This document shows, in pieces, positions 1-64,000 of a stretch of 64,000 nt of DNA; within the stretch, counting starts at the first letter, position 1; every line of letters starts with the position of its first letter. Under the pieces are notes generated by a model. It was given only the letters and a program-made list of their open reading frames with translations, searched no databases and was not told where the DNA came from. The stretch is from positions 214,074,546-214,138,545 of the forward strand of contig NC_080670.1 of NCBI RefSeq assembly GCF_030247195.1, read 5' to 3'. Source of the DNA: Topomyia yanbarensis (Eukaryota; Arthropoda; Insecta; Diptera; Culicidae). A program made the translations under genes and the position numbers.

Positions 1-969
1 ATTGACTTACTGGAATTCCGCCAGGAATGCAACATCACTTCCCAGTGCCTGGCATACTACATCATAAAGAATTATCTACTGATCAGCGCTACTACGTGGT
101 GGCTCATCTTCGGTGTATGCTGGTACCTAAGCACTGCCAAACAATGGTCCTGCGAAGCCCTGGAGAAAAAATCTGGTCTCTTCCACGTGATGGCCTGGGT
201 GGTCCCATTCACCTCACCCATCGGAGCTCTACTTCGAGGAAACATTCAAAAGTTCGAACTGACCAACTTCTGCACCGCCAAAGGATTCACCGAAATCCCA
301 GCTCTGATCCTTCTTATAGCAGGAGCAATCCTCGTCTTCCTCGCATTGGTCGCTTTGAAACGTCTCAAATCCACCTGGAACCAAAGTGAAACTCTTGCAA
401 AGATCTTCACCCGAGTGCTACTATTCGCCATCATCTATCTGATCCCGGCCCTGTCAGCCGTCATCTGCACCTTCTTCGAGCAGATAGAAAATCCCCTGGA
501 ACCATGTCACTCCAATGGAACATGCCCCGCACCGCAAAAATTCTCGCTGCTTCCAACACTGCTCAAGCTTATCCTAACCCTGGTCGGTGGTTCAGCGACC
601 GGTATTTGGTTGTGGTCCAAACACTCAACTGATCTGAACAAGAAATCTTCCCTTACGGGGTCCAATTCGTCCAAAGGATCGCTAAAAACGGTTCCCCTAC
701 TAAAAGTGCACCATCCTTCATCGCAAGCCGGGAACAACGCCAATCCATACCGGGCGACAACTATCAGCGGCCATGGTAGTGGTAGCCATACGACGAGCTC
801 CAGCTCGTCGAAGAAGTATCTCTACAATCAGGCCTACGGTGGCCATCGGAGTTCCAGTGGTGGCGGTGGTGGTGGTTCGACCACGAATGGGTACGTTCCA
901 GTGCGGATACATCGGAGTCTGCGGGGAGCATCCAGTGGTACGACGACGTCCATCATTACAAGAATTTGA
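1..969 (+). CDS. Frizzled-family Wnt receptor, 3' part
   Basis: The frame is open from the window edge to a TGA at 967-969, so only the 3' exon is present; the cysteine-rich domain and first transmembrane helices lie outside. What is seen: the end of TM3 with the family's TTWW...WYLS signature, the EALEKKSGLFH loop (compare EAIEANSQYFH in other Frizzleds), then TM4 to TM7 up to about residue 205. Frizzleds are plasma-membrane Wnt receptors that signal through Dishevelled. Odd: the usual KTxxxW Dishevelled-binding motif just after TM7 is not there; the matching stretch reads WLWSKHSTDLN. The tail is about 115 residues, low in complexity (Ser/Gly/His, a Gly6 run), and has no clear PDZ ligand. 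It is probably a divergent Frizzled such as the fz3 or fz4 type, but I cannot decide which. Family call is firm; the paralogue is not. Confidence 0.85.
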   Translation: MDLLEFRQECNITSQCLAYYIIKNYLLISATTWWLIFGVCWYLSTAKQWSCEALEKKSGLFHVMAWVVPFTSPIGALLRGNIQKFELTNFCTAKGFTEIPALILLIAGAILVFLALVALKRLKSTWNQSETLAKIFTRVLLFAIIYLIPALSAVICTFFEQIENPLEPCHSNGTCPAPQKFSLLPTLLKLILTLVGGSATGIWLWSKHSTDLNKKSSLTGSNSSKGSLKTVPLLKVHHPSSQAGNNANPYRATTISGHGSGSHTTSSSSSKKYLYNQAYGGHRSSSGGGGGGSTTNGYVPVRIHRSLRGASSGTTTSIITRI

Positions 970-2230
970 AGCTCGACGGTGCCGAGGAAAACCGAGGAGG
1001 GCTAAAGCTTTAAACTAGGTCGGTAGCGTGAGAGAAACGTCGGAATAGCGATTATGTTCTAACTGTGATAAATTTTAAATTGTAAATATTGATTGTAACG
1101 AGCCGGTTACGAAGTATTGTAATGATACATGTGTTAGTAGTAACTATCTGTCTTCAAAAGCGAGAAGTATTTATTTACTGTGTAAATGACTATTTTTAGG
1201 ATTTAGTATTACATTACAAAGGTAACCTTTACAATCACAAGCGTTTCAAAGCTATTGTACAGAATGGGTAGTCACTAATCCAGATAGGATTGATTGGTAA
1301 GAATTAGTATATAGTAATTCGGTTTTGTAATATCATAAGAATAATTTCACGGAATATCATATATTAATATTCGAATAATTTCTCAATCTTTACCACTTCC
1401 GAAATGTTGGATATCACTTTCGTCCTTTCTCGTAGCTATCCCAAACGTTCGGTATGGTGATAGACTCCTGGTCCCCTTCAACTGGGTCGATCAAACTGCT
1501 TTCTGCGTACCTCTCATCATTGTACCTGTCGGATGAGACTTCCAGAAACATTTTTAGCGGGTTGTTGTCCGCCATTCCAATGGAATTCCTATTCCACCGG
1601 AGCCGTACAATTTTCGCTGTTGAATCATTGATTGGTTCACCAAGTAACTGATGCGGGGCTCACACGTCGTCTCCACATTCCGGAGCTCCTCCAACATAGT
1701 CTAGATGTGTTGACCGTAGACAAGAATAGTTCTAAAAAGCAATTTACAGATGGTTAGCTTTGTGCGGTAGCGTACTTTGAAGGGTTTTTTTCGGGGTTCA
1801 AAGTAATCGCGGTTATCTGCTAGTAGACGTTTCTAAATTTGGCTACTGGTGCTATCGGCTATCTCGATATCGCTGTCGTGGCGTAATGTTTCGTTCTTAA
1901 GGTTGTTGCACTTATGTAAACTGTCTTTGACGCATTTATGACAATTTGATTCAACCTGATGTATGGTCTCAACCATCATCTCAACTCAATGTTACGTGTC
2001 ACAATATTAACATCATCGGTTGTAAGGGTTTCCCCACTACTTGGATTCTGATTTTCCCAGCAGACCCCATTTGTCAGGGCGCCCTACGTGGTTTTGCCGA
2101 AATTTCGGATTTTCGTAACACAACAGGCTAATGGAATACAAATAAATAATGTTTGTTTATTTACCTACTTCATCTGCCGTCAACAACTGCACTTATGTTT
2201 TTCATTTACAAAAAGTTCTTCCAGAGGGTA
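970..2230. other. frizzled 3' UTR and intergenic DNA
   Basis: AT-rich stretch after the frizzled stop codon. The first few hundred bases are probably its 3' UTR, though I see no perfect AATAAA close by. On the minus strand around 1400-1680 there is an open stretch that looks like degraded coding sequence of unknown origin. Nothing else can be supported. Confidence 0.4.
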
Positions 2231-2240
2231 CACAGTGGCG

Positions 2241-2257
2241 GAAAAAAGTATTCGCGG
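2241..2257. repeat. left terminal inverted repeat of Tc1-like element
   Basis: GAAAAAAGTATTCGCGG, matched exactly in reverse complement at 3603-3619. Confidence 0.85.
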
Positions 2258-2526
2258 TTTAAGGATTTATTCAAAAAACCTAAGTGATTTAATTTTTTTT
2301 TCATGAAAACGCATAATTTTAGGCCTCAGTTCAAAGTTATCCTTTTATTCTTATTATTCAAACAAAAAAGCATGATGATTTTCATTAGTGTTAGTAATAT
2401 TTAAAAAAAATACAATAAATTCATAGAAATGACTGGGAAAAAAGATTGAGCATAAAACTCGTAACTATGTTTCGCAAAATAGTTGCTAATACTTCGTATG
2501 AAGTCCTTTTGCCTCCAGCACATGCT

Positions 2527-3438
2527 TCAAGCGATTAGGCATGAAATGCACCAATTTTTTGTATATTCGGTTGATGTTTTATTCCATTCGTCCATTAGAA
2601 CTGCCTTCAACTGTTGTTTGTTCCTGATTTCATGTTTCCGGATTCGTTTCTCCAGAACTTTCCACACATGTTCAATGGGATTCAGGTCGGGAGACTGTGG
2701 TGGAGTGTTAAGCCTGTGTTGTACATTGTAAAGGATCCATTCCATCCACAATAAGGGCGGTATGCTTTGGGTCATTGTCCTGTTGGAAATGGAAACTATT
2801 CCCAAGGTTGAGTTTTTCGGCACAATTTTTCACGTTTTCTTTCAAAATCTTCATGTAAAGCGTTTTATCCATAATCTGATCTATAAACACCAGGTTTACA
2901 ACTCCAGATGACGTCATACAACCCCACACCATTACACTACCACCACCGTGATTAACAGTGGGTTTAATGTTTTTCAACTCCAGCTCTGTATTTGATTTAC
3001 GCCACACCAATCTACGATCACCAGAAACAAAAAATATTGTATTTACTTTTGTCGGAAAACGATACTTTGTCCTAGAATGAAGTATCGTTATTGATAAACT
3101 TGTTTGCAAAGTCCTTTCGCTTTAGTTGATTGCGTTTCGAAATTAGCTGTTTTCTTCGAGCTACTCGTACATTATATCCTGCCCCTTTGAATACATTACG
3201 TATGATTCTATTGCAAACAGTTTCGTCCATTTCTTGAATAATTCCTGCTGCTATTTCAGAAGATGTATGGGGATTCTTCATGACGTAGCTTACGATTTTG
3301 CGACTGATATACGCTTCGTATTGTGGATCCATTTCTGCCAAACAATCGTGATATTTTCGCCAACATTTTACCTTCATTTCGCAGAGAAATTATCAATTTC
3401 TTTTCTTCCGGCGTTGTTACTTTGCCTTTGCGAACCAT
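2527..3438 (-). pseudogene. Tc1-like transposase, frameshifted
   Basis: Starts at an ATG at 3438 (MVRKGKVTTPEEKK) and shows the order expected of a DD34E transposase: an N-terminal helix-turn-helix (LAKISRLFGRNGSTIRSV), FSDKSKYN around the first catalytic Asp in another frame, HGGGSVMVWGCM, QQDNDPKHT (second Asp) and SPDLNPIEHVWKVLE (Glu). At least three frameshifts separate these blocks, and the usual SDE after the first Asp reads SDK. No functional protein can be made. It lies inside matching inverted repeats. Confidence 0.85.
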
Positions 3439-3602
3439 TTTTGTGGTTTTGGAACAAAAGCAAGGAACTTCCCCACAAAAGAGACCGAAAACTCAACACC
3501 TAATGTGAATAAAACGTCGTTTGACAGTTGTTACAGAATCCACAAACTTGTAAAGATGCAGTGTTGTCATTTATTCTAGCAAATTCCAACATGATTTCAA
3601 TG

Positions 3603-3619
3603 CCGCGAATACTTTTTTC
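3603..3619. repeat. right terminal inverted repeat of Tc1-like element
   Basis: Reverse complement of 2241-2257. The outer bases differ from the left end (CACATAG against CACAGTGGCG, both read inward). Confidence 0.85.
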
Positions 3620-4028
3620 TATGTGTTTATTCAAACAATAACCAGATTAACGTTATAATAACAGTATATCATGGCAATTAATAGATATAAAATTGCATGC
3701 CTAATATCTCTACTGGCTGACACATATTAATTATCTCAAAACAATTCCAAATAGAATTGGATTAGAAAAATGATAAATTGCCACTGTATTTTAAATTCGC
3801 GTCGATTGCCCAGTCACCATGGCAAGCAGAAAGTTAGCAAAAGTTGAGCAAAGCGAAATTGATTCTGGCCTATATTTTGTGCGAGAATTCTGGCAAAGAA
3901 TTCGCTCAAATGCAACAACCATTTCTGACAGAAGCGGTTAAGCTAACTGATGCTGCTCACTTTTAGCCAGAATCCAGCCAGAAATGTACGACCAGGATTT
4001 CTGTACGCCACAGTCTATAGAGAACAGT

Positions 4029-4168
4029 TGCGCAAAGAGTGAAGTCAAAAAAAGCCTACCTATCGAGCACAATTGGAATACATCTCTGATACCTCTGCAG
4101 CAAAGTTGGATTCTAATTTTGCTCGATAGGTAGACTTTTTTCGGCTTCACTTTCTGCATACTCTTTGC
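4029..4168. repeat. imperfect hairpin repeat
   Basis: The arm around 4040-4079 (with AAGCCTACCTATCGAGCA) is inverted at 4110-4150 (TGCTCGATAGGTAGACTT), and pairing continues outward through GCAAAGAG / CTCTTTGC. Probably a foldback or MITE core. The surroundings (3800-4500) are rich in the motif TCTGNCAGAA and hold no recognisable gene. Confidence 0.6.
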
Positions 4169-4769
4169 GTACCTTTATACTAGGGCCTTTACTGTACGCT
4201 ACCTACCAAATCTTTGTCAGATGTTTTGCTCGATTCGTGCTAAATTCTACCAGGTAGGGATTGCCACGGTCTTTGCCCGGTTTATTTCCGAGTTATGCCA
4301 GGGTTTTTTCTCGGTTCCTGTCAAAATTTGCCAGAAAACGAGAGCAAAACCGAGTTCGCCCTAGTTCAACTAACCCGACTGGATGTGCGCAGAAATCTGA
4401 TAGGGCTGCCAAACCAAGACTGGCAGAAATCTAGCAGAACGGTCTCTGTCAGAAAATTTGCTCACTGGGTGAACGCACCCCACCCGCAATGGGTTGTCGG
4501 GACGGGATAACGGCAGCACTGGAGCTGTCAAAAAAGCAAACCGCATGGTCATAAATTTTCTAAGCCGGTGTAGTGCGGACGGCCCACCGAGGTTCTGCAA
4601 AAGGCGGCTTGAGATTTTGATCGGGAGTTAAAATGCGGTCGGTGTTTCATTCCAGTTTCCTGTGCGTGAATATTGCCGTGATCGCACGAGTCGGTTCTGG
4701 CGTTTTGTAGTGCAAGTGTACACTCTGTATTTCGGCTAGAAGCAGAAAGTAGTCTAATTTGGCCGATTA

Positions 4770-4892
4770 ATGCAGCAGTGGCAAACAGTAGGACAGGAGT
4801 ACAAGACAACACTCAAGGATTTGGACCAATTGTTCGAACAACTGAACGAGTGCAAACGACTGACCGAAACTCAAGTGAAAACCCTGTGTGAT
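4770..4892 (+). pseudogene. PP2A catalytic subunit N-terminal fragment
   Basis: Reads [20 protein letters not shown] followed by TQVKTLCD. This is very close to the N-terminus of insect PP2A-C (microtubule star), whose family pattern is KDLDQWIEQLNEC..LTE.QV..LCDKAKEIL. Similarity stops abruptly after LCD: the expected KAKEIL and the phosphatase domain are missing, and a CA microsatellite begins 18 bases later. The conserved Trp-Ile after DLDQ is Leu-Phe here. The sequence upstream of the homology does not match the usual start. It is best read as a captured or duplicated first-exon fragment. A GTAAGT donor at about 5149 makes a chimeric non-coding exon conceivable. Confidence 0.6.
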
Positions 4893-4908
4893 AGCTGGTT
4901 GCGACGTT

Positions 4909-4909
<1 letters not shown>

Positions 4910-4969
<60 letters not shown>
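4910..4969. repeat. (CA)n microsatellite
   Basis: About 30 uninterrupted CA units directly downstream of the PP2A-C fragment. Confidence 0.98.
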
Positions 4970-4973
<4 letters not shown>

Positions 4974-5510
4974 TGATCGAGAGACGCGTTCGGTGGGACG
5001 ACATCGAAGGAGCCATCGGAAATTTTCTGCTTGTCTGTGCTGCTGTGGAACGGTTCAACGTATGGGAGGTGGATAATCGCGTGCCCAGGCCGTACGCCAG
5101 AACCTCTGCACCCAAGGGACGGATGAGGAAACAACGACGGTAGAGCGGTAAGTCTGCACAGATTCTCCTTCCTCATGCACTTTGTTCGCTTTTGTTAGTG
5201 GGTCAGCTAGCCTTTTTTCTCTCTAGATAACAAGTCTTTTCTACTGAATCAGATTAACGACCTTGCACCTCAAGCTTTGTAAATGTTATTGCTGCTTGTT
5301 GATGGAATCGTTATTGAAGTCAACATTTGCTTTTTCCAAATAATCTTAACGCACGTAACCAGGCGAATCTTTCACTAAAACTGCAATAAAATAAATTGAC
5401 CTAAAAAATTTGAAATACGTTAGGATGTGACATGAAAATTAAGGACATGTGCAGAAAAATAAAGGAGCTTGGTAAACCTCGTCATTTGCCCCTTTTTTGG
5501 GTTAGCAATT

Positions 5511-5811
5511 AGGGATGATCCATAAATGACGTAGCATTTTTTGAGTGATTTTTAACACCCCCCTCCCCTATCGTAGCATTTCGTCACAAACCTCTAAATA
5601 CCCCCTGATAATTACGTAGCTTGACGGTAATTCTCCCCCCCCCCCTTGTCACCAAAAAATATAAAAAAATGAAAAACGGTGTTAGTTATTCCCCTTTTAA
5701 AAAGCTACGTAGCATGACATGACCCCCTACCCCCCTGTCGTCACACATCATCACAAAATAAAATACTCCCCCCTCCCCCACATAATGCTACGTCATTTAT
5801 GGATGATCCCT
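5511..5811. mobile_element. MITE with 28-bp inverted repeats
   Basis: AGGGATGATCCATAAATGAC... at 5511-5538 is repeated exactly inverted at 5784-5811. TTA flanks both ends. The interior is non-coding, with C-rich runs and further inverted GCTACGTA motifs. It resembles TTA/TTAA-targeting MITEs common in mosquitoes. Confidence 0.88.
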
Positions 5812-5814
5812 TAA

Positions 5815-6036
5815 CTCATCATGCTGTGCGTTTGACTGATACACCGCTGTCCCGTATGCGCCTTCGCTTGCATCGATGAACATGGGGCCTGATAGAGTTC
5901 CAAACAGCGCTCTCAAGGCAGCAATCATAGCGAACCAGAGCTGCAAATTTTCAACAGATTGTTTTGAACTTGAAGGTGGAACAAATCTCAAATCATGTCC
6001 TACTATGTTCAATTCGTAGTTTTTCTTTTGTATCAT
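5815..6036 (-). pseudogene. BEL/Pao-like retrotransposon RNase H fragment
   Basis: A short open frame contains PMFIDASEGAYGTAVY, which matches the first RNase H motif (F-x-DAS-x-AY) of BEL/Pao polyproteins. The rest is degraded, and its 3' end runs into the neighbouring MITE. Weak similarity judged by eye only. Confidence 0.4.
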
Positions 6037-6394
6037 TCATTCAAACAGCCGAGCTGCTCAATCATTTTTCATTCATTTTCAATTTCATTGACCCTGTGAA
6101 TATCCTGCTACTAAGGTATTGATTAGGTTTATCAAGCAAAACTACTCTGTACATACTTCTTACTGTTCATGTAAGCTTGAAAACGCAAGACATGTCAACA
6201 TTTAAGCTAAACTAGTATCTACAGAGCAGATGACATTTTTGGTTGGTGAATGAAAAAGCATCAATTTGAAATGAAGGCGTACGGTTTAGTGATGAAAATC
6301 CCGCCAACTTGAAAGTGAATGATTAAGGGAGGCTTTGAATTTGAATCATGGTTGGGGTGAATTGAACTGAAAGTTTGCATTTGAAAATGAAAAT

Positions 6395-7942
6395 TTGCAT
6401 CACTGTAGCGAACCCGAACATGTTCAGGCTAGCTATGTAGAGATGCCTAGGCGAGTGCCGTTTTCCCGATGGATGGAAAAGGCAGAAGTTGGTACTGTTG
6501 CCGTAGGCCGGGAAGCCGCCGGGCTTCGGCAACAGTACAGGTACGGACGGCCTGTTAAGCAATCAGTTTGGTTTTCGAAAGGGTAAGTCCACGGTGGACG
6601 CTACCAACTCAGTGGTAAAGACCGCCGAGAACGCGATCCAACCGAAAAGGAAAGGTATTCGATACTGTGCGTTAGTGACACTTGATGTGAAGAACGCATT
6701 CAACAGCGTAAGCTGAGATGCCATCGCTCTCTCGGCACGCCGGCTTAGCCTGCCGGTGGGTCTGTACCGGATCTTGGAAAGCTACTTCCAGAACCGTGTA
6801 TTATTATACGAGACCGATGCCGGTCAAAGAAGCGTTCCTATTACCGCAGGAGTCCCGCAAGGCTCGATTCTGGGCCCGTTATTATGGAACCTTATGTATG
6901 ACGGGGTTCTGAGACTAAAGTTCCCTCCTGGTGTCATGGTCTTCGGCTTCGCCGATGAGGTAACCTTGGTGGTCTACGGGGAGTCAATCCCCGAGGTAGA
7001 ACTGACTGCAGCACATGTGATCAGCACTGTGGTGGAATGGATTGGCGCGAGAGGCCTGGAGCTCGCTCAACGCAAAACGAAGGTGGTTATCGTCAACAAC
7101 CGCAAGTCGGTACAACATGCAGTTATCCAAGTTGTAGAAGTCGTGATCACCTCAAAGCGGAGTCTGAAGATTCTTCGGGTCATCAATGACAAGCTGACCT
7201 TCGGCAGCCATGTCGACTATGCGTACAAGAGGGCTTCGACGGCTGTTGCGACATTATCGAGGACGATGTCAAACAGCTCTAAGGTGTGCGCCAGTAGGGG
7301 TAGGTTACTGGCAGGCGTTGAACTGGGAGTAACTGGGCACTGGAAGTAACCAGTTACCTACGGAAGCTGGAGAGCACCTACCGCTTGATGTGTCTCAGAG
7401 TGATATCTGCCTACCGCACGGTATCACACGTGATAGCGAGCATAATGCCAGTCGGGCTGATCATCCGGGAAGACGAGGAGTGTTTTGAGCTGCGTGGTAC
7501 TAGAGGACTCCGCGAGCGTACCAGGGTGGCTTCGGTCGCCAGAACGAGTGGGATAACTCCTCGAAAGGTAGGTGGACTCAACATATTGAGCTGGGTGGGT
7601 AGACCCCATGGGGAAGTGCACTTCCATCTGACACAATTCCGGTCAGCCCATGACTGCTTCGGACAGTACCTCCACAGGTTTGGGCACGCGGAGGCCCCTG
7701 ACTGCCCAGGTGTTGACGAAACTGCGGAGCATATACTGTTTGTAGGTCCTCGTTTCGACGTCGAAAGAAGAGCAATGCTAAACGTCTGCGGCCGGGACAC
7801 AACCCCTGATACCCCTATCAGGAGGATGTCTCAAGCAGTGGAGAAGTGGAACGCAGTCTCGACTGTAACCACTCAGATTGTCTGCAGGTTGCAGAGAATC
7901 TGGCGCGCCGAGCAGCAGACGACAAGCTTGACTAACTTGTGA
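6395..7942 (+). pseudogene. R1-clade-like non-LTR retrotransposon, degraded ORF2
   Basis: Pieces in three frames follow reverse-transcriptase order: a finger-region remnant near 6440-6540, FRKGKSTVDA... and LVTLDVKNAFNSV at 6574-6713, VPQGSILGPLLWN at about 6850, the catalytic box FGFADEVTLVVYG at about 6940, then a C-terminal segment (7385-7942) with the C...C....EH..F.GPRFD pattern. The catalytic FADD is FADE and several frameshifts are present, so it is dead. The C-terminal layout suits the R1 group. No poly-A tail or target duplication is evident. Confidence 0.75.
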
Positions 7943-8093
7943 TCAGGATTACTATATATACAGATTGTTCTGTATTTTACAGATCTCTCAAGATAATTTA
8001 CGACCAAGATTATGTATATACAGATTACAGCCAATCAGAATTTCATATAACGCTTAAAAAGCATCCTATGCAGTTCAGATGTTAAGTAACCGC

Positions 8094-8476
8094 TAAAGGC
8101 TAGTTTACAGTTCGGAAAACGTGTCATGGGATTTGGGTCCCTGAGTATTTTAAATGGAGCTCGGGATTTCAAATTCCGTGACGGAAAATGAGTACACAAA
8201 AATGACAGTATAAACCCAACCGCGGGAAACATCACGGGATTTTACAACTCTCCACACAGAAATTCGGCCGGGAACAATTCAACACAAATTGTTTCCGACG
8301 GGAATGTTGTATTTTTATTAGATTTAAAATTCAGTGCTATTTTGATTCTGTGGGTTTTTTTAGAAGCAGCAGAACTTTAATTTTGAAAGTTTAGAGAGAT
8401 CTCGACGGAAAATTTTTCCTGATAAAATCCCGATACAAATCCCGTGACCCATTTCCCGAGCTGTAAACTAGCCTTA
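8094..8476. mobile_element. MITE family A, copy 1
   Basis: Ends are AAAGGCTAGTTTACAGTTCG and its inverse (CTGTAAACTAGCCTT), next to TTAA-like flanks. The internal block (CGGGAACAATTCAACACAAA... near 8268) recurs reversed in the copy at 42562-43070, which proves a family. Non-coding. Confidence 0.85.
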
Positions 8477-8951
8477 AGGCATGGAAGAAGAACGCCAAAT
8501 TTATATATCATTTGTTCTCCAGATATAGAATAAAATCAATCTGATTGTTATATTTGTAATCGGTCATCACGATTAATTTTTTATTGTTAAAATATCGTTT
8601 TTTGGGAAGCTTCTAGGTAATTTTTGAATACAGATTTTCGATTCAGAATTTTTCTCCCGCGATACAGATTTCCAAATTTTTTCACGAAAAAATACAGATT
8701 TTAATGTGGAAACCCTGCTTGTGATAGGGTAGTTAGAGTGGAAAGGGCTGAGCGCGAAGAAGTGAGCGAATGGTCTGCTCATGCTGAGGCAAGTGTGGCG
8801 GTGGCAACCGCGATAGTCACACCGAAGCATGGCAGAAGAATGAGTGAATAGACGTATGTATGGACTGCCCATGCCGAGATGGGAGGGTCGTAGCGTAGAA
8901 TGTTGGTACCTATCGCTATAGATACCTCGTGGCGTGGCAGAGGAGTTTAGA

Positions 8952-9099
8952 GTGAGCGTCCAAGTCAGTCTCACATGGTATGCTAGAGGTGAGCACACAA
9001 GTCAGACTCACATGGTATGTAAAAGGTGAGCATACAAGTAAGCTTCACGTGAGGTGGCAGGGGTGAGCACCCAAGTAAGCCTCATACTGGATGTGTGCG
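8952..9099. repeat. four tandem 37-bp units
   Basis: GTGAGC starts units at 8952, 8989, 9026 and 9063, exactly 37 bases apart. Each continues as roughly CAAGTMAGNCTCACATGGTATG. The GC-richer block around it (8720-9330) may be the edge of a retroelement, but I see no coding sequence. Confidence 0.8.
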
Positions 9100-9589
9100 T
9101 GCGTGAGCGAGAGTGAGTACTGCCATCCCCCAGAAGTAATGCCGGGAGGTAGTTCCTGGGGTAAAGATGGCGGAGCCCAACGGAGTTTAGTCGGTTAGCT
9201 TAGTCCTGGACGAGCCCGACACTCTAGTACACTTCCGTGTGGTAGCTTGGCAGCTATAGTGTACTGGGACAGTGCGTAAATGCATTCTCCATTGCAAAAA
9301 AACATGTGTAGTTGAACAGTGCTGAAGTCCAAGTGAAGTCCGCCTCGGAAGTAATACCGAGAAATCCAGACATAATTTTCGCTTCAACGACGGTATCTGC
9401 GCAGTCGAAGTAATCGTCGTAGTGCTTTTCACGTTTGTTGGTTCAGCTGACTCTGTTATAAATTTCGATAGGTTTATGGTCGTTGTTTATCAAAACACTT
9501 ACTCCTTCAGTGCTTCGCATCTCAAAATTGTAATTAATTTCTCCAATTCGTGAGATAGAAATGAGTCCTCTAGGTAATCTGGCCACCCT

Positions 9590-9922
9590 ATTATTGAATC
9601 ATTTGGTTGACTATTTTTACCGTAGCGTGCAATCGAAAAAAATCACGCGGGATTAAAACATCGCATGCCGATGACGACCCGAACGTGAAAAGAGATAATC
9701 GAAACGAGTAGAAAGAGAAAATAGTACAAATTTGACGTTTGTCTTCGAATTCAGTCAGTCTTTGACAAAATATCGTGAAATCAACAGCTGAATACTGTGA
9801 ATTCGAAAAAAAGTGTTGTGCAATAGAAAAGCTGTACGGCAAATATTAGTGTAAAAATTGCATCAGTTCACTACGAATTAAATACAAAACCATCTAAGCA
9901 GTAAATTTGATCTACAGTAAAA
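9590..9922 (+). promoter_or_regulatory. CHCHD2-like gene promoter and 5' UTR region
   Basis: AT-rich leader before the ATG at 9923. An initiator-like TCAGT around 9750 is a plausible arthropod start site. No TATA box in a convincing position. Inference only. Confidence 0.3.
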
Positions 9923-10819
9923 ATGCCACGACGTGGAAGGTCAGCTTCTCCTCCACCGGCTCAGCGCAGGTGAGTTTGCTTTTTCACAGCAGGCAGGCAT
10001 GGTTCTAGAAAAGTCGAACTTTGGTTATTGTCTCGATAGGATCACGTTTCCGTGTTACATAACTGTTCCTTCAGTAGCTACAAATCTGTGTGAAAATAAT
10101 AAAAAAGATTTCCCGTTAATCAGATGATGACGATCAAAGGTCGGAAAACAATTTGTTTACCGGAATTGAACGTCATCTACGCTGTGATTCGCTAGGTACA
10201 ACGTTGCAAATTTGCATCTAAAAATAAAGAAAATCTCATGTCAGGAAAAACTAGTGTTGTTTTCACAAGAATGTCAAATGCACGCTCGCTAATCACCCGA
10301 TTTTTTTTTTTGCTGAATCACAACGTTAGTCACAAAGCATTTTGTTGATCTGTGGTAATTGCGTTGCAGATGACCTTGAAATAATGTACACCTTATTCTA
10401 GGCCCGCACCGGTTGCCGCCGCTCCGCCCCGTCCGGCACAGAGTCAGCCGATGGTCCAGCCTGCACCACACTCGGCTGTCGCTGCACCAATGGCAGCCCC
10501 CAGCCAGGGACCCGGATTAATGGCCCAGATGGCAGCTACCGCTGGTGGTGTTGCGATCGGTTCCGCCGTCGGTCACACCGTTGGTCATGCTCTCACCGGA
10601 ATGTTTAGCGGTTCCGATTCAAAGGAGGCAGCCCCAGTAGGACAGGCTGCTCCGGTTCAGCAGTATGCTCCGGTATCCGGCGAGGCTAACACTCCGACCG
10701 GACCATGCTCGTGGGAGATTAAACAGTTCCTCTCCTGTGCCCAAGGACAGGCCGATTTGACCCTGTGCGAAGGTTTCAACGAGGCGCTCAGGCAGTGCAA
10801 GATGCAGAATCACATGTAA
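9923..10819 (+). CDS. Chchd2: CHCHD2/CHCHD10-type mitochondrial twin-CX9C protein
   Basis: Two exons: 9923-9969 (donor GTGAGT) and 10402-10819 (acceptor TTCTAG), in phase, 154 aa. The N-terminus is basic with Arg, Ser and Pro ([16 protein letters not shown]), as in mitochondrially targeted CHCHD2/10. A Pro/Ala-rich stretch follows, then a hydrophobic Gly/Ala segment ([20 protein letters not shown]). The C-terminal CHCH domain has both CX9C motifs: [11 protein letters not shown] and [11 protein letters not shown]. Family members sit in the intermembrane space (MICOS and respiratory-chain function) and also act in stress transcription. An AATAAA lies at 10942-10947. It converges with the zinc-finger gene downstream. 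The length and all four cysteines suit the family; I prefer CHCHD2 to CHCHD10 because insects usually carry CHCHD2-type genes. Confidence 0.93.
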
Positions 10820-11289
10820 AAAGAGGATCCTCTTCAACCGGAGGACGTCCTATGATTGGCCGGGCTGCATTGAATGTCGAAAAAAATGTAGTAGTCTGAA
10901 TACATAGTGTTCACTTGATACTTTTTGCATGAAGTTGATTGAATAAAATATAGCATAAATGTTGGCCAAATTTTTCAATTCTGTGTGCAGCAATAGGATT
11001 TAAGCTAGAACTTTAACACTAATTCACTGTGCTGTGTCGGTTTTTTTTGAAAACGAATGTTATTTTTAACTATCAGGTACATATGTTTTATTTATCGAGC
11101 GCTTTAATAAACATTAGCTGATTAAGAGTACATCTTATTTTTATTTTGATGACGCAGTGAATTGGTGGTTAAGCTTCAAGTTGTATTTTAAAAATCTAAT
11201 CTAATGGTTCAAAGGTAACATGGAAATCGGTATGTTTTCTTCATGTACAACAAAACAAATTACTCAATACCTAGATTTATTATCAACCT
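10820..11289. other. shared 3' region of two convergent genes
   Basis: Only 470 bases separate the two stop codons. AATAAA at 10942 (+) serves the CHCHD2-like gene. TTTATT at 11276-11281 and 11087-11092 are minus-strand poly-A signals for the zinc-finger gene, so the 3' UTRs may overlap. Confidence 0.6.
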
Positions 11290-13436
11290 TTAAGCGTGAG
11301 TTTTTCTCCAGTGATCGACCATATCGCTTTTCGACTCGAACCGTTCATCACAAAAATCACATTCGAAACTAGCCTCCGTCTTCTTGTGATGCGTTTTCTC
11401 GTGAAGCCAAAGGCTATGGCGCAGGGCATACTTCTTGCCGCAGATTAAGCAAACGTGTTTTTTCTCCGCCCCATGTTTCTGCGCCATGTGTACTATAAAA
11501 GTCGATTTCTTCATGCCGCTGCGATTGCACAGCTCACACTTGAATTCTTTCACTGGACGTTTATCAGTGTGTCGGTAGTGATGGTGGGTCTGTTGCTGTA
11601 AATCGGAAAAGAATTTTTCCGGACACAACGGACACGTCACGTACGGGTACTCTTGCTCCGAGTGAACATTGTTAACGTGCACTTCCAGCATATTTGCAAC
11701 GTAAGTTTCCTCTGGACAGAGAAGACATCGATAAATCCGTCTACGTGCAGCCGGCGTTGCGTGAACCGTATTTCGATGGCGTTGGAATTCTTGTTTGTGT
11801 TTGAACGTAAGCTGACACCTTCTACATTCGTATGGCTCTTTACCTTCGTGAACGGACAAAACGTGTTTCTTTCGATCCGTGACGACACGAAACCGCTCAT
11901 CGCAAATGGGACATTTATAGGGCAATTCACCGGTGTGCGTTAGCACGTGTGACACCAGGTTCTTTCTCCTCTCGAATGTTTTGTGACATATTTTGCACTG
12001 CGCTGCATACCCATTTTCATGCTTGGCCGCCCGATGTAGCAGTGTTTCTTTGGCCGAAGCGAAGAGTTTCCCGCACACCTCGCACTGTCCCTGTGAGTAA
12101 GGGTAACGTTTGTTTGCTTTCGGCAGTTTGTTATTCGCCCCGTGAACGGTATTTTCGTGTTTGTTGGCAGCTAGTTTCGTGCGGTATCGGATTGCGCAAA
12201 AGCTGCACTTGAAGCTGCGTTCAGTAGGGTCATGCATAGCGAGATGCCGATTGTACATTTCAACCCACGGAAACGTAAGACCTTCGCATTGCTCGCAAGC
12301 ATACCTGTCCTGTCCAGCGTGTGTCTCAATTAGATGACCCATCAGCTCATCGGCGTTTTCTAACTGTATTTTGTTGGGGCAAATATAGCACGACCTAGAG
12401 GTGATGCCGTAGATTGTTTCTGCTTTCTGTTCTTTTTTCGCCTTGCGCCAATATTGTATTTTGGGAAGTGGTAATGCTTCCGTTTCGCTTTCCGTGTCAT
12501 CAAATTTGTCTGGTATCATGTCAAAACTTGGATTCTCGGTAGGTTGCAACGGAAATATGTCCTCTTTATCACTTTCTTTATGATTTTGTGGTTCGTCTGC
12601 ATTCAATTCACATTTCGAATTTTCTGTAGATGGCAAAGGCAAATCGTCCTCTTTTATGTCTTCCTGATATTGAGTTTGTTCTGCGTTTGATTTAGAACCT
12701 GAATTTTCTAAATGTGGCAACGAAAGAGCTTCTCCTTCTACGTTTTCTGTGACATTTTGAGACTGATCTAGTTTCACCTCGTAACCGGAACGCTCACCAT
12801 TTTCCTCCCCGAGAATTTGAACAAGTTGCATCTGCCCTTCGCTAAACTCAATGATAATTTCTTCGATAACCTCCTCAATCACATCTGGATTGCGTTGCAG
12901 ACTCGGTTTCACCTGCTGTAGACATTGATACTGAGCATCTCTGAGCAGAAAAGTATTTTGTATCGTTCGAATCATATCTAGCTTAATGAGACATGGCCTA
13001 CAAATGTGTCGTAAGAAATCCATCTTTTTAACAACAATCCGTAGTGTGTTGAGAATGACAGACTTCAAATTCTGTCCGGCCAGCTGTCCTTTTAGAGGAA
13101 ACATCTGCGACTCCAGTCCGAACCTTAAACACAAACGGCAGCTTGCAAGCGATACGTGCTGACCTCGGCTACGAATGAGCAACTTATTAAACGTTAGAAT
13201 ATGCATACAAATACGCTATTGACTTACTTATTAATAAATTCTGTGGGTTCCTGATACTGCAGATCGTTTTGGTCGGCAAAATGCGTAGAGCAAATTAGTT
13301 CACCATCGGCCTCTTTCCATTCCGTACATCCATTGCCGATCTTGACAGCTTGCAGCCAACGTTTCCGAAAGCGTGCATCCTTTGGAAAGGAGATCAACCC
13401 GGTATGTCCGGGGCAGCTTTGGATACAACAGGACAT
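11290..13436 (-). CDS. THAP + ZAD + C2H2 zinc-finger transcription factor
   Basis: Two exons by my model: 13436-13228 (donor GTAAGT) and 13168-11290 (acceptor TCGTAG), a 59-nt intron, 695 aa. Exon 1 encodes a THAP domain: MSCCIQSCPG, FPKDARFRKRW, ICSTHF and a final EPTEF. The second exon opens with a ZAD domain (zinc Cys pairs CRLC at about 80/83 and CRPC at about 126/129), then an acidic linker with three degenerate ESKCELNADE-like segments. Twelve C2H2 fingers follow from about residue 325 to the end, for example CKICHKTFERRKNLVSHVLTH. ZAD domains dimerise and are almost confined to insect zinc-finger proteins; THAP is a C2CH DNA-binding domain. It is likely a nuclear sequence-specific regulator. 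The acceptor at 13141 would also keep frame but trims the ZAD start. No one-to-one orthologue recognised. Confidence 0.85.
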
Positions 13437-13705
13437 ATCTGCGCTTCCTACTTTTTTTGACTCGTTGGTGTTTAAAATTTTTAACAGAATATTACAAAAA
13501 CTGCCGCATTTTGATTTGTTAGGAATTAATGCGATGTTTTTACTGTATTTACACTTCCAAGGTTTGTATAAAAGATGGGAAAATCCCTGCGGAAATGTGA
13601 AACTGAACTGAAAGTGCAAGCGATCAATGATGCCAGCTCGGCTTTACCACACAGGCTCGCGTCCGAGGGATTGCCCTTCCTATGATCATTTTCAGGGATA
13701 GACCG

Positions 13706-14395
13706 TTCCAACCAGCCTCCTGTCAAGAATGGCGTCTCTGTGCAGTCAGCATCACTGCCATAAAAATCAAAACAATAATTTTGGATCGAATCATTGAAAG
13801 CTGTATTTGGTTACTAAGTGCTGATTTTCTGAATGATATGGTATCTAATCATCCCGCAAGATGCAAAACGTCGTTTGGAATGCTTCAATATTGTGCATAG
13901 CGCCGAGCAAAATTCTTTGTTTGGGGCTTTATAGCTATAACGCCCCATACATGTAGGTTGCTGTCAAACTCCATATGCTGGTATAGGGTTGCAAGAGGGC
14001 TGGTTCCAACCAGCCCCTTGTCAAGGACGACGTCTCTGTACAGCCAGCATCACCGCCATAGACTTTTCTACGGCTCATGTACGTACACGCCACATGACAC
14101 AAATACTACATTACAAGCTGGTGGAAAATAATAAACAAAGACGGCAAAAGTAAATGGGATTGTTTTCAACCAGGAAACATCATTAGTGTTCGTGAAACCG
14201 GTCGCAAAGAACTCAATGAAAGGCAAAACATTGATTTTGAACCGAATGATTAGAAGCTGTATTTAGTTACAAAATGTCGATTTTCTGAATATGATATTAA
14301 ATCATCCCACAAGATGCAAAACGTCGTGTGGAATGCTTGAATATCGAGCAATGTGCCGAACATAATTCTTTGTTTGGGGCTTTATAGCTACCCAA
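13706..14395. repeat. diverged direct duplication
   Basis: The block 13706-13935 (GTTCCAACCAGCCTCCTGTC to TTTGTTTGGGGCTTTATAGCT) recurs at 14002-14394 with point changes and an insertion in the second copy. No open frame in either. Confidence 0.7.
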
Positions 14396-14588
14396 GCTCC
14401 ACAGCTAACAGGCCAGGAGTATGAAGCAGATAGTACGATAGCATCATCTGGAAAGTACACTGTGACATGTTTCGGAATCCTATGTTGAGAGCAAAGAATC
14501 CGGTAATTCATCCCCACAGTCGGTAAGAAGGTTCCAACGAAAAGCCTAGCTCACCTCCCTAGCCAACAGGTTGGGTCCACTGTATAGG

Positions 14589-14760
14589 CACAGACTAACA
14601 GGCATAACACTAAGAAGGAATTCCCTCAAAAAACATCGATCCGACAATTTTCCCAGAACACTAGCTCCACCTTTTATTCACAGTCCCAAACACTCATTTA
14701 CTACTGGGTTACCCCTCAGGTTTGGGAACAATTTTTCACTAGTGGTCTATCCATCCCACT
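14589..14760. mobile_element. hAT-like MITE family B, truncated copy
   Basis: Begins with CACAGACTAACAGGCATAAC and continues with the same interior (ATCGATCCGACAATTTTCCC onward) as the complete copy at 59315-59609, in the opposite orientation. The distal inverted repeat is missing. Confidence 0.75.
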
Positions 14761-15078
14761 AAGTCGCTCAAAATTTTACCAAATCAATTCACTGTTAGTG
14801 CTGCTTATCACCAGCTGCATGTGATGCCGCAGCCCTGCCTCCTTTGCTTTCCTTTTCCTGTTAGTTATAGAGGAGAGCAATGCTCGTTCGACTGATCCTC
14901 CACAGCGAGAGTAGCTGGTGCCTTTGTATCCTTGGCACTTAGTCGGGGAAGTGAAATACTACACCAGATTAAACCGACGAAACCGTTCTCAAACATGAAA
15001 AATTTACAGCTTTACTGTAACGTAGTAATAAAAAAATGATCAAAGTGCCGAGCAATCCCTTTGATTCTAATTTCCGTA

Positions 15079-15360
15079 TACAGTCGTGATTCGCTGGTTG
15101 GGCCACAGCCTTGTCCAACTAACGAATTTGATTCGCTAATTGGACCGACTGACAAATGCCAAAAACTCTCCAAAGGAGATGTTGGCAGTGTAAATGCATC
15201 TATTCACATCTCTAATAATTGTCAGATTGATTTTCAAAGTAAATTTGACATAAGATTTTGACATACAGGTGCTTTTTAGTTGGACAATGGTCCAACTAGC
15301 GGAGGTCCAACTAAAGAGCGGTTCAGTTAAAAAGTATCCAACCAGCGAATCACGACTGTA
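15079..15360. mobile_element. MITE with 23-bp inverted repeats and TA ends
   Basis: TACAGTCGTGATTCGCTGGT... at 15079-15101 is exactly inverted at 15338-15360. Interior is non-coding and repeats the end motif (GATTCGCTAATTGG). The TA at each end suggests a Tc1/mariner-mobilised MITE. Confidence 0.88.
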
Positions 15361-16135
15361 GTCCCACTCAAAATCCACCACCCCCCATGTCAGTGAAAAT
15401 CTCCGGGGTTATAGCCTATCCAGAGGTGGCAACCCTAGATAACAGGGATTCTCCCGCTTGGCCGGAACATACATCTGCAGCTTCCTCGTTCCGGGACTAT
15501 TCCGCCTTGTAAAATTTTTCGTCTCCTGCTTCTTTTTTCTACTATGAGTTCAGAACAGACGATCGCCCTGGGAATCGTTTACGTCCACACCACAACCATG
15601 CACTCTGGGATCAGTTTTGAACTATTTTTCACCGCTTTCCACCAACGAAAAAGTACTTGTGCGAGCGAAAATGCATTGCGTACGCGAGCTCTTGGTGGCT
15701 CCCATGTGGTTTTCTGTCCTTGGCGACTCTCGCCACACATCCGCGCTCAACCATCCATAAATTTTCTCTGAACCATGCGGTTTTTTTTTGTTTGACAGCT
15801 ACAGTGCTGTCGTCATCCCACGACTACCAAACATATCGCCGGTAGGGTGCGTTCAGGTTCTCATGTATTTTTTGACTGCGTATACTACACACACCAGTGT
15901 AACACCTAATTATTGCACTTATGTTTACCCTTTACCCACTTTGAACGTAACATTGTTCTGGTTACAGTATCGTCATATATTGATACCTGAGTTTTTTAAT
16001 GATAAAGCTAGCAATAAAAGGGACAATTTTCGGATGAATGGTTAAAACAATATTCTTTGATTCTTGTGTTAATTAATGATTTCATCAAGTCAACTCCACT
16101 TCCTGTCGGACAGCTTTTCGGCTGTTGGCTGAAAC
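15361..16135. other. intergenic, nothing recognised
   Basis: No convincing gene, long repeat or hairpin seen between the MITE and the mariner relic. Confidence 0.4.
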
Positions 16136-16440
16136 TTAGATCATAGCCGTCGTGAAGAAATATGTTGACATATCCATCAGTTTCTTTTCGGTTTGCGCCA
16201 GGAAATTGTTCGAATAGATCCTCCGCTTCAGGATAGCCCAGAAATGTTCAATTGGGCGCAACTGGAGGCACGTTAGAGTGTTGGCGTTCTTGGGGACTGG
16301 GATCTTCAAACGCCCCATGTTCTTCAGTAACCGCTTCGCGTAATTTGCCGAGGCCAGAACATGACATCGACCTTCACGTTGTGTTTCTTAATAAGACGCA
16401 AACACTCGTAAGCATTTCGTGCTGTAGATCTCTCCGTTGA
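16136..16440 (-). pseudogene. mariner-like transposase, C-terminal half
   Basis: Minus-strand pieces HNVKVDVMFWPR and, in another frame, VPKNANTLTCLQLRPIEHFW match the second- and third-carboxylate regions of DD37-type mariner transposases (FWPDLA..HY; PELRPIE.FW). The second Asp is lost and frames shift. The N-terminal half of what is probably the same gene lies at 17878-18250, beyond an inserted LINE. Confidence 0.7.
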
Positions 16441-17030
16441 ACGCAAGCTGTGAAGAAAAGAAGACCGTTTTGACATCCTAAACTAACTGATTGTCAGCAA
16501 CTTCGTGTAGAAAATGTACTTTACGTACCTTCCTTACTTACCTTACCGTTCGGGCTAGAGCCTTGTTGTCTCTTGCTGTATGCAGAAGCCGTCTCCACTT
16601 CACTCGGTACATTGCTGCTTGTCGCAAGCCTCACCGTCTTCGAAGGGTCCGCAAGTCGTCCTCTCCCACCTGTCCAGCCCACCGAAAACGTCCTATTTTT
16701 GCGATATGCTCGATGGATGGTTCTTCCAGCAGTTGATGCCTGCGCCACATTCCGTCTTCCATCTGCACGCCACCATAGATGGCACGCAACACATTTCGTT
16801 CGAAAACTCAAAGGGCGCGTTGGTCCTCCACGAGCATAGTCCAGGTCTCGTAGCCGTAGAGGAACACCGATCAAATCAGCGTCTTGTAGATAATCAACTT
16901 CGTGCGGCGGCGAATTTTGTTCGATCGGAACGTCCTCCGGAGTCCAAAGTAGGCACGATTTCCCACCAAGATCCGTCTCTGAATTTCTCTGCTGGTATCA
17001 TTGTCGGCGCTTACCAGTGAGCCCAAATCC

Positions 17031-17337
17031 AGGGGCAGATGACTTGTGATGCATTTTTAAAAATCAGCGAAATTAAATGCATTCTTTCCATCAAAATAGA
17101 AATTCGTAACGCATTTTGCGTCGCGTGCAATGTATTTTGCGTTAGGTGTAAGACGTCAAAACCCTGCAAAAAAGTCCTACATTCAACAAAACATCGAACA
17201 AAGTGGATATCAGCGTAGGACGATTGTTATGTAATCTTTTCTGCGAGGGAGTGCAAAGTTGATGCAAAAATGGATATAAAATGCATTTTTCTAAGTTGAT
17301 GCAAATTTGTTATACATTCCTAGAGTGATCTGCCCCT
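17031..17337. mobile_element. MITE inserted in the LINE
   Basis: Ends AGGGGCAGATGACTTGTGAT and (inverted) AGTGATCTGCCCCT. The flanking LINE sequence repeats GCCCAAAT on both sides, consistent with an 8-bp target duplication. Interior is AT-rich with repeated ATGCATTTT. Confidence 0.75.
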
Positions 17338-17583
17338 AGGCCCAAATACACGAATTCGTCGACCAACTCGATTTCGTCACCGTGAATCCGAACTCGGGAT
17401 GAGAGATTCACATTGTCGTTTCTATAACCTCTTCCTCTCATGTATTTTGTCTTCGAAACGTTGATGGCAAATCCAATCCTGCTGGCTTCAGCTTTCAGTC
17501 TGATGTACGTTTCCGACATCGCCTCAAAGTTCCGTACCATTATATCAATGTCGTCGGCGAAGCCAAAAAGCTGGCTCACCTTC

Positions 17584-17867
17584 AGCGATGCCAGATTTAC
17601 AGACATGTCTGTATTTTACAGACTTGATGTCTCCTACAGACGTAGCCAGAGATCTACAGACTTTTAAAAAGGTAATAGTGTTTAGTAAAATTGCACTAGA
17701 ATAACTGTTTTCGAATACGAGTGATTCCTTCACAACAGAATTCTACTTTCAATCTATTTTTAAAGTAAAATTTTAATGAAACTAGAATTTCCACAACCAT
17801 CTACAGACTTTTACAGACATTTTAGTTATTCTTCTACAGACATTTCAAAAAAACATGTGGCATCGCT
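17584..17867. mobile_element. Mutator-like MITE family C, copy 1
   Basis: Ends AGCGATGCCA / TGGCATCGCT, flanked by the 10-bp direct repeat GCTCACCTTC (17574-17583 and 17868-17877). Interior is rich in CTACAGAC. The terminal motif and long target duplication tie it to the copies at 50694, 52289 and 52572. Confidence 0.8.
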
Positions 17868-17877
17868 GCTCACCTTC

Positions 17878-18250
17878 CTGGGGGATGCGAAATAGCCGGT
17901 CCCCTGCCAGGCATTGTCAAGCGTCAGGTACGTTTCCTCATCCATGATCACAATTACATTGCGGTTCACAACAAAGACATCCTTGACGAGCACCTGTAGT
18001 TTTGGGTGGCGGTGTCGGACACGACCGGCCTTGACTTCCGCTTCCTTGTGATGATGTTGATGTTGGCCAAATACTTTACGACTGTCTACTGAGGGAAATT
18101 TGTTGTATTGATGTTTTCCTCAACGTCTCCGCGAGTCAATTTAGTTATTTTGACGTAGTACTCCGATTCTTAATTCTGTTTAAATAGTGCGGGGTACTAT
18201 GACTCTCATACAAAGGCAGCAATCTCTTCTGTAGACACTCAGATCGATAG
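17878..18250 (-). pseudogene. mariner-like transposase, central part
   Basis: The minus strand encodes NVIVIMDEETYLTLDNAW, the first-Asp region of a DD37E/ITmD37E-type transposase (family pattern MDDE.Y...D). The frame continues upstream into degraded sequence. It pairs with 16136-16440. Confidence 0.65.
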
Positions 18251-19982
18251 TTTTCGCAATCAAAGTTCCGTTTGTGCCTGTAGACTTCCAAGACTTCCAA
18301 CCGGGTACTCCCTACATTCGTTGGTTCATAATTTTATGGAATCGAGAAGGATTTGCGTGCGGTTGACGCAAAGAAAACTGAAATGTGATAACCCAAGATC
18401 CAGCAACCCGGAATCTGCAATAAAATCAGAGTGGTCAGTAAGGAAAGACGACGTTGCAAAAAGTCAGAGGTCACCAACTACGAAAATCCTGGTCTCAACT
18501 GTTTGAATAGGCCATTTCGAAGAACTTGAATATGAAAGAACCTCTGTAGTTCTTTTTTACTGTAATCATGTTTTACGTTTTTCTCTTTAAATACAAATTC
18601 TCGCTTTTGTTTCTCTATAAGATCAGCATTTCTTCTTCCTCTCGCGATCACTCCTAAGCTGTCGTTCCCTGGCAAACTCGTGCCGTTACAGTTTTTTGTT
18701 CTTCTTCAGTTTAAAAGCTTATAAAACCACGTAAAATATTCGAACAACTATTTGAATATTGTTTTACTATGCGCGTTTGCTTGCCTGTTTTGCTTTTGCG
18801 ATTATGCCTATAATAGTGCTTGCTTGCTTGCCTGCTCGCAGTATAGCTGTGGTAGTAATGATAGTAGTAGTAGTAATAGTTTCTGTTTTCAGCAAAAAAA
18901 AGATAAACAAGTAAAAACTATTGTCTGAGTCTGGCGAAGGAGTAAAAACAAACAAAAAACAAACAAAGAAAAGCTGAAATCACCAGGATTCGCCAAGCAT
19001 TTATGTAATACAAAATGAGCGGATGATATAGGCTGGAAGGTCACGACACTAACATAGCTTTTTTTTCGATATCTGTCCTATATACGAAGTGTAACTACTA
19101 ACCAACAGAGCCCTTCGTTTTACATAGCTTATTTTGTTCCAGTTTGCGTCCGAGGATATTTGGAGGGAGAGGGGTTTGGGATCTTAAACACTAGCAGTTT
19201 GTATATTTTGTTATGTACCTATTTACAATATGATTTTTTTTTCTTCTCGCTGCTGGTGCAACTAGTCTACGAATCTGCCTCGCATTTTCGATTGGGATGA
19301 GTAAAAAAACACAGAATAGATCGTTCGCCGCCAGGTAGCGTTTACGAACAGAGAGTCTCCGAATTTGCGACCTCGAAAGCAGTTGGTTGGCGTTTCAAGC
19401 AGCCTTGCCGAAGAAAGCGTGTGTTTCTAAGCTCTAAACTACAGGCGTTGTTTGTATGGCATTTAGCTTACAATGTTTGGTCAATAATACCCCGTTCCAG
19501 TAAGTAAAGAAATCGAAATCTGGATCAATTTTTGCTCTGATGACTGGTAGATTTTTGGATTGGTTGGAACTGAAGTCTGGGCAAATTAGAAATCCCCAGC
19601 CACAAAAAGCGAAGACCACAAATATTGAATCCCATGCCATATGCCATACAGTCAATGGGATAAGTAAATTTTCGTCACACACTCACACACATGTGGTTTA
19701 ATCAATCAGTACACAATTACATGAAAGAATATTAATTATAAATATTGTAGAGAATATTGTTCCTCAAGACAAACAACTGATTTCTCAACGCTTTTTTTCT
19801 TCGAGTAATACTGCAGTCGGTCCCTCAAAAGAGGCCACCGTGTGGTTGTCGGTAGTATTTTTCAGTGCTAATTCCCACACCTTCGGCAAAATACGCCATA
19901 AAAACCCATCAACTTTCGATTGAAATTCTAGAACAACAACAACAACAACAACAACAATCAAACAGACTGTCGGTGAACCGGT
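18251..19982 (-). other. slingshot 3' UTR and downstream DNA
   Basis: No gene seen. The part next to 19983 should be the slingshot 3' UTR. It holds a (CAA)n run at 19931-19957 and AT-rich low-complexity tracts (CTTGCTTGC and TAGTAG repeats at 18800-18880). Confidence 0.4.
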
Positions 19983-22900
19983 TCACATCGTGTTGTACGC
20001 TGCGGTTGCCGTCGTCGAGGTCGCATTGATCCGATGTTTGGTCAGATTGATTTTGGCCAGTGGGTGCGTTTTCCCGTGGTGTTGAACCACTTTTTTGGTG
20101 CCTCCTCCTCCACCACCACCACCACCACCAGGTCCGGTGCAAGTTCCACCACCGCCCACCGCTGGTTGACTATTGGAGGAGGCACTGCCGATGATGATAC
20201 CGCGAACAAATGGTCCCCCACCACTGACCACGGCCGGCGGAATCGGTGGTGGTCGACTGAAATCGTCCGTTGATGATTTGAGAAGCGTCGTTGAGTGAGA
20301 TATCATCAGCGGTTTCTGCTGATTTTGTGCATACTTGAGCGGTTCGAAAACGGATCGTGGTCGCTGACGGAGCACAACCTGATCGGTGTTTGTCGAGGAG
20401 CAGCTACTGTTGTGGCGGTGGTGCGTGTTGAATGAAGCTCGGAAGCGAGGTGCCTCGTAACGGTCCACAAGATCACGAACGGTGATGTCCTCCTGCTGCT
20501 GCTGCTGCTGCTGTTTCGCACTTTGACCCTGGTGCTGCTTGCTCAGCTCTATATGTATGGCAACTGGAGATGATGGCAGAGAGCGACCCTTTTTCTGCTC
20601 CTTCTTGCTTCGATCGTTCACTTTAGCTTCGAAACTCATCTTCAGATTCTTCACGATTCCACTGCCACTGAGGGCGGTGTTCTCATCGTTCTTTTTCTGT
20701 TCGTCGGGGGTATTCTTACGGAAACTAAATCGATGATGGTGGCCTTTCGAAGGGGATTGATGCTCCTCTTCTGACCTTTTACTACCGAAGGGACTTAAAC
20801 AGTACGAACCTGGAGCCGACACGGACAGCCTCGTGTAGATACTGGAACCCATACTCGCCGCAGATCGGTTAAATGGCAAAACTTCCTCACTGTTGGATCG
20901 CTGTTGGGAATTTGTCCCCCTACTATCGCCCACTTTAGGATGTTGATGTCCGAACTTTTCACTACAAATGCGTTTGATCGACGAAGAGGAACGTTCTTCG
21001 ATTTTTTGTTTTGTTCGTTTAACCGTTCCCGGATGCCACGGAATTTCGTCCTTATCGTACGGGAAAATCCCACTATGGCCAAGATCTTCATCCGTTCCGT
21101 CAGCACTGGGATCGACAGGAACTTCAACCACGGTTTGAATGCTACTGGCATTGCTCGTATCGTACGAACCCCAGCTGCTATTCCGCGAAGGTGGCGCCGG
21201 CGCCATCCTTTGTCCCTGATTATCACCCGAGCCCCAGCTCGAATTCCGTGAGGCGCTTGAAAATGTACCTCGAGTTATATCGGCTACGACGGCGGAGTCT
21301 ACACTGGACCAGGAATTCTGGCGAGACACGTGCTGTACCGGCTGCTGCTGCTGCTGCTGCGGTTGAGCAACGTTAATAGAGGCCTGCTGAATGATCTGAC
21401 TCTGACTGGTCCAGCAGACAACCGGTTGAGCTAATGCAGCATTATCACAATCTTGAGAAGTACTCACCACAGCCGGTCTAACATCCCCCGGATCCCACTG
21501 GTCCTCATCGGTTTCGAGGGACGGTGCTAAACTCAGCCCGGTTGCAGATGCTACCGACGAAGCGGACCCTTTCCTCTTGTGATTGCTGCTGGTCTCTTTG
21601 GCTTTGTTCGACTCCAGCTCACTGATGATGGACCGAACCGAAGATGCGGATAAGGCTGATGGCACTGACGGTTCTTCCTGAACTCCCATCCCTCCTTCCT
21701 GCAGATGAACGATCTGATTCTGCGATACACTATAGTTTTGCCCGTTGCCACAGGGCATCCGAATTGTTTTGGCCTCATTCTGCGGTGCCATTAAATGCTC
21801 CAATGAATGTGACTGCTGTCGACTTGCCTCCAGCAGCAGTACCGCCTTCTCCGTATCCGGTGACCAACTTTTCGGTCGTTTTCCTAGCTTCCTCAAAAAT
21901 CTACCACTTTTGTTCAACGTGTTCGTATTGCTACCCCTATTCAGTGCTTGAATCAGCGGAGTCGGTTCACTTCCCGGCAGTAACCGTGCGTCCTTCATAC
22001 CGCCGCTCCCACTTTTCAGATTCGTCTCACTTTTACTCCGCTGCAGCTTCTCTCGATTCTTCATCGCGTCCAGCATGCCTTGGTACGTTTCGAGCTGCAT
22101 GATGAAATTTTTGTTCGGCTTTATGCAGCTACGTTTTTCCTTGACGTGCCGCAGCGCCTGCTCAAAGTCCCAATTGTTGGCCTTCATCGCGTAGGCAATA
22201 ACTACCGATGCGGACCGGGAGATTCCCATCTTGCAATGCACCAGCACCTTCGAGCCCTCCATCCTGGCACGGGAGATGTACTTGAACGTGTTGTCCCAGT
22301 GCTTGAGCAGATCCGTCTTCTCGTCGTCGTACACCCGCACGTTAAAGTAGTCAAATGTCCCCGGGAAAAAATTGTCAATCTCGCGTGTAACGTTCAGAAT
22401 GTGACGGACGCTGTAGGATTGAAAAATCGGTTAGTGATACTGTTATTTGCTTAACCGTGTCAAAAACTTACCCATTCCGTTGCAGCTCCTCGAGATTACT
22501 GGCATTCCACTCGGATCCCAGATAAACGTGTTCGAAAATCTCTGTTGGTGCATCCATCTGACCCAGAATTACCAGCATTTCCTCGTCGATGAAAGACTTG
22601 TACTCGTTAAGATCCATGTCCAGGTGTTCCTCCAGTCTGCCACGAATGAACTTGGAAGTAACCACGTCAAGGTCGACCGACATCATGATTTCCTTGAGCG
22701 TCGTGCGTATGACACACTCCGTTTCCTCACGCTCCGTTGGTCTACAAAAAAAAAACAACGCGACAATAAGTGGATCTCCATCGAGCGAAAACAACCCCCA
22801 ACACTTACTTGTTCCGGACAGAGTCCGGTGACGGTGGTCGGCGACTTTCGAGCGAATCCATCGCGTGCCACTCATTCAAACAGGACCGATCCGAATCGAT

Positions 22901-25900
22901 GTGACTCTCGTAGTAGGATACCCACTCGTGCGACGAACCGGCAGCGAAGAAGTTGTGCTCGCGTGCTTTCGAGGACACTTTGTGCAGGGTTTGCAGGGCC
23001 GACCTGGGTGCGATAGATGAAAGTTTTTCAGATTGAAGTTTCTGAAATGATCAACTCAAACACTCACCACATAGCTTGAACGGAGACCGGTTTGAAAATG
23101 TGCTGCATTCCACACGAGTTCACACTGAATCCACTGTAACCAAAAAAGAATGATTAGAAACAGTTCATTGATCCACTCCCTCAACTTACCCATCCCCATC
23201 CAGTCGTATGGCGGTATCGGCAAGCACTCGCAGCACAAGTCCAACCGTAGTCTTCTCATTGCAATCGATCCCGAGCAGACAGGATTCTTCGATCTCCCCG
23301 CAACCGCCGGTATGAAAATTTTGATTTTTACTACTGCCAGACATGCTACTAGTACTGCTGCTTCCACTCCCCAGGCTGGCCGAGCTGCTAATCACTCTAC
23401 TGATGACGCCAGAAGTACAACCACTACTAGTCACACTAACGAACCCACTGGTATTTTTGCTTACGACCGCTGTCGAGGTCATGGGAGATGTCGTCGCCAT
23501 CGTCACCGCTGGCGCCGCAGCGGCTACCGGTGGCTTAGCACTAACTACACTACCGCTACTACAACTACTAGTTTTATTACTATCACATTTATCGACACTT
23601 TTGTTATTGTTAGCCGCCTTCGAAGAAGTACTGAGAACACAGTTATCTAAGCTGGACACGAACGTTTCGTCTCCGATGCCGCCATAGCCGGCGATGACGC
23701 TAGTACTGGTGGAAGGCGATGCGGCCTTGTACAGAGAGGCGGAAGTGATCTGTTTGCTCATGGAAGCCACCGATGGCGCTGGTGACACCGATGCCGGCGT
23801 CGAACAGGTCGACGTCAACCAGGAGGAACCACAGGTCGCCTGCTGGAGTTGCTGTTGCAACAGCAACGTCTGCTGCTGGCGACTTGGTCGGGCCGGTGGG
23901 CGGGACACTACGACCAGATAGCGGGTGCGACCAGGGCGTAGCGATTCGAGTTTAACGGCCATCTTGAGCGTTTCCTCCGGCCGCAGTAGATAGAACATCG
24001 ACTGCAAATGCTGCTGGATGTCACTGCCAGTCGATGAGGCCGAGGACGATGCACTACTGGTGGTGGACGAGGCAATCGACTCCCGCTCATCTGCACTGTG
24101 TGAGCGGGAACGGGGATGCCGAACCGTTGCGGTAGGATGTGCTGGATGATACTGGAGAGGACAGGTCGGTGTCGCAATGTCGATGATGGTGACCCCAGCT
24201 GCGCTTGTTACGGGGGGTTGTTGTTGTTGTTGGTCCTCGCAGGTGGCGGTGCGAAGACGCTCGTTGGAACCTAGCATCGGGGCGGTAGCTTTGCAGGCAG
24301 AGTGGCTGTCACTCAAACTGTGGGTGGGTAGAAGAGAATAAAGGCATTAGGCATAACGGTTATTATTTCGCATAATCTTGAGAATTGATCACACTGAAGG
24401 TCATTCGGCATAATTATTTGTATTTTCTCCAAAGATCTCGAGATCCGGGGTTTTCTTGGTTCCGATAATAAAAGTATTACTTGTTGAATATGTGAAAATA
24501 ACAGTTCATGTTTCAAACAACCAGCGAGGTGCCAGTCGAAGGCCACCGACCTAGCACCAACCCTATACTACAGGAAATTATTTAAGCGACAGGGCGGGCA
24601 TAGCGTAGTTGGTAATTCCACCATTCCATTCCATAGCCACGCTAACTTATCCAAACGTATTGAGCAAGAATATATGCCCAATACTGACTTATTGACAAAG
24701 CCTAGTCAATAAGTCAGTATCTAGTTCCCCGGCCCCAGATGGCGTTCCCTCGATTTTTGTCAAAAAGTGCATCAGCGGGCTTCTTGAACCACTTCGGCGA
24801 GTCTTTGCGCTATCACTCAATACTGGAACATTCCCTTCCTGCTGGAAAGCAGCGCACATGTTTCCAGTTCACAAAAAAGGAAACAAATCGAAAATTGACA
24901 ATTATCGGGGAATCTCGTATCAAAACTATTCGAGCTGTTCGTTTTAGACCCTCTTTTCTTTCACTGCAAACACTACATTGCAGACGATCAACACGACTTT
25001 ATGCCTAAACGATCGACAACGACTAACCTGCTCTCGTTCACAACATATGTACTCGATGGATTCGCTGACGAATTGCAAACCGATGCTATTTACATGGATT
25101 TATCTGCGGCCTTCGACAAAATCAATCATGATATCGCAATAACGAAGCTGGACATACTCGGTATTCATGGACAACTACTACGCTGGTTTCGTCCCTACCT
25201 CGATGGAAGGCAACTCCAAATCAGCATTAAGGACTGTCTATCTACACCATTCTTCGCTACATCCGGCATCCCACAAGGAAGCCATCTCGGTCCAGTGATA
25301 TTCCTCCTCTACTTTAATGACGTCAACATCAAATTACAAGGACCCCCCCTTTCTTTTGCCGACATGAAAATTTTTCAACAAATACGGGATAAAACCGATG
25401 CCGAGCTTCTTCAGAGGGAACTGGACAGCTTTAGTACGTGGTGTGAATGGTTTTAAACCCGAGCAAATGCTCAATCGTTACGTTCACGCGGAAACGCCAT
25501 CCGATTCAGTTTAACTACCATCTCTTCGACTCGAGTATTCCAAGAAACTCTAACGTCAAGGATCTCGGAGTCATCATGGATTCGGCACTAACGTTCAAAC
25601 CACATACATCATCCATTGTGGATAAGGCTTCAAGACAGCTTGGGTTCATCTTCCGAATAGCGAAAAACTTTAAGGACGTATACTGTTTAAAATCTCTCTA
25701 TTGCGCGCTGGTTCGCTATTGCTCTGCTGTTTGGAACCCTTACTACCAGAACGGTGTCGACAGAATCGAGGCCGTCCAACGCCGGTTCATACGCTTTGCA
25801 CTCCGACATCTTCCTTGGCAAAACAGATTTCAGCTGCCGAGCTACGAAAACCGTTGTCAGTTAATACAGCTCTATACTCTAAGCATCCGGAGGGACTGCT

Positions 25901-28900
25901 CTCGAGCCCTGTTCGTCTCGGACTTACTGTCTGCCAGGGTGGATTGCCCTACAATCCTCGGACGCCTCGATCTTCAAGCTCGCGTTCGAGCTCTGCGCAA
26001 TAACTCTCTTCTGCGAGTCCCGTTCAGGAGAACTAACCATGGGCGCCAGAGCGCTGTTACCGGACTCCAGCGTGTGTTTAAAAGTGTGGCGACGGCAAAC
26101 GCCGTCTTCAACCTGACAAGGAATTCGATAAAAACCGAGGGATGCCAACTTTTGAATAAGTTGCTTTTAAATCCTTTTTGGATATATTACGCCAGTCATT
26201 TTTTATTGGTGAAAGAAACTTTTTAGATTATCTGACTTTAATATTCCCTCCGTTGGGCTGACGGGTTTGACATTTTGCAAACATCATCAAGCATATTTGA
26301 GCATCAGTTTAAAAAAAACCTCTGACAGACAACTGCTTTAAGATGGTTATTGCATTACATCTCGATAGTGGTGCATCGAGGCCTTTTTTATGTTTTGAGT
26401 TTTTTCATGCTCTGAACCAGCCCAGACTAAGTCAGTCAACAGCCTGTGCACACTGGCTTGGCCGACTAGCGGGTTGACGTGGATTGACTTTTGCTGTGGG
26501 CCGTGTTTTCAAACATTATTCCACAGTTTAATGGCGGTGTTGTGGTGGACACGGCTCACAGTAGGGGTCATTGTGTGCCGATTTATCGGTCGACTTCGTC
26601 ATCATGCACAGGTTAATTAAATAGAAGCCTACTAGTTGTTATGTTGTAATAAATGTAGGTTTTGGTACTGTACAATTGTTATATGCTAGTCGTATGTCTC
26701 GCTGCGTATGTGTTCGTCTGAGTATTTGTGACAACTGGATCAGGGAATGGATGCAGAACTGGCGCATATGATGGATTAGTAGGTAACCAATCGTAGGAAG
26801 ATTGGTTGGTCACTTTTTACTGGTATTCAGTTCGTGCATTCGACTCGACTGATTCGGTAAGACTGATTGGATATTCGTGAATCATCCATTCCTGGTCAGC
26901 ATAGCATGAAAAAATTGTATCAGAATGCAATTATTTTCTATGATAAATAAGTATCATTTGCTAGCATTTCAAGACAAGTTCAAGTAGCCTGATTGCATGT
27001 TACATGTATTCTTTTCTTCTACTTAATTCGTCTGTTTTTGTTGTACTACTGGTCTAGTTCTGCTTTTCCACTACTCATACATATCAAAAACAATATCGGT
27101 CAATTGATACGCTTCTATTTAATCTCTTTGCATCTTTTTTTTTTTTCTTATTTCGGCATGTTATTTTCCCTTTTATTACTATATCTTAAATTAGATTCAT
27201 ACTCACATTCACTAACACAATCAATTGCATATTTTCTCATATACACTCACAATTTCTCTCATTCCGTACGTACAAACGCTCCTAGCCCTCACAATAACAC
27301 AAATCTGGTAACAAACGCGAGCATGCAATTGCAATCCTCCACACATACTTACGCCTGCGATTTCACCAACATTGACACCCCGTTAATTAAATGAAAGTTT
27401 CAATACTTATAAATTTACAATTTCGCTACCCTCGGTCCTAGCAGCCTAGACTCATGACTTCAGTTGGACCAAAAAAACTCTCTTCTAGCTTCTGAACCGC
27501 GCATCGAAAATTAAGTATATGCACGGGCCGCGCAAGCATTCAAGAACACACGCAAGTATACAATGGTCACACGGTCAAAAAAATCAAATTTATGCACGCG
27601 AAGCCACATTCGCACTAGCACCGGGACAAACAAGTTACGATCATGGGCAGTATATACCGCCTATCATTACCTTCAATTCCACCGTGCCCAGATACCCAAG
27701 AAAGATCTAATGGACTTTTTAATCACCTTCTGTAGCGATTGAATGCATTCCCCAAACAATCTAGATGAGCAAGTTACTGACTACAATGCTTTAAAAGTCG
27801 CTTGACTATCAGAGAACATGCATCCCAAGTAACAATTGAAAATTTATAGCACGCTACAAGTGCAATCTAATTTTTATTAGTGGCTATAAAGCTACCATAA
27901 AACCTCTAGTGTTACTAGGAATATTTCGTATATCTGTAGTTACACAGTTATGTGGTAGGCATCTGCATCACTGCCGATGATGAGAGGAAACCCATTTTTG
28001 CCACAGTATGATACAACTCTGTTGAAATCATCAGAAGGTGATGGTGATAGTTCGGAATATTCCGAACAATAGACGTATTCCTTGTTTATGTTACCAACAG
28101 GTCATATTGACTGTGACAGCATGAACATCGCGAGTTGTGAGGTCGGATATAAGACATCCGTCAAAAGCACTATTCGCAAGTATACATGCACGAGGCATGT
28201 CACGTATATTTTCATGCCATATTTATTATAAGCTACGAAGACGGGGTTAAGCAGCCTTCCAACATAGAAGTTTCTTTTGCGGAAATACGGTTCTTGAACC
28301 AAAGCCAGATATTTTTCCTTCCTGCATAAGGCGGGATTCGGGATACTTTCATAGTTGCTGTACGTTTGTGCTGAAGATTACTGTGTGCTACTCTAACCGT
28401 ACTCAATCACAGCATTACACATTTCATCGGGAGCGGTACAAAAGGCCGAATCACAAAAGGCCGAATAACAAAAAGCCGAAACACAAAAGGCCGAAGATGT
28501 TCTAACCTACCACAAAAGGCCGAAACCCGAAAAGGCCGAATCACAAAAGGCCGAATCTCAAAAGGCCGAATCACATAAAACCGCAAGTCCACATGCATCA
28601 GAAATCGAATGATCTAATCTGTTGGTGTTGATGATACTTTAGTATTGCCCATGACTAATATTTTAAAATAAAATCGCGTTTATAAAAAGCATAGATAATA
28701 AAAGAAAATTAATATAAAAAAGTCAGTTTGGCTAAATGTAACCGCTAGCCACAACTATTGTTTGGTTGTTGCACTGCGCCAGCGCATACGGCGAAGCCAG
28801 TGCGATGCGGCCTAGCCGCATAACCGAGGCCAAGGATCCGAAGCGGCGTAAAGCCGCTGAGGATCCGCCGGACGAGGTGGCCGCCGACCCGCCGTCGGAA

Positions 28901-31900
28901 GCGGCGGCCTCGCGCAAGCAAACCTGTGATCCACTCGTTTGCCCGGATTACTCAAACATAGGGGCTTAAATTAGTTTAAGTCCGACGGAGCGGAGCGATG
29001 TCGGACAGCACTTGCCATGAAGCGATGTGGCGTAGCCACATTAGGCTTCGTTCTGTTTATTTATTCCAGTAAAGCGGCAAATATGCAACGAGAAAAGTGT
29101 CGTAAATATTCCAAACATTATTATTCTATTGAAAAAAATCGTAAAAAATCACTCTTAGAAAGTTTCCAGTTCCAACCGCTCTACATATTTACCATTCTGA
29201 AAAGGTACATCGACATTTTGGAGACCCCGCTTTTTGGCAACTTCGTGGAATAACTTCATTGTGTTCTGTCTCGAGTTGGTGATTATGGAATCATATTAGG
29301 CTTAATGCAAGCAGTAGCCTGTGGAACAACGACCAACTTGCCGTGTTTAACATTCTACATGACAGGTAGTATGGAAAGTTGTGTTCAAACTGATATTATT
29401 TACTATATCATCATTGAAAATTTTCAGTTTCAACTGCTCTACATATTTGTCATTCTTATTTGACCAGTCGGCTTAACGGCATTCGGCCAAACGACATTCG
29501 GCCAAACGACGTTCGGCCAAACGACATTCGGCCTACCGGCTTTCAGCCTAATGACCCAGCACCTTGATATTCGCTGCATATTTACAGCGAGAAAGATGAC
29601 GTAAATGACGTAAATATTATTTTCAATGGTCCCAATCAAATTCTTTCAAAGGTTCCAATCAAATTGTTGAAAGCTTCGTTCAAATCTTGTTTTCAGTTCC
29701 AAAGGCTTTATTTCTCACCCTGTTTGGTGCATTCGACCTAGTGTGCCTCGCCCTAATGACTATTCGTCTATATATCCTTCGGCCGGATAACCCTTTGACT
29801 AATGACCCCCAGCATCGTTCTAATCTACTACAAAATGCCCGAAAAGACCTTATTAGAAAATATGTGATGCGGATAGCGCATATTTTAACGAAAAATGGTC
29901 AATCAATGTTGAATAGATTTTTAGAAATCCTGCCATGTTAATTATTGTACTATCTTTTCGGGTATTTTTCCTTCTTTTTAACATGAGCTGTTCTTTTGAA
30001 TTTAATTTAATTTAATTAAATAAAAAATCAATTAAAGCAGTTTTCAGCCATCAATTCATGATATGATATGCACCAGCTCATTAATAACGCCATGGGTTAC
30101 TACAATGACCTTAGCGATTTGATCTCTTTCTTCGGCCTTTTGTAGTTCGGCCTTTTGTAATTCGGCCTTTTGTAATTCGGCCTTTTGTGATTCGGCCTTA
30201 TGTGATTCGGCCTTTTGTGGTTTTCGGCTTTTAGAGATTTCGGCCTTTTGTGATTCGGCCTTTTGTGCTTCGGCCTTATGTGATTCGGCCTTTCGTAGTA
30301 CTCCCATTTCATCATCAGCACTTGTTGTACAGCAGCTAGAAGATACCAAACACATTGGATTATAATCGCCTATAGCGAATCCCGAAATGGGTATTAGGAA
30401 CATGAACATCATTTGAATCGCACGATTTGCGAAGAAACGAACGTCCACTGTGTCGAGGATTCGCTAAACACAGTTAGGGTAAGACCCACGACACTCTGTG
30501 CGCGACTGGCATATTTTAGTCCTGCCAGCCATTCAGTCCTCGACACGAAGAAACATCTTGACTTGAGGACCCCTGTTTTAAGACACCACTTACGACGAGC
30601 AGGAATCCAGTGGATCAATCCTTGGTTGATAATCTTCAACCAGCCGGATGCCACACGGCCTCTAGGCTGGTTTTGTCCGTAGAAAGATAATAGACTCTTA
30701 GTGTTTTCGAACGGAAGGTGTTGGAAGTGCTCTACGGTAGGGCATATGAACCACGAATGGCAACAGTTGCTTGGAGAGCCACACAGCGAAAATTGGGCGA
30801 TTGCGGTGAACTGGGCATGTCGTCAGAATGGCGATCGTCAGCCCGGTAAAAATTGCCTTCTAAAGTAATCCAATAGGTATAAGGAGGAGAGCTGCACAAC
30901 ACAGGTAAGAGTTCTGCGAGTTGTTTTATTCTAACGCATTTTCTAACGAATCGACCTTGTCGCCTCTAGCGACCTGCCACCGGACGTTCCTTGAATAAAT
31001 GTAAAGAAATTAGATCGCAATAATTGCTCTCGCAATATATAACTTTCCAATGCGACTCTGTTTCCCCCTCAAGGATAGACAATCTAAAAAAAATCAATCT
31101 ATTAGCTGTTTTTTCACCAAATGACACACACCCCGGGCGCCTGTCCGCCTCGAGAGTATTCAACCAAGCTAATGCCAAGGAAGTTCACTATATACAAACT
31201 AGAAATTTTATAACGGCACCAAGGTGAACACACGAACAAAAAAAAAAAAAGATGAGCCGCTAGCCAATGTCAATGCTGGCGGTTTGCGCGCCACTCACTA
31301 ACTTTGGGCCGTTCAGTCTGCGCGACGCTTATTTTCTTTTCTTCGCCATCAGCCAGACCCGGGTCAAAAATAGATCATAAACATCATGGATGAGTGTGAC
31401 TGGGTGGCAAAACAAACGCAATTATTCGTCATCTTCGGTATCTAATCACCAATGAGGCCCCAGGCAACCAATGAGGCGACGCGCAAAAAAAAGGGCGTTC
31501 TTATCTGCTGCCTGTGCGGAGGACATCTTATCTTGCACTTCCTCGATCGGCAAAATTTGCGAACAAACGTAACGAAACAGAGACGTGATGACAGCCCCAA
31601 ATAAGGGAAGATGTGTTCCATCTTCAAGCTGGACCAGCCAGCTGAAGGACTCACCTTTTATTCACTTTAGCATTTTCATCGTCTTCTGCACAGCTTGTGT
31701 CCTGCAAGAAACAAACGAAAAAAAGGCATAAATGTACAAAAATGGTTAATGACATGGGGAAAACGAGCTTTTGTTCAGCTCGAGAAGAAAAATTAAGCAA
31801 ACGACATTGAAAGAGGGAAAGATCAATAAGCGGAGAACGTGAAGGACGGTCATCCGCATGGCGGTTAGTTGAGTGGAAAAGAGACTCAAATTCAACTACC

Positions 31901-34900
31901 GGTAGGATGTTGACGACCACAGATCATACGCCTCGAGTAGCTGGCTGCTGCTCTACTATACGTAAGGGAAGTTGTGAAATATACATCTAGGTATGTAGGT
32001 CGTCTACGACGACGACGACGACGTTGCGAGCGGCAAGATGGACTCGATATCAATCGACTTTGGCAATAGTTGCCGAGTGTACGCGATCGAAATGCGCATA
32101 ACCAAAATCCTAAGCGATGAGTAATTTGAATTCCCAGGCATTCAGGTTGTGATCTGTGACTGTTGGCTCTGGTTGTCTGTAGTAGGTCGTCTGAAGCGAT
32201 GCCATTACGGTGGAACTTAAATCATGTGGCAGTGGGTATAGTTTTGTAAAACAAAACATAGCTTTAGTCCCATATTTTATTGTTGAACTTAATTTTCGAC
32301 ATACTTTCTAGTCATTTGTTAGTGTGCAGCGCAATTGCAGGGATGGATGGATCCTTCGTATCAAATTCCTTTCTGATCGGGTATACAACTTATATTTTCG
32401 TCCGGCGTACTTTTTGTCGTGTGCCACATGCTACTTTTCACCTCGCATGTTTTTCTATCCGACACACAGGTGAACCATCATATTCGTTCGTTTTTAATGT
32501 TGATATTTAAATCAGACAACGATTTACTCTGATTTATTTCCGCAAAAGAATACAGTTTCATACAAAAAGAAATAAACAAACCATCAGCACACATGCAACA
32601 GGGAGAGTACGAAGGATGGTCAGAAAACGGCAAACGAAAAAAAAACGATCTTCGAAACCACCAAATTAGGAAACAATCAAATCACGCATGCTGCTGCTGC
32701 GAACGAACATGCGACCGACTAGCCGCCCATACACTCACTTGCTCGCGAATGTGTGCTGCTTGCTGATAGTACACACATGTCTAGCTGAGTAGGCTGGTGA
32801 GCGAATGTTTGCTAGAGCAGTGAGTGGGATATCTCACACTAATCAGATGAATGGATGAAGGTGAGACGCTCTATGACCGAGTGCTGCAGTGGTTCCATAA
32901 CATCTTTTTTTCGTGAGGGATCATCCACGATGGGCGGTAGTTTAGGGTGGAACTTAGGACGGGGTTGACCGCTTCAAGAACCTTTTCTTTCAATCAGTTA
33001 AGATGAGGGAGTGCAAGCAGAAGCACTTGCATTTAATGTAAAGCGGGGTAACCTTCACCGGGCTACGTTGAAGTGGGAGAGAATTGTATGACTTTTTGTG
33101 CCGCGAGTCATAAATATTGTTCCAATTTCAAGCAACTACGTCAAATGTCAAAGTAAGCTCAGATGCCAAATTGCACATCATTTGGACAATTTTAGACCAC
33201 TTCGCTTAGTTTTTGAAGTTTCAATTTCAAATATTTTCGTTCCTCAAAAATTAGGGAAAGTTTGAATTTTTGGCATTTCGCACAAAAATCTCCCATTCCT
33301 AAAAACTATTCTGGGATTAAGAGAAAAACGGTACATTGTGATCGGAAAGTTAAAAACCCGTTTTAATCCACCTAGAGGTGCAATTGTGCCTTTCTCATTT
33401 CTCCAAACAATGATACAATAGCTGGTTCGTACAATATAACATTATGGAAATGTCTTTCATTCTTATTACACTTGGTAAGTATATATAAAAGCACCTTTTT
33501 GCATTCATCGCGGTATCGGTTTGAATCGGAGTTTTCTATGTGATCGCACTCCACAACCCGTAACTCCGGAGCCGGAAGTCGGATGGAGATGGAATTTAAT
33601 ATCAGTTTCCGGGGACGCAACACCTTTCGTTTGAGACTAAGTTGATCAAATCGGTCTAGCCATTTTCGAGAAACCAATATAACCGTTATTCTGAATTTGG
33701 ATACTTCAGGATCCGTCGATGGTGGCCAGTGTGACCAAAGAGCCTTTGAATGACTGTTGGGGACCTAGATCTACAAATTCAACAGTTGTGTACATTTTGA
33801 AAAAAATTTCACCTTTTTACATCCATCGCAGAATTCGTTAGAATCGGGATTTGCTGCGTGATCGTACGTATCACCCTGTAATTCAGGAACCAGAACTCGG
33901 ATCCACACAAAATTCAACAGCAGTTGATGGACCTTTCATTTAAAATTAAGTTTGTCAAAATCGGTTCAGAAAATTCCGAGAAACCGATGTGGACAAATCA
34001 ACAAATTTTGTTTTGTAACCAGCCATCTCCGAGAAACCGATGTGGACATTTTGTTAACAAATCCGCACATACACACATACATACACACATACATACACAC
34101 AGATATTTTGCGATCTCGGCGAATTGAGTCGAATGTTATATGAGACTCGGCCCTCCGGGCCTCGGTTAGAAAGTCGGTTTTTGGAGTAATTGCATAACCT
34201 TTCTATATGAGAAAGGCAAAAGAATATTTAATTAGCTTTATAAGCATGAGTTCAATGTTATCTTCATGTGATTACATACATACATACATTTGGAAAGGTT
34301 GGTGGAATGGGTTTGAACGTGTAGGGAATGGGGGGTTAGTAGAGTGGGAGTGGAGGATGCGTCAGAAATCCTTCATCTTATTTCGGTATACGGGATGGAT
34401 GAAGGAAATGCGGGCGTGAGGGAGGTCCAAGAGGAGGGGAGTGATGAAGGAGGGACGTGTAAGGGCAAGGCGGGAGGGGGGGGGGTGGAAAGGCGGCGAC
34501 GCAATACTCAACTGCATATTTTGCCTACCATTTGAGACTTGGTTTGAGAAAATCGGTTCATTCATCACCGATGAACCGATGTGACTTTAATTGTGGAATA
34601 TGCCCGGAATTCCGGACTTCCGGAATCGTCGATAGTGGACAATATATTCAAAGAATGTTTGATTAGCAATCAGTGATCTAGATCTGCGATTAGAAGTAAT
34701 TTGGTGACCATTTCAATAGTTTTTAGCCTCTGAGGTATTACGATTGTACCGATTTATATGGGAAATTCCAGTGTATCCTTACTAACACCCCTGTAACTCC
34801 GGAAGCAAGAGTCAGAACAGAATGAAATTCAGCAGCAGTCAATGGCATTACTGTATCTTTCATTTGAAATCAAGTTTGTAAAAATCGGTAGAGAATTCGT

Positions 34901-37900
34901 TGGGGAATGGCGGTGATATTAGCTTAGGAAATTGGCGGGTTCCCCGGGGGCGTCATGAACCGTCATAGGTGGCCAATGTGGTCAAAGCTGCTTTGATTGA
35001 TCATTAGTGATCCAGACCCGCAAACTAGAGTAATGTTACATCAATTTTAATATGTTTTACATCATTTGAACATCATGGTGGTACCAGTTTATATGGGAAT
35101 TTGCTGTGTGACCGCACTCTTCAACCCGTAACTCCGGAACCGGAAGTCGGATCAACTAAAAATTCAATAGCAGCTTATGGGAGCGTTATACCTTTCATAT
35201 GAAACTAAGTTTGCGAAAATCGGTTCAGCCATCTCTGAGAAAATTGTGTGAGTTTAAATGACACACACACACATACACACAGACATTTGCCGATCTCGAC
35301 GAACTGAATCGAATGGTGTATGACAATCGGCCCTCCGGGCCTCGATTAAAAAGTCGATTTTTACAGTGATTGCATAGCCTTTCTTTATATGAGAAAGGCA
35401 AAAACGTGGAAATAATTATTATCTTTCGTTATAGTGTCTTCGGAAGAGTTGCTGTATGACACTTAGCCCTTTATTTGGTGGGATAGATAGAAATGTGGTG
35501 TCTTCGAGAAAGTTGTAGGCCCTATCATTTTAAACACATCTTCTGAAGATGCAAACTTTGTACGTCATGTATGTTTCAAGGTTTTAGTTAAAACATTTAC
35601 TTATAAATTATATTTTCAAAAAAAATGCGCCATATTTTAAAACCTACAGGACCTACAAAGTTGGTGTCTCTAGAAGCTATATTTATAATGACCTTCCATT
35701 CAAAGTTGATAGCAGCGCCGCCCTAGCGACTGAATTCCGAACTAATATGAAATTATCAAATAAAGCGCTAGATGTCAACAACTTTGCCAAAGACACCGTA
35801 ACTCTAAAACTAAAGATAAGGAAAGGACGTGTGAATTGTGGGTTACCCTCTTTTTGACGCTAGGTAGAACGAGTTAAAATAAAAGATAAGATAAAATCGG
35901 GACATATATTTTTCTTCCTTTGTAAGAAACCTAAGCGCTTCAAATATTCTTCTTTAATCCCAAGATATAGCCTCATAAGCTTTCCTGATTATTTAGCTTA
36001 AATTTTCCTTAAGGGAGTCTGACAGTGCAAAATTCAAAAAAAAATTTCATTTATCTGATCTCTAAGCTAAGCAAAATACGCTCAAGAAAGGATTTACTTC
36101 AATTCAACTTGGTTTGTCTGCTAGAGCCTATCAAACTACCAACTATCAATTTTCATATGAAGCTGATAAAATCGGGTAAATAAGCTGATACAATCGTGGA
36201 TAGATAAAATCGGGGGCAGATAAAATTGAATCTTTACTGTACATGTTATGATCTTATTTTTTCTAGACAACATGAGTCAATGAACTACTAATAAAAACAA
36301 AAACAATGCTAATTTGGAAATGCGGATTTTTTTTCCATTTCCTGGAAAAAAATGCAAAATGTGGGTCAACCCTTTTGGACGCCATCCATTCAAATATTGT
36401 AGTACATATCATATAAAGCTATTTGCCGGTCTATGTGACATTTATGCACGATAATGACCCCAAGCTTACAATCTCAGTTCGTTAAACAGTGGCTGTCTGA
36501 TGAGATGGTAAATGTTCTTTCACGGTCTGCACACCACCCAGACCTAAATCTAATAGAAAATCTGTGCCCCAATTGTCTAGAGACTGTCTTGAAGCAAAAA
36601 TGTTTCTCGACTAAATACTAAACAGCTATCAATCATTATTCTTGATCTGCATAAAAAATTGTTTTGTATCGGAAAAACTGCAATATATGTATAATTTGTC
36701 GCATAGAGCAGAATAATTACATATTGAAAATAGAGGTGTTTTGAGACAAAATATTCCAAAACTCACACTTTTCCACTTTTTTGAGGAACGAAAATATTCC
36801 AGAGAAACGCTAAGAATGTTTCCTTTAAAAAAAGGCAGGCATTACTTTTTTTCAAAAGGTAGGATCATTTAATACAGTTTGTCCTCATATTTTCCCGTAG
36901 TGCCAATGTCAAAAACTAAGCGAAATGAGTGGGGGTCTTAAATTGTCCGATTGATGTAAAATTTGGCCTCTGACCTTACTTGGACATTTGTCACAATATG
37001 AAGTGGGGCTGTGAGATTTAAAAAACGATCGTTTTTTGCAATGTCCTAAGCAATAAGTTTCGGTAAATGTGAGGAAAGCCGTGCATACAATTTTTGCAGG
37101 AAAACCGTTTATAAATATGCTTACTGTGGTTAAAATCCGCATGCACTTTCGACATACCCAACGTACAAATTGTTCACGGATGACCAAAAGGAATCTGTCA
37201 AAGATCGCTTAACACGCTCTTATGCAGAAATGCTTAAAATAGTTCTTCTCATTATCTCCGAAAACCCATACAATCTCTTGCCCACTGACGATAAAGCCTC
37301 TAATAACGCTTGTAGGGGCATGCCTCAATTCCGGAAGGATTTTCCAGAAGAGGACCAAATCTGACCTCACCCGAACTTCCTCGTATGGACTCTAGGTTGT
37401 CCCAAACAGGTGTACAAAATAAAAAAAAAATATATCAATAAGTGCTGCTACAAATTCCGAAATTGAGCTACAAACTGGAGTACGTAGGATAATTGTGCAC
37501 TAACTTAGTCCTGTCACTAAGTTAGTGTCGGATTCTGATGAGGCGAAGTCGAATCGCAAATTTCATAACTAATTGAACTACCAGTAGTAAGATTTTTAAA
37601 GCTGTTGGCTGAATAATGGCGATAGTTTCCCTTGACGGCTACCTTATTAATCACAAATCTGTTCACTGTTTTACAGTAGAATTATAGTAGTAATAATACT
37701 GTCGAGAGAAACATCGATGAGCATTCTATGGAGCACGGCTCGATGGAAGTGTAACCGAAATAATACTAACGGAAGAAAGAAATGTTGATACCTACTTTGC
37801 TCCCCAACAGAAAACTCACCGCGTCACGTCACGTCACGATACCGCAAACATAATATTGGTGGTGGAATTCCCGCTTGAACACTTCACAACAACAACGCCC

Positions 37901-40461
37901 TAAGGCCAGAGAAACAAATTCAACTTACTTAAAAGGTCAGCCTGGCTCAGTGAAAAACCCTCACGACTGGAGGCAGGTGAGGGTCATCGCCATCTCAAAC
38001 AGAACCTACGAACACAGCTCGTATCGGTCGATGGATATGCTTTGGTTTCAGCAAAAGGACGAATGATCGCCATCTGCTGTATTCAACAGAAATGGCCTAT
38101 GCTAACAAAGAGTAAATGACATCCGTTTTCTTGGGTATTAAGGTGAGATTTGACTCGGTTTTTACAGGTCTTCATTCAGATAGACAGCACCAACATGGTC
38201 TTTCCCCAGTTTTAAAACTTTTTGCTAAATTTGTTTGAAAAGCAAATGCTCTCTTCGCGTAACGGCATGACTAATTTAGAGCACTTCTGGAATCACTTCC
38301 GAGAACTGGACAAACCACAAGCACAAAATCGACAGCATATCGCAAAAATCAGCTGCATCGAAAAATACAAATTCGATAATTCACGATATAATCGCTCTGT
38401 TCAAATATATTATATTATTTACAAGATAGTATAGCCCGAGGACACAAATGTTGGTACTAATTACGTTGACAATAAATATAAAATATAAAAAGTGGATTAG
38501 TCCGAAATTATTGTATGTTATTATGTAATAAATGCAATGACACCGACTTCTGATCAAAAAACTTAATTTGAAGGTATTTATTTGAATAAATTTTTCACAT
38601 TTTATTGACATTCAATTAGCTACTAGATTACTGGGTAGGGAAAGTTATAAAAATTGGAGCCATAGTACTCAAGTGAGAGCAAGGATGTGAAGTAAACAGA
38701 TAGGAAAACTAGAAGTGGTGGGGTCATTAGAACAGGCTTAATATCGTACGGGCTTAACTTTTGTCTTCTGCTGATGAGGGGCGAGCTTAGGCAGCATAAC
38801 TACGAATCACTCGAGTTCACCAGCATGTCCCTTGGAATAGACAGACTTGTCCATCTTTACCGTGAGTAAAAATATTGTTTAGCATTCGAAAAAATCCTCG
38901 CAAATTCAATAACATACAATAATAACCCACGTTTGATATTTCTTGAGCGTTTCTTCAAAACGTCATATCTGCAATGAGTTACTCTCTTTGTTTACTTTCT
39001 CTTTCGATTTTTACGGCGTCACTATAACACTTTTCAATTATTTTACAGTACAGATCGAAAGACGGTGGTTTGAACTAGCATATTATGCAAAGAGTTGAGG
39101 GATAAATGTTAAGGTGACCGAATTATTAACAGAAGAGAAAGTAAACAAAGAGAGTAACTCATTGCAGATATGACGTTTTGAAAAAACGCTCAAGATTTTT
39201 TACTTAGGCCGTTCTTGCACTGAGCCCTTCAAATAATGTATGTAAAACAAATAAACCTATCATATTCAAGAAGAACGATTGTTATAGAATATAATCTAAT
39301 TTTCCAAATATAATCGTAGCATAAACAGCATAACCTCAAAATCGCCAACCCTGCTTCAACTATAGAATGTGATTGCGATTGTTGTTTATTCGAAACGCCT
39401 TGACTGGTAGTAGTATCCAGGAGAGTGCCAGCCAGCAGCTGTTCTCATTCATAATCACCATCCAAAGTGAGTGTACGAAACGCCCTCACCGATGGCAACT
39501 CACACTCTTTCTCGCTACGCATTCTCACATCTCACCGATGCATCGTACGCAAGTTCCACAAAATCCCTTTGTTGCCATTCGCCAAGCACACCGCCACTCA
39601 CTGTGCCTTTGACTGTGAATGACAGACAACCAGGATGATGGAGAGTACGGGACGGGGGTTGGCGAATCTCCCGTCCCGCTGCACACGCACACACACACGC
39701 TTCCAACCCAACCCGTTTCGTTGATACGGGAAAAGCAGGGAAATGAACTTTCTTCGCCGATCCAAGTTTGGATCGGACGAAGATTAATCATCAGAAATAA
39801 GATGACGAATGGGCAAAATTCAACGTGCACTTTTGGTTGCTATCGCTGACGCAGCGTAGGACATATTTTATGCTCCTGATATCGTATCTGTTTTTCGGGC
39901 TTAGCAAACTGAACTCACTCTTATCCAATTCACAAGATTTTCCACTGTTGGCCTCCGACAGCGCTGACACCATTTTTTGCAAGCTGCTTCCTTTTCTTCA
40001 CGTTTTTCCTTTTTTTCAATCGCAAAGTTTTCTGAACTTGCTTCCACGGGCAACAGGCTTTACCCTCACTGACTGGACACAACCTCAATCTAGAAAGCGT
40101 TATTTATCCTTGGAAAAACCACTCGTTTTTTGCATTTTCCACTTTTGGTTGGGAAACAATCGAAAATGAAAAAATACACTATTGCGAAAACACCACCAAA
40201 TTCAGCCGTGTACGTACGCACACTAGTATATCAAGAATGTACACACACACACTGATCCATCTGTAGGAAAGATCACTACGATTTTACACGCAGGAATCGC
40301 AATACCGTTTACGGTAATATCCCATCCAAACTAGTAGACTATTGCTAAAAAAAATGATCATGTACCAAACTAAAAATATAGCAAAATTCACTCCCTACCG
40401 AGTTGGCACTTGGCGAAGTATCTGCGAGACTGGGCGATCGCTGGATGGTCACTAGGGCCAT
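19983..40461 (-). CDS. ssh: Slingshot protein phosphatase (cofilin phosphatase)
   Basis: Seven coding exons, all GT-AG and in phase: 40461-40399, 31701-31655, 24317-23190, 23133-23068, 23003-22809, 22741-22472, 22410-19983; 1398 aa. Slingshot dephosphorylates and so activates cofilin/ADF, controlling actin turnover. Seen in order: MALVTIQRSPS start; the family's N-terminal region (QHLQSMFYLLRPEETLKMAV, LESLRPGRTRYLVVV); the TEREETECVIR helical segment and DEK-C-like domain (residues about 500-560); IFEHVYLGSEWNASNLEEL; then the dual-specificity phosphatase domain with NVRVYDDEKTD and active-site loop VHCKMGISRSAS (Cys at about 649, Arg six residues later). The roughly 700-residue tail is Ser/Gln/Gly-rich and probably disordered, with poly-Gln (CTG) and a Gly10 run near its end. 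It is longer than the fly protein as I recall it. Transcription start is not located; long introns carry many TEs. Confidence 0.93.
24595..24720 (+). repeat. possible tRNA-like SINE head
   Basis: GGGCGGGCATAGCGTAGTTG resembles a pol III box A (AGCGTAGTTGG). No clear box B follows, and the Jockey-like LINE begins right after. Weak. Confidence 0.25.
24721..26226 (+). pseudogene. Jockey-clade LINE reverse transcriptase fragment in slingshot intron 2
   Basis: Antisense to slingshot. Shows, with frame changes, FPVHKKGNKSKIDNYRGIS, DLSAAFDKINHDIA, SGIPQGSHLGPVIFLLYFND, the catalytic region LSFADMKIFQ, LNPSKCSIVTFTRKR and the thumb/C-terminal part with RRFIRFALRHLPW. One of the two catalytic aspartates of FADD is missing (FADM), and a stop at 25454-25456 splits the frame, so it is inactive. 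5'-truncated; no obvious poly-A tail. Confidence 0.85.
26227..28434. other. slingshot intron, no gene seen
   Basis: AT-rich intronic DNA. Short repeats only; 27830-27960 looks like a degraded interspersed repeat (CCCAAGTAACAATTGAAAA...). No supported coding or RNA gene. Confidence 0.4.
28437..28580. repeat. GGCCGAA minisatellite, array 1
   Basis: About nine units of roughly CACAAAAGGCCGAAT, 12-15 bases each, with one diverged interruption near 28500. Confidence 0.85.
28740..29041. repeat. GC-rich island with serial short hairpins
   Basis: A GC-rich block in AT-rich intron. Short perfect or near-perfect stems: TGCGGCCTAGCCGCA (28806-28820), AGCGGCGTAAAGCCGCT (28842-28858), GTCCGAC...GTCGGAC (28980-29006), TGTGGCGTAGCCACA (29026-29040). 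The motif AGCGATGYGGC precedes two stems. The plus-strand frame 28766-28969 is open, but its composition looks hairpin-driven, not protein-like. Confidence 0.6.
29467..29550. repeat. TTCGGCC minisatellite, array 2
   Basis: About five units of roughly CATTCGGCCAAACGA, 15-16 bases. Same GGCCGAA core as the arrays at 28437 and 30127, but with a different spacer. Confidence 0.8.
30127..30296. repeat. GGCCGAA minisatellite, array 3 (inverted)
   Basis: About eleven units of TTCGGCCTTTTGTRR, the reverse complement of array 1. The minus strand stays open and reads as a KAESQKAE-type heptad, a consequence of the 15-base period. Confidence 0.85.
30700..30900 (+). pseudogene. non-LTR retrotransposon 3' remnant
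   Basis: The plus strand reads VFERKVLEVLYGRAYEPRMA, resembling the post-RT region of LINEs (FERK.LR.IYGG). Stop codons follow, and only a short remnant remains. Confidence 0.45.
30901..33120. other. slingshot intron sequence around the microexon
   Basis: Apart from the 47-nt exon I see only simple repeats: an A-run at about 31239-31250 and a (GAC)n run at 32009-32025. Confidence 0.4.
31655..31701 (-). CDS. ssh: slingshot 47-nt microexon
   Basis: Flanked by TTTCTTGCAG and GTGAGT. Encodes DTSCAEDDENAKVNK and leaves two bases that join exon 3 to give ...VNKSLSDSHS, matching the vertebrate pattern of an acidic GSEED-type stretch followed by LSLSES. Phase agrees on both sides (0 in, 2 out). Confidence 0.75.
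33121..33310. repeat. interspersed repeat family D, copy 1
   Basis: Contains TTTGGACAATTTTAGACCAC and CTTCGCTTAGTTTTTGA. The same sequence is found inverted at about 36770-36995, and a shorter relative lies at 41710-41790. Family and class unknown. Confidence 0.65.
33365..34221. repeat. culicid interspersed repeat E, copy 1
   Basis: Starts CCACCTAGAGGTGCAATTGT and ends CTATATGAGAAAGGCAAAA. Internal marks: AACTCCGGAGCCGGAAGTCG, AAAATCGGTTCAG, an (ACAYAC)n run and CGGCCCTCCGGGCCTCG. The same order recurs at 34780-35402. Non-coding. Confidence 0.7.
34780..35402. repeat. culicid interspersed repeat E, copy 2
   Basis: Shares CCCGTAACTCCGGAACCGGA, GAAAATCGGTTCAGCCATCT, an (AC)n run, CGGCCCTCCGGGCCTCG and the terminal TATATGAGAAAGGCAAAA with copy 1. 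The interval 34540-34700 holds a partial third copy. Confidence 0.7.
35403..36438. other. slingshot intron, probably repeat-derived
   Basis: AT-rich. Recurrent phrases such as ATAAAATCGGG suggest old repeats, but no coding sequence is evident. Confidence 0.35.
36440..36625 (+). pseudogene. Tc1-like transposase fragment
   Basis: HDNDPKLTIS then, one frame over, KQWLSDEMVNVLSRSAHHPD followed by LNLIENLC. These are the second-Asp and Glu motifs of Tc1-type transposases in the right order and spacing. The remainder is lost. Confidence 0.7.
36770..36995. repeat. interspersed repeat family D, inverted copy
   Basis: Reverse complement of the 33121-33310 repeat: CTAAGCGAAATGAG, AATTGTCCGATTGATGT and TGACCTTACTTGGACATTTG match it. 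Confidence 0.6.
37950..38110 (+). pseudogene. possible LINE reverse-transcriptase N-terminal scrap
   Basis: NPHDWRQVRVIAISN...SSYRSMDML resembles the W..V.VI.IPKPGK...SYRPISML segment at the start of Jockey-type RT domains. Short and degraded; could be chance. Confidence 0.35.
38941..39195. mobile_element. MITE with about 61-bp inverted repeats in slingshot intron 1
   Basis: TCTTGAGCGTTTCTTCAAAA... (38941-39003) is inverted at 39135-39195 with almost no mismatch over 60 bases. The middle (about 130 bases) is unique and non-coding. Confidence 0.85.
40399..40461 (-). CDS. ssh: slingshot first coding exon
   Basis: Encodes MALVTIQRSPSLADTSPSAN plus Ser, the conserved Slingshot N-terminus (vertebrate SSH proteins start MALVTLQRSP). 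It ends in phase 0 at a GTAGGG donor. The same frame runs on upstream without a stop to 40536, but the family start fixes the ATG at 40461. Confidence 0.85.
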
Positions 40462-42365
40462 CGCATAATTACGCTCGCAAGCTTTTCCTTCCAGAAACTC
40501 CTCTGCGTTCACCACACGCGAAATGAAGCAAACCAACCAGTCTTTTCCTCAATCCACGTAACTTTCGAAAAAATAAAAACCCGTACCGAAAAAAAGGTGC
40601 ACCACACACACGATGCGAGTTTTTCTTCCTTTTTGCCTCGCGCTTAAGATGATGGATGGCCTGCTTTTTTCGCCTTCAGCACAGCAGTGTTTTTGAAGCA
40701 GCAGCAGCAGCCGAGATATCGACGACACTCTTTAGGTTTTCGTTGGTGAAGAGCACAAAATGTACAGAGGGGAAAAAATAAATGCTACCATGACACGACG
40801 GCTACTGCCTGTCTCTTTTGCTGGCTGACTGACTGAACTGAAAACGTTCTTCGGTGCTGTTTGTGGGTACAGTCTCTCGCAATCGCTCGCAGCACTCATT
40901 CCATGTCATGACGAATACTATACTGGGCACTACTACTATTACTCTTTTGAAATGCGAACGAAAGAAAAAACGGAGAAAAGGAACTTGTCTGACAGCATAA
41001 CACCGTTCGTAACAAAATTTAGACAGCTGTCAAAATTTGCACGCTTAGTACGTGGTATGCAAAAATTTGGGTAATTGAATTGAAACGGATGCCGTTTTTC
41101 ATTGAAACCCACGGGACAGAGTGGATCACTCTTTACGGGAAATTAGTAGTGTGCAGAGCCTCTAATTTTGCAAAAAATGCAAAAATGTGCTTTAAATCAA
41201 CAACGGTCATTGTTGTCATTTCTTGTAGTCAGCCTGTAGTTTAGGGGAAACGGCAGGTCGCTGTCTTATGCAATAGTTCATTATTTTGCAATAAGTCAGC
41301 AACAGTCGGATGAACTGACCGACTCTTCTCGAGAGAAAATGATAATGTTTGACGCACAAGTTTCGCGAATGACAGAAAATTTGAGTTTTTAGATCGAAAA
41401 AAATTCTATTCATTCATAAAAAGTCAGTCTCAGATATTTAGTTGGCTTTACTCTATCTGGCAGCTGTGGTCGGTCGGTTAGTCAGAAGTTTGTCTCCCCG
41501 CGGAAGAGCAACAATGCAATTGCATCGGCTGCCACACCTAGTTTGGGACCAAAGTGATATAGTGTATTGATTTTCTTAGCGAACAGATGAGATGATCAAA
41601 CGCTGCATAAACTATAATTTTCCGAGTGCTACTTCAAAATTGATAGTATACAATGTTCTTTTCTTTCATATTCTCTTTCTCACTATTTCCTAGTCAATCG
41701 ATGTGGGCGGGGATCAAAAATTGATAGGATATGAAATTTGGTATCTCAGCTTACTTTGTGACAATATGAAGTGGGGGCCTTTGAGCATTACTTTTTTTGC
41801 GAGGCACTGCTACCCCTCCCCCCATGCCCTATCGACTCAACTGGGCTATGAAATTTTCCCGATAGTATCTTACAAGTAGTGTTACAAACGGCAGTCTCCG
41901 CAAACGCTGCGCTACGCGTCGGATCGATTCATTAACCGGAATATGTGGATGTTTACTCCTCTAATGGTTGTAAATGTTCATGTTGGCTTGGGAGGCCAAC
42001 AATAAGAAATCCAAGCTGTTATTTAGTAGTGTTTTTCCTAAAACGCTTCCTAAGTTGGTGACCGTCTTCCCCTTTTTTCAATTGTTTACCATCATCATTT
42101 CTGGTCTGGTTCCAGATGAAAACTAGAAAATTAAACCAGCAACAATCATATTTTCTCTTGTTCCAAGCAAGAGGATCATGTCGGAAGTGGTGCGCATTCT
42201 TCGGAAGTAGTTTGCGTTATTCGTATAATGGGCACTACTTCCGACGTAATGGATTATTACTGAATAGGAGAAAACACGATTGTACACAAGCTGCCTACTA
42301 AATGAAAAGACGACTATACTGCTAAAAATAAATGCTGGCAAGCGGTCCCAGTTAAGCTTAGCCGT
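40462..42365. other. slingshot 5' flank and intergenic DNA
   Basis: Region 40462-41000 should include the slingshot 5' UTR and promoter; no firm start site seen. It has a short GCAGCAGCAGCAGC run near 40698. At 41710-41790 there is a fragment of repeat family D (ACAATATGAAGTGGG). No gene recognised. Confidence 0.4.
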
Positions 42366-42495
42366 AAATGAACCGGAATTCTGGCTGGTTCCAGTTCGTA
42401 TTCCGGCTCCAGTGACACAACCGATTCTAGTTAGAATCGGTTGTGTCACTGGAGCCAGTATACGAACTGGAACCAGCCAGAATTTCAGTTCATTT
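42366..42495. repeat. 130-bp near-perfect palindrome (foldback)
   Basis: Arms of about 63 bases meet at CAACCGATTCTAGTTAGAAT near 42430. The left arm includes CTGGCTGGTTCCAGTTCGTA, inverted on the right with a few mismatches. Confidence 0.85.
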
Positions 42496-42561
42496 CCCGC
42501 TGAACTTTACTGGGATAGGCTATTGAAACTTTGTTCTAGGCTACCCGCCGTAACGTGCCGT

Positions 42562-43070
42562 TTAAGGCTAGTTTACAGTTCAAATTTTCTGCCAAGATCC
42601 CTCCAAACTGTCAAAACAAAAGTTCTGCTGTTTCTAAAAAAAATACTAACGGTCAATTTCTTCACTGGATCAAAGCCTGGTTTCAGGTTGCTGGTGACCA
42701 ATTGGACGAAAACCGGGTTTCAAGGAAAACCGGTTTTCATCCAAGTGAATAAATTGGCCGTTACAGTATCAAAATAGCACTGAATTTTAAACCTAATAAA
42801 AATGCAATTTTCCCCGTCGGAAACAATTTGTGTTGAATTGTTCCCGGCCGGATTTCTGTGTGGAGAGTTTTAAAATTATATCCTTGACCTGATATACAGT
42901 CCTGTACTGCCAGATTTTCGTAACCAATAAAACAATAAATTACAAATTACAAAATCCCGTGATGTTTCCCGTGGATGGGTTTTCACTTCATGAAAACTGC
43001 GAGCTTCATTTAAAATACACAGAGACATAAATCCCGTGACACGATTTCCGAACTGTAAACTAGCCTTTAA
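42562..43070. mobile_element. MITE family A, copy 2
   Basis: Bounded by TTAAGGCTAGTTTACAGTTC and its inverse (GAACTGTAAACTAGCC), with TTTAA at both sides, fitting a TTAA target. Shares the GTCGGAAACAATTTGTGTTG block with copy 1 at 8094-8476, in reverse orientation. Non-coding. Confidence 0.85.
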
Positions 43071-44158
43071 TGTAAAAATAATGTGTATTGGTGTTCTAAA
43101 GTTTCGTAGTCGCGAATATTGCGAATTTTACCCCATAAGTAAACTCACAGCAAAATAATTTTGTCACACGAAAATATGCTCACATCGCATCTACCCTAGT
43201 TTGGTTGTTGCTGTGGCTAACAAAAACAACATTCAACGCCCTCTTTAGGATTGTGCATAAGGCGTTCGGTTTGTTTATTTGCTGTCCCCCGTGCACTTCA
43301 ACGTGAGAATATTTATTTTACACGGAAACGAAAAACCTAAAATTGAGTTCCTTTGACTCAATCTCATGATATCGTGGGGGAACTTAAAATTAGGTAAACC
43401 GTGTTGAAGGTAGTTTCCATTTAACTACGGCAAAAATTACAACTCATTGATAGGTTTTTTATACTCAAATTTAAGTTGAATTTACCTAATTTTGACTATA
43501 CCCCAAACAACTCAAAAGTACGTTCCTCCACGGAAGACCTCGACTGAGTCGAATCTCTCGTTTTGTTTTTGACAACACTAATAAGTGCGAAAGCGACGCA
43601 CAACTCAAAAGGAAGTTAAAAGAACTTATTCTGCAGGTTGTTTTATTTAACCGTGTACTGCTTTCAGAATTTGCACGAAACCTTATCTACAGACGAAACG
43701 GGCAATATAAATTTTTTTTCTCAGTCTTGCTCCACTTGGAGTACGTTCATAAAGCTCACCATTATTTTTTTACGAACACCCTGTAAATGACAATTCAAAA
43801 ACAATACATTACCGGGAAAGTATTGCTTGTGGCACTAAAAACTGGATTCTAACCGCACTGCGCACTTACCATTCTTCCATTAAATTCTTCTCATAGACCG
43901 GTTAGTTCGACTGGTCTGTCTATGAAAGTACCATCTCTATCACTTGAAATACATGTTTTTTGACAGCTCGCAGTTTTGAGATCACTCGCACTTTGAAAGT
44001 GCGGAGTCCAGGTTGGTGGGAAGTGCGCAATACACAAACACGTTATTCTTCGCATTCACAGGTTAAATGATTTTATTGCAAAATAAGTGTATTTCTAACA
44101 ATTAAAGTGATCTATAGGTAGTGTCCACCCGTAGAAAGTGACCACCGTCAGTTTCAGA
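43071..44158. other. intergenic DNA and xmas-2 5' flank
   Basis: Possible MITE with ends TTTACACGG / ACCGTGTA between about 43318 and 43660. The xmas-2 5' UTR lies just before 44159. No gene otherwise. Confidence 0.4.
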
Positions 44159-47100
44159 ATGTCGGACGACGATGTAATCCTCGTTGAAGACTCACCCCAG
44201 CGGAAATCCATCAGGTCAGTTTAGAGCCCTATACACACCCGCAGCCGTTTCAACCATTTTTTTTTGGCTTATTCATTTCAGTTGCGACCAAATCCCGGAG
44301 CTCTGGGTTTTGGACAAACTGATCGCAAAAAAGCACTTCAGTCAGTTCGGTAAAATCACCGGGTTCATACTGCGACCGAAGCGGTTTTCCTGCACCGTAG
44401 AGTACGACAGTCCCGAAGCAGCGGAAGCTGCCCTGGTACGGGGTGGCCAATTTCGCGATGTTAAGTTCAACGTATACTGGACGGATGAAGCGCCATCAAC
44501 TGTCCTGGCCAGCAGGGATGAAGGTTTCATCGATCCGGACGTACAGCAGGAGCTGGATTCAATGGGCGGGGGACCAACGGCTGCGCGTGTTCGGCAGTCC
44601 GCTAAGCAGTGTGAGTGTTGTAGGTTGATCATTTCAGCGGATCTATTTTGATGATTGTATTTATTTTTCAGCAATTGAATCATTTTTGAAGAAAACGGAA
44701 CGTTTTCCGGCACCGCCGGTAGTGGCACCGCCGAAGCAATTTCGAATGCCTGCGCGGCCGGAAATTCTCGTGGATTCAAAGGTTGGCCAGGCTAGGGCGG
44801 AGTTTGAGTTGTTAGCGAAACAACCGGCTGCAACGGCTGAGGAAAGATATCGGATGCTGGAAGCGAAAGATAAATATCTGCGGCTGACAACCGATCGGAC
44901 AACGGATATCCGAAAAGCTCGCAGCACTCAGGGAACCTGTTGCGATATGTGTCCGGAGAAGGAACGCTACATGAGGGAATGCAAGCTACAGGTTGCTTCA
45001 TATGAAGCCGGTGAAAGTTCGGCACAGATGGACCACGGGAAGGCAATCAAGCAGTATTCGAGAAGTTCGGCAGATCAGGAAGCACCTATGCCGCACGAGT
45101 TGCGATCGGAGGAAGGTTTAGAACTGACAATGAGTTATTTACTGCACCGAATTGTGGATGATTGTGAAGATGAAGAGGTTAATCTGGGTGATTGGTTTCA
45201 TTTCGTGTGGGATCGGACTAGGAGTCTTCGGAAGGACATTACCCAGCAGGAGTTGTGTTCGGTGAAAGCGGTGCGGCTGGTGGAGCAATGCGCTCGGTTT
45301 CATATTCATTGTGCTGCTCGGCTGGTCGCCGAAGATCCTTCCGTGTTTGATCAGCGGATAAATACGGAAAACATGACCAAGTGCCTACAGTCGCTGAAGT
45401 ATATGTATAATGATTTGGGGTTGAAAGGAATTCGTTGTCGGAATGAGGCTGAGTTCCGAGCCTATGTGGTGCTGCTTAACTTGAACGATGGAAACTTTTT
45501 GTGGGAAATTAAACAGCTTCCTGCGGATATTTTGCACTCGAAGCAGATTCGATTTGCTCTGGAGGTTTACTTTGCTTTGGAGAACAATAATTACATTCGT
45601 TTCTTCCGGTTGGTTCGACAGACTACCTACATGAACGCTTGCATTTTACTACGCTATTTCAACCAGATTCGGACGCGGGCTCTTCAAACGATGCTGAGAG
45701 CTTACACCTATCGAATGCCGGCTACTTTTTCTCTGGATCACCTCGTGGATTTGCTTGCTTTTGAGGACGCGGATGCAGCTGCTTCCTTCTTGGATTGCTA
45801 CGGGTTGAGCGTGGATCAATCGCTGGGTACGGTTCTGATGGATCCAAAACAGTACGAACGCCCGGAGATTCCCTTTCAACTGGAGCGAGCTTACAATTTG
45901 GTCGAAAGCAAACGGGACTGTACCGTTGGAGAAGCCATTTCCGGAGAACCACTGAACGACGAGTCCAGACTAGATAGTCACCAGCTTGAGGAGAGTTTCG
46001 ACGCATCAGGCTTCCTACGACACGATGTTCTAAGAAACATTCTGAAGCAGAGTAAAACCGTCGAAACTGTTTCAACCACCGCTAGTAACGACGATGACGC
46101 CAAAGTATTCAAAGTCCCATCACCAACATCCATCTCACCGAAACCGTTCTTTCCTAAACCGATCGCATCCAGCAACTTTTTCCAACCGTCCCGTTTCACG
46201 GCCAAAATCGAAACCCATTCTCCTGCTCCGATTGCACAGTCTGTTTTCTCCAAGGACAGTCCTACGCCAACCCTGTCCGGTATAACGCCACTACCGAAAA
46301 CCTCGGAAACGCTGAAACCAGCAACATTTGGCCAGAATCTGTTCGGCAGTGTAGCATTTTCGCAACCATCCCGACCGACGATGGCGTTCGGTGAAGGATC
46401 TTCAATTTTTGGTGGTCCATCGGTGGCACTACCGAAACCAGATCTACAGCTTCAGGACGATCAACGGGCACAGAGAGAGGCGGACGAACAACGCCGTCGG
46501 ATGCAAAGAGAAGAGGAAATGAGACAACTACAGATACAAGCTGAGGAACTTCGTCAGAAACGGGAAGCGGAAGAGGAACGTATGCGGCAGGAGTTGATCG
46601 CACGAAAGGAAGCGGAGATACGGCGACTCAAACAGCTGGAGGAGGAAAGTCGACGACAAATGGAAGTGACGGTCAATAAAATGTCGGAAAAATTCTACAA
46701 CGAATTGTTGAAGGAGATCTGCGAAGAGGATGTCACGAAGATTGCGACCAGCTGCTATCAACAATATCATCTGTTGGAAAAGTATCCGAGAGTTCTTCTG
46801 GAGGAACTGCAGGAAGAACTGTTAGCGGAATTTTTACCCGAAGTGGTGCGGGAAGAAGTGCTAGTTAAGAATTGCCAGGAAAATCGGCAGCTCAATATAA
46901 TGCGAAAGTACTTTGGAATGTGGCGCCGGAACGTCCATAATTTACTGGATAACCGAATGCAGATCGAGAATAGTCCAGCATGGCTTCCGGAAAAGATGCT
47001 TCACGATCAGGCAAGAGAATGCTACCAGGAGCATCAGGTCCTAAGCCTAGCCAATATGAAACGGTATGTGGGAGGAGCTCCGAAGGTCATCCAAATTCCG

Positions 47101-48777
47101 GAATCGAAAGAAGAGAAGGTCGATGTTTTCGAAATCGTTCGGAGTGGAATCAAATCCACTAATAGGCAGCAACTGAAGGGTCTAGTCAAGAATCACATCT
47201 ACTGGAAGATATCACTATCGATACCCTTCAAACAAGAGGAAGATTCGTCCGGGTTTTACTACTTCATCAACAAATGGCTGAAGAATGTTTTCAAACGTAC
47301 CACTACAGATACAGGAAATAGCTTCTTTTTGGAGATGCAAGAATCGCCGAATGCTCGAGAGCGTTTGGTAGTTAGCATGCGGCTTCTGAAAGGTGTTTCA
47401 ATTCTTGATGAATCCAACACAGCTAATCCGATTGCTCTAGACAACTCAAATGGACTTCTATTCTTTTTGAACTCAAACAACATTCAGAAATCCCGAGAGA
47501 GATTGCACAATCTTCTACGCAACGCCGACTACTGGGGTCCAATTCCTCTCGCAGTAATTGCCTACAATTGGCACCTAAATTCCGACCAAACCCTCGAAGA
47601 ACTTCTCGGTCTTGACCTTCTGCTAGAGGAAGGTAAAATCGATGACTTCGAATTTTTTCACCATCAGGAACGGCAAAAAACTCCGCTTCGGAAAACCCTT
47701 CTCAAAGCGTTCGCATTCCTTGCTTCCGGTTATAGTTGCGACTACCCACTGGAAATGCAGTCACAAACTGCCTTCATCGGGACCTGTCTCGGTGACGAGC
47801 TGTGGCACCGATTCCAACTTTCTTCCTACCAAAATCCAAAACTCGACGAAGCTTGCCACGACATAAACTTCGTACTAAACCTGTTCAACCAGGCAATCGA
47901 TCGCACTAGCAACCTCGTACAGCATAATCTCTCGGTTTATCCCGATTTTCCAGCCGAATTCAAGCCGTTTGTGTCCAAACGCCGCTTCGACATCCCTCTG
48001 GATTTGGAATACTTCCCTAAGGACTGGCGCTCGTCGGATCGTCAGCAAAAGCTGGTCACATTTTTCCGGAAGCTTAAACTAAAGCCCATCACATTCAATC
48101 CAGCAAACTGTCAAACCATCAAAGACTTTCAAACCAACCTCCTGTCCTATATCCGCAGCTATTCCGAACAGTCAAACGAAAAATCTAACCGACGCTTGCT
48201 AGCCCTCCTTACTCAGCAACTGCTCCGATCTCTCCCACTCAACACCTCGTTTCCACAAGCCATCCCGTCACTCAACTGGCTACCTCTAATCGCCATCCTA
48301 GCCAACGAATTGTTACGCTTCCGCTGGAGCGAATCAATCATTCACCTACCCTGTGAAGTGATCTACCACCGCGAGGAGTACGAAAGCTACACCCGATCGC
48401 TTTGGTGGTTGCCGGAGTTGAAAAGGCTACCCCAGAAACGGAAATCACTCTCCGAGCGGAAGGACAAGTGCGACGACGTAGTCGACGCAAACGTTGATGA
48501 TATCGAAAACGAAAGTGACAATACAGTACCGTTCGCTATCGGTTCGATGCCGACCGCTAAAAGAATGAAACTGAACATCAGCTTGGCGAAGGAAGATCTG
48601 GAGGAGATTCTCGATCGCGGTAGACGCTGTCTGCAGCGAGCCGACGAAAAGCTGACTCAGTGCCGGGAGTTTACCGGACAAACTAAGGAACTGGCGAATG
48701 CGCTGGATGGAAGGCTGTTCGAACAGGAACGGGCGTTTCGAGTGAACCGATGGGCTTGGGAGGCAGATTTTCGGTAA
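44159..48777 (+). CDS. xmas-2: xmas-2 / GANP (MCM3AP) mRNA-export scaffold of TREX-2
   Basis: Three in-phase exons: 44159-44214 (donor GTCAGT), 44282-44610 (donor GTGAGT) and 44672-48777, 1496 aa. Start MSDDDVILVEDSPQR. An RRM-like domain spans residues about 20-95 (LWVLDKLIAKKHFSQFGKIT). The SAC3/GANP domain starts at CCDMCPEKERYMRE (about 217) and runs to about 520, with the signature QSLKYMYNDLGLKG and an export-scaffold helical body. A low-complexity F/S/P stretch with SVFG/FGEG-like motifs follows, then a charged coiled coil (about 720-795, QREADEQRRRMQREEEMRQ). The C-terminal part is GANP/CID-like and binds ENY2-type partners in known orthologues. Drosophila Xmas-2 acts with ENY2 and PCID2 at nuclear pores to couple transcription to mRNA export. 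The size fits the fly protein. A possible ATTAAA poly-A signal lies near 48805. Intact. Confidence 0.93.
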
Positions 48778-50439
48778 CTAGCGATAGTTTTTGTCTTTTT
48801 TGCATATTAAAATAATTGACAATATCGTAATTTTAGAGGTGTTTAATTGTGTCCGAAATGTGATTTATATACTTCTATTTTTTGAAGAATATACCTTACC
48901 TTTTAGTTTACGGATTCTGATTTAAAATTTCGACTGGAAAGTAACGTGAGCCTGAGGCACTAGGATAAGAATGGATGGATGACAAACAATACACCTAAAC
49001 AATCTCACCAGAAGGTTTGCTGCTTCATAAGAAATGATCAAACAACGTTATGCACACCTCACCAACGACCGCGTGATCTATGGTTGAGTCTAACCTCATA
49101 CCTTATCAATCAATTAACTGAATCCTTGGCGAGTATATTTTAGGCTGATGCTGAACAAATGCTAGTATAATTCCATTCATGCACGAGAAACTATGCTGAC
49201 ACTAGAATTCGAGATATGAAAGAAATCGATTGGAAAATCGTCAATGTTAATCTACTGCCAATAACTGTACCAGCTTCCGGTTTACCTCATATCCTTGCGT
49301 TCGCTGTGACAGCGGACATGAGGAAAAGTAATGTGCTGATTGATGACAGTGGGATTTTCTCGTTCGTCTACTATTAAATGAAACGATGCTCTAAACGATG
49401 TGCAGGTGAGTTGCAATACGTGATATTCTTACAGAACCTGAAAATAACGGATAAGATATAGAAAATGTTGAGATAAACTTCACAGCTACATAGCATACGA
49501 ACGGTTTTCGAGCTATACGTCGTAATTAAACGATAACAGCCAACAACATTTCATCTCAGTCATACGCCTGAGGTGAAGTTATGTACACGGGGCGGAAACC
49601 CGATTTTTAGGCTTCTTTAAGAACCTTAATATGTTGCGTGAAGAAGTCTCTCCGGGTCCTATTCTCACAGTCACGTCCCTTAATGGCAAGAAGCAAATTC
49701 CTCAAAGTTTTCTGGTTCAAATTCAAAGCATGCTAACTCGTTTTTTTCGATTCACATATGCCCTGACATTCTCGTCAAAGAGTTTGCTTTTTCTTGCCAG
49801 ATGCATCAGAAATTGCCGACAGCCACAAATGAGTTTGGACTCGTTGCGTCGCGAGAGCCCAGAACTCTTACCCTGGCCTGGCTATCTGACAGGATGGTAA
49901 ACTTCTTACTCCATTGGTAATTTCTAAGCAGACTTTTACTGGCCCTGACTTACTAATGGTGTAGTGTCCAACCGCCTTATTTGAGGTTCCTGGCGGCAGA
50001 TTTTCCTTTCTCCCTTACTGTAGTTTTTCTTCAGCTTCGACAATTAAAACCCTTGAGATTCCATTCGTCCTCTTTCGCTTGGTGTCAAGGTGTTTATGGG
50101 CCCGGAGGTTTCCCGCATATTTGTGTTGGGTCTCTATACAGGCTCTTGGACATCGTGAGGGATTTGATTTTTTGGTAACCATGGAGCATTTCGCGACAGG
50201 CGTGATAGCTTGTGTGGCGTCCTCTTGGTGATGGCTTTCAGTTTAACCTTCTGGCTATATTCAGACTCAATCTCAAAATTATGCCATTCTAGTTCCGTCC
50301 AGGAGATGGTATCCACTTCCAAGGTGAGCATGGCTAGAGTTTCAGTGTTCTTTCGAATGAGTTGTCTATAAGCTGTTTTAAGGCTCTATTATTTCAAGAA
50401 TGAAGCCGGCACCTTGACGGAAATACCTCACAACCGTTT
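48778..50439. other. intergenic, probably old repeats
   Basis: First about 100 bases are the xmas-2 3' UTR. 49600-50340 looks like degraded transposon coding sequence on the minus strand, but I cannot name a family. Nothing else supported. Confidence 0.35.
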
Positions 50440-50660
50440 TATTTCTTCTGTGTCAACTTTCGAATAGCATTTCGCACGTCATCTAGCTAGGATGGATCCA
50501 CAGCTTGTCCATCATCTCCAATCCTCATTCCGTTTGTGCCTTCTCTACTCCTGTACGATCTGTCAACAGATTCCCCTCCTGGTCGTAAACGATGACCGGC
50601 GTTGGGGTTGTTTTTCCTCCTAATATTGTTGATCGTTTTGTGAAACTTCTGTAGTTCCAT
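50440..50660 (-). pseudogene. non-LTR retrotransposon RT N-terminal fragment
   Basis: The minus strand reads FHKTINNIRRKNNPNAGH..., then MRIGDDGQAVDPS and, after a stop, LDDVRNAIRKL. This matches the linker and first RT motif (P.L.EV..AI..LK) of LINE ORF2 proteins. A Mutator-like MITE cuts it off at 50694. Confidence 0.6.
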
Positions 50661-50693
50661 CCTCCTAAAGCACGTAACGAGGCTTGCTACTCC

Positions 50694-51266
50694 CAGAGAT
50701 GCCAGGTACTTTTTTCAAATGTCTGCAACAATAATTTTAAATGTCTGGGAAGAACAAAAAATGTCAGGAAAGCTACCCAGGTAACCAATAAGCATGCTGA
50801 ATGCGTCTTAATGGCTACTTGATATGCACTTAAGTCTTTTTAAATGCTATTTAAAAGTCGCTTTTGGCAAAATATACGGCTACATTACTGCTGTGCCATG
50901 AAAATGCTATTTTACTGCTGTTGTGCATTCAGAATGCTGCTTACTGGCAAGAAGTTTTTAACCAGTTTTTTGAATGCTGATTAACAACAGTTATGCATCA
51001 CGAATGCTATCGTACTGCAAGAAGCATCCGAAATGCAAATTTTACGCTACTTTACTGCATACACTAATGCTTGTTGGTTACCTGGGTAGTGTAACCAAAA
51101 GCCTTTATATTCAAAAATCTGCAAATATCTGCAACAAAACTAAAAAATCTGCAAATATCTGCAACCAAACTAGAAAATCTGCAAATATCTGCGTCATCGA
51201 AAAAATCTGCAGCTTATATTAAAAGTCTGCGAATTTGCAGACTTGTCTGCAAACCTGGCATCTCTG
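50694..51266. mobile_element. Mutator-like MITE family C, copy 2
   Basis: 13-bp inverted repeats CAGAGATGCCAGG / CCTGGCATCTCTG, with an 8-bp direct repeat GCTACTCC on each side (50686-50693, 51267-51274). The interior has tandem AAATCTGCAAATATCTGC units at 51115-51195. Another hairpin element is nested inside. Confidence 0.88.
50773..51089. mobile_element. hairpin MITE nested in family C copy 2
   Basis: CTACCCAGGTAACCAATAAG... is inverted at the right end (CTTGTTGGTTACCTGGGTAG). The interior carries irregular repeats around GAATGCT and TTACTGC, about 30 bases apart. Target duplication not clear. Confidence 0.75.
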
Positions 51267-51846
51267 GCTACTCCGCAAATTGACAGTTTTTGGTGACGTC
51301 AAAGAAATCGTTGAGATAAATTCTCGACAAACATATGATTACGGCCTAAAAGCCAACTGTCAAAATCCACTTTGAATGGAAATTCCGGACAAACCGTTAC
51401 TAGCCTAACACAGTTCACAACAGTTTATGAAAGAGAAAACTTTTCTCTTTCGATTACTATAAACATCTGCGATTGGCGCGTAACGGTTTGTCCGGAATTT
51501 CCATTCAAAGTGGATTTTGTCAGTTGGCTTTTAGGCCGTAATCATATGTTTGTCGAGAATTTAACGATAAACGGATTTCTCGAAAGTTTATAATTAACGA
51601 TATTTAAGCTCTTACGGTGGAAAAAATGTGTAATGAATTCTTGATGTAAATTACGCCATAATTACACTGAGCACAGTAGGTATTCAATGCATCTATGTGA
51701 TTATTAGCGAAAAGTCGGAATTTGGCTGCAGCAATAGAAAACATATCTAACCGTAATTTTCTGATCCCAGCAAAGGTTTTGGACATCGGCATAGCTTCCT
51801 TGTGATCTACCACCCGGTCAAACCATTCGGAATTTGATTCGGAATC

Positions 51847-51947
51847 CTGAATGGAGTCATTATGGATTCCAAATCAAATGCAACAACCGATTCTGAGTCG
51901 GAATCGGTTTTTGAATTTGATTTGGAATCCATAATGACTCCATTCAG
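51847..51947. repeat. 101-bp palindrome (foldback)
   Basis: CTGAATGGAGTCATTATGGA... is inverted at 51928-51947 and beyond. The centre CAACCGATTCTGAGTCGGAA is nearly the same as the centre of the 42366-42495 palindrome. Confidence 0.8.
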
Positions 51948-52288
51948 AAATCCGAACCGGTTCCGGAATGAGTTTAACTGGGCAGGTGCAGATCATCCGT
52001 TAGCAGCAAAGAATATATGAATTTCATCTAATTGTTTTCGCCGACGATTTCTATTACGCCCGTCAAATGTCAAATGTTTACACTCTAACGAGCTAGCCTT
52101 GTACCTACATGTAAGCCGTGCCCATCATTTCTATGGTTGTAGTACCGACCGCCTCTTGGACATGTTGGCAAGTCGCGTTCAGGTTATCTCTTGTTGGCCG
52201 ATCTTCAAATCGTTCATTGAGCTTTCGGGCATAAGCCTCGACAACAATCTCAGCCAGTTAGGCTGGACAGTCTTGCGCCAGTGGATAC

Positions 52289-52570
52289 CAGGGTTGCCAC
52301 TATTTTTCAAAGAAACTAAAATGTCAGGGAAAATTTGGCACCTGACAGCGACCTCAAAGTCGTCGAAATTTGGCATACATTTTAGTCTTCATAGAATGTG
52401 CTTCAATCGATTTTTGTAAAATTTGGGACATAACTACCCAAATTACCAAAATGTGTATGTAGCAGATTCTAAAACTTAAAAATCTGTCAGAATGAGAGAT
52501 TTGTCTTTTTGTCTGGAAGCTGCCAAAACCTCTGGCTGTGCCAGATATATCTGGCATAATGGCATCCCTG
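52289..52570. mobile_element. Mutator-like MITE family C, copy 3
   Basis: CAGGGTTGCCACTATTTTTC at the left and TGGCATCCCTG at the right. Interior (ACAGCGACCTCAAAGTCGTC..., TTGTCTTTTTGTCTGGAAGC) is shared with copy 4, which starts only one base after this one ends. Confidence 0.8.
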
Positions 52571-52613
52571 ACAGGGTTGCCACTATTTTTTAAAGAAAAT
52601 CTAGCAGTGTAAC

Positions 52614-52644
52614 CAGAGACTAATTGAGACGGCGGACTCACGAG
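52614..52644. repeat. P element left 31-bp terminal inverted repeat
   Basis: Starts CAGAGACTAATTGAGAC and ends ACTCACGAG. Differs from the right repeat mainly in a five-base central block (GGCGG against TACCA). Confidence 0.85.
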
Positions 52645-53806
52645 TTTTCCATGGCTCAAGAGGTACTAACTCATGTAGTACTAGAGGTCCCTCGAAATGT
52701 CAAATAGAAAATGCCTCGATAATCAAGCATGCTTTGCTTATCCGACTGTTTTACTTATTGCGTGTTTATTTGTTGCTAACGATTTTTCCAAAAAGAAAAT
52801 CCAATTATTATATCACTGATCTAGAGCTGAGGAGTGTGTTATTTCCTGCTTTCGATCTTGGAATCTTAACAAGGACTTAATCTAAATATATCTTGCTACC
52901 GATAAGGACTATTTCCAAGAATTTCATTCCATCTATGACCCCAAATAGTGTTCACAAAAGGGATTCGACTGCTTGTGTTCAAATCACCATGAGTGACACA
53001 TTCATTTTATTCAGATACTGAACCTTAATCTAGTTTTAACGAAAGGTGATCTAAACACACACATGGGTGGGCCCTACATTCAACTAAAGGTGTGAGAAAA
53101 ATGGTCCTACGCTTTCCTGTCGCAGTTACTAATTGGATTTTTTTTGTGAAAATCAAGTCTTTTAGTGGGCGAAAAGTAGTGCAGTGCAAGCTAGACAACT
53201 ATTTGTGATAGAGACAATACTGGCATCATCAACTAACTATTACTTATATTTCAATGTTGCGAGCAGATGATAAAATCGACACGCATATAATACAAGTAGG
53301 TTTCCTTAGACAAGTTCGATGGGCATGGTTCTCTATAAGACGACTATGCCATATGATAGCAAAACTTATTGTTGAGCTCTCTTTACAAACTGATATACAT
53401 GTCACCTAAAACCACTCTAGACCGCATAGTAAACGACAAGCGAAAGACGAAACTTGCAACTGAACCCTGCAGGGAACCATAAGGCAACCTTCCGGCAAAC
53501 TTCAGCGAGACCAACGTAAAATTCTACGTGCCACATTATAGACTTTCAATATTTAATGAGGTTGGACTACAATATTTTTAATGAAGTGAATGCGTGGATC
53601 AGTTTTTTACATTTCTTATAATTTTCTAAATAAATGGCATTTGTTTTGCTTCCCATCAATTCATTTTTAATTCGGTTTTTTAGAAATTACGGTAGTACAG
53701 TACATATCGCGACAAATTACATTAAAAATCTCTTCAGTTAATCAATTCAGTTTTCAACTTTGTTTTTCTTGAATCCGCTAAGAAAAGATTTTTTATTGAT
53801 TATAAA

Positions 53807-56800
53807 TTACAATATCATGTCAATTATTTTAACTATTTTCACCTCTTTGCAAGGAATCCCCATTCTTCTAGCCTTTCCATTCCTTTTGCCACCAGCTCGA
53901 AGGTTTTTGTTTATTTTTGCTTGCATTTTAATCACTTGACCATTTATGATTGTATTGAGCAGACAGTCGACGAATTTATTCAAGCATGGATAACAAACCG
54001 TTGTAATCGACAAATAGTTGTCAAAATCAACGTATTCACGTAATCTTGACTTCACACCCAAACGGCTTTCGCAAAGAAATTGAAAGAACTTTTCTTTGAA
54101 TGCAGCATGCAAAGTCAGACCAATTTCCAAAGCCAGTTGATTTGGATACACGAATCCATCCGTGTTGGAGTAATGTTTTAGTTGACAAAATAAGTAGTTT
54201 GTATGACTCCTATGTTCACTATCGTGAGCTAAACTCAATAAATCACGACATTTTCTGTGGATCATTTTAGATAGTGCGAACCCTACCACGTAGGTCAAGG
54301 CGTTCATCTCAGGTGCATCAGGTGTGTTAGCTGTCGCAAGATCCAATGGTTCAAAGGTGCGAATACGCAAACTTTCGCTAGCATCAAATGCCAGAGGATC
54401 ATCTTGATCGTAATTAGATGTTTTTGTATGTTCATCGACAATGTTTTTTATGGCACTAGCTTCACAGTTGGAATTGGATATTATGTCCAGGGTCTTCGAT
54501 ATGCTACTGTATTTCAATGCAGCCGCAAACTGATGTGCTGTAGGAGCATCGTTCGCTCCACATGTTCGCCTAATGATTGAAAACTCATTTTCTAGTGGAT
54601 CTTGGCAAATATAGTTCGTACACAAATGAGAAAAATTTCGCTCTTCATGAAGAATTCCCCACAATATACGTAGCCCATTTATGTTGTTTCTAAAACCAGT
54701 TAAACAAGGAGGATACCGCTGTGTCGCCGTCAGTTGATCTCTCGCTTCTTTCGTTGCCTACAAAATATGTGTTGCAATTGCAAAAAAAATATTTAAACAT
54801 ATATTTTAAATTTGTTACTGTTGCTACATCGAAACATGTCTTCGGCACAAATGTAAGATTTTCTAAAAAAGTGTTCATTCGATCAAGAAACTTCCAATGA
54901 ACACTGCCTTCAAATATTGCTCCACGGGTTGGCTGGATATAAATGAATATAATATAGAATAATATTAAATTGTTGTACCGAACGATACCTTGATAGAATC
55001 TGTTTCGAAACGTGAGTTGAACACGTCGAAAAGAGTATCAATCTGCTCAATGAACAAGGATGTGGCTATTGCCTTCTCGGATAAAATGTTTAGCTTAACA
55101 TATGCTTCGATGGTCTTAGCTGTTGTTCTGCTAAGAGTAGTAGTTGCAAGCTTTACATTCATTTTTGAGAAGGCTGGTAAGTCAATAGCTTTCCTTTTCA
55201 ACTTGGGCACTAATCGTGGTACATTTTTAATATCAATAGTGAACAAATCTCGGATGTATCGAAATGAAACAATCTGTCCATCAAATAATAAATTTTTCGC
55301 AAATAAGTTGTTTCTCACGGACTTGAAAAGGTGGGGATTATCGTAGAATACAACCACACGATGAGTATTTACTGTGAAAACAGGGCTCTCTGTGGTTACC
55401 CCTAACTCTTTTGCAGTTTTTATATTCGTAGGATGTTGATCCATTATTAGAGCAACCGGACAAAATTTAGCTTCCATAACCCGACGAACTGCTTCACATA
55501 TAATCTCCGCTTGACGTTGATAATCCAGCACACCATTTGCAAGAAAATATCCGATCGCCTGGAGAATTTCAAAAATATCATTTGTCTAAATTCTCAACAT
55601 GCCTTTTTAATTTTTGTTTTTGGGGTCTCACCTGCTTATATTTTGTGTTAAGGCTTCTGATCATCACCGTGATAGCCTCATTGGCTAGATTATCGGCATT
55701 ATTATTTTCACATTCTCTCGAAACGCCATCGTCTACAAATCCGTGAAAACGGTCAGTTTTCGCATGGTAATCTAGTTTTGCTCGGATGGCCATTCCATCA
55801 ATCAAGATGGCAACAACTTTGTCCTTTTCGGACATGGACATGCCTGCAGTAGCCATACGTCGCAAAATCTCTTGATTGAATCCAGGTAACAGATCAACGG
55901 AACGATGCCATCCAGTCACGGTCTTCGGATGTGGCATACACAAAGCGGTTTTTGCGCGAAGATTTCTATATGCCGATCCTGAAGACAGTCTTTGTCGGAT
56001 GGCTAAATGTCTTGTGTGTACATAGCGTCTTGCGTGTTTGTTTTTAGAGAAATTTGCGATTGACTCTACAAGAACAGGGTTTTGCTTAATAGAATCCAGC
56101 AATTTCTTGTCTTCGATAATTAGTTCATTTTTTTCCTTCAATTTTACTTTAAGCAATCGATTTTCGTTGATTTTTGTGTTCAATGATTGTTTTCGTCTGT
56201 TACAGAGTCGTTTCAAACTACGGCGCACTTTCCGCTCGCTTCTCAACATTTTCTCCAGAATTTCAACCTTAGTTTTTTCAGATTCGTACATTGCTCGAAA
56301 CGTTAGTGAAGACTCGCTTGTTGAATCAACATTCATTATTAAATTAGGGGAACCAATAGCTTTTGCTGTCAAAAGTAAAAAAAGATTGGAATTGGATGAT
56401 TTGCAAATTGTGTGTTTAAAATTTAAAGAAATAAATCGCAAATCACATTTAAAAGATGCCATTGTGTTAGAATAAGGATTCTTGAGACACATAGTCGTTG
56501 TACATGAACTGGCTAGTATAGGACATTAAAATTAATACAATAATTTTCACCTGAATTTTGGTTTCGGGTCAACTCAATATTTTCAATTATTCGTGGCTGA
56601 GAGTTTTCAGGCAACCCCCCAATCGGAGAAACTGTTCCATGGCATTTCCTCATCTCAATATTCTTACTTTCTTCATCAACATATTGATCATCATCCAATA
56701 TAAGCCATTCTTCCTCCAACGGTTCATTTAACTGATCAACGCTGTCATCATTTGTTTCATATAATCTATAAGTCAATTTTGTATTTGTATTAATCATTCA

Positions 56801-57225
56801 AAAATCAAATTTACCTTCGGTTCTTTGGACAATTTTTCGGTTTCATTATAGAAGGAAAAGCATTTTTCTTCAACCTGTATTTATGTTAATATATTTTCAG
56901 AATATCACAAAACTGAACAAAATTACCCTCTGGAAGGATCAAAAGCGTTCCGAAAACAGGATTCCTCGAAATGAATCGAGCATATTCGTCGATGTCCTAG
57001 CTGACCTCGCAAAGCTGTGATTTCAAGCTCCGGGGATTCGCAGTATTCCACCCATCTAGAACAACTAAATTAGAAATAAATACGCTCTTAAAGTTGATTA
57101 TTTCGCCAGAACTACTCAAATTAAATTAATGCTTACATTTGTTGATCCTCTGGGAACTTATGAAGTGAAATTTTACTTCCATTCTCCCAGCCGGAACAAT
57201 TTTTCACCGCGCAAATTTTCCCCAT
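53807..57225 (-). CDS. P-element transposase (THAP9-like), apparently intact
   Basis: Eight exons by splice sites and phase: 57225-57137, 57055-56927, 56874-56815, 56765-56551, 56365-55632, 55558-54989, 54932-54819, 54757-53807. They sum to 2862 nt, 953 aa, with no internal stop. N-terminal THAP domain: MGKICAVKNCSGWENGSK, LHKFPEDQQ, WVEYCE, ICSIHF. A leucine-rich coiled coil (MLRSERKVRRSLKRL) follows, then the helical region LLDSIKQNPVLVESIANFSK and an RNase H-like core. Candidate catalytic residues: Asp344 in ILIDGM, Asp449 in LIMDQHPTN, Glu694 in QDPLENEF. The region between the last two fits the GTP-binding insertion, with NPHLFKSVRNNL. CGANDAPTAHQF after the Glu is also P-typical. Known P transposases bind inverted repeats and cut and paste with GTP as cofactor. 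AATAAA (minus) sits at 53797-53792, just past the stop. Exons 3 and 7 are short and rest on phase agreement. Confidence 0.85.
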
Positions 57226-57461
57226 TATTGTTTCGATCTAATCTATTGCATTAGGTAAACAACATTCCAAACTAGTTACTAAGCAAACAGAATGGGTGTA
57301 GCAACGACCAATAAATAAACAAGTACTGCTACCAACTTTACCGAAAAAAAAATCAGGTAACTTGATTATTTTGTCAATATTGGCAGAACTGAAGGGACCG
57401 TGCTCCCTCTGCTACTTCAAAAGATCTAGTACACAACGTGCCATAGAATTTTGAGTGTTTG

Positions 57462-57492
57462 TTCGTGAGTTGGTAGTCTCGATTAGTCTCTG
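57462..57492. repeat. P element right 31-bp terminal inverted repeat
   Basis: Reverse complement reads CAGAGACTAATCGAGACTAC and so on. The transposase ATG lies about 240 bases inside this end. Confidence 0.85.
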
Positions 57493-57711
57493 GTGTAACT
57501 AAAAAGTCTGGCGAAATTTGTCACTAACAGCAACCTCAAAGTCATCGAAATTTGACATACATTTTAGACTTCTGGCACAAATTTCCGAAAGTTTGAGTGT
57601 AATAACTTCTATAATTTAAAAATCTGGCAGAATGAAAAGTCAGTCTTTTTGTCTGGAAGCTACAAAAAAAATCTGGCAGGGCCGGATAAATATGGCATAT
57701 TGGCATCCCTG

Positions 57712-58424
57712 AGAGCTGCTAGTCCACTGATGGGCTATTTACATGCTTCTAACAGACATCGAAAGATAGTTTTCTTCTTCTCATGGCAGAAAGAATAACC
57801 CCTCCTCCAGAGAAGGAACCAAAGCGAAGAGTAATGCAACTTTCCTGTTTCTCCTCTTTTTTTAGACTAATGATATTGTGTATTCTTTTTGCTTTCACAA
57901 ATAATGCGTTATACGATTAGGTATGACACTTAATCTATTCTACAGCATCGACTTTCTTATTCAGCCACCCATTCTGGGTCAGATGCAAGACCTAACATGG
58001 AGAACAGACGCTCTTTCATTACCCACTTCCCTAATGTCAGCATACGACTAAAAATCCCACTGGGATCGGTTACCCACTAAGGTTTTTCATATCTCACCTG
58101 GACTTCTGTAAAACACTTCTGCTATACTGTCTGTCCAGTGGATAAGCTACAAAGCGATAGTTAGAATTGATTGTTTGCATTACTGACAGTTCTAGCGGAG
58201 CAAATTTTATCTTCTGTTCTGTACGACATCAAATTGCACCACGAAAAAAACGCTGTAGAAAATTACTTAGTGGACCAATCCTTTCCAAACTATCAGACAA
58301 TAAAATATAACCCACTAGTAAGCATTATACAACACTGGCTGCAGTTTCTTCTGTATGGAAACCCACTTTTACTTTATGTCTTCCTCGAATTTGACCTCCT
58401 TGGGATGCTTTCGTGGTACCTACT
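57712..58424. other. intergenic, nothing recognised
   Basis: No gene or clear repeat between the MITE end and the mariner relic. Confidence 0.35.
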
Positions 58425-59158
58425 TCATAATTGTCCAGTATTTTTCGATTACCACTCCAGGACAACATTTGAATAGTGACACAAAGCTAGATCCGGGCAG
58501 AAAATCGTACGACCCTCATATTGCTTCAACAGATAAAGCAGATGCTTCTTTAGATACTCCTTGAGGTAGATCTCCCCGCTCACAGTCCCGGTAGCCACGA
58601 ACGGCGAACGGGGACAGGTCGCTTGCAAAAGTGTGAAAGTTTCTGCTTCCTTACTTCCTCCGGAACATCAAACTTGTGCTGATGGGAGGTGAAGGACAAT
58701 AGCCCCGGAAGTCTGCCTTGACATAACTTTCATCATCCATGATGAGACAATAAAGCTTCGTCAGCATCTGGATGTAAAGTTTCCGGGCTCGTGGCTGCTC
58801 CATCGTATTTTACCGTTCGTCATGATTTGGAGTCTTCTTCATTTTGTACGTATGCAGCCCTCCAGGTCCTTGGCTCTCTGAACGAAAAACTTGAACTAGT
58901 TCAACTTTTTAGCCACATCCCTGACCGAAGCATTGGGATTCCGCTTAAACGCTTTCGCTACACGTTTGTGATCTGGATCACCAATAGAACATCCATTTTG
59001 ACTTCATTTCTCCTTCCGTTCGATGCTCAGAGTTTGGTAGTTGTTCCGAGTTGTTTTCCGGTATCTCGAAGAGAGAGAGAGAGAGAGAGAGAGAGTTGAG
59101 GATTATCCAGGTGCTTGCGCAAAATCAATTCGCGACGATGCTTTTCGGGTGACGCCAT
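58425..59158 (-). pseudogene. ITmD37E mariner transposase, truncated
   Basis: Starts at an ATG at 59158 (MASPEKHRRELILRKHLDNP), the typical start of mosquito ITmD37E transposases, followed by a (GA)n tract that disrupts the frame. Further on, in shifting frames: RNPNASVRDVAKKLN, CLIMDDESYVKADFRG (first Asp), FVATGTVSGEIYLKEYLKK and GRTIFCPDLALCHYSNVVLE (second Asp). The third-carboxylate region (RPIE) is absent, so the 3' end is deleted near 58430. Confidence 0.85.
59071..59095. repeat. (GA)n microsatellite inside mariner relic
   Basis: About 12 GA units in the 5' coding part of the transposase remnant. Confidence 0.95.
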
Positions 59159-59314
59159 TTTTTCCAATTTTTCTAAAAACTCAGCGATAAAAATACACAC
59201 TGATAAAATAAAGTACCCATTAATGCGTAGAAAACTACGCATTTTCAATAAAAGTGGAATAACCCATTAAATGGGTAAAGCGTTTGTACCCATAAATGAG
59301 TACAGACCTTGTAT

Positions 59315-59609
59315 CACAGACTAACAGACATAACACTCAAAAACAAAGCTTCGCCCGCTTTAACGGTCATTTTAAATATATTTGTAGTTGGGACTGTGGC
59401 CACATTTGAAATTATGGCGCCACTGACATATGAACAAGCATACGGGGGATAGACCACTAGTGAAAAATTGTTCCAAAACCTGAGGGGTAACCTACCAGTA
59501 AATGAGTGTTTGGGACTGTGAATAAAAGGTGGAGCTAGTGTTCTGGGAAAATTGTCGGATCGATGTTTTTGAGGGAACTCCCTCATAGTGTTATGTCTGT
59601 TAGTCTGTG
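59315..59609. mobile_element. hAT-like MITE family B, complete copy
   Basis: 23-bp inverted repeats CACAGACTAACAGACATAAC... / reverse. The direct repeat CTTGTAT lies at 59308-59314 and 59610-59616. It sits inside another repeat rich in ACCCATTAAATGGGT (59190-59700). The truncated relative is at 14589. Confidence 0.88.
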
Positions 59610-59619
59610 CTTGTATGTC

Positions 59620-61281
59620 AACCTGGATGTGTTTTACCCATTATTTTTCACAGAATTGTTATAACAAAATGCGTAAAAAATATCCATTCTTGAAAATCAC
59701 GCCAGTATGAAAAATACTGCCAATAGAATTATTTCTGAATTTAAAAAAAACATAAAATAACATTCATTTCACATTATTGTTTCCCTATAAAAGTATAGAA
59801 ATCTAGATAGAAATCCTATTCTAAAACTATTTAACAAAATAAAATCGCCAACTGGATATATTTTTGATGGCTGGATCTTTTGGCTGCTCAAAAAATGCCG
59901 AACTGGTGCATATTTTCAACATCCTCAGTAGTCTAAACAGACGTTGTTTTCGGAGCATTGCCGAAATGTTCCGTTTCCGCCACGGACTCCGATGCAGGGC
60001 GATAATTTGCAGGTTCCACTACGATCCTTATGTGGTTTTCGTTTGAGGCGAAACTGAGTCAGTTCCTAACCCCAACTGCTGTCAAAATGTATGAACTGAC
60101 AGCGGTTGGGGTTAGAACCTGACTCAGTTTCAGGTTCAAGCGAAATCGCCATTAGTTTGCAGGTTAACTCGCTTGAAATAATGCTTAAGGATTTTTCACC
60201 CATTATCAAGATCAATATTCCCATTGACATTACCTCTTTGAGTAGTTGTGAAATGGATAAAAAGTACTCATTGTTAGACACAAAAAATTAAAGGGTTGTG
60301 TACAGGACACGACCACGGTGACATTAAAAATATAGCTTTTTATCTATCACACATATCGACACACGTTCTTGTTCACTCGCCTGTTTTCATATGTTACAAT
60401 TTGCTATATACCCTCCCCATTAAAACATAATTTATTGAAGGTCTTTTAAGGGTAATCTATTAATTAATCAAGTATCTCACTAGGTGATTGGCATTATTTG
60501 GCTGATCCATCTAGTAAAAATAGGCTGGTCTGTCCAGAAAATATATTCAAAAGAAAAGTTCCATATTGAGAGCTGTGATGAGGAAACCCACGCCCGCCAA
60601 CGGAAATATACAGATTCTCCATAAAATATGAAATTTCGTTTCCATTTAAATTTTCAATAATGTACTAATGAACTTAAGTAAACAATCTTAAGTGTAAGTA
60701 TTTCTTGATCGATTAGTGGTGGAAAAATGAAATTATTTGATAAATTACATTGTTATGCAACGTTCGCACTACCAGTTAAAACGGGTTTTTATGCTATCTT
60801 GGTGACATTTTTCTTGTTGCTAATTATTAAAACGTGTTATAACTCTGTAGTGTAAACATTGTATTATTAAACCAATTCTGCAGCGTTTTATGTTATATAG
60901 GTGTTTTATGTGGTAATAGGATTGACATAATTATATCTTCAGTACAGCGGTTTGTTTCATAATTTAAAACAGATTTATTTTAAAATTTAAATTAGTATAC
61001 CCAACCGTATTTGTTGTATACCTTAAAACGCAATTAGAACTGTGTTTTAAATACATAGGGTAGGACAGATATTCTGACTGGTTAAACTGGGAAAACAATT
61101 TTAAGTCCAGTAACGCTTAAGACATGGCTTGAATTTGAATCGAAAAAGAACACCCGCTTCAACTGCTGCTGGGACGGTAAGTTCTGTTTTAAAATTTTCC
61201 GTTGTGTGCAGTACGAAACAAAAGTGTTTGAAATTAGAAAACAAAAAGTTCTGCTGGGAATGTGATTGTTTCCGATGCAAT
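59620..61281. other. AT-rich intergenic DNA
   Basis: Apart from the hairpin at 60051-60130 I find no gene or long repeat. Confidence 0.4.
60051..60130. repeat. 80-bp hairpin
   Basis: AAACTGAGTCAGTTCCTAAC... (60051-60084) is inverted at 60097-60130 with about three mismatches and a 12-base loop. Confidence 0.8.
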
Positions 61282-61402
61282 TACACTCAGATTTTTCACG
61301 CAGGGGATACAGGCCGTGTAAATGAAAACCGCGTAAATTTAAAAAAAACGCGTTAATGAAAACCGCGTAAATTTCAAAATCCGCGTAAAAAACCTGAGTG
61401 TA
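61282..61402. mobile_element. small MITE-like element
   Basis: Ends TACACTCAG / CTGAGTGTA, with CACGC and GCGTAAAAAA inside them. The interior holds three copies of GAAAACCGCGTAAATTT or variants. About 120 bases. Confidence 0.55.
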
Positions 61403-61727
61403 CTCTCCTATATAAAATACTACGCTGCTGAACAGTGCAATAACTGCAGAAGCATGTTGTCAGATGCCTTACTGATAAAAAACATATAACCGAAATATGA
61501 AACATGAAAACCAATTGGCTCTTTACCCTACGCAGCTACAATGCGCCGTAAACATGGATTAACAAGTTACAACGCACACGCATGCATAAAAATAAATATA
61601 TTTTTTTCAAACGCAACACTCTTAAGCAGCACACACCGTATTGAATTAAATCCAAACCACCCCGCCCACCCACTTTGCAAATCATTCTGTGACACCATGC
61701 TGGTACCCGACAAATCCACACACGGCC

Positions 61728-62025
61728 ACCGCTGCCGAAAATGCATAGCGTCTACCGCTTATTGTAGTGCCCAGACACTGCAGCCATGATCTTACCCGTT
61801 CGACATAAGAACAAAAACTGATTCAAACGGGTACGCGTCACCTCTATTTATAAACTAACCGTATATGGTTTAGTCACTTAGGTGCGAGTGTGTGCAAATG
61901 CCAACGTTACCGAAAATCGATAGCGCTTATTGCATCGCCCGGAGACGACGTTGCTCGTGTGGGATAAGAGCAACAACTGATTTAAACGGACATGCGTTGC
62001 TTCTATTTATGACTTTTCGTGTTTC
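61728..62025. repeat. two diverged tandem units
   Basis: CCGAAAATGCATAGCG...CTATTTATAAACT (61735-61855) is repeated with changes as CCGAAAATCGATAGCG...CTATTTATGACTT (61911-62016). Each ends in a TATA-like CTATTTAT and holds GAACAAAAACTGATTC / GAGCAACAACTGATTT. Confidence 0.55.
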
Positions 62026-62440
62026 ATTGAGCAACTAAGCTGCCCTCTTTTGACGGCTGTGTCTGAGAAATCTGCCTCACGAATGGTATTTTTCCCGTTT
62101 TTTGTGAACTTTTTAATTTTACCAATTTCCAAAAGTCTACTTTTATTGGGCAGATATTAAATTATTACCAATATTTAAGTTAGGTGTTTCTGAATCGGTT
62201 GGTGTATGAATGATTAAAATCCATCTAGTAATATCGGAGTTATAAGCGTGCAAACCTTACATAGTTTCGTTACATGGGAGATAGTTTAGATTTTAGAATG
62301 ACACCTAGCCCCAGATAGTGGAGTAAGACATTTTTAATGTCAAAATACCCATTTTTTGACAGCTCGAATAACTTCCGAAACTGGGCAATTTGAATACATA
62401 AAATGGGTAGTTTTTTTTACCGTGTAGTGTAGTGATAAGT

Positions 62441-62972
62441 TTATGTGAGTAGATAATGAATCCGAAAATAATTAATATTTGTAACTTTCATATTAGGCAA
62501 TTAAGGGCGATTAAATGGCGCGTTCCCTGGGCGATTTAAGGGCGGGTAGAGCGGCTAAAAAATGACGGCGGCGAATCGCCCAAATGTTGCATTTGAAATA
62601 GCCCCCTAATTGCCAGCAATTTGCTGGCAAATTGAAGAGCAATTAGCGCATCTGAATTGGCAAATAGCCCCCCGTTAGCCAGCAACTTGCCCTTTTTGAC
62701 TGGGTGCTAACATCCCGGTCAAAAAGGGCAAGTTGCTGGCTAACGGGGGGCTATTTGCCAATTCGGATGCGCTAATTGCTGGCAATTAGGGGGCTATTTC
62801 AAATGCAACATTTGGGCGATTTGCCGCCGTCATTTTTTTGACGCCCCCCCCCGCCCTTAAATCGCCCCCAAATCGCCCACGAAACACGCCATTTAATCGC
62901 CCTTAATTGCCTAATATAAAAATTAAAAATAATACTTATTTTCGGATTCATTACCTACTCACACATACTGAC
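62441..62972. mobile_element. 0.53-kb near-perfect palindrome (foldback element)
   Basis: Arms of about 260 bases. Outer marks: GTGAGTAGATAATGAATCCG (left) against CGGATTCATTACCTACTCAC (right). Inner marks: GGGCAAGTTGCTGGCTAACG (right) against its inverse at 62674-62693. The left arm has one extra block of about 22 bases near 62622. The centre is near 62705. Non-coding and GC-richer than its surroundings. Confidence 0.88.
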
Positions 62973-63459
62973 CAGTATACTAGGTAATCATCACCATCTT
63001 ATAGGAGGAATCAAAGGTGAAATTGTTATTGCACACCAAAACTTATCACAATCTGACGTTCATTAAGACTTTAGGTCAGTGATCTTGTTCTACTATACTT
63101 ACACACGATTCCACAATTTTCTACATTCGTTGGCTAAATGAAGTGCACTATACAAACAAAATACAAGTGAGAACACACCAATTGTTCAAAAAACAATTTT
63201 AAGCTTAAGCCAAACATGAACCGCTATCAAAGATAAACTCAAGATAGAGTGGTCAGGTATTTTCCATGTACCATTGAAGTACGACCCCTCGTTGAACGCG
63301 GTTCACCGTCAGAATGACAAGTCACCAATAAATTGAAGCGAAGCTTTGCACAACAGCAAGCAGCGTCGATATACGCATCGTATCCACGGGAATGTTTGTT
63401 GTTATGAATAACAAACCAATATTTCTGCTAAAATGTGTAATTAATATAACAAACCTGTA

Positions 63460-63642
63460 GATTTTCTCGATAGGAAATAATTTGATATGAGCCAGATTAG
63501 ATTTAGTAAATGATATTCTCTCATAGCGGAGCGGATATCCTAGAAGATACACCTGATAAGCACAGAACGAATCAAATAACGAACTCACTTTTTCTTTGGT
63601 TAATTGATGATTCCATGCAAATTTTGCTCTGCATTCTACCTG
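63460..63642 (-). CDS. candidate exon of an unidentified gene
   Basis: Minus strand: acceptor CACACAG before VECRAKFAWNHQLTKEKVSS, and the frame stays open through FCAYQVYLLGYPLRYERI to IEKIYR before a possible AG|GTTTGT donor. Codon use looks protein-like, but I recognise no family. It may be part of a gene whose other exons lie outside the window, or a transposon scrap. Confidence 0.3.
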
Positions 63643-64000
63643 TGTGAACAGGAAACCTGCTGTTGTTTAATAAGTTAATTATTGCTTAATTAAATTACAT
63701 AATTAAAGCGATTGAACTTACACATGTGATGCCTTGACCAAATACAAATTTGTATTTGCTTTGACCATGTTTATTTGATGCGGAGAGTTTTCGTTTATTG
63801 TTTATTATGTATCCATGGCATTTTACGGACGCACTTGGATATTCAGACACGCCGTCGACGCCTATCAACGAGGGGGTAGCAGAAGCATACTATGTTGGAG
63901 TTCATCGGTTCACGATTGCTGAACCATAGTTTTTCAATCGTTTGTATAGGACCTAGTAATCTTGAGTTTATCTTTGCCGCTATGTTTGAAAAACGCAAAA
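63643..64000. other. window end, nothing recognised
   Basis: No supported feature. A short inverted CAAATACAAATTTGTATTTG lies at 63740-63759. Confidence 0.35.

Follow-up and report, generated by a model that had tools for sequence, protein, structure and literature searches.

The element at positions 52614..57492 of the window (the whole 64,000-nt stretch of Topomyia yanbarensis DNA analysed here) resembles a P element and is flanked by a 7-bp target-site duplication, which raises the question of whether it is a genuine, recently mobile member of the P superfamily and, if so, of which kind. In P elements, the textbook transposon, the duplication is 8 bp long, mirroring the distance between the two joining sites of the solved complex. 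It is by its 7-bp duplication, seen in the preliminary description of this locus without its weight being recognised, that the present element departs from what is usual for P. We conclude, with a probability of roughly 0.85, that the element is a young, full-length member of a cut-and-paste transposon family of the P superfamily, present at low copy number in a culicine mosquito. The xmas gene places the host among the culicines, close to Malaya.

Anatomy of the element and of its transposase

The element spans 4879 bp and carries its transposase gene on the minus strand. Its left terminal inverted repeat (52614..52643, plus strand, corresponding to the 3' end of the gene) and its right one (57463..57492, minus strand, the 5' end) match at 25 of 30 positions, upholding the imperfect inverted ends reported before, although at 30 rather than 31 positions. 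Immediately outside, GTGTAAC stands in register on both sides (52607..52613 and 57493..57499), a perfect 7-bp direct duplication as first described and the sole in-register duplication longer than 5 bp across the nine end settings tried. The flanking host sequence contains two repeat units. The first (52289..52571) lacks the insertion and represents a diverged paralogous empty site; the second (52572..57720) is split by the element into the parts 52572-52613 and 57500-57720. Gene and ends are separated by a 5' non-coding region (57226..57462) and by a 3' non-coding region of 1.2 kb (52644..53806), in which six open reading frames tested yielded no Pfam match. A candidate subterminal inverted repeat (52763..52775, plus strand, and its partner at 57309..57321, minus strand) agrees at 12 of 13 positions, a weak match since at least 12 of 13 was reached in 22 of 500 shuffles; the subterminal inverted repeats of the D. 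melanogaster P element are 11 bp long.

The gene model of eight exons with agreeing phases was reproduced: all eight lie on the minus strand, the seven introns are all GT..AG, and the 2862 nt of coding sequence comprise 953 codons, uninterrupted by a stop, and the terminal stop codon. Exon 1 (57137..57225) supplies the start codon and the first half of the THAP domain, exon 2 (56927..57055) its second half and exon 3 (56815..56874) its end (AFPSI). A poorly conserved linker encoded by exon 4 (56551..56765) is followed in exon 5 (55632..56365) by a Lys/Arg-rich stretch and the start of the RNase H domain with D354, in exon 6 (54989..55558) by D449 and the GTP-binding insertion domain, and, after exon 7 (54819..54932), in exon 8 (53807..54757) by E693 (within QDPLENEF), the C-terminal part and the stop. 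The profile searches proposed earlier, with THAP and P-transposase models, bore this out: four Pfam domains scored over the cut-off, RNaseH_N (E 2e-32), GBD (E 1e-16), THAP (47 bits) and RNaseH_C, and the predicted protein matched the Drosophila P transposase 6p5a at E 1e-20. The THAP zinc ligands noted before could be located, with C5, C10, C55 and H58 as candidates. As to the catalytic acids, alignment places D354, D449 and E693 opposite D230, D303 and E531 of the Drosophila enzyme (numbering from PMC7776569), so that D449 of the triad first suggested (D344, D449 and E694) is retained, residue 344 being a Glu and residue 694 an Asn. By analogy with the Drosophila enzyme, the gene would be transcribed and spliced and the protein active, with its domains probably playing the same roles. 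The alignment with relatives lent no support to exon 4 or to the final 11 residues. By eye, a possible further intron can be seen after residue 942, with a donor-like GAG/GTGAAA at 53843 and an acceptor-like TTTTCTTAG; read in frame, it leads to a stop after seven codons and would leave the end of the protein nearly unchanged.

The D. melanogaster P transposase has 751 aa, compared with 953 aa here, and this length had been regarded as unusual, as had that of the 1.2-kb non-coding end. Neither is: the length of the protein is common to the full-length copies and the coding masters of An. gambiae P elements encode 873-894 aa in elements of up to 7.5 kb (PMC1562414 Table 1), and the 3' non-coding region is found in five of five full-length copies (the window copy and L009-L012) and lies near the published Anopheles P range.

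A young family with intact and broken copies

Searching the genome for further copies, as the preliminary description had advised, recovered whole-element copies elsewhere: among the matches listed there are five full-length copies, namely the window copy and, at about 99%, four others (L009-L012). Over about 4.87 kb, L011 and L012 show 0 substitutions and 9 gap columns, and they occupy different sites, with distinct duplications (GTGGAAC vs GAAATAC) and differing 20-bp flanks, which argues that the family was mobile recently. Both have kept both ends and a frame open for 953 codons; L011 retains D, D and E and the L012 protein is identical to it, so that the prospect of every copy lacking an acid or an end did not materialise. 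The initial surmise of an autonomous or recently active element therefore holds for recent activity, and at the level of the family. That the gene has instead been domesticated by the host is highly improbable: the open frame, with its hint of purifying selection, would suit a host gene, but the ends are intact, the target duplication is perfect, and near-identical copies of the whole element are present at other sites in the genome, on which ground we rejected domestication.

Whether the window copy itself works is a closer call. It differs from L011 and L012 by 27 substitutions and carries 23 substitutions that are private with respect to the other four full-length copies. Full length does not imply a working copy, since two of the five are already broken, L010 by a stop at codon 701 and L009 by a 14-bp deletion in exon 8 (L010 vs L011, with 3 synonymous and 9 replacement changes, gives no sign of constraint). 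Nor does the open frame alone say much, because 15 random coding changes would leave the frame free of stops with a chance of 0.50-0.60. The window copy may thus be a dead or non-autonomous member mobilised by other copies, its open frame reflecting youth only, a reading to which we give somewhat less than even odds. Against it, the window copy keeps all three acids, the THAP ligands, the splice sites and both ends, and its coding changes relative to L011 (8 synonymous, 7 replacement) lean synonymous, their synonymous share lying above the neutral expectation of 0.22-0.28 (P 0.007-0.033). Taking the private substitutions together with the 7 of 15 coding changes that are replacements, we consider that this copy may be weakened.

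Relatives and the end of the gene

The closest proteins found outside the genome are three uncharacterised ones, P0002 from Armigeres subalbatus, P0003 from Malaya genurostris, and P0001, which share 43-52% identity over 36-78% of the query and align across the exon junctions 5/6, 6/7 and 7/8; scans of viral and prokaryote contigs found no relative. All three continue past RRMGI by 168-234 residues, an extension that is missing from the window family, common to the three proteins (pairwise E 8e-31 to 6e-10) and present also in L030, a P locus of the same genome. Since all three closest outside relatives share it, the gene could have been truncated, losing a C-terminal domain along with the sequence from which the 1.2-kb tail derives. 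We regard such a loss as unlikely, however, given that the reading frames of the young L011 and L012 stop at the very codon used by the window copy, and that the extension was detected neither in the window nor in what was fetched of L031-L033, L039-L043 and L045; truncation as recent damage was rejected on account of this common end codon and of the sister families in which the extension was not detected. Trees for gain versus loss did not decide the matter (AU p 0.33 and 0.23, later 0.17). A database search with the P0001 extension alone returned P0001 only, and a structure prediction for P0001 from 3 sequences (mean pLDDT 32) was set aside.

Target sites are duplicated over 7 bp

The census of target-site duplications covered the fetched copies among the matches listed (52 in one listing, 44 in another). 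The duplication was exactly 7 bp in 27 of the 28 two-ended copies, or in 26 of 27 independent sites when L019, whose 20-bp flanks are the same as those of L018, is omitted, and 8 bp in none; the sole miss, L020/L038/L067, is internally rearranged and shows no duplication, and L024, L026, L027 and L028 have one end only. The target sites form a weak palindrome, RTNNNAY, in which 42 of 52 half-sites have T as their second base (P about 1e-14 relative to the base composition of the window, half-sites being taken as independent). Six typed copies from three other transposase lineages were also flanked by 7 bp, and one copy of a distant lineage (L070) probably has an 8-bp duplication. Within the clade, the only candidate ends of L030 agree at 11 of 14 bases and are flanked by 8 duplicated bp. 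Among 40 shuffled sequences, 10 derived from L030, none produced a pair with 11 or more of 14 bases and a duplication of 7 bp or longer, which indicates that the L030 pair is not easily due to chance, but we left this locus untyped because its terminal match stops after 11 bases. Scans of L029, L039, L042, L043 and L044 for ends gave no usable pair.

We consider the chances about even that culicines carry a deep P clade with a 7-bp transpososome stagger, recently active here and apparently beside 8-bp lineages in the same genome, the 8-bp contrast being drawn from the one L070 copy, with L030 as an 8-bp candidate inside the clade.

Discussion

The THAP, RNase H and GTP-binding domains, three homologous acids, and inverted ends with a target-site duplication place the element in the P superfamily. 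Akin to D. melanogaster P (6P5A, 6PE2), it has a THAP domain, an RNase H domain split by a GTP-binding insertion, D/D/E at homologous positions and terminal repeats of ~31 bp (PMC7776569), but it differs in its duplication (7 vs 8 bp), its size (4.9 vs 2.9 kb) and its introns (seven vs three, the latter following from the four reading frames described in the same paper). In An. gambiae, AgaP2-AgaP15 have terminal repeats of 27-32 bp, element lengths of 3.5-7.5 kb, non-autonomous derivatives, 8-bp duplications throughout, and three exons, or four in AgaP3 (PMC1562414); judged by published description rather than by sequence, our element is like them in protein length, terminal-repeat size and element length and unlike them in its 7 bp and eight exons. 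As the published Drosophila and Anopheles P duplications are 8 bp, the element falls outside the strict definition of a P element despite its terminal repeats.

Membership of the Galileo branch of the superfamily, rather than of P elements proper, would explain the 7-bp duplications. The duplications of Galileo are mostly 7 bp long, with GTANTAC as their consensus, and its transposase of 905 aa (PMC4168063) carries a THAP domain (PMC4168063 and PMC10990002); our census palindrome is similar, matching that consensus weakly. The terminal repeats of Galileo are internally repetitive and hundreds of bp long and its gene is intronless (PMC2775673 and PMC10990002), whereas those of the present element measure 30 bp and its gene is predicted to have seven introns, so that we hold a Galileo affiliation to be rather unlikely.

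Alongside the anatomy, reading frame, conserved acids, near-identical copies and 7-bp duplications observed here, we propose that the 953-aa product of the spliced gene would attach to the element ends by its THAP domain and, with GTP occupying the insertion domain, bring them together; the D354/D449/E693 site would then cut, and the element would be joined to target nicks staggered by 7 bases at weakly palindromic RTNNNAY sites, with gap repair giving rise to the 7-bp duplication.

The element is thus a recently mobile P-superfamily transposon with a 7-bp stagger, a variant within a known superfamily. If our reading is correct, Galileo would not be alone in its 7 bp, and comparisons among close P transposases could locate the protein change that determines how far apart the two active sites lie. 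A constant 7 bp combined with P-like short ends, apparently beside an 8-bp lineage in one genome, would make the spacing determinant testable with natural relatives, and the substitution-free copies would allow populations of a non-Anopheles mosquito to be followed for recent movement of a P-like element.

Results

The P-like element of the window (52614-57492, 4879 bp, gene on the minus strand) has terminal inverted repeats identical at 25 of 30 positions and ends flanked by a perfect 7-bp target-site duplication, GTGTAAC, and its gene reads as eight exons separated by GT..AG introns, giving 2862 nt, or 953 codons plus stop, on the minus strand. Ends, duplication and open gene bear out the preliminary description of a complete P-like element with a 7-bp duplication and an eight-exon gene of 953 codons, while the length it had remarked on is not outstanding. 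Pfam matches to THAP, to both RNase H halves and to the GTP-binding insertion domain (GBD) all exceeded the cut-offs, in agreement with the earlier assignment as a THAP transposase, and the Drosophila P transposase was the only solved relative recovered by sequence search. By residue count in the alignment, D354, D449 and E693 of the window protein lie opposite D230, D303 and E531, the catalytic acids of the fly enzyme (PMC8230255, excerpt). Of the acids proposed earlier, D449 kept its place opposite D303; positions 344 and 694 turned out to be Glu and Asn, their counterparts being D354 and E693.

Both ends could be typed in 28 copies: the window copy, four further full-length copies (L009-L012), L018, L019 and L023, then L022, L025 (twice), L035, L036 and L037, and 14 more. 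Exactly 7 bp in register were duplicated in 27 of the 28; none showed an 8-bp duplication, and one rearranged copy was without any. L018 and L019, 94-96% copies that lie some 2.2 Mb from each other on the same contig and point in opposite directions, share identical 20-bp flanks and were therefore counted once, leaving 26 independent 7-bp insertions; the pair would reflect either a locus duplication or an error of the assembly. The window family proper (at least 88% identity) accounts for 14 insertions, and the other 12 come from a related group whose left ends are 77-78% and right ends 85-87% similar. From the length of the related-group copies, mostly 1.6-2.3 kb, we infer that they are non-autonomous. 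Locus L025 holds two inversely oriented 1.75-kb P derivatives (253-2008 and 3471-5224), both flanked by a 7-bp duplication of their own, and ten further copies from the related group were typed, all at 7 bp. Across the 26 targets, position 2 is T in 42 of 52 half-sites, within a weak palindrome RTNNNAY.

Each of three queries, exon 6 and the two ends, recovered the window family at other sites of the 1.168-Gb genome (copy counts are lower bounds, since scoring covered the best candidates only); of the 19 exon 6 matches scored, 15 are at 91% identity or more. The four additional full-length copies are about 99% identical, differing from the window copy by 27-36 substitutions. L011 and L012 differ from each other by 9 gap columns and 0 substitutions, and have different flanks and duplications, so that the recent activity suspected earlier is now visible as recent movement of the family. 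Assuming a rate taken from flies (0.016 synonymous changes per site and million years; PMC4168063, excerpt), we estimate that zero changes in 4.87 kb correspond to at most roughly 20,000 years (95% limit), and 0.55% divergence to about 0.17 million years. Three of the full-length copies (the window copy, L011 and L012) keep the 953-codon frame open; the frame of L010 is broken by a stop at codon 701, and 14 bp are deleted from exon 8 of L009. An internally deleted derivative of 360 bp (L023), at 98-99% identity, suggests that the family's ends are used in trans as well.

Coding changes between the window copy and L011 comprise 8 synonymous and 7 replacement changes, a synonymous share above the 22-28% expected for random changes in the same coding sequence (P 0.007-0.033), which weakly suggests that constraint acted on the lineages separating them. 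The comparison of L010 with L011 (3 synonymous, 9 replacement) looks neutral.

The window copy lies in a diverged tandem repeat with units of about 283 bp and interrupts the second of them; the first unit is uninterrupted at the equivalent place, save for a 14-bp length difference adjoining the site. Nearby, the xmas/germinal-center associated nuclear protein gene (44629-48777, plus strand) shares 78% protein identity with that of Malaya genurostris, followed by matches in Wyeomyia, Sabethes, Aedes and other culicines; on this ranking the host is probably a culicine related to Malaya, itself a sabethine. From translations read by eye, we take a long open frame at 19983-22430 (minus) to resemble slingshot phosphatase, one at 11290-13215 (minus) a C2H2 zinc-finger protein, and those at 6717-7942 and 24899-26226 (both plus) parts of non-LTR reverse transcriptases.

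A C-terminal extension is present in the closest outside proteins (P0001; P0002 of Armigeres subalbatus; P0003 of M. genurostris) and at L030, a P locus of the same genome, and absent from the window family. Recent damage to the window copy was rejected as the cause, because the young copies terminate at the same codon. L029 carries a fragment of the extension domain and has stops; the transposase core was not detected within the 9.9-kb stretch examined. The sole end pair at L030 (11/14 matching, 8 bp) is a candidate of a kind that shuffles rarely yield; its 8-bp duplication is unconfirmed and the locus was counted as untyped.

Three further transposase lineages, with six copies (L031, L032, L033, L040, L041 and L045), have ends matching at 13 or 14 of 14 terminal bases and 7-bp duplications. 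Among 40 shuffled controls, none gave an end pair with at least 11/14 bases plus a duplication of at least 7 bp; 7 had at least 13 matching bases without duplication. Scans of five more loci returned no usable end pair. L070 (451-4965) represents a distant P lineage and has a frame of 686 codons; in this one copy, an end set at AGTAG gives 14/14 matching bases and a duplication of 8 bp, the probable length, and an end set at CAGTAG gives 6 bp. The genome has at least 40 left ends related to that of L070 (88-100% identity), the best 40 of 1049 candidates having been scored. Typed loci are a minority of the P-like loci, as the GBD has at least 135 matches genome-wide (150 of 172 candidates scored).

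In the transposase tree, which has long branches and is limited to rows from outside Galileo and Anopheles, a branch supported at 100/99.9 separates the window clade and its sister (15 rows) from L070, the 8-bp P element of Drosophila and four further rows. Every one of the 8 rows with a 7-bp duplication, from four lineages, falls on the 15-row side. Taken by itself, the clustering of 7-bp and 8-bp labels is not striking (equalled in 65 and 63 of 500 shuffles).

Discussion

The excerpts consulted give Drosophila P elements 31-bp repeats, 8-bp duplications and 11-bp subterminal repeats (PMC7776569), P elements of An. gambiae duplications that are all 8 bp (PMC1562414), and Galileo mostly 7 bp, with 8 in three copies, and the motif GTANTAC (PMC4168063, PMC2775673). 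The window family differs from the Drosophila and An. gambiae elements in duplicating 7 bp rather than 8. We recognised no description of a 7-bp P-type family in mosquitoes in the literature searched, which lay largely outside subscription journals. Judged from the duplications, a 7-bp stagger would apply to the lineages typed at 7 bp. The interest lies in a stagger kept constant at 7 bp in a P-like family that has short ends and introns.
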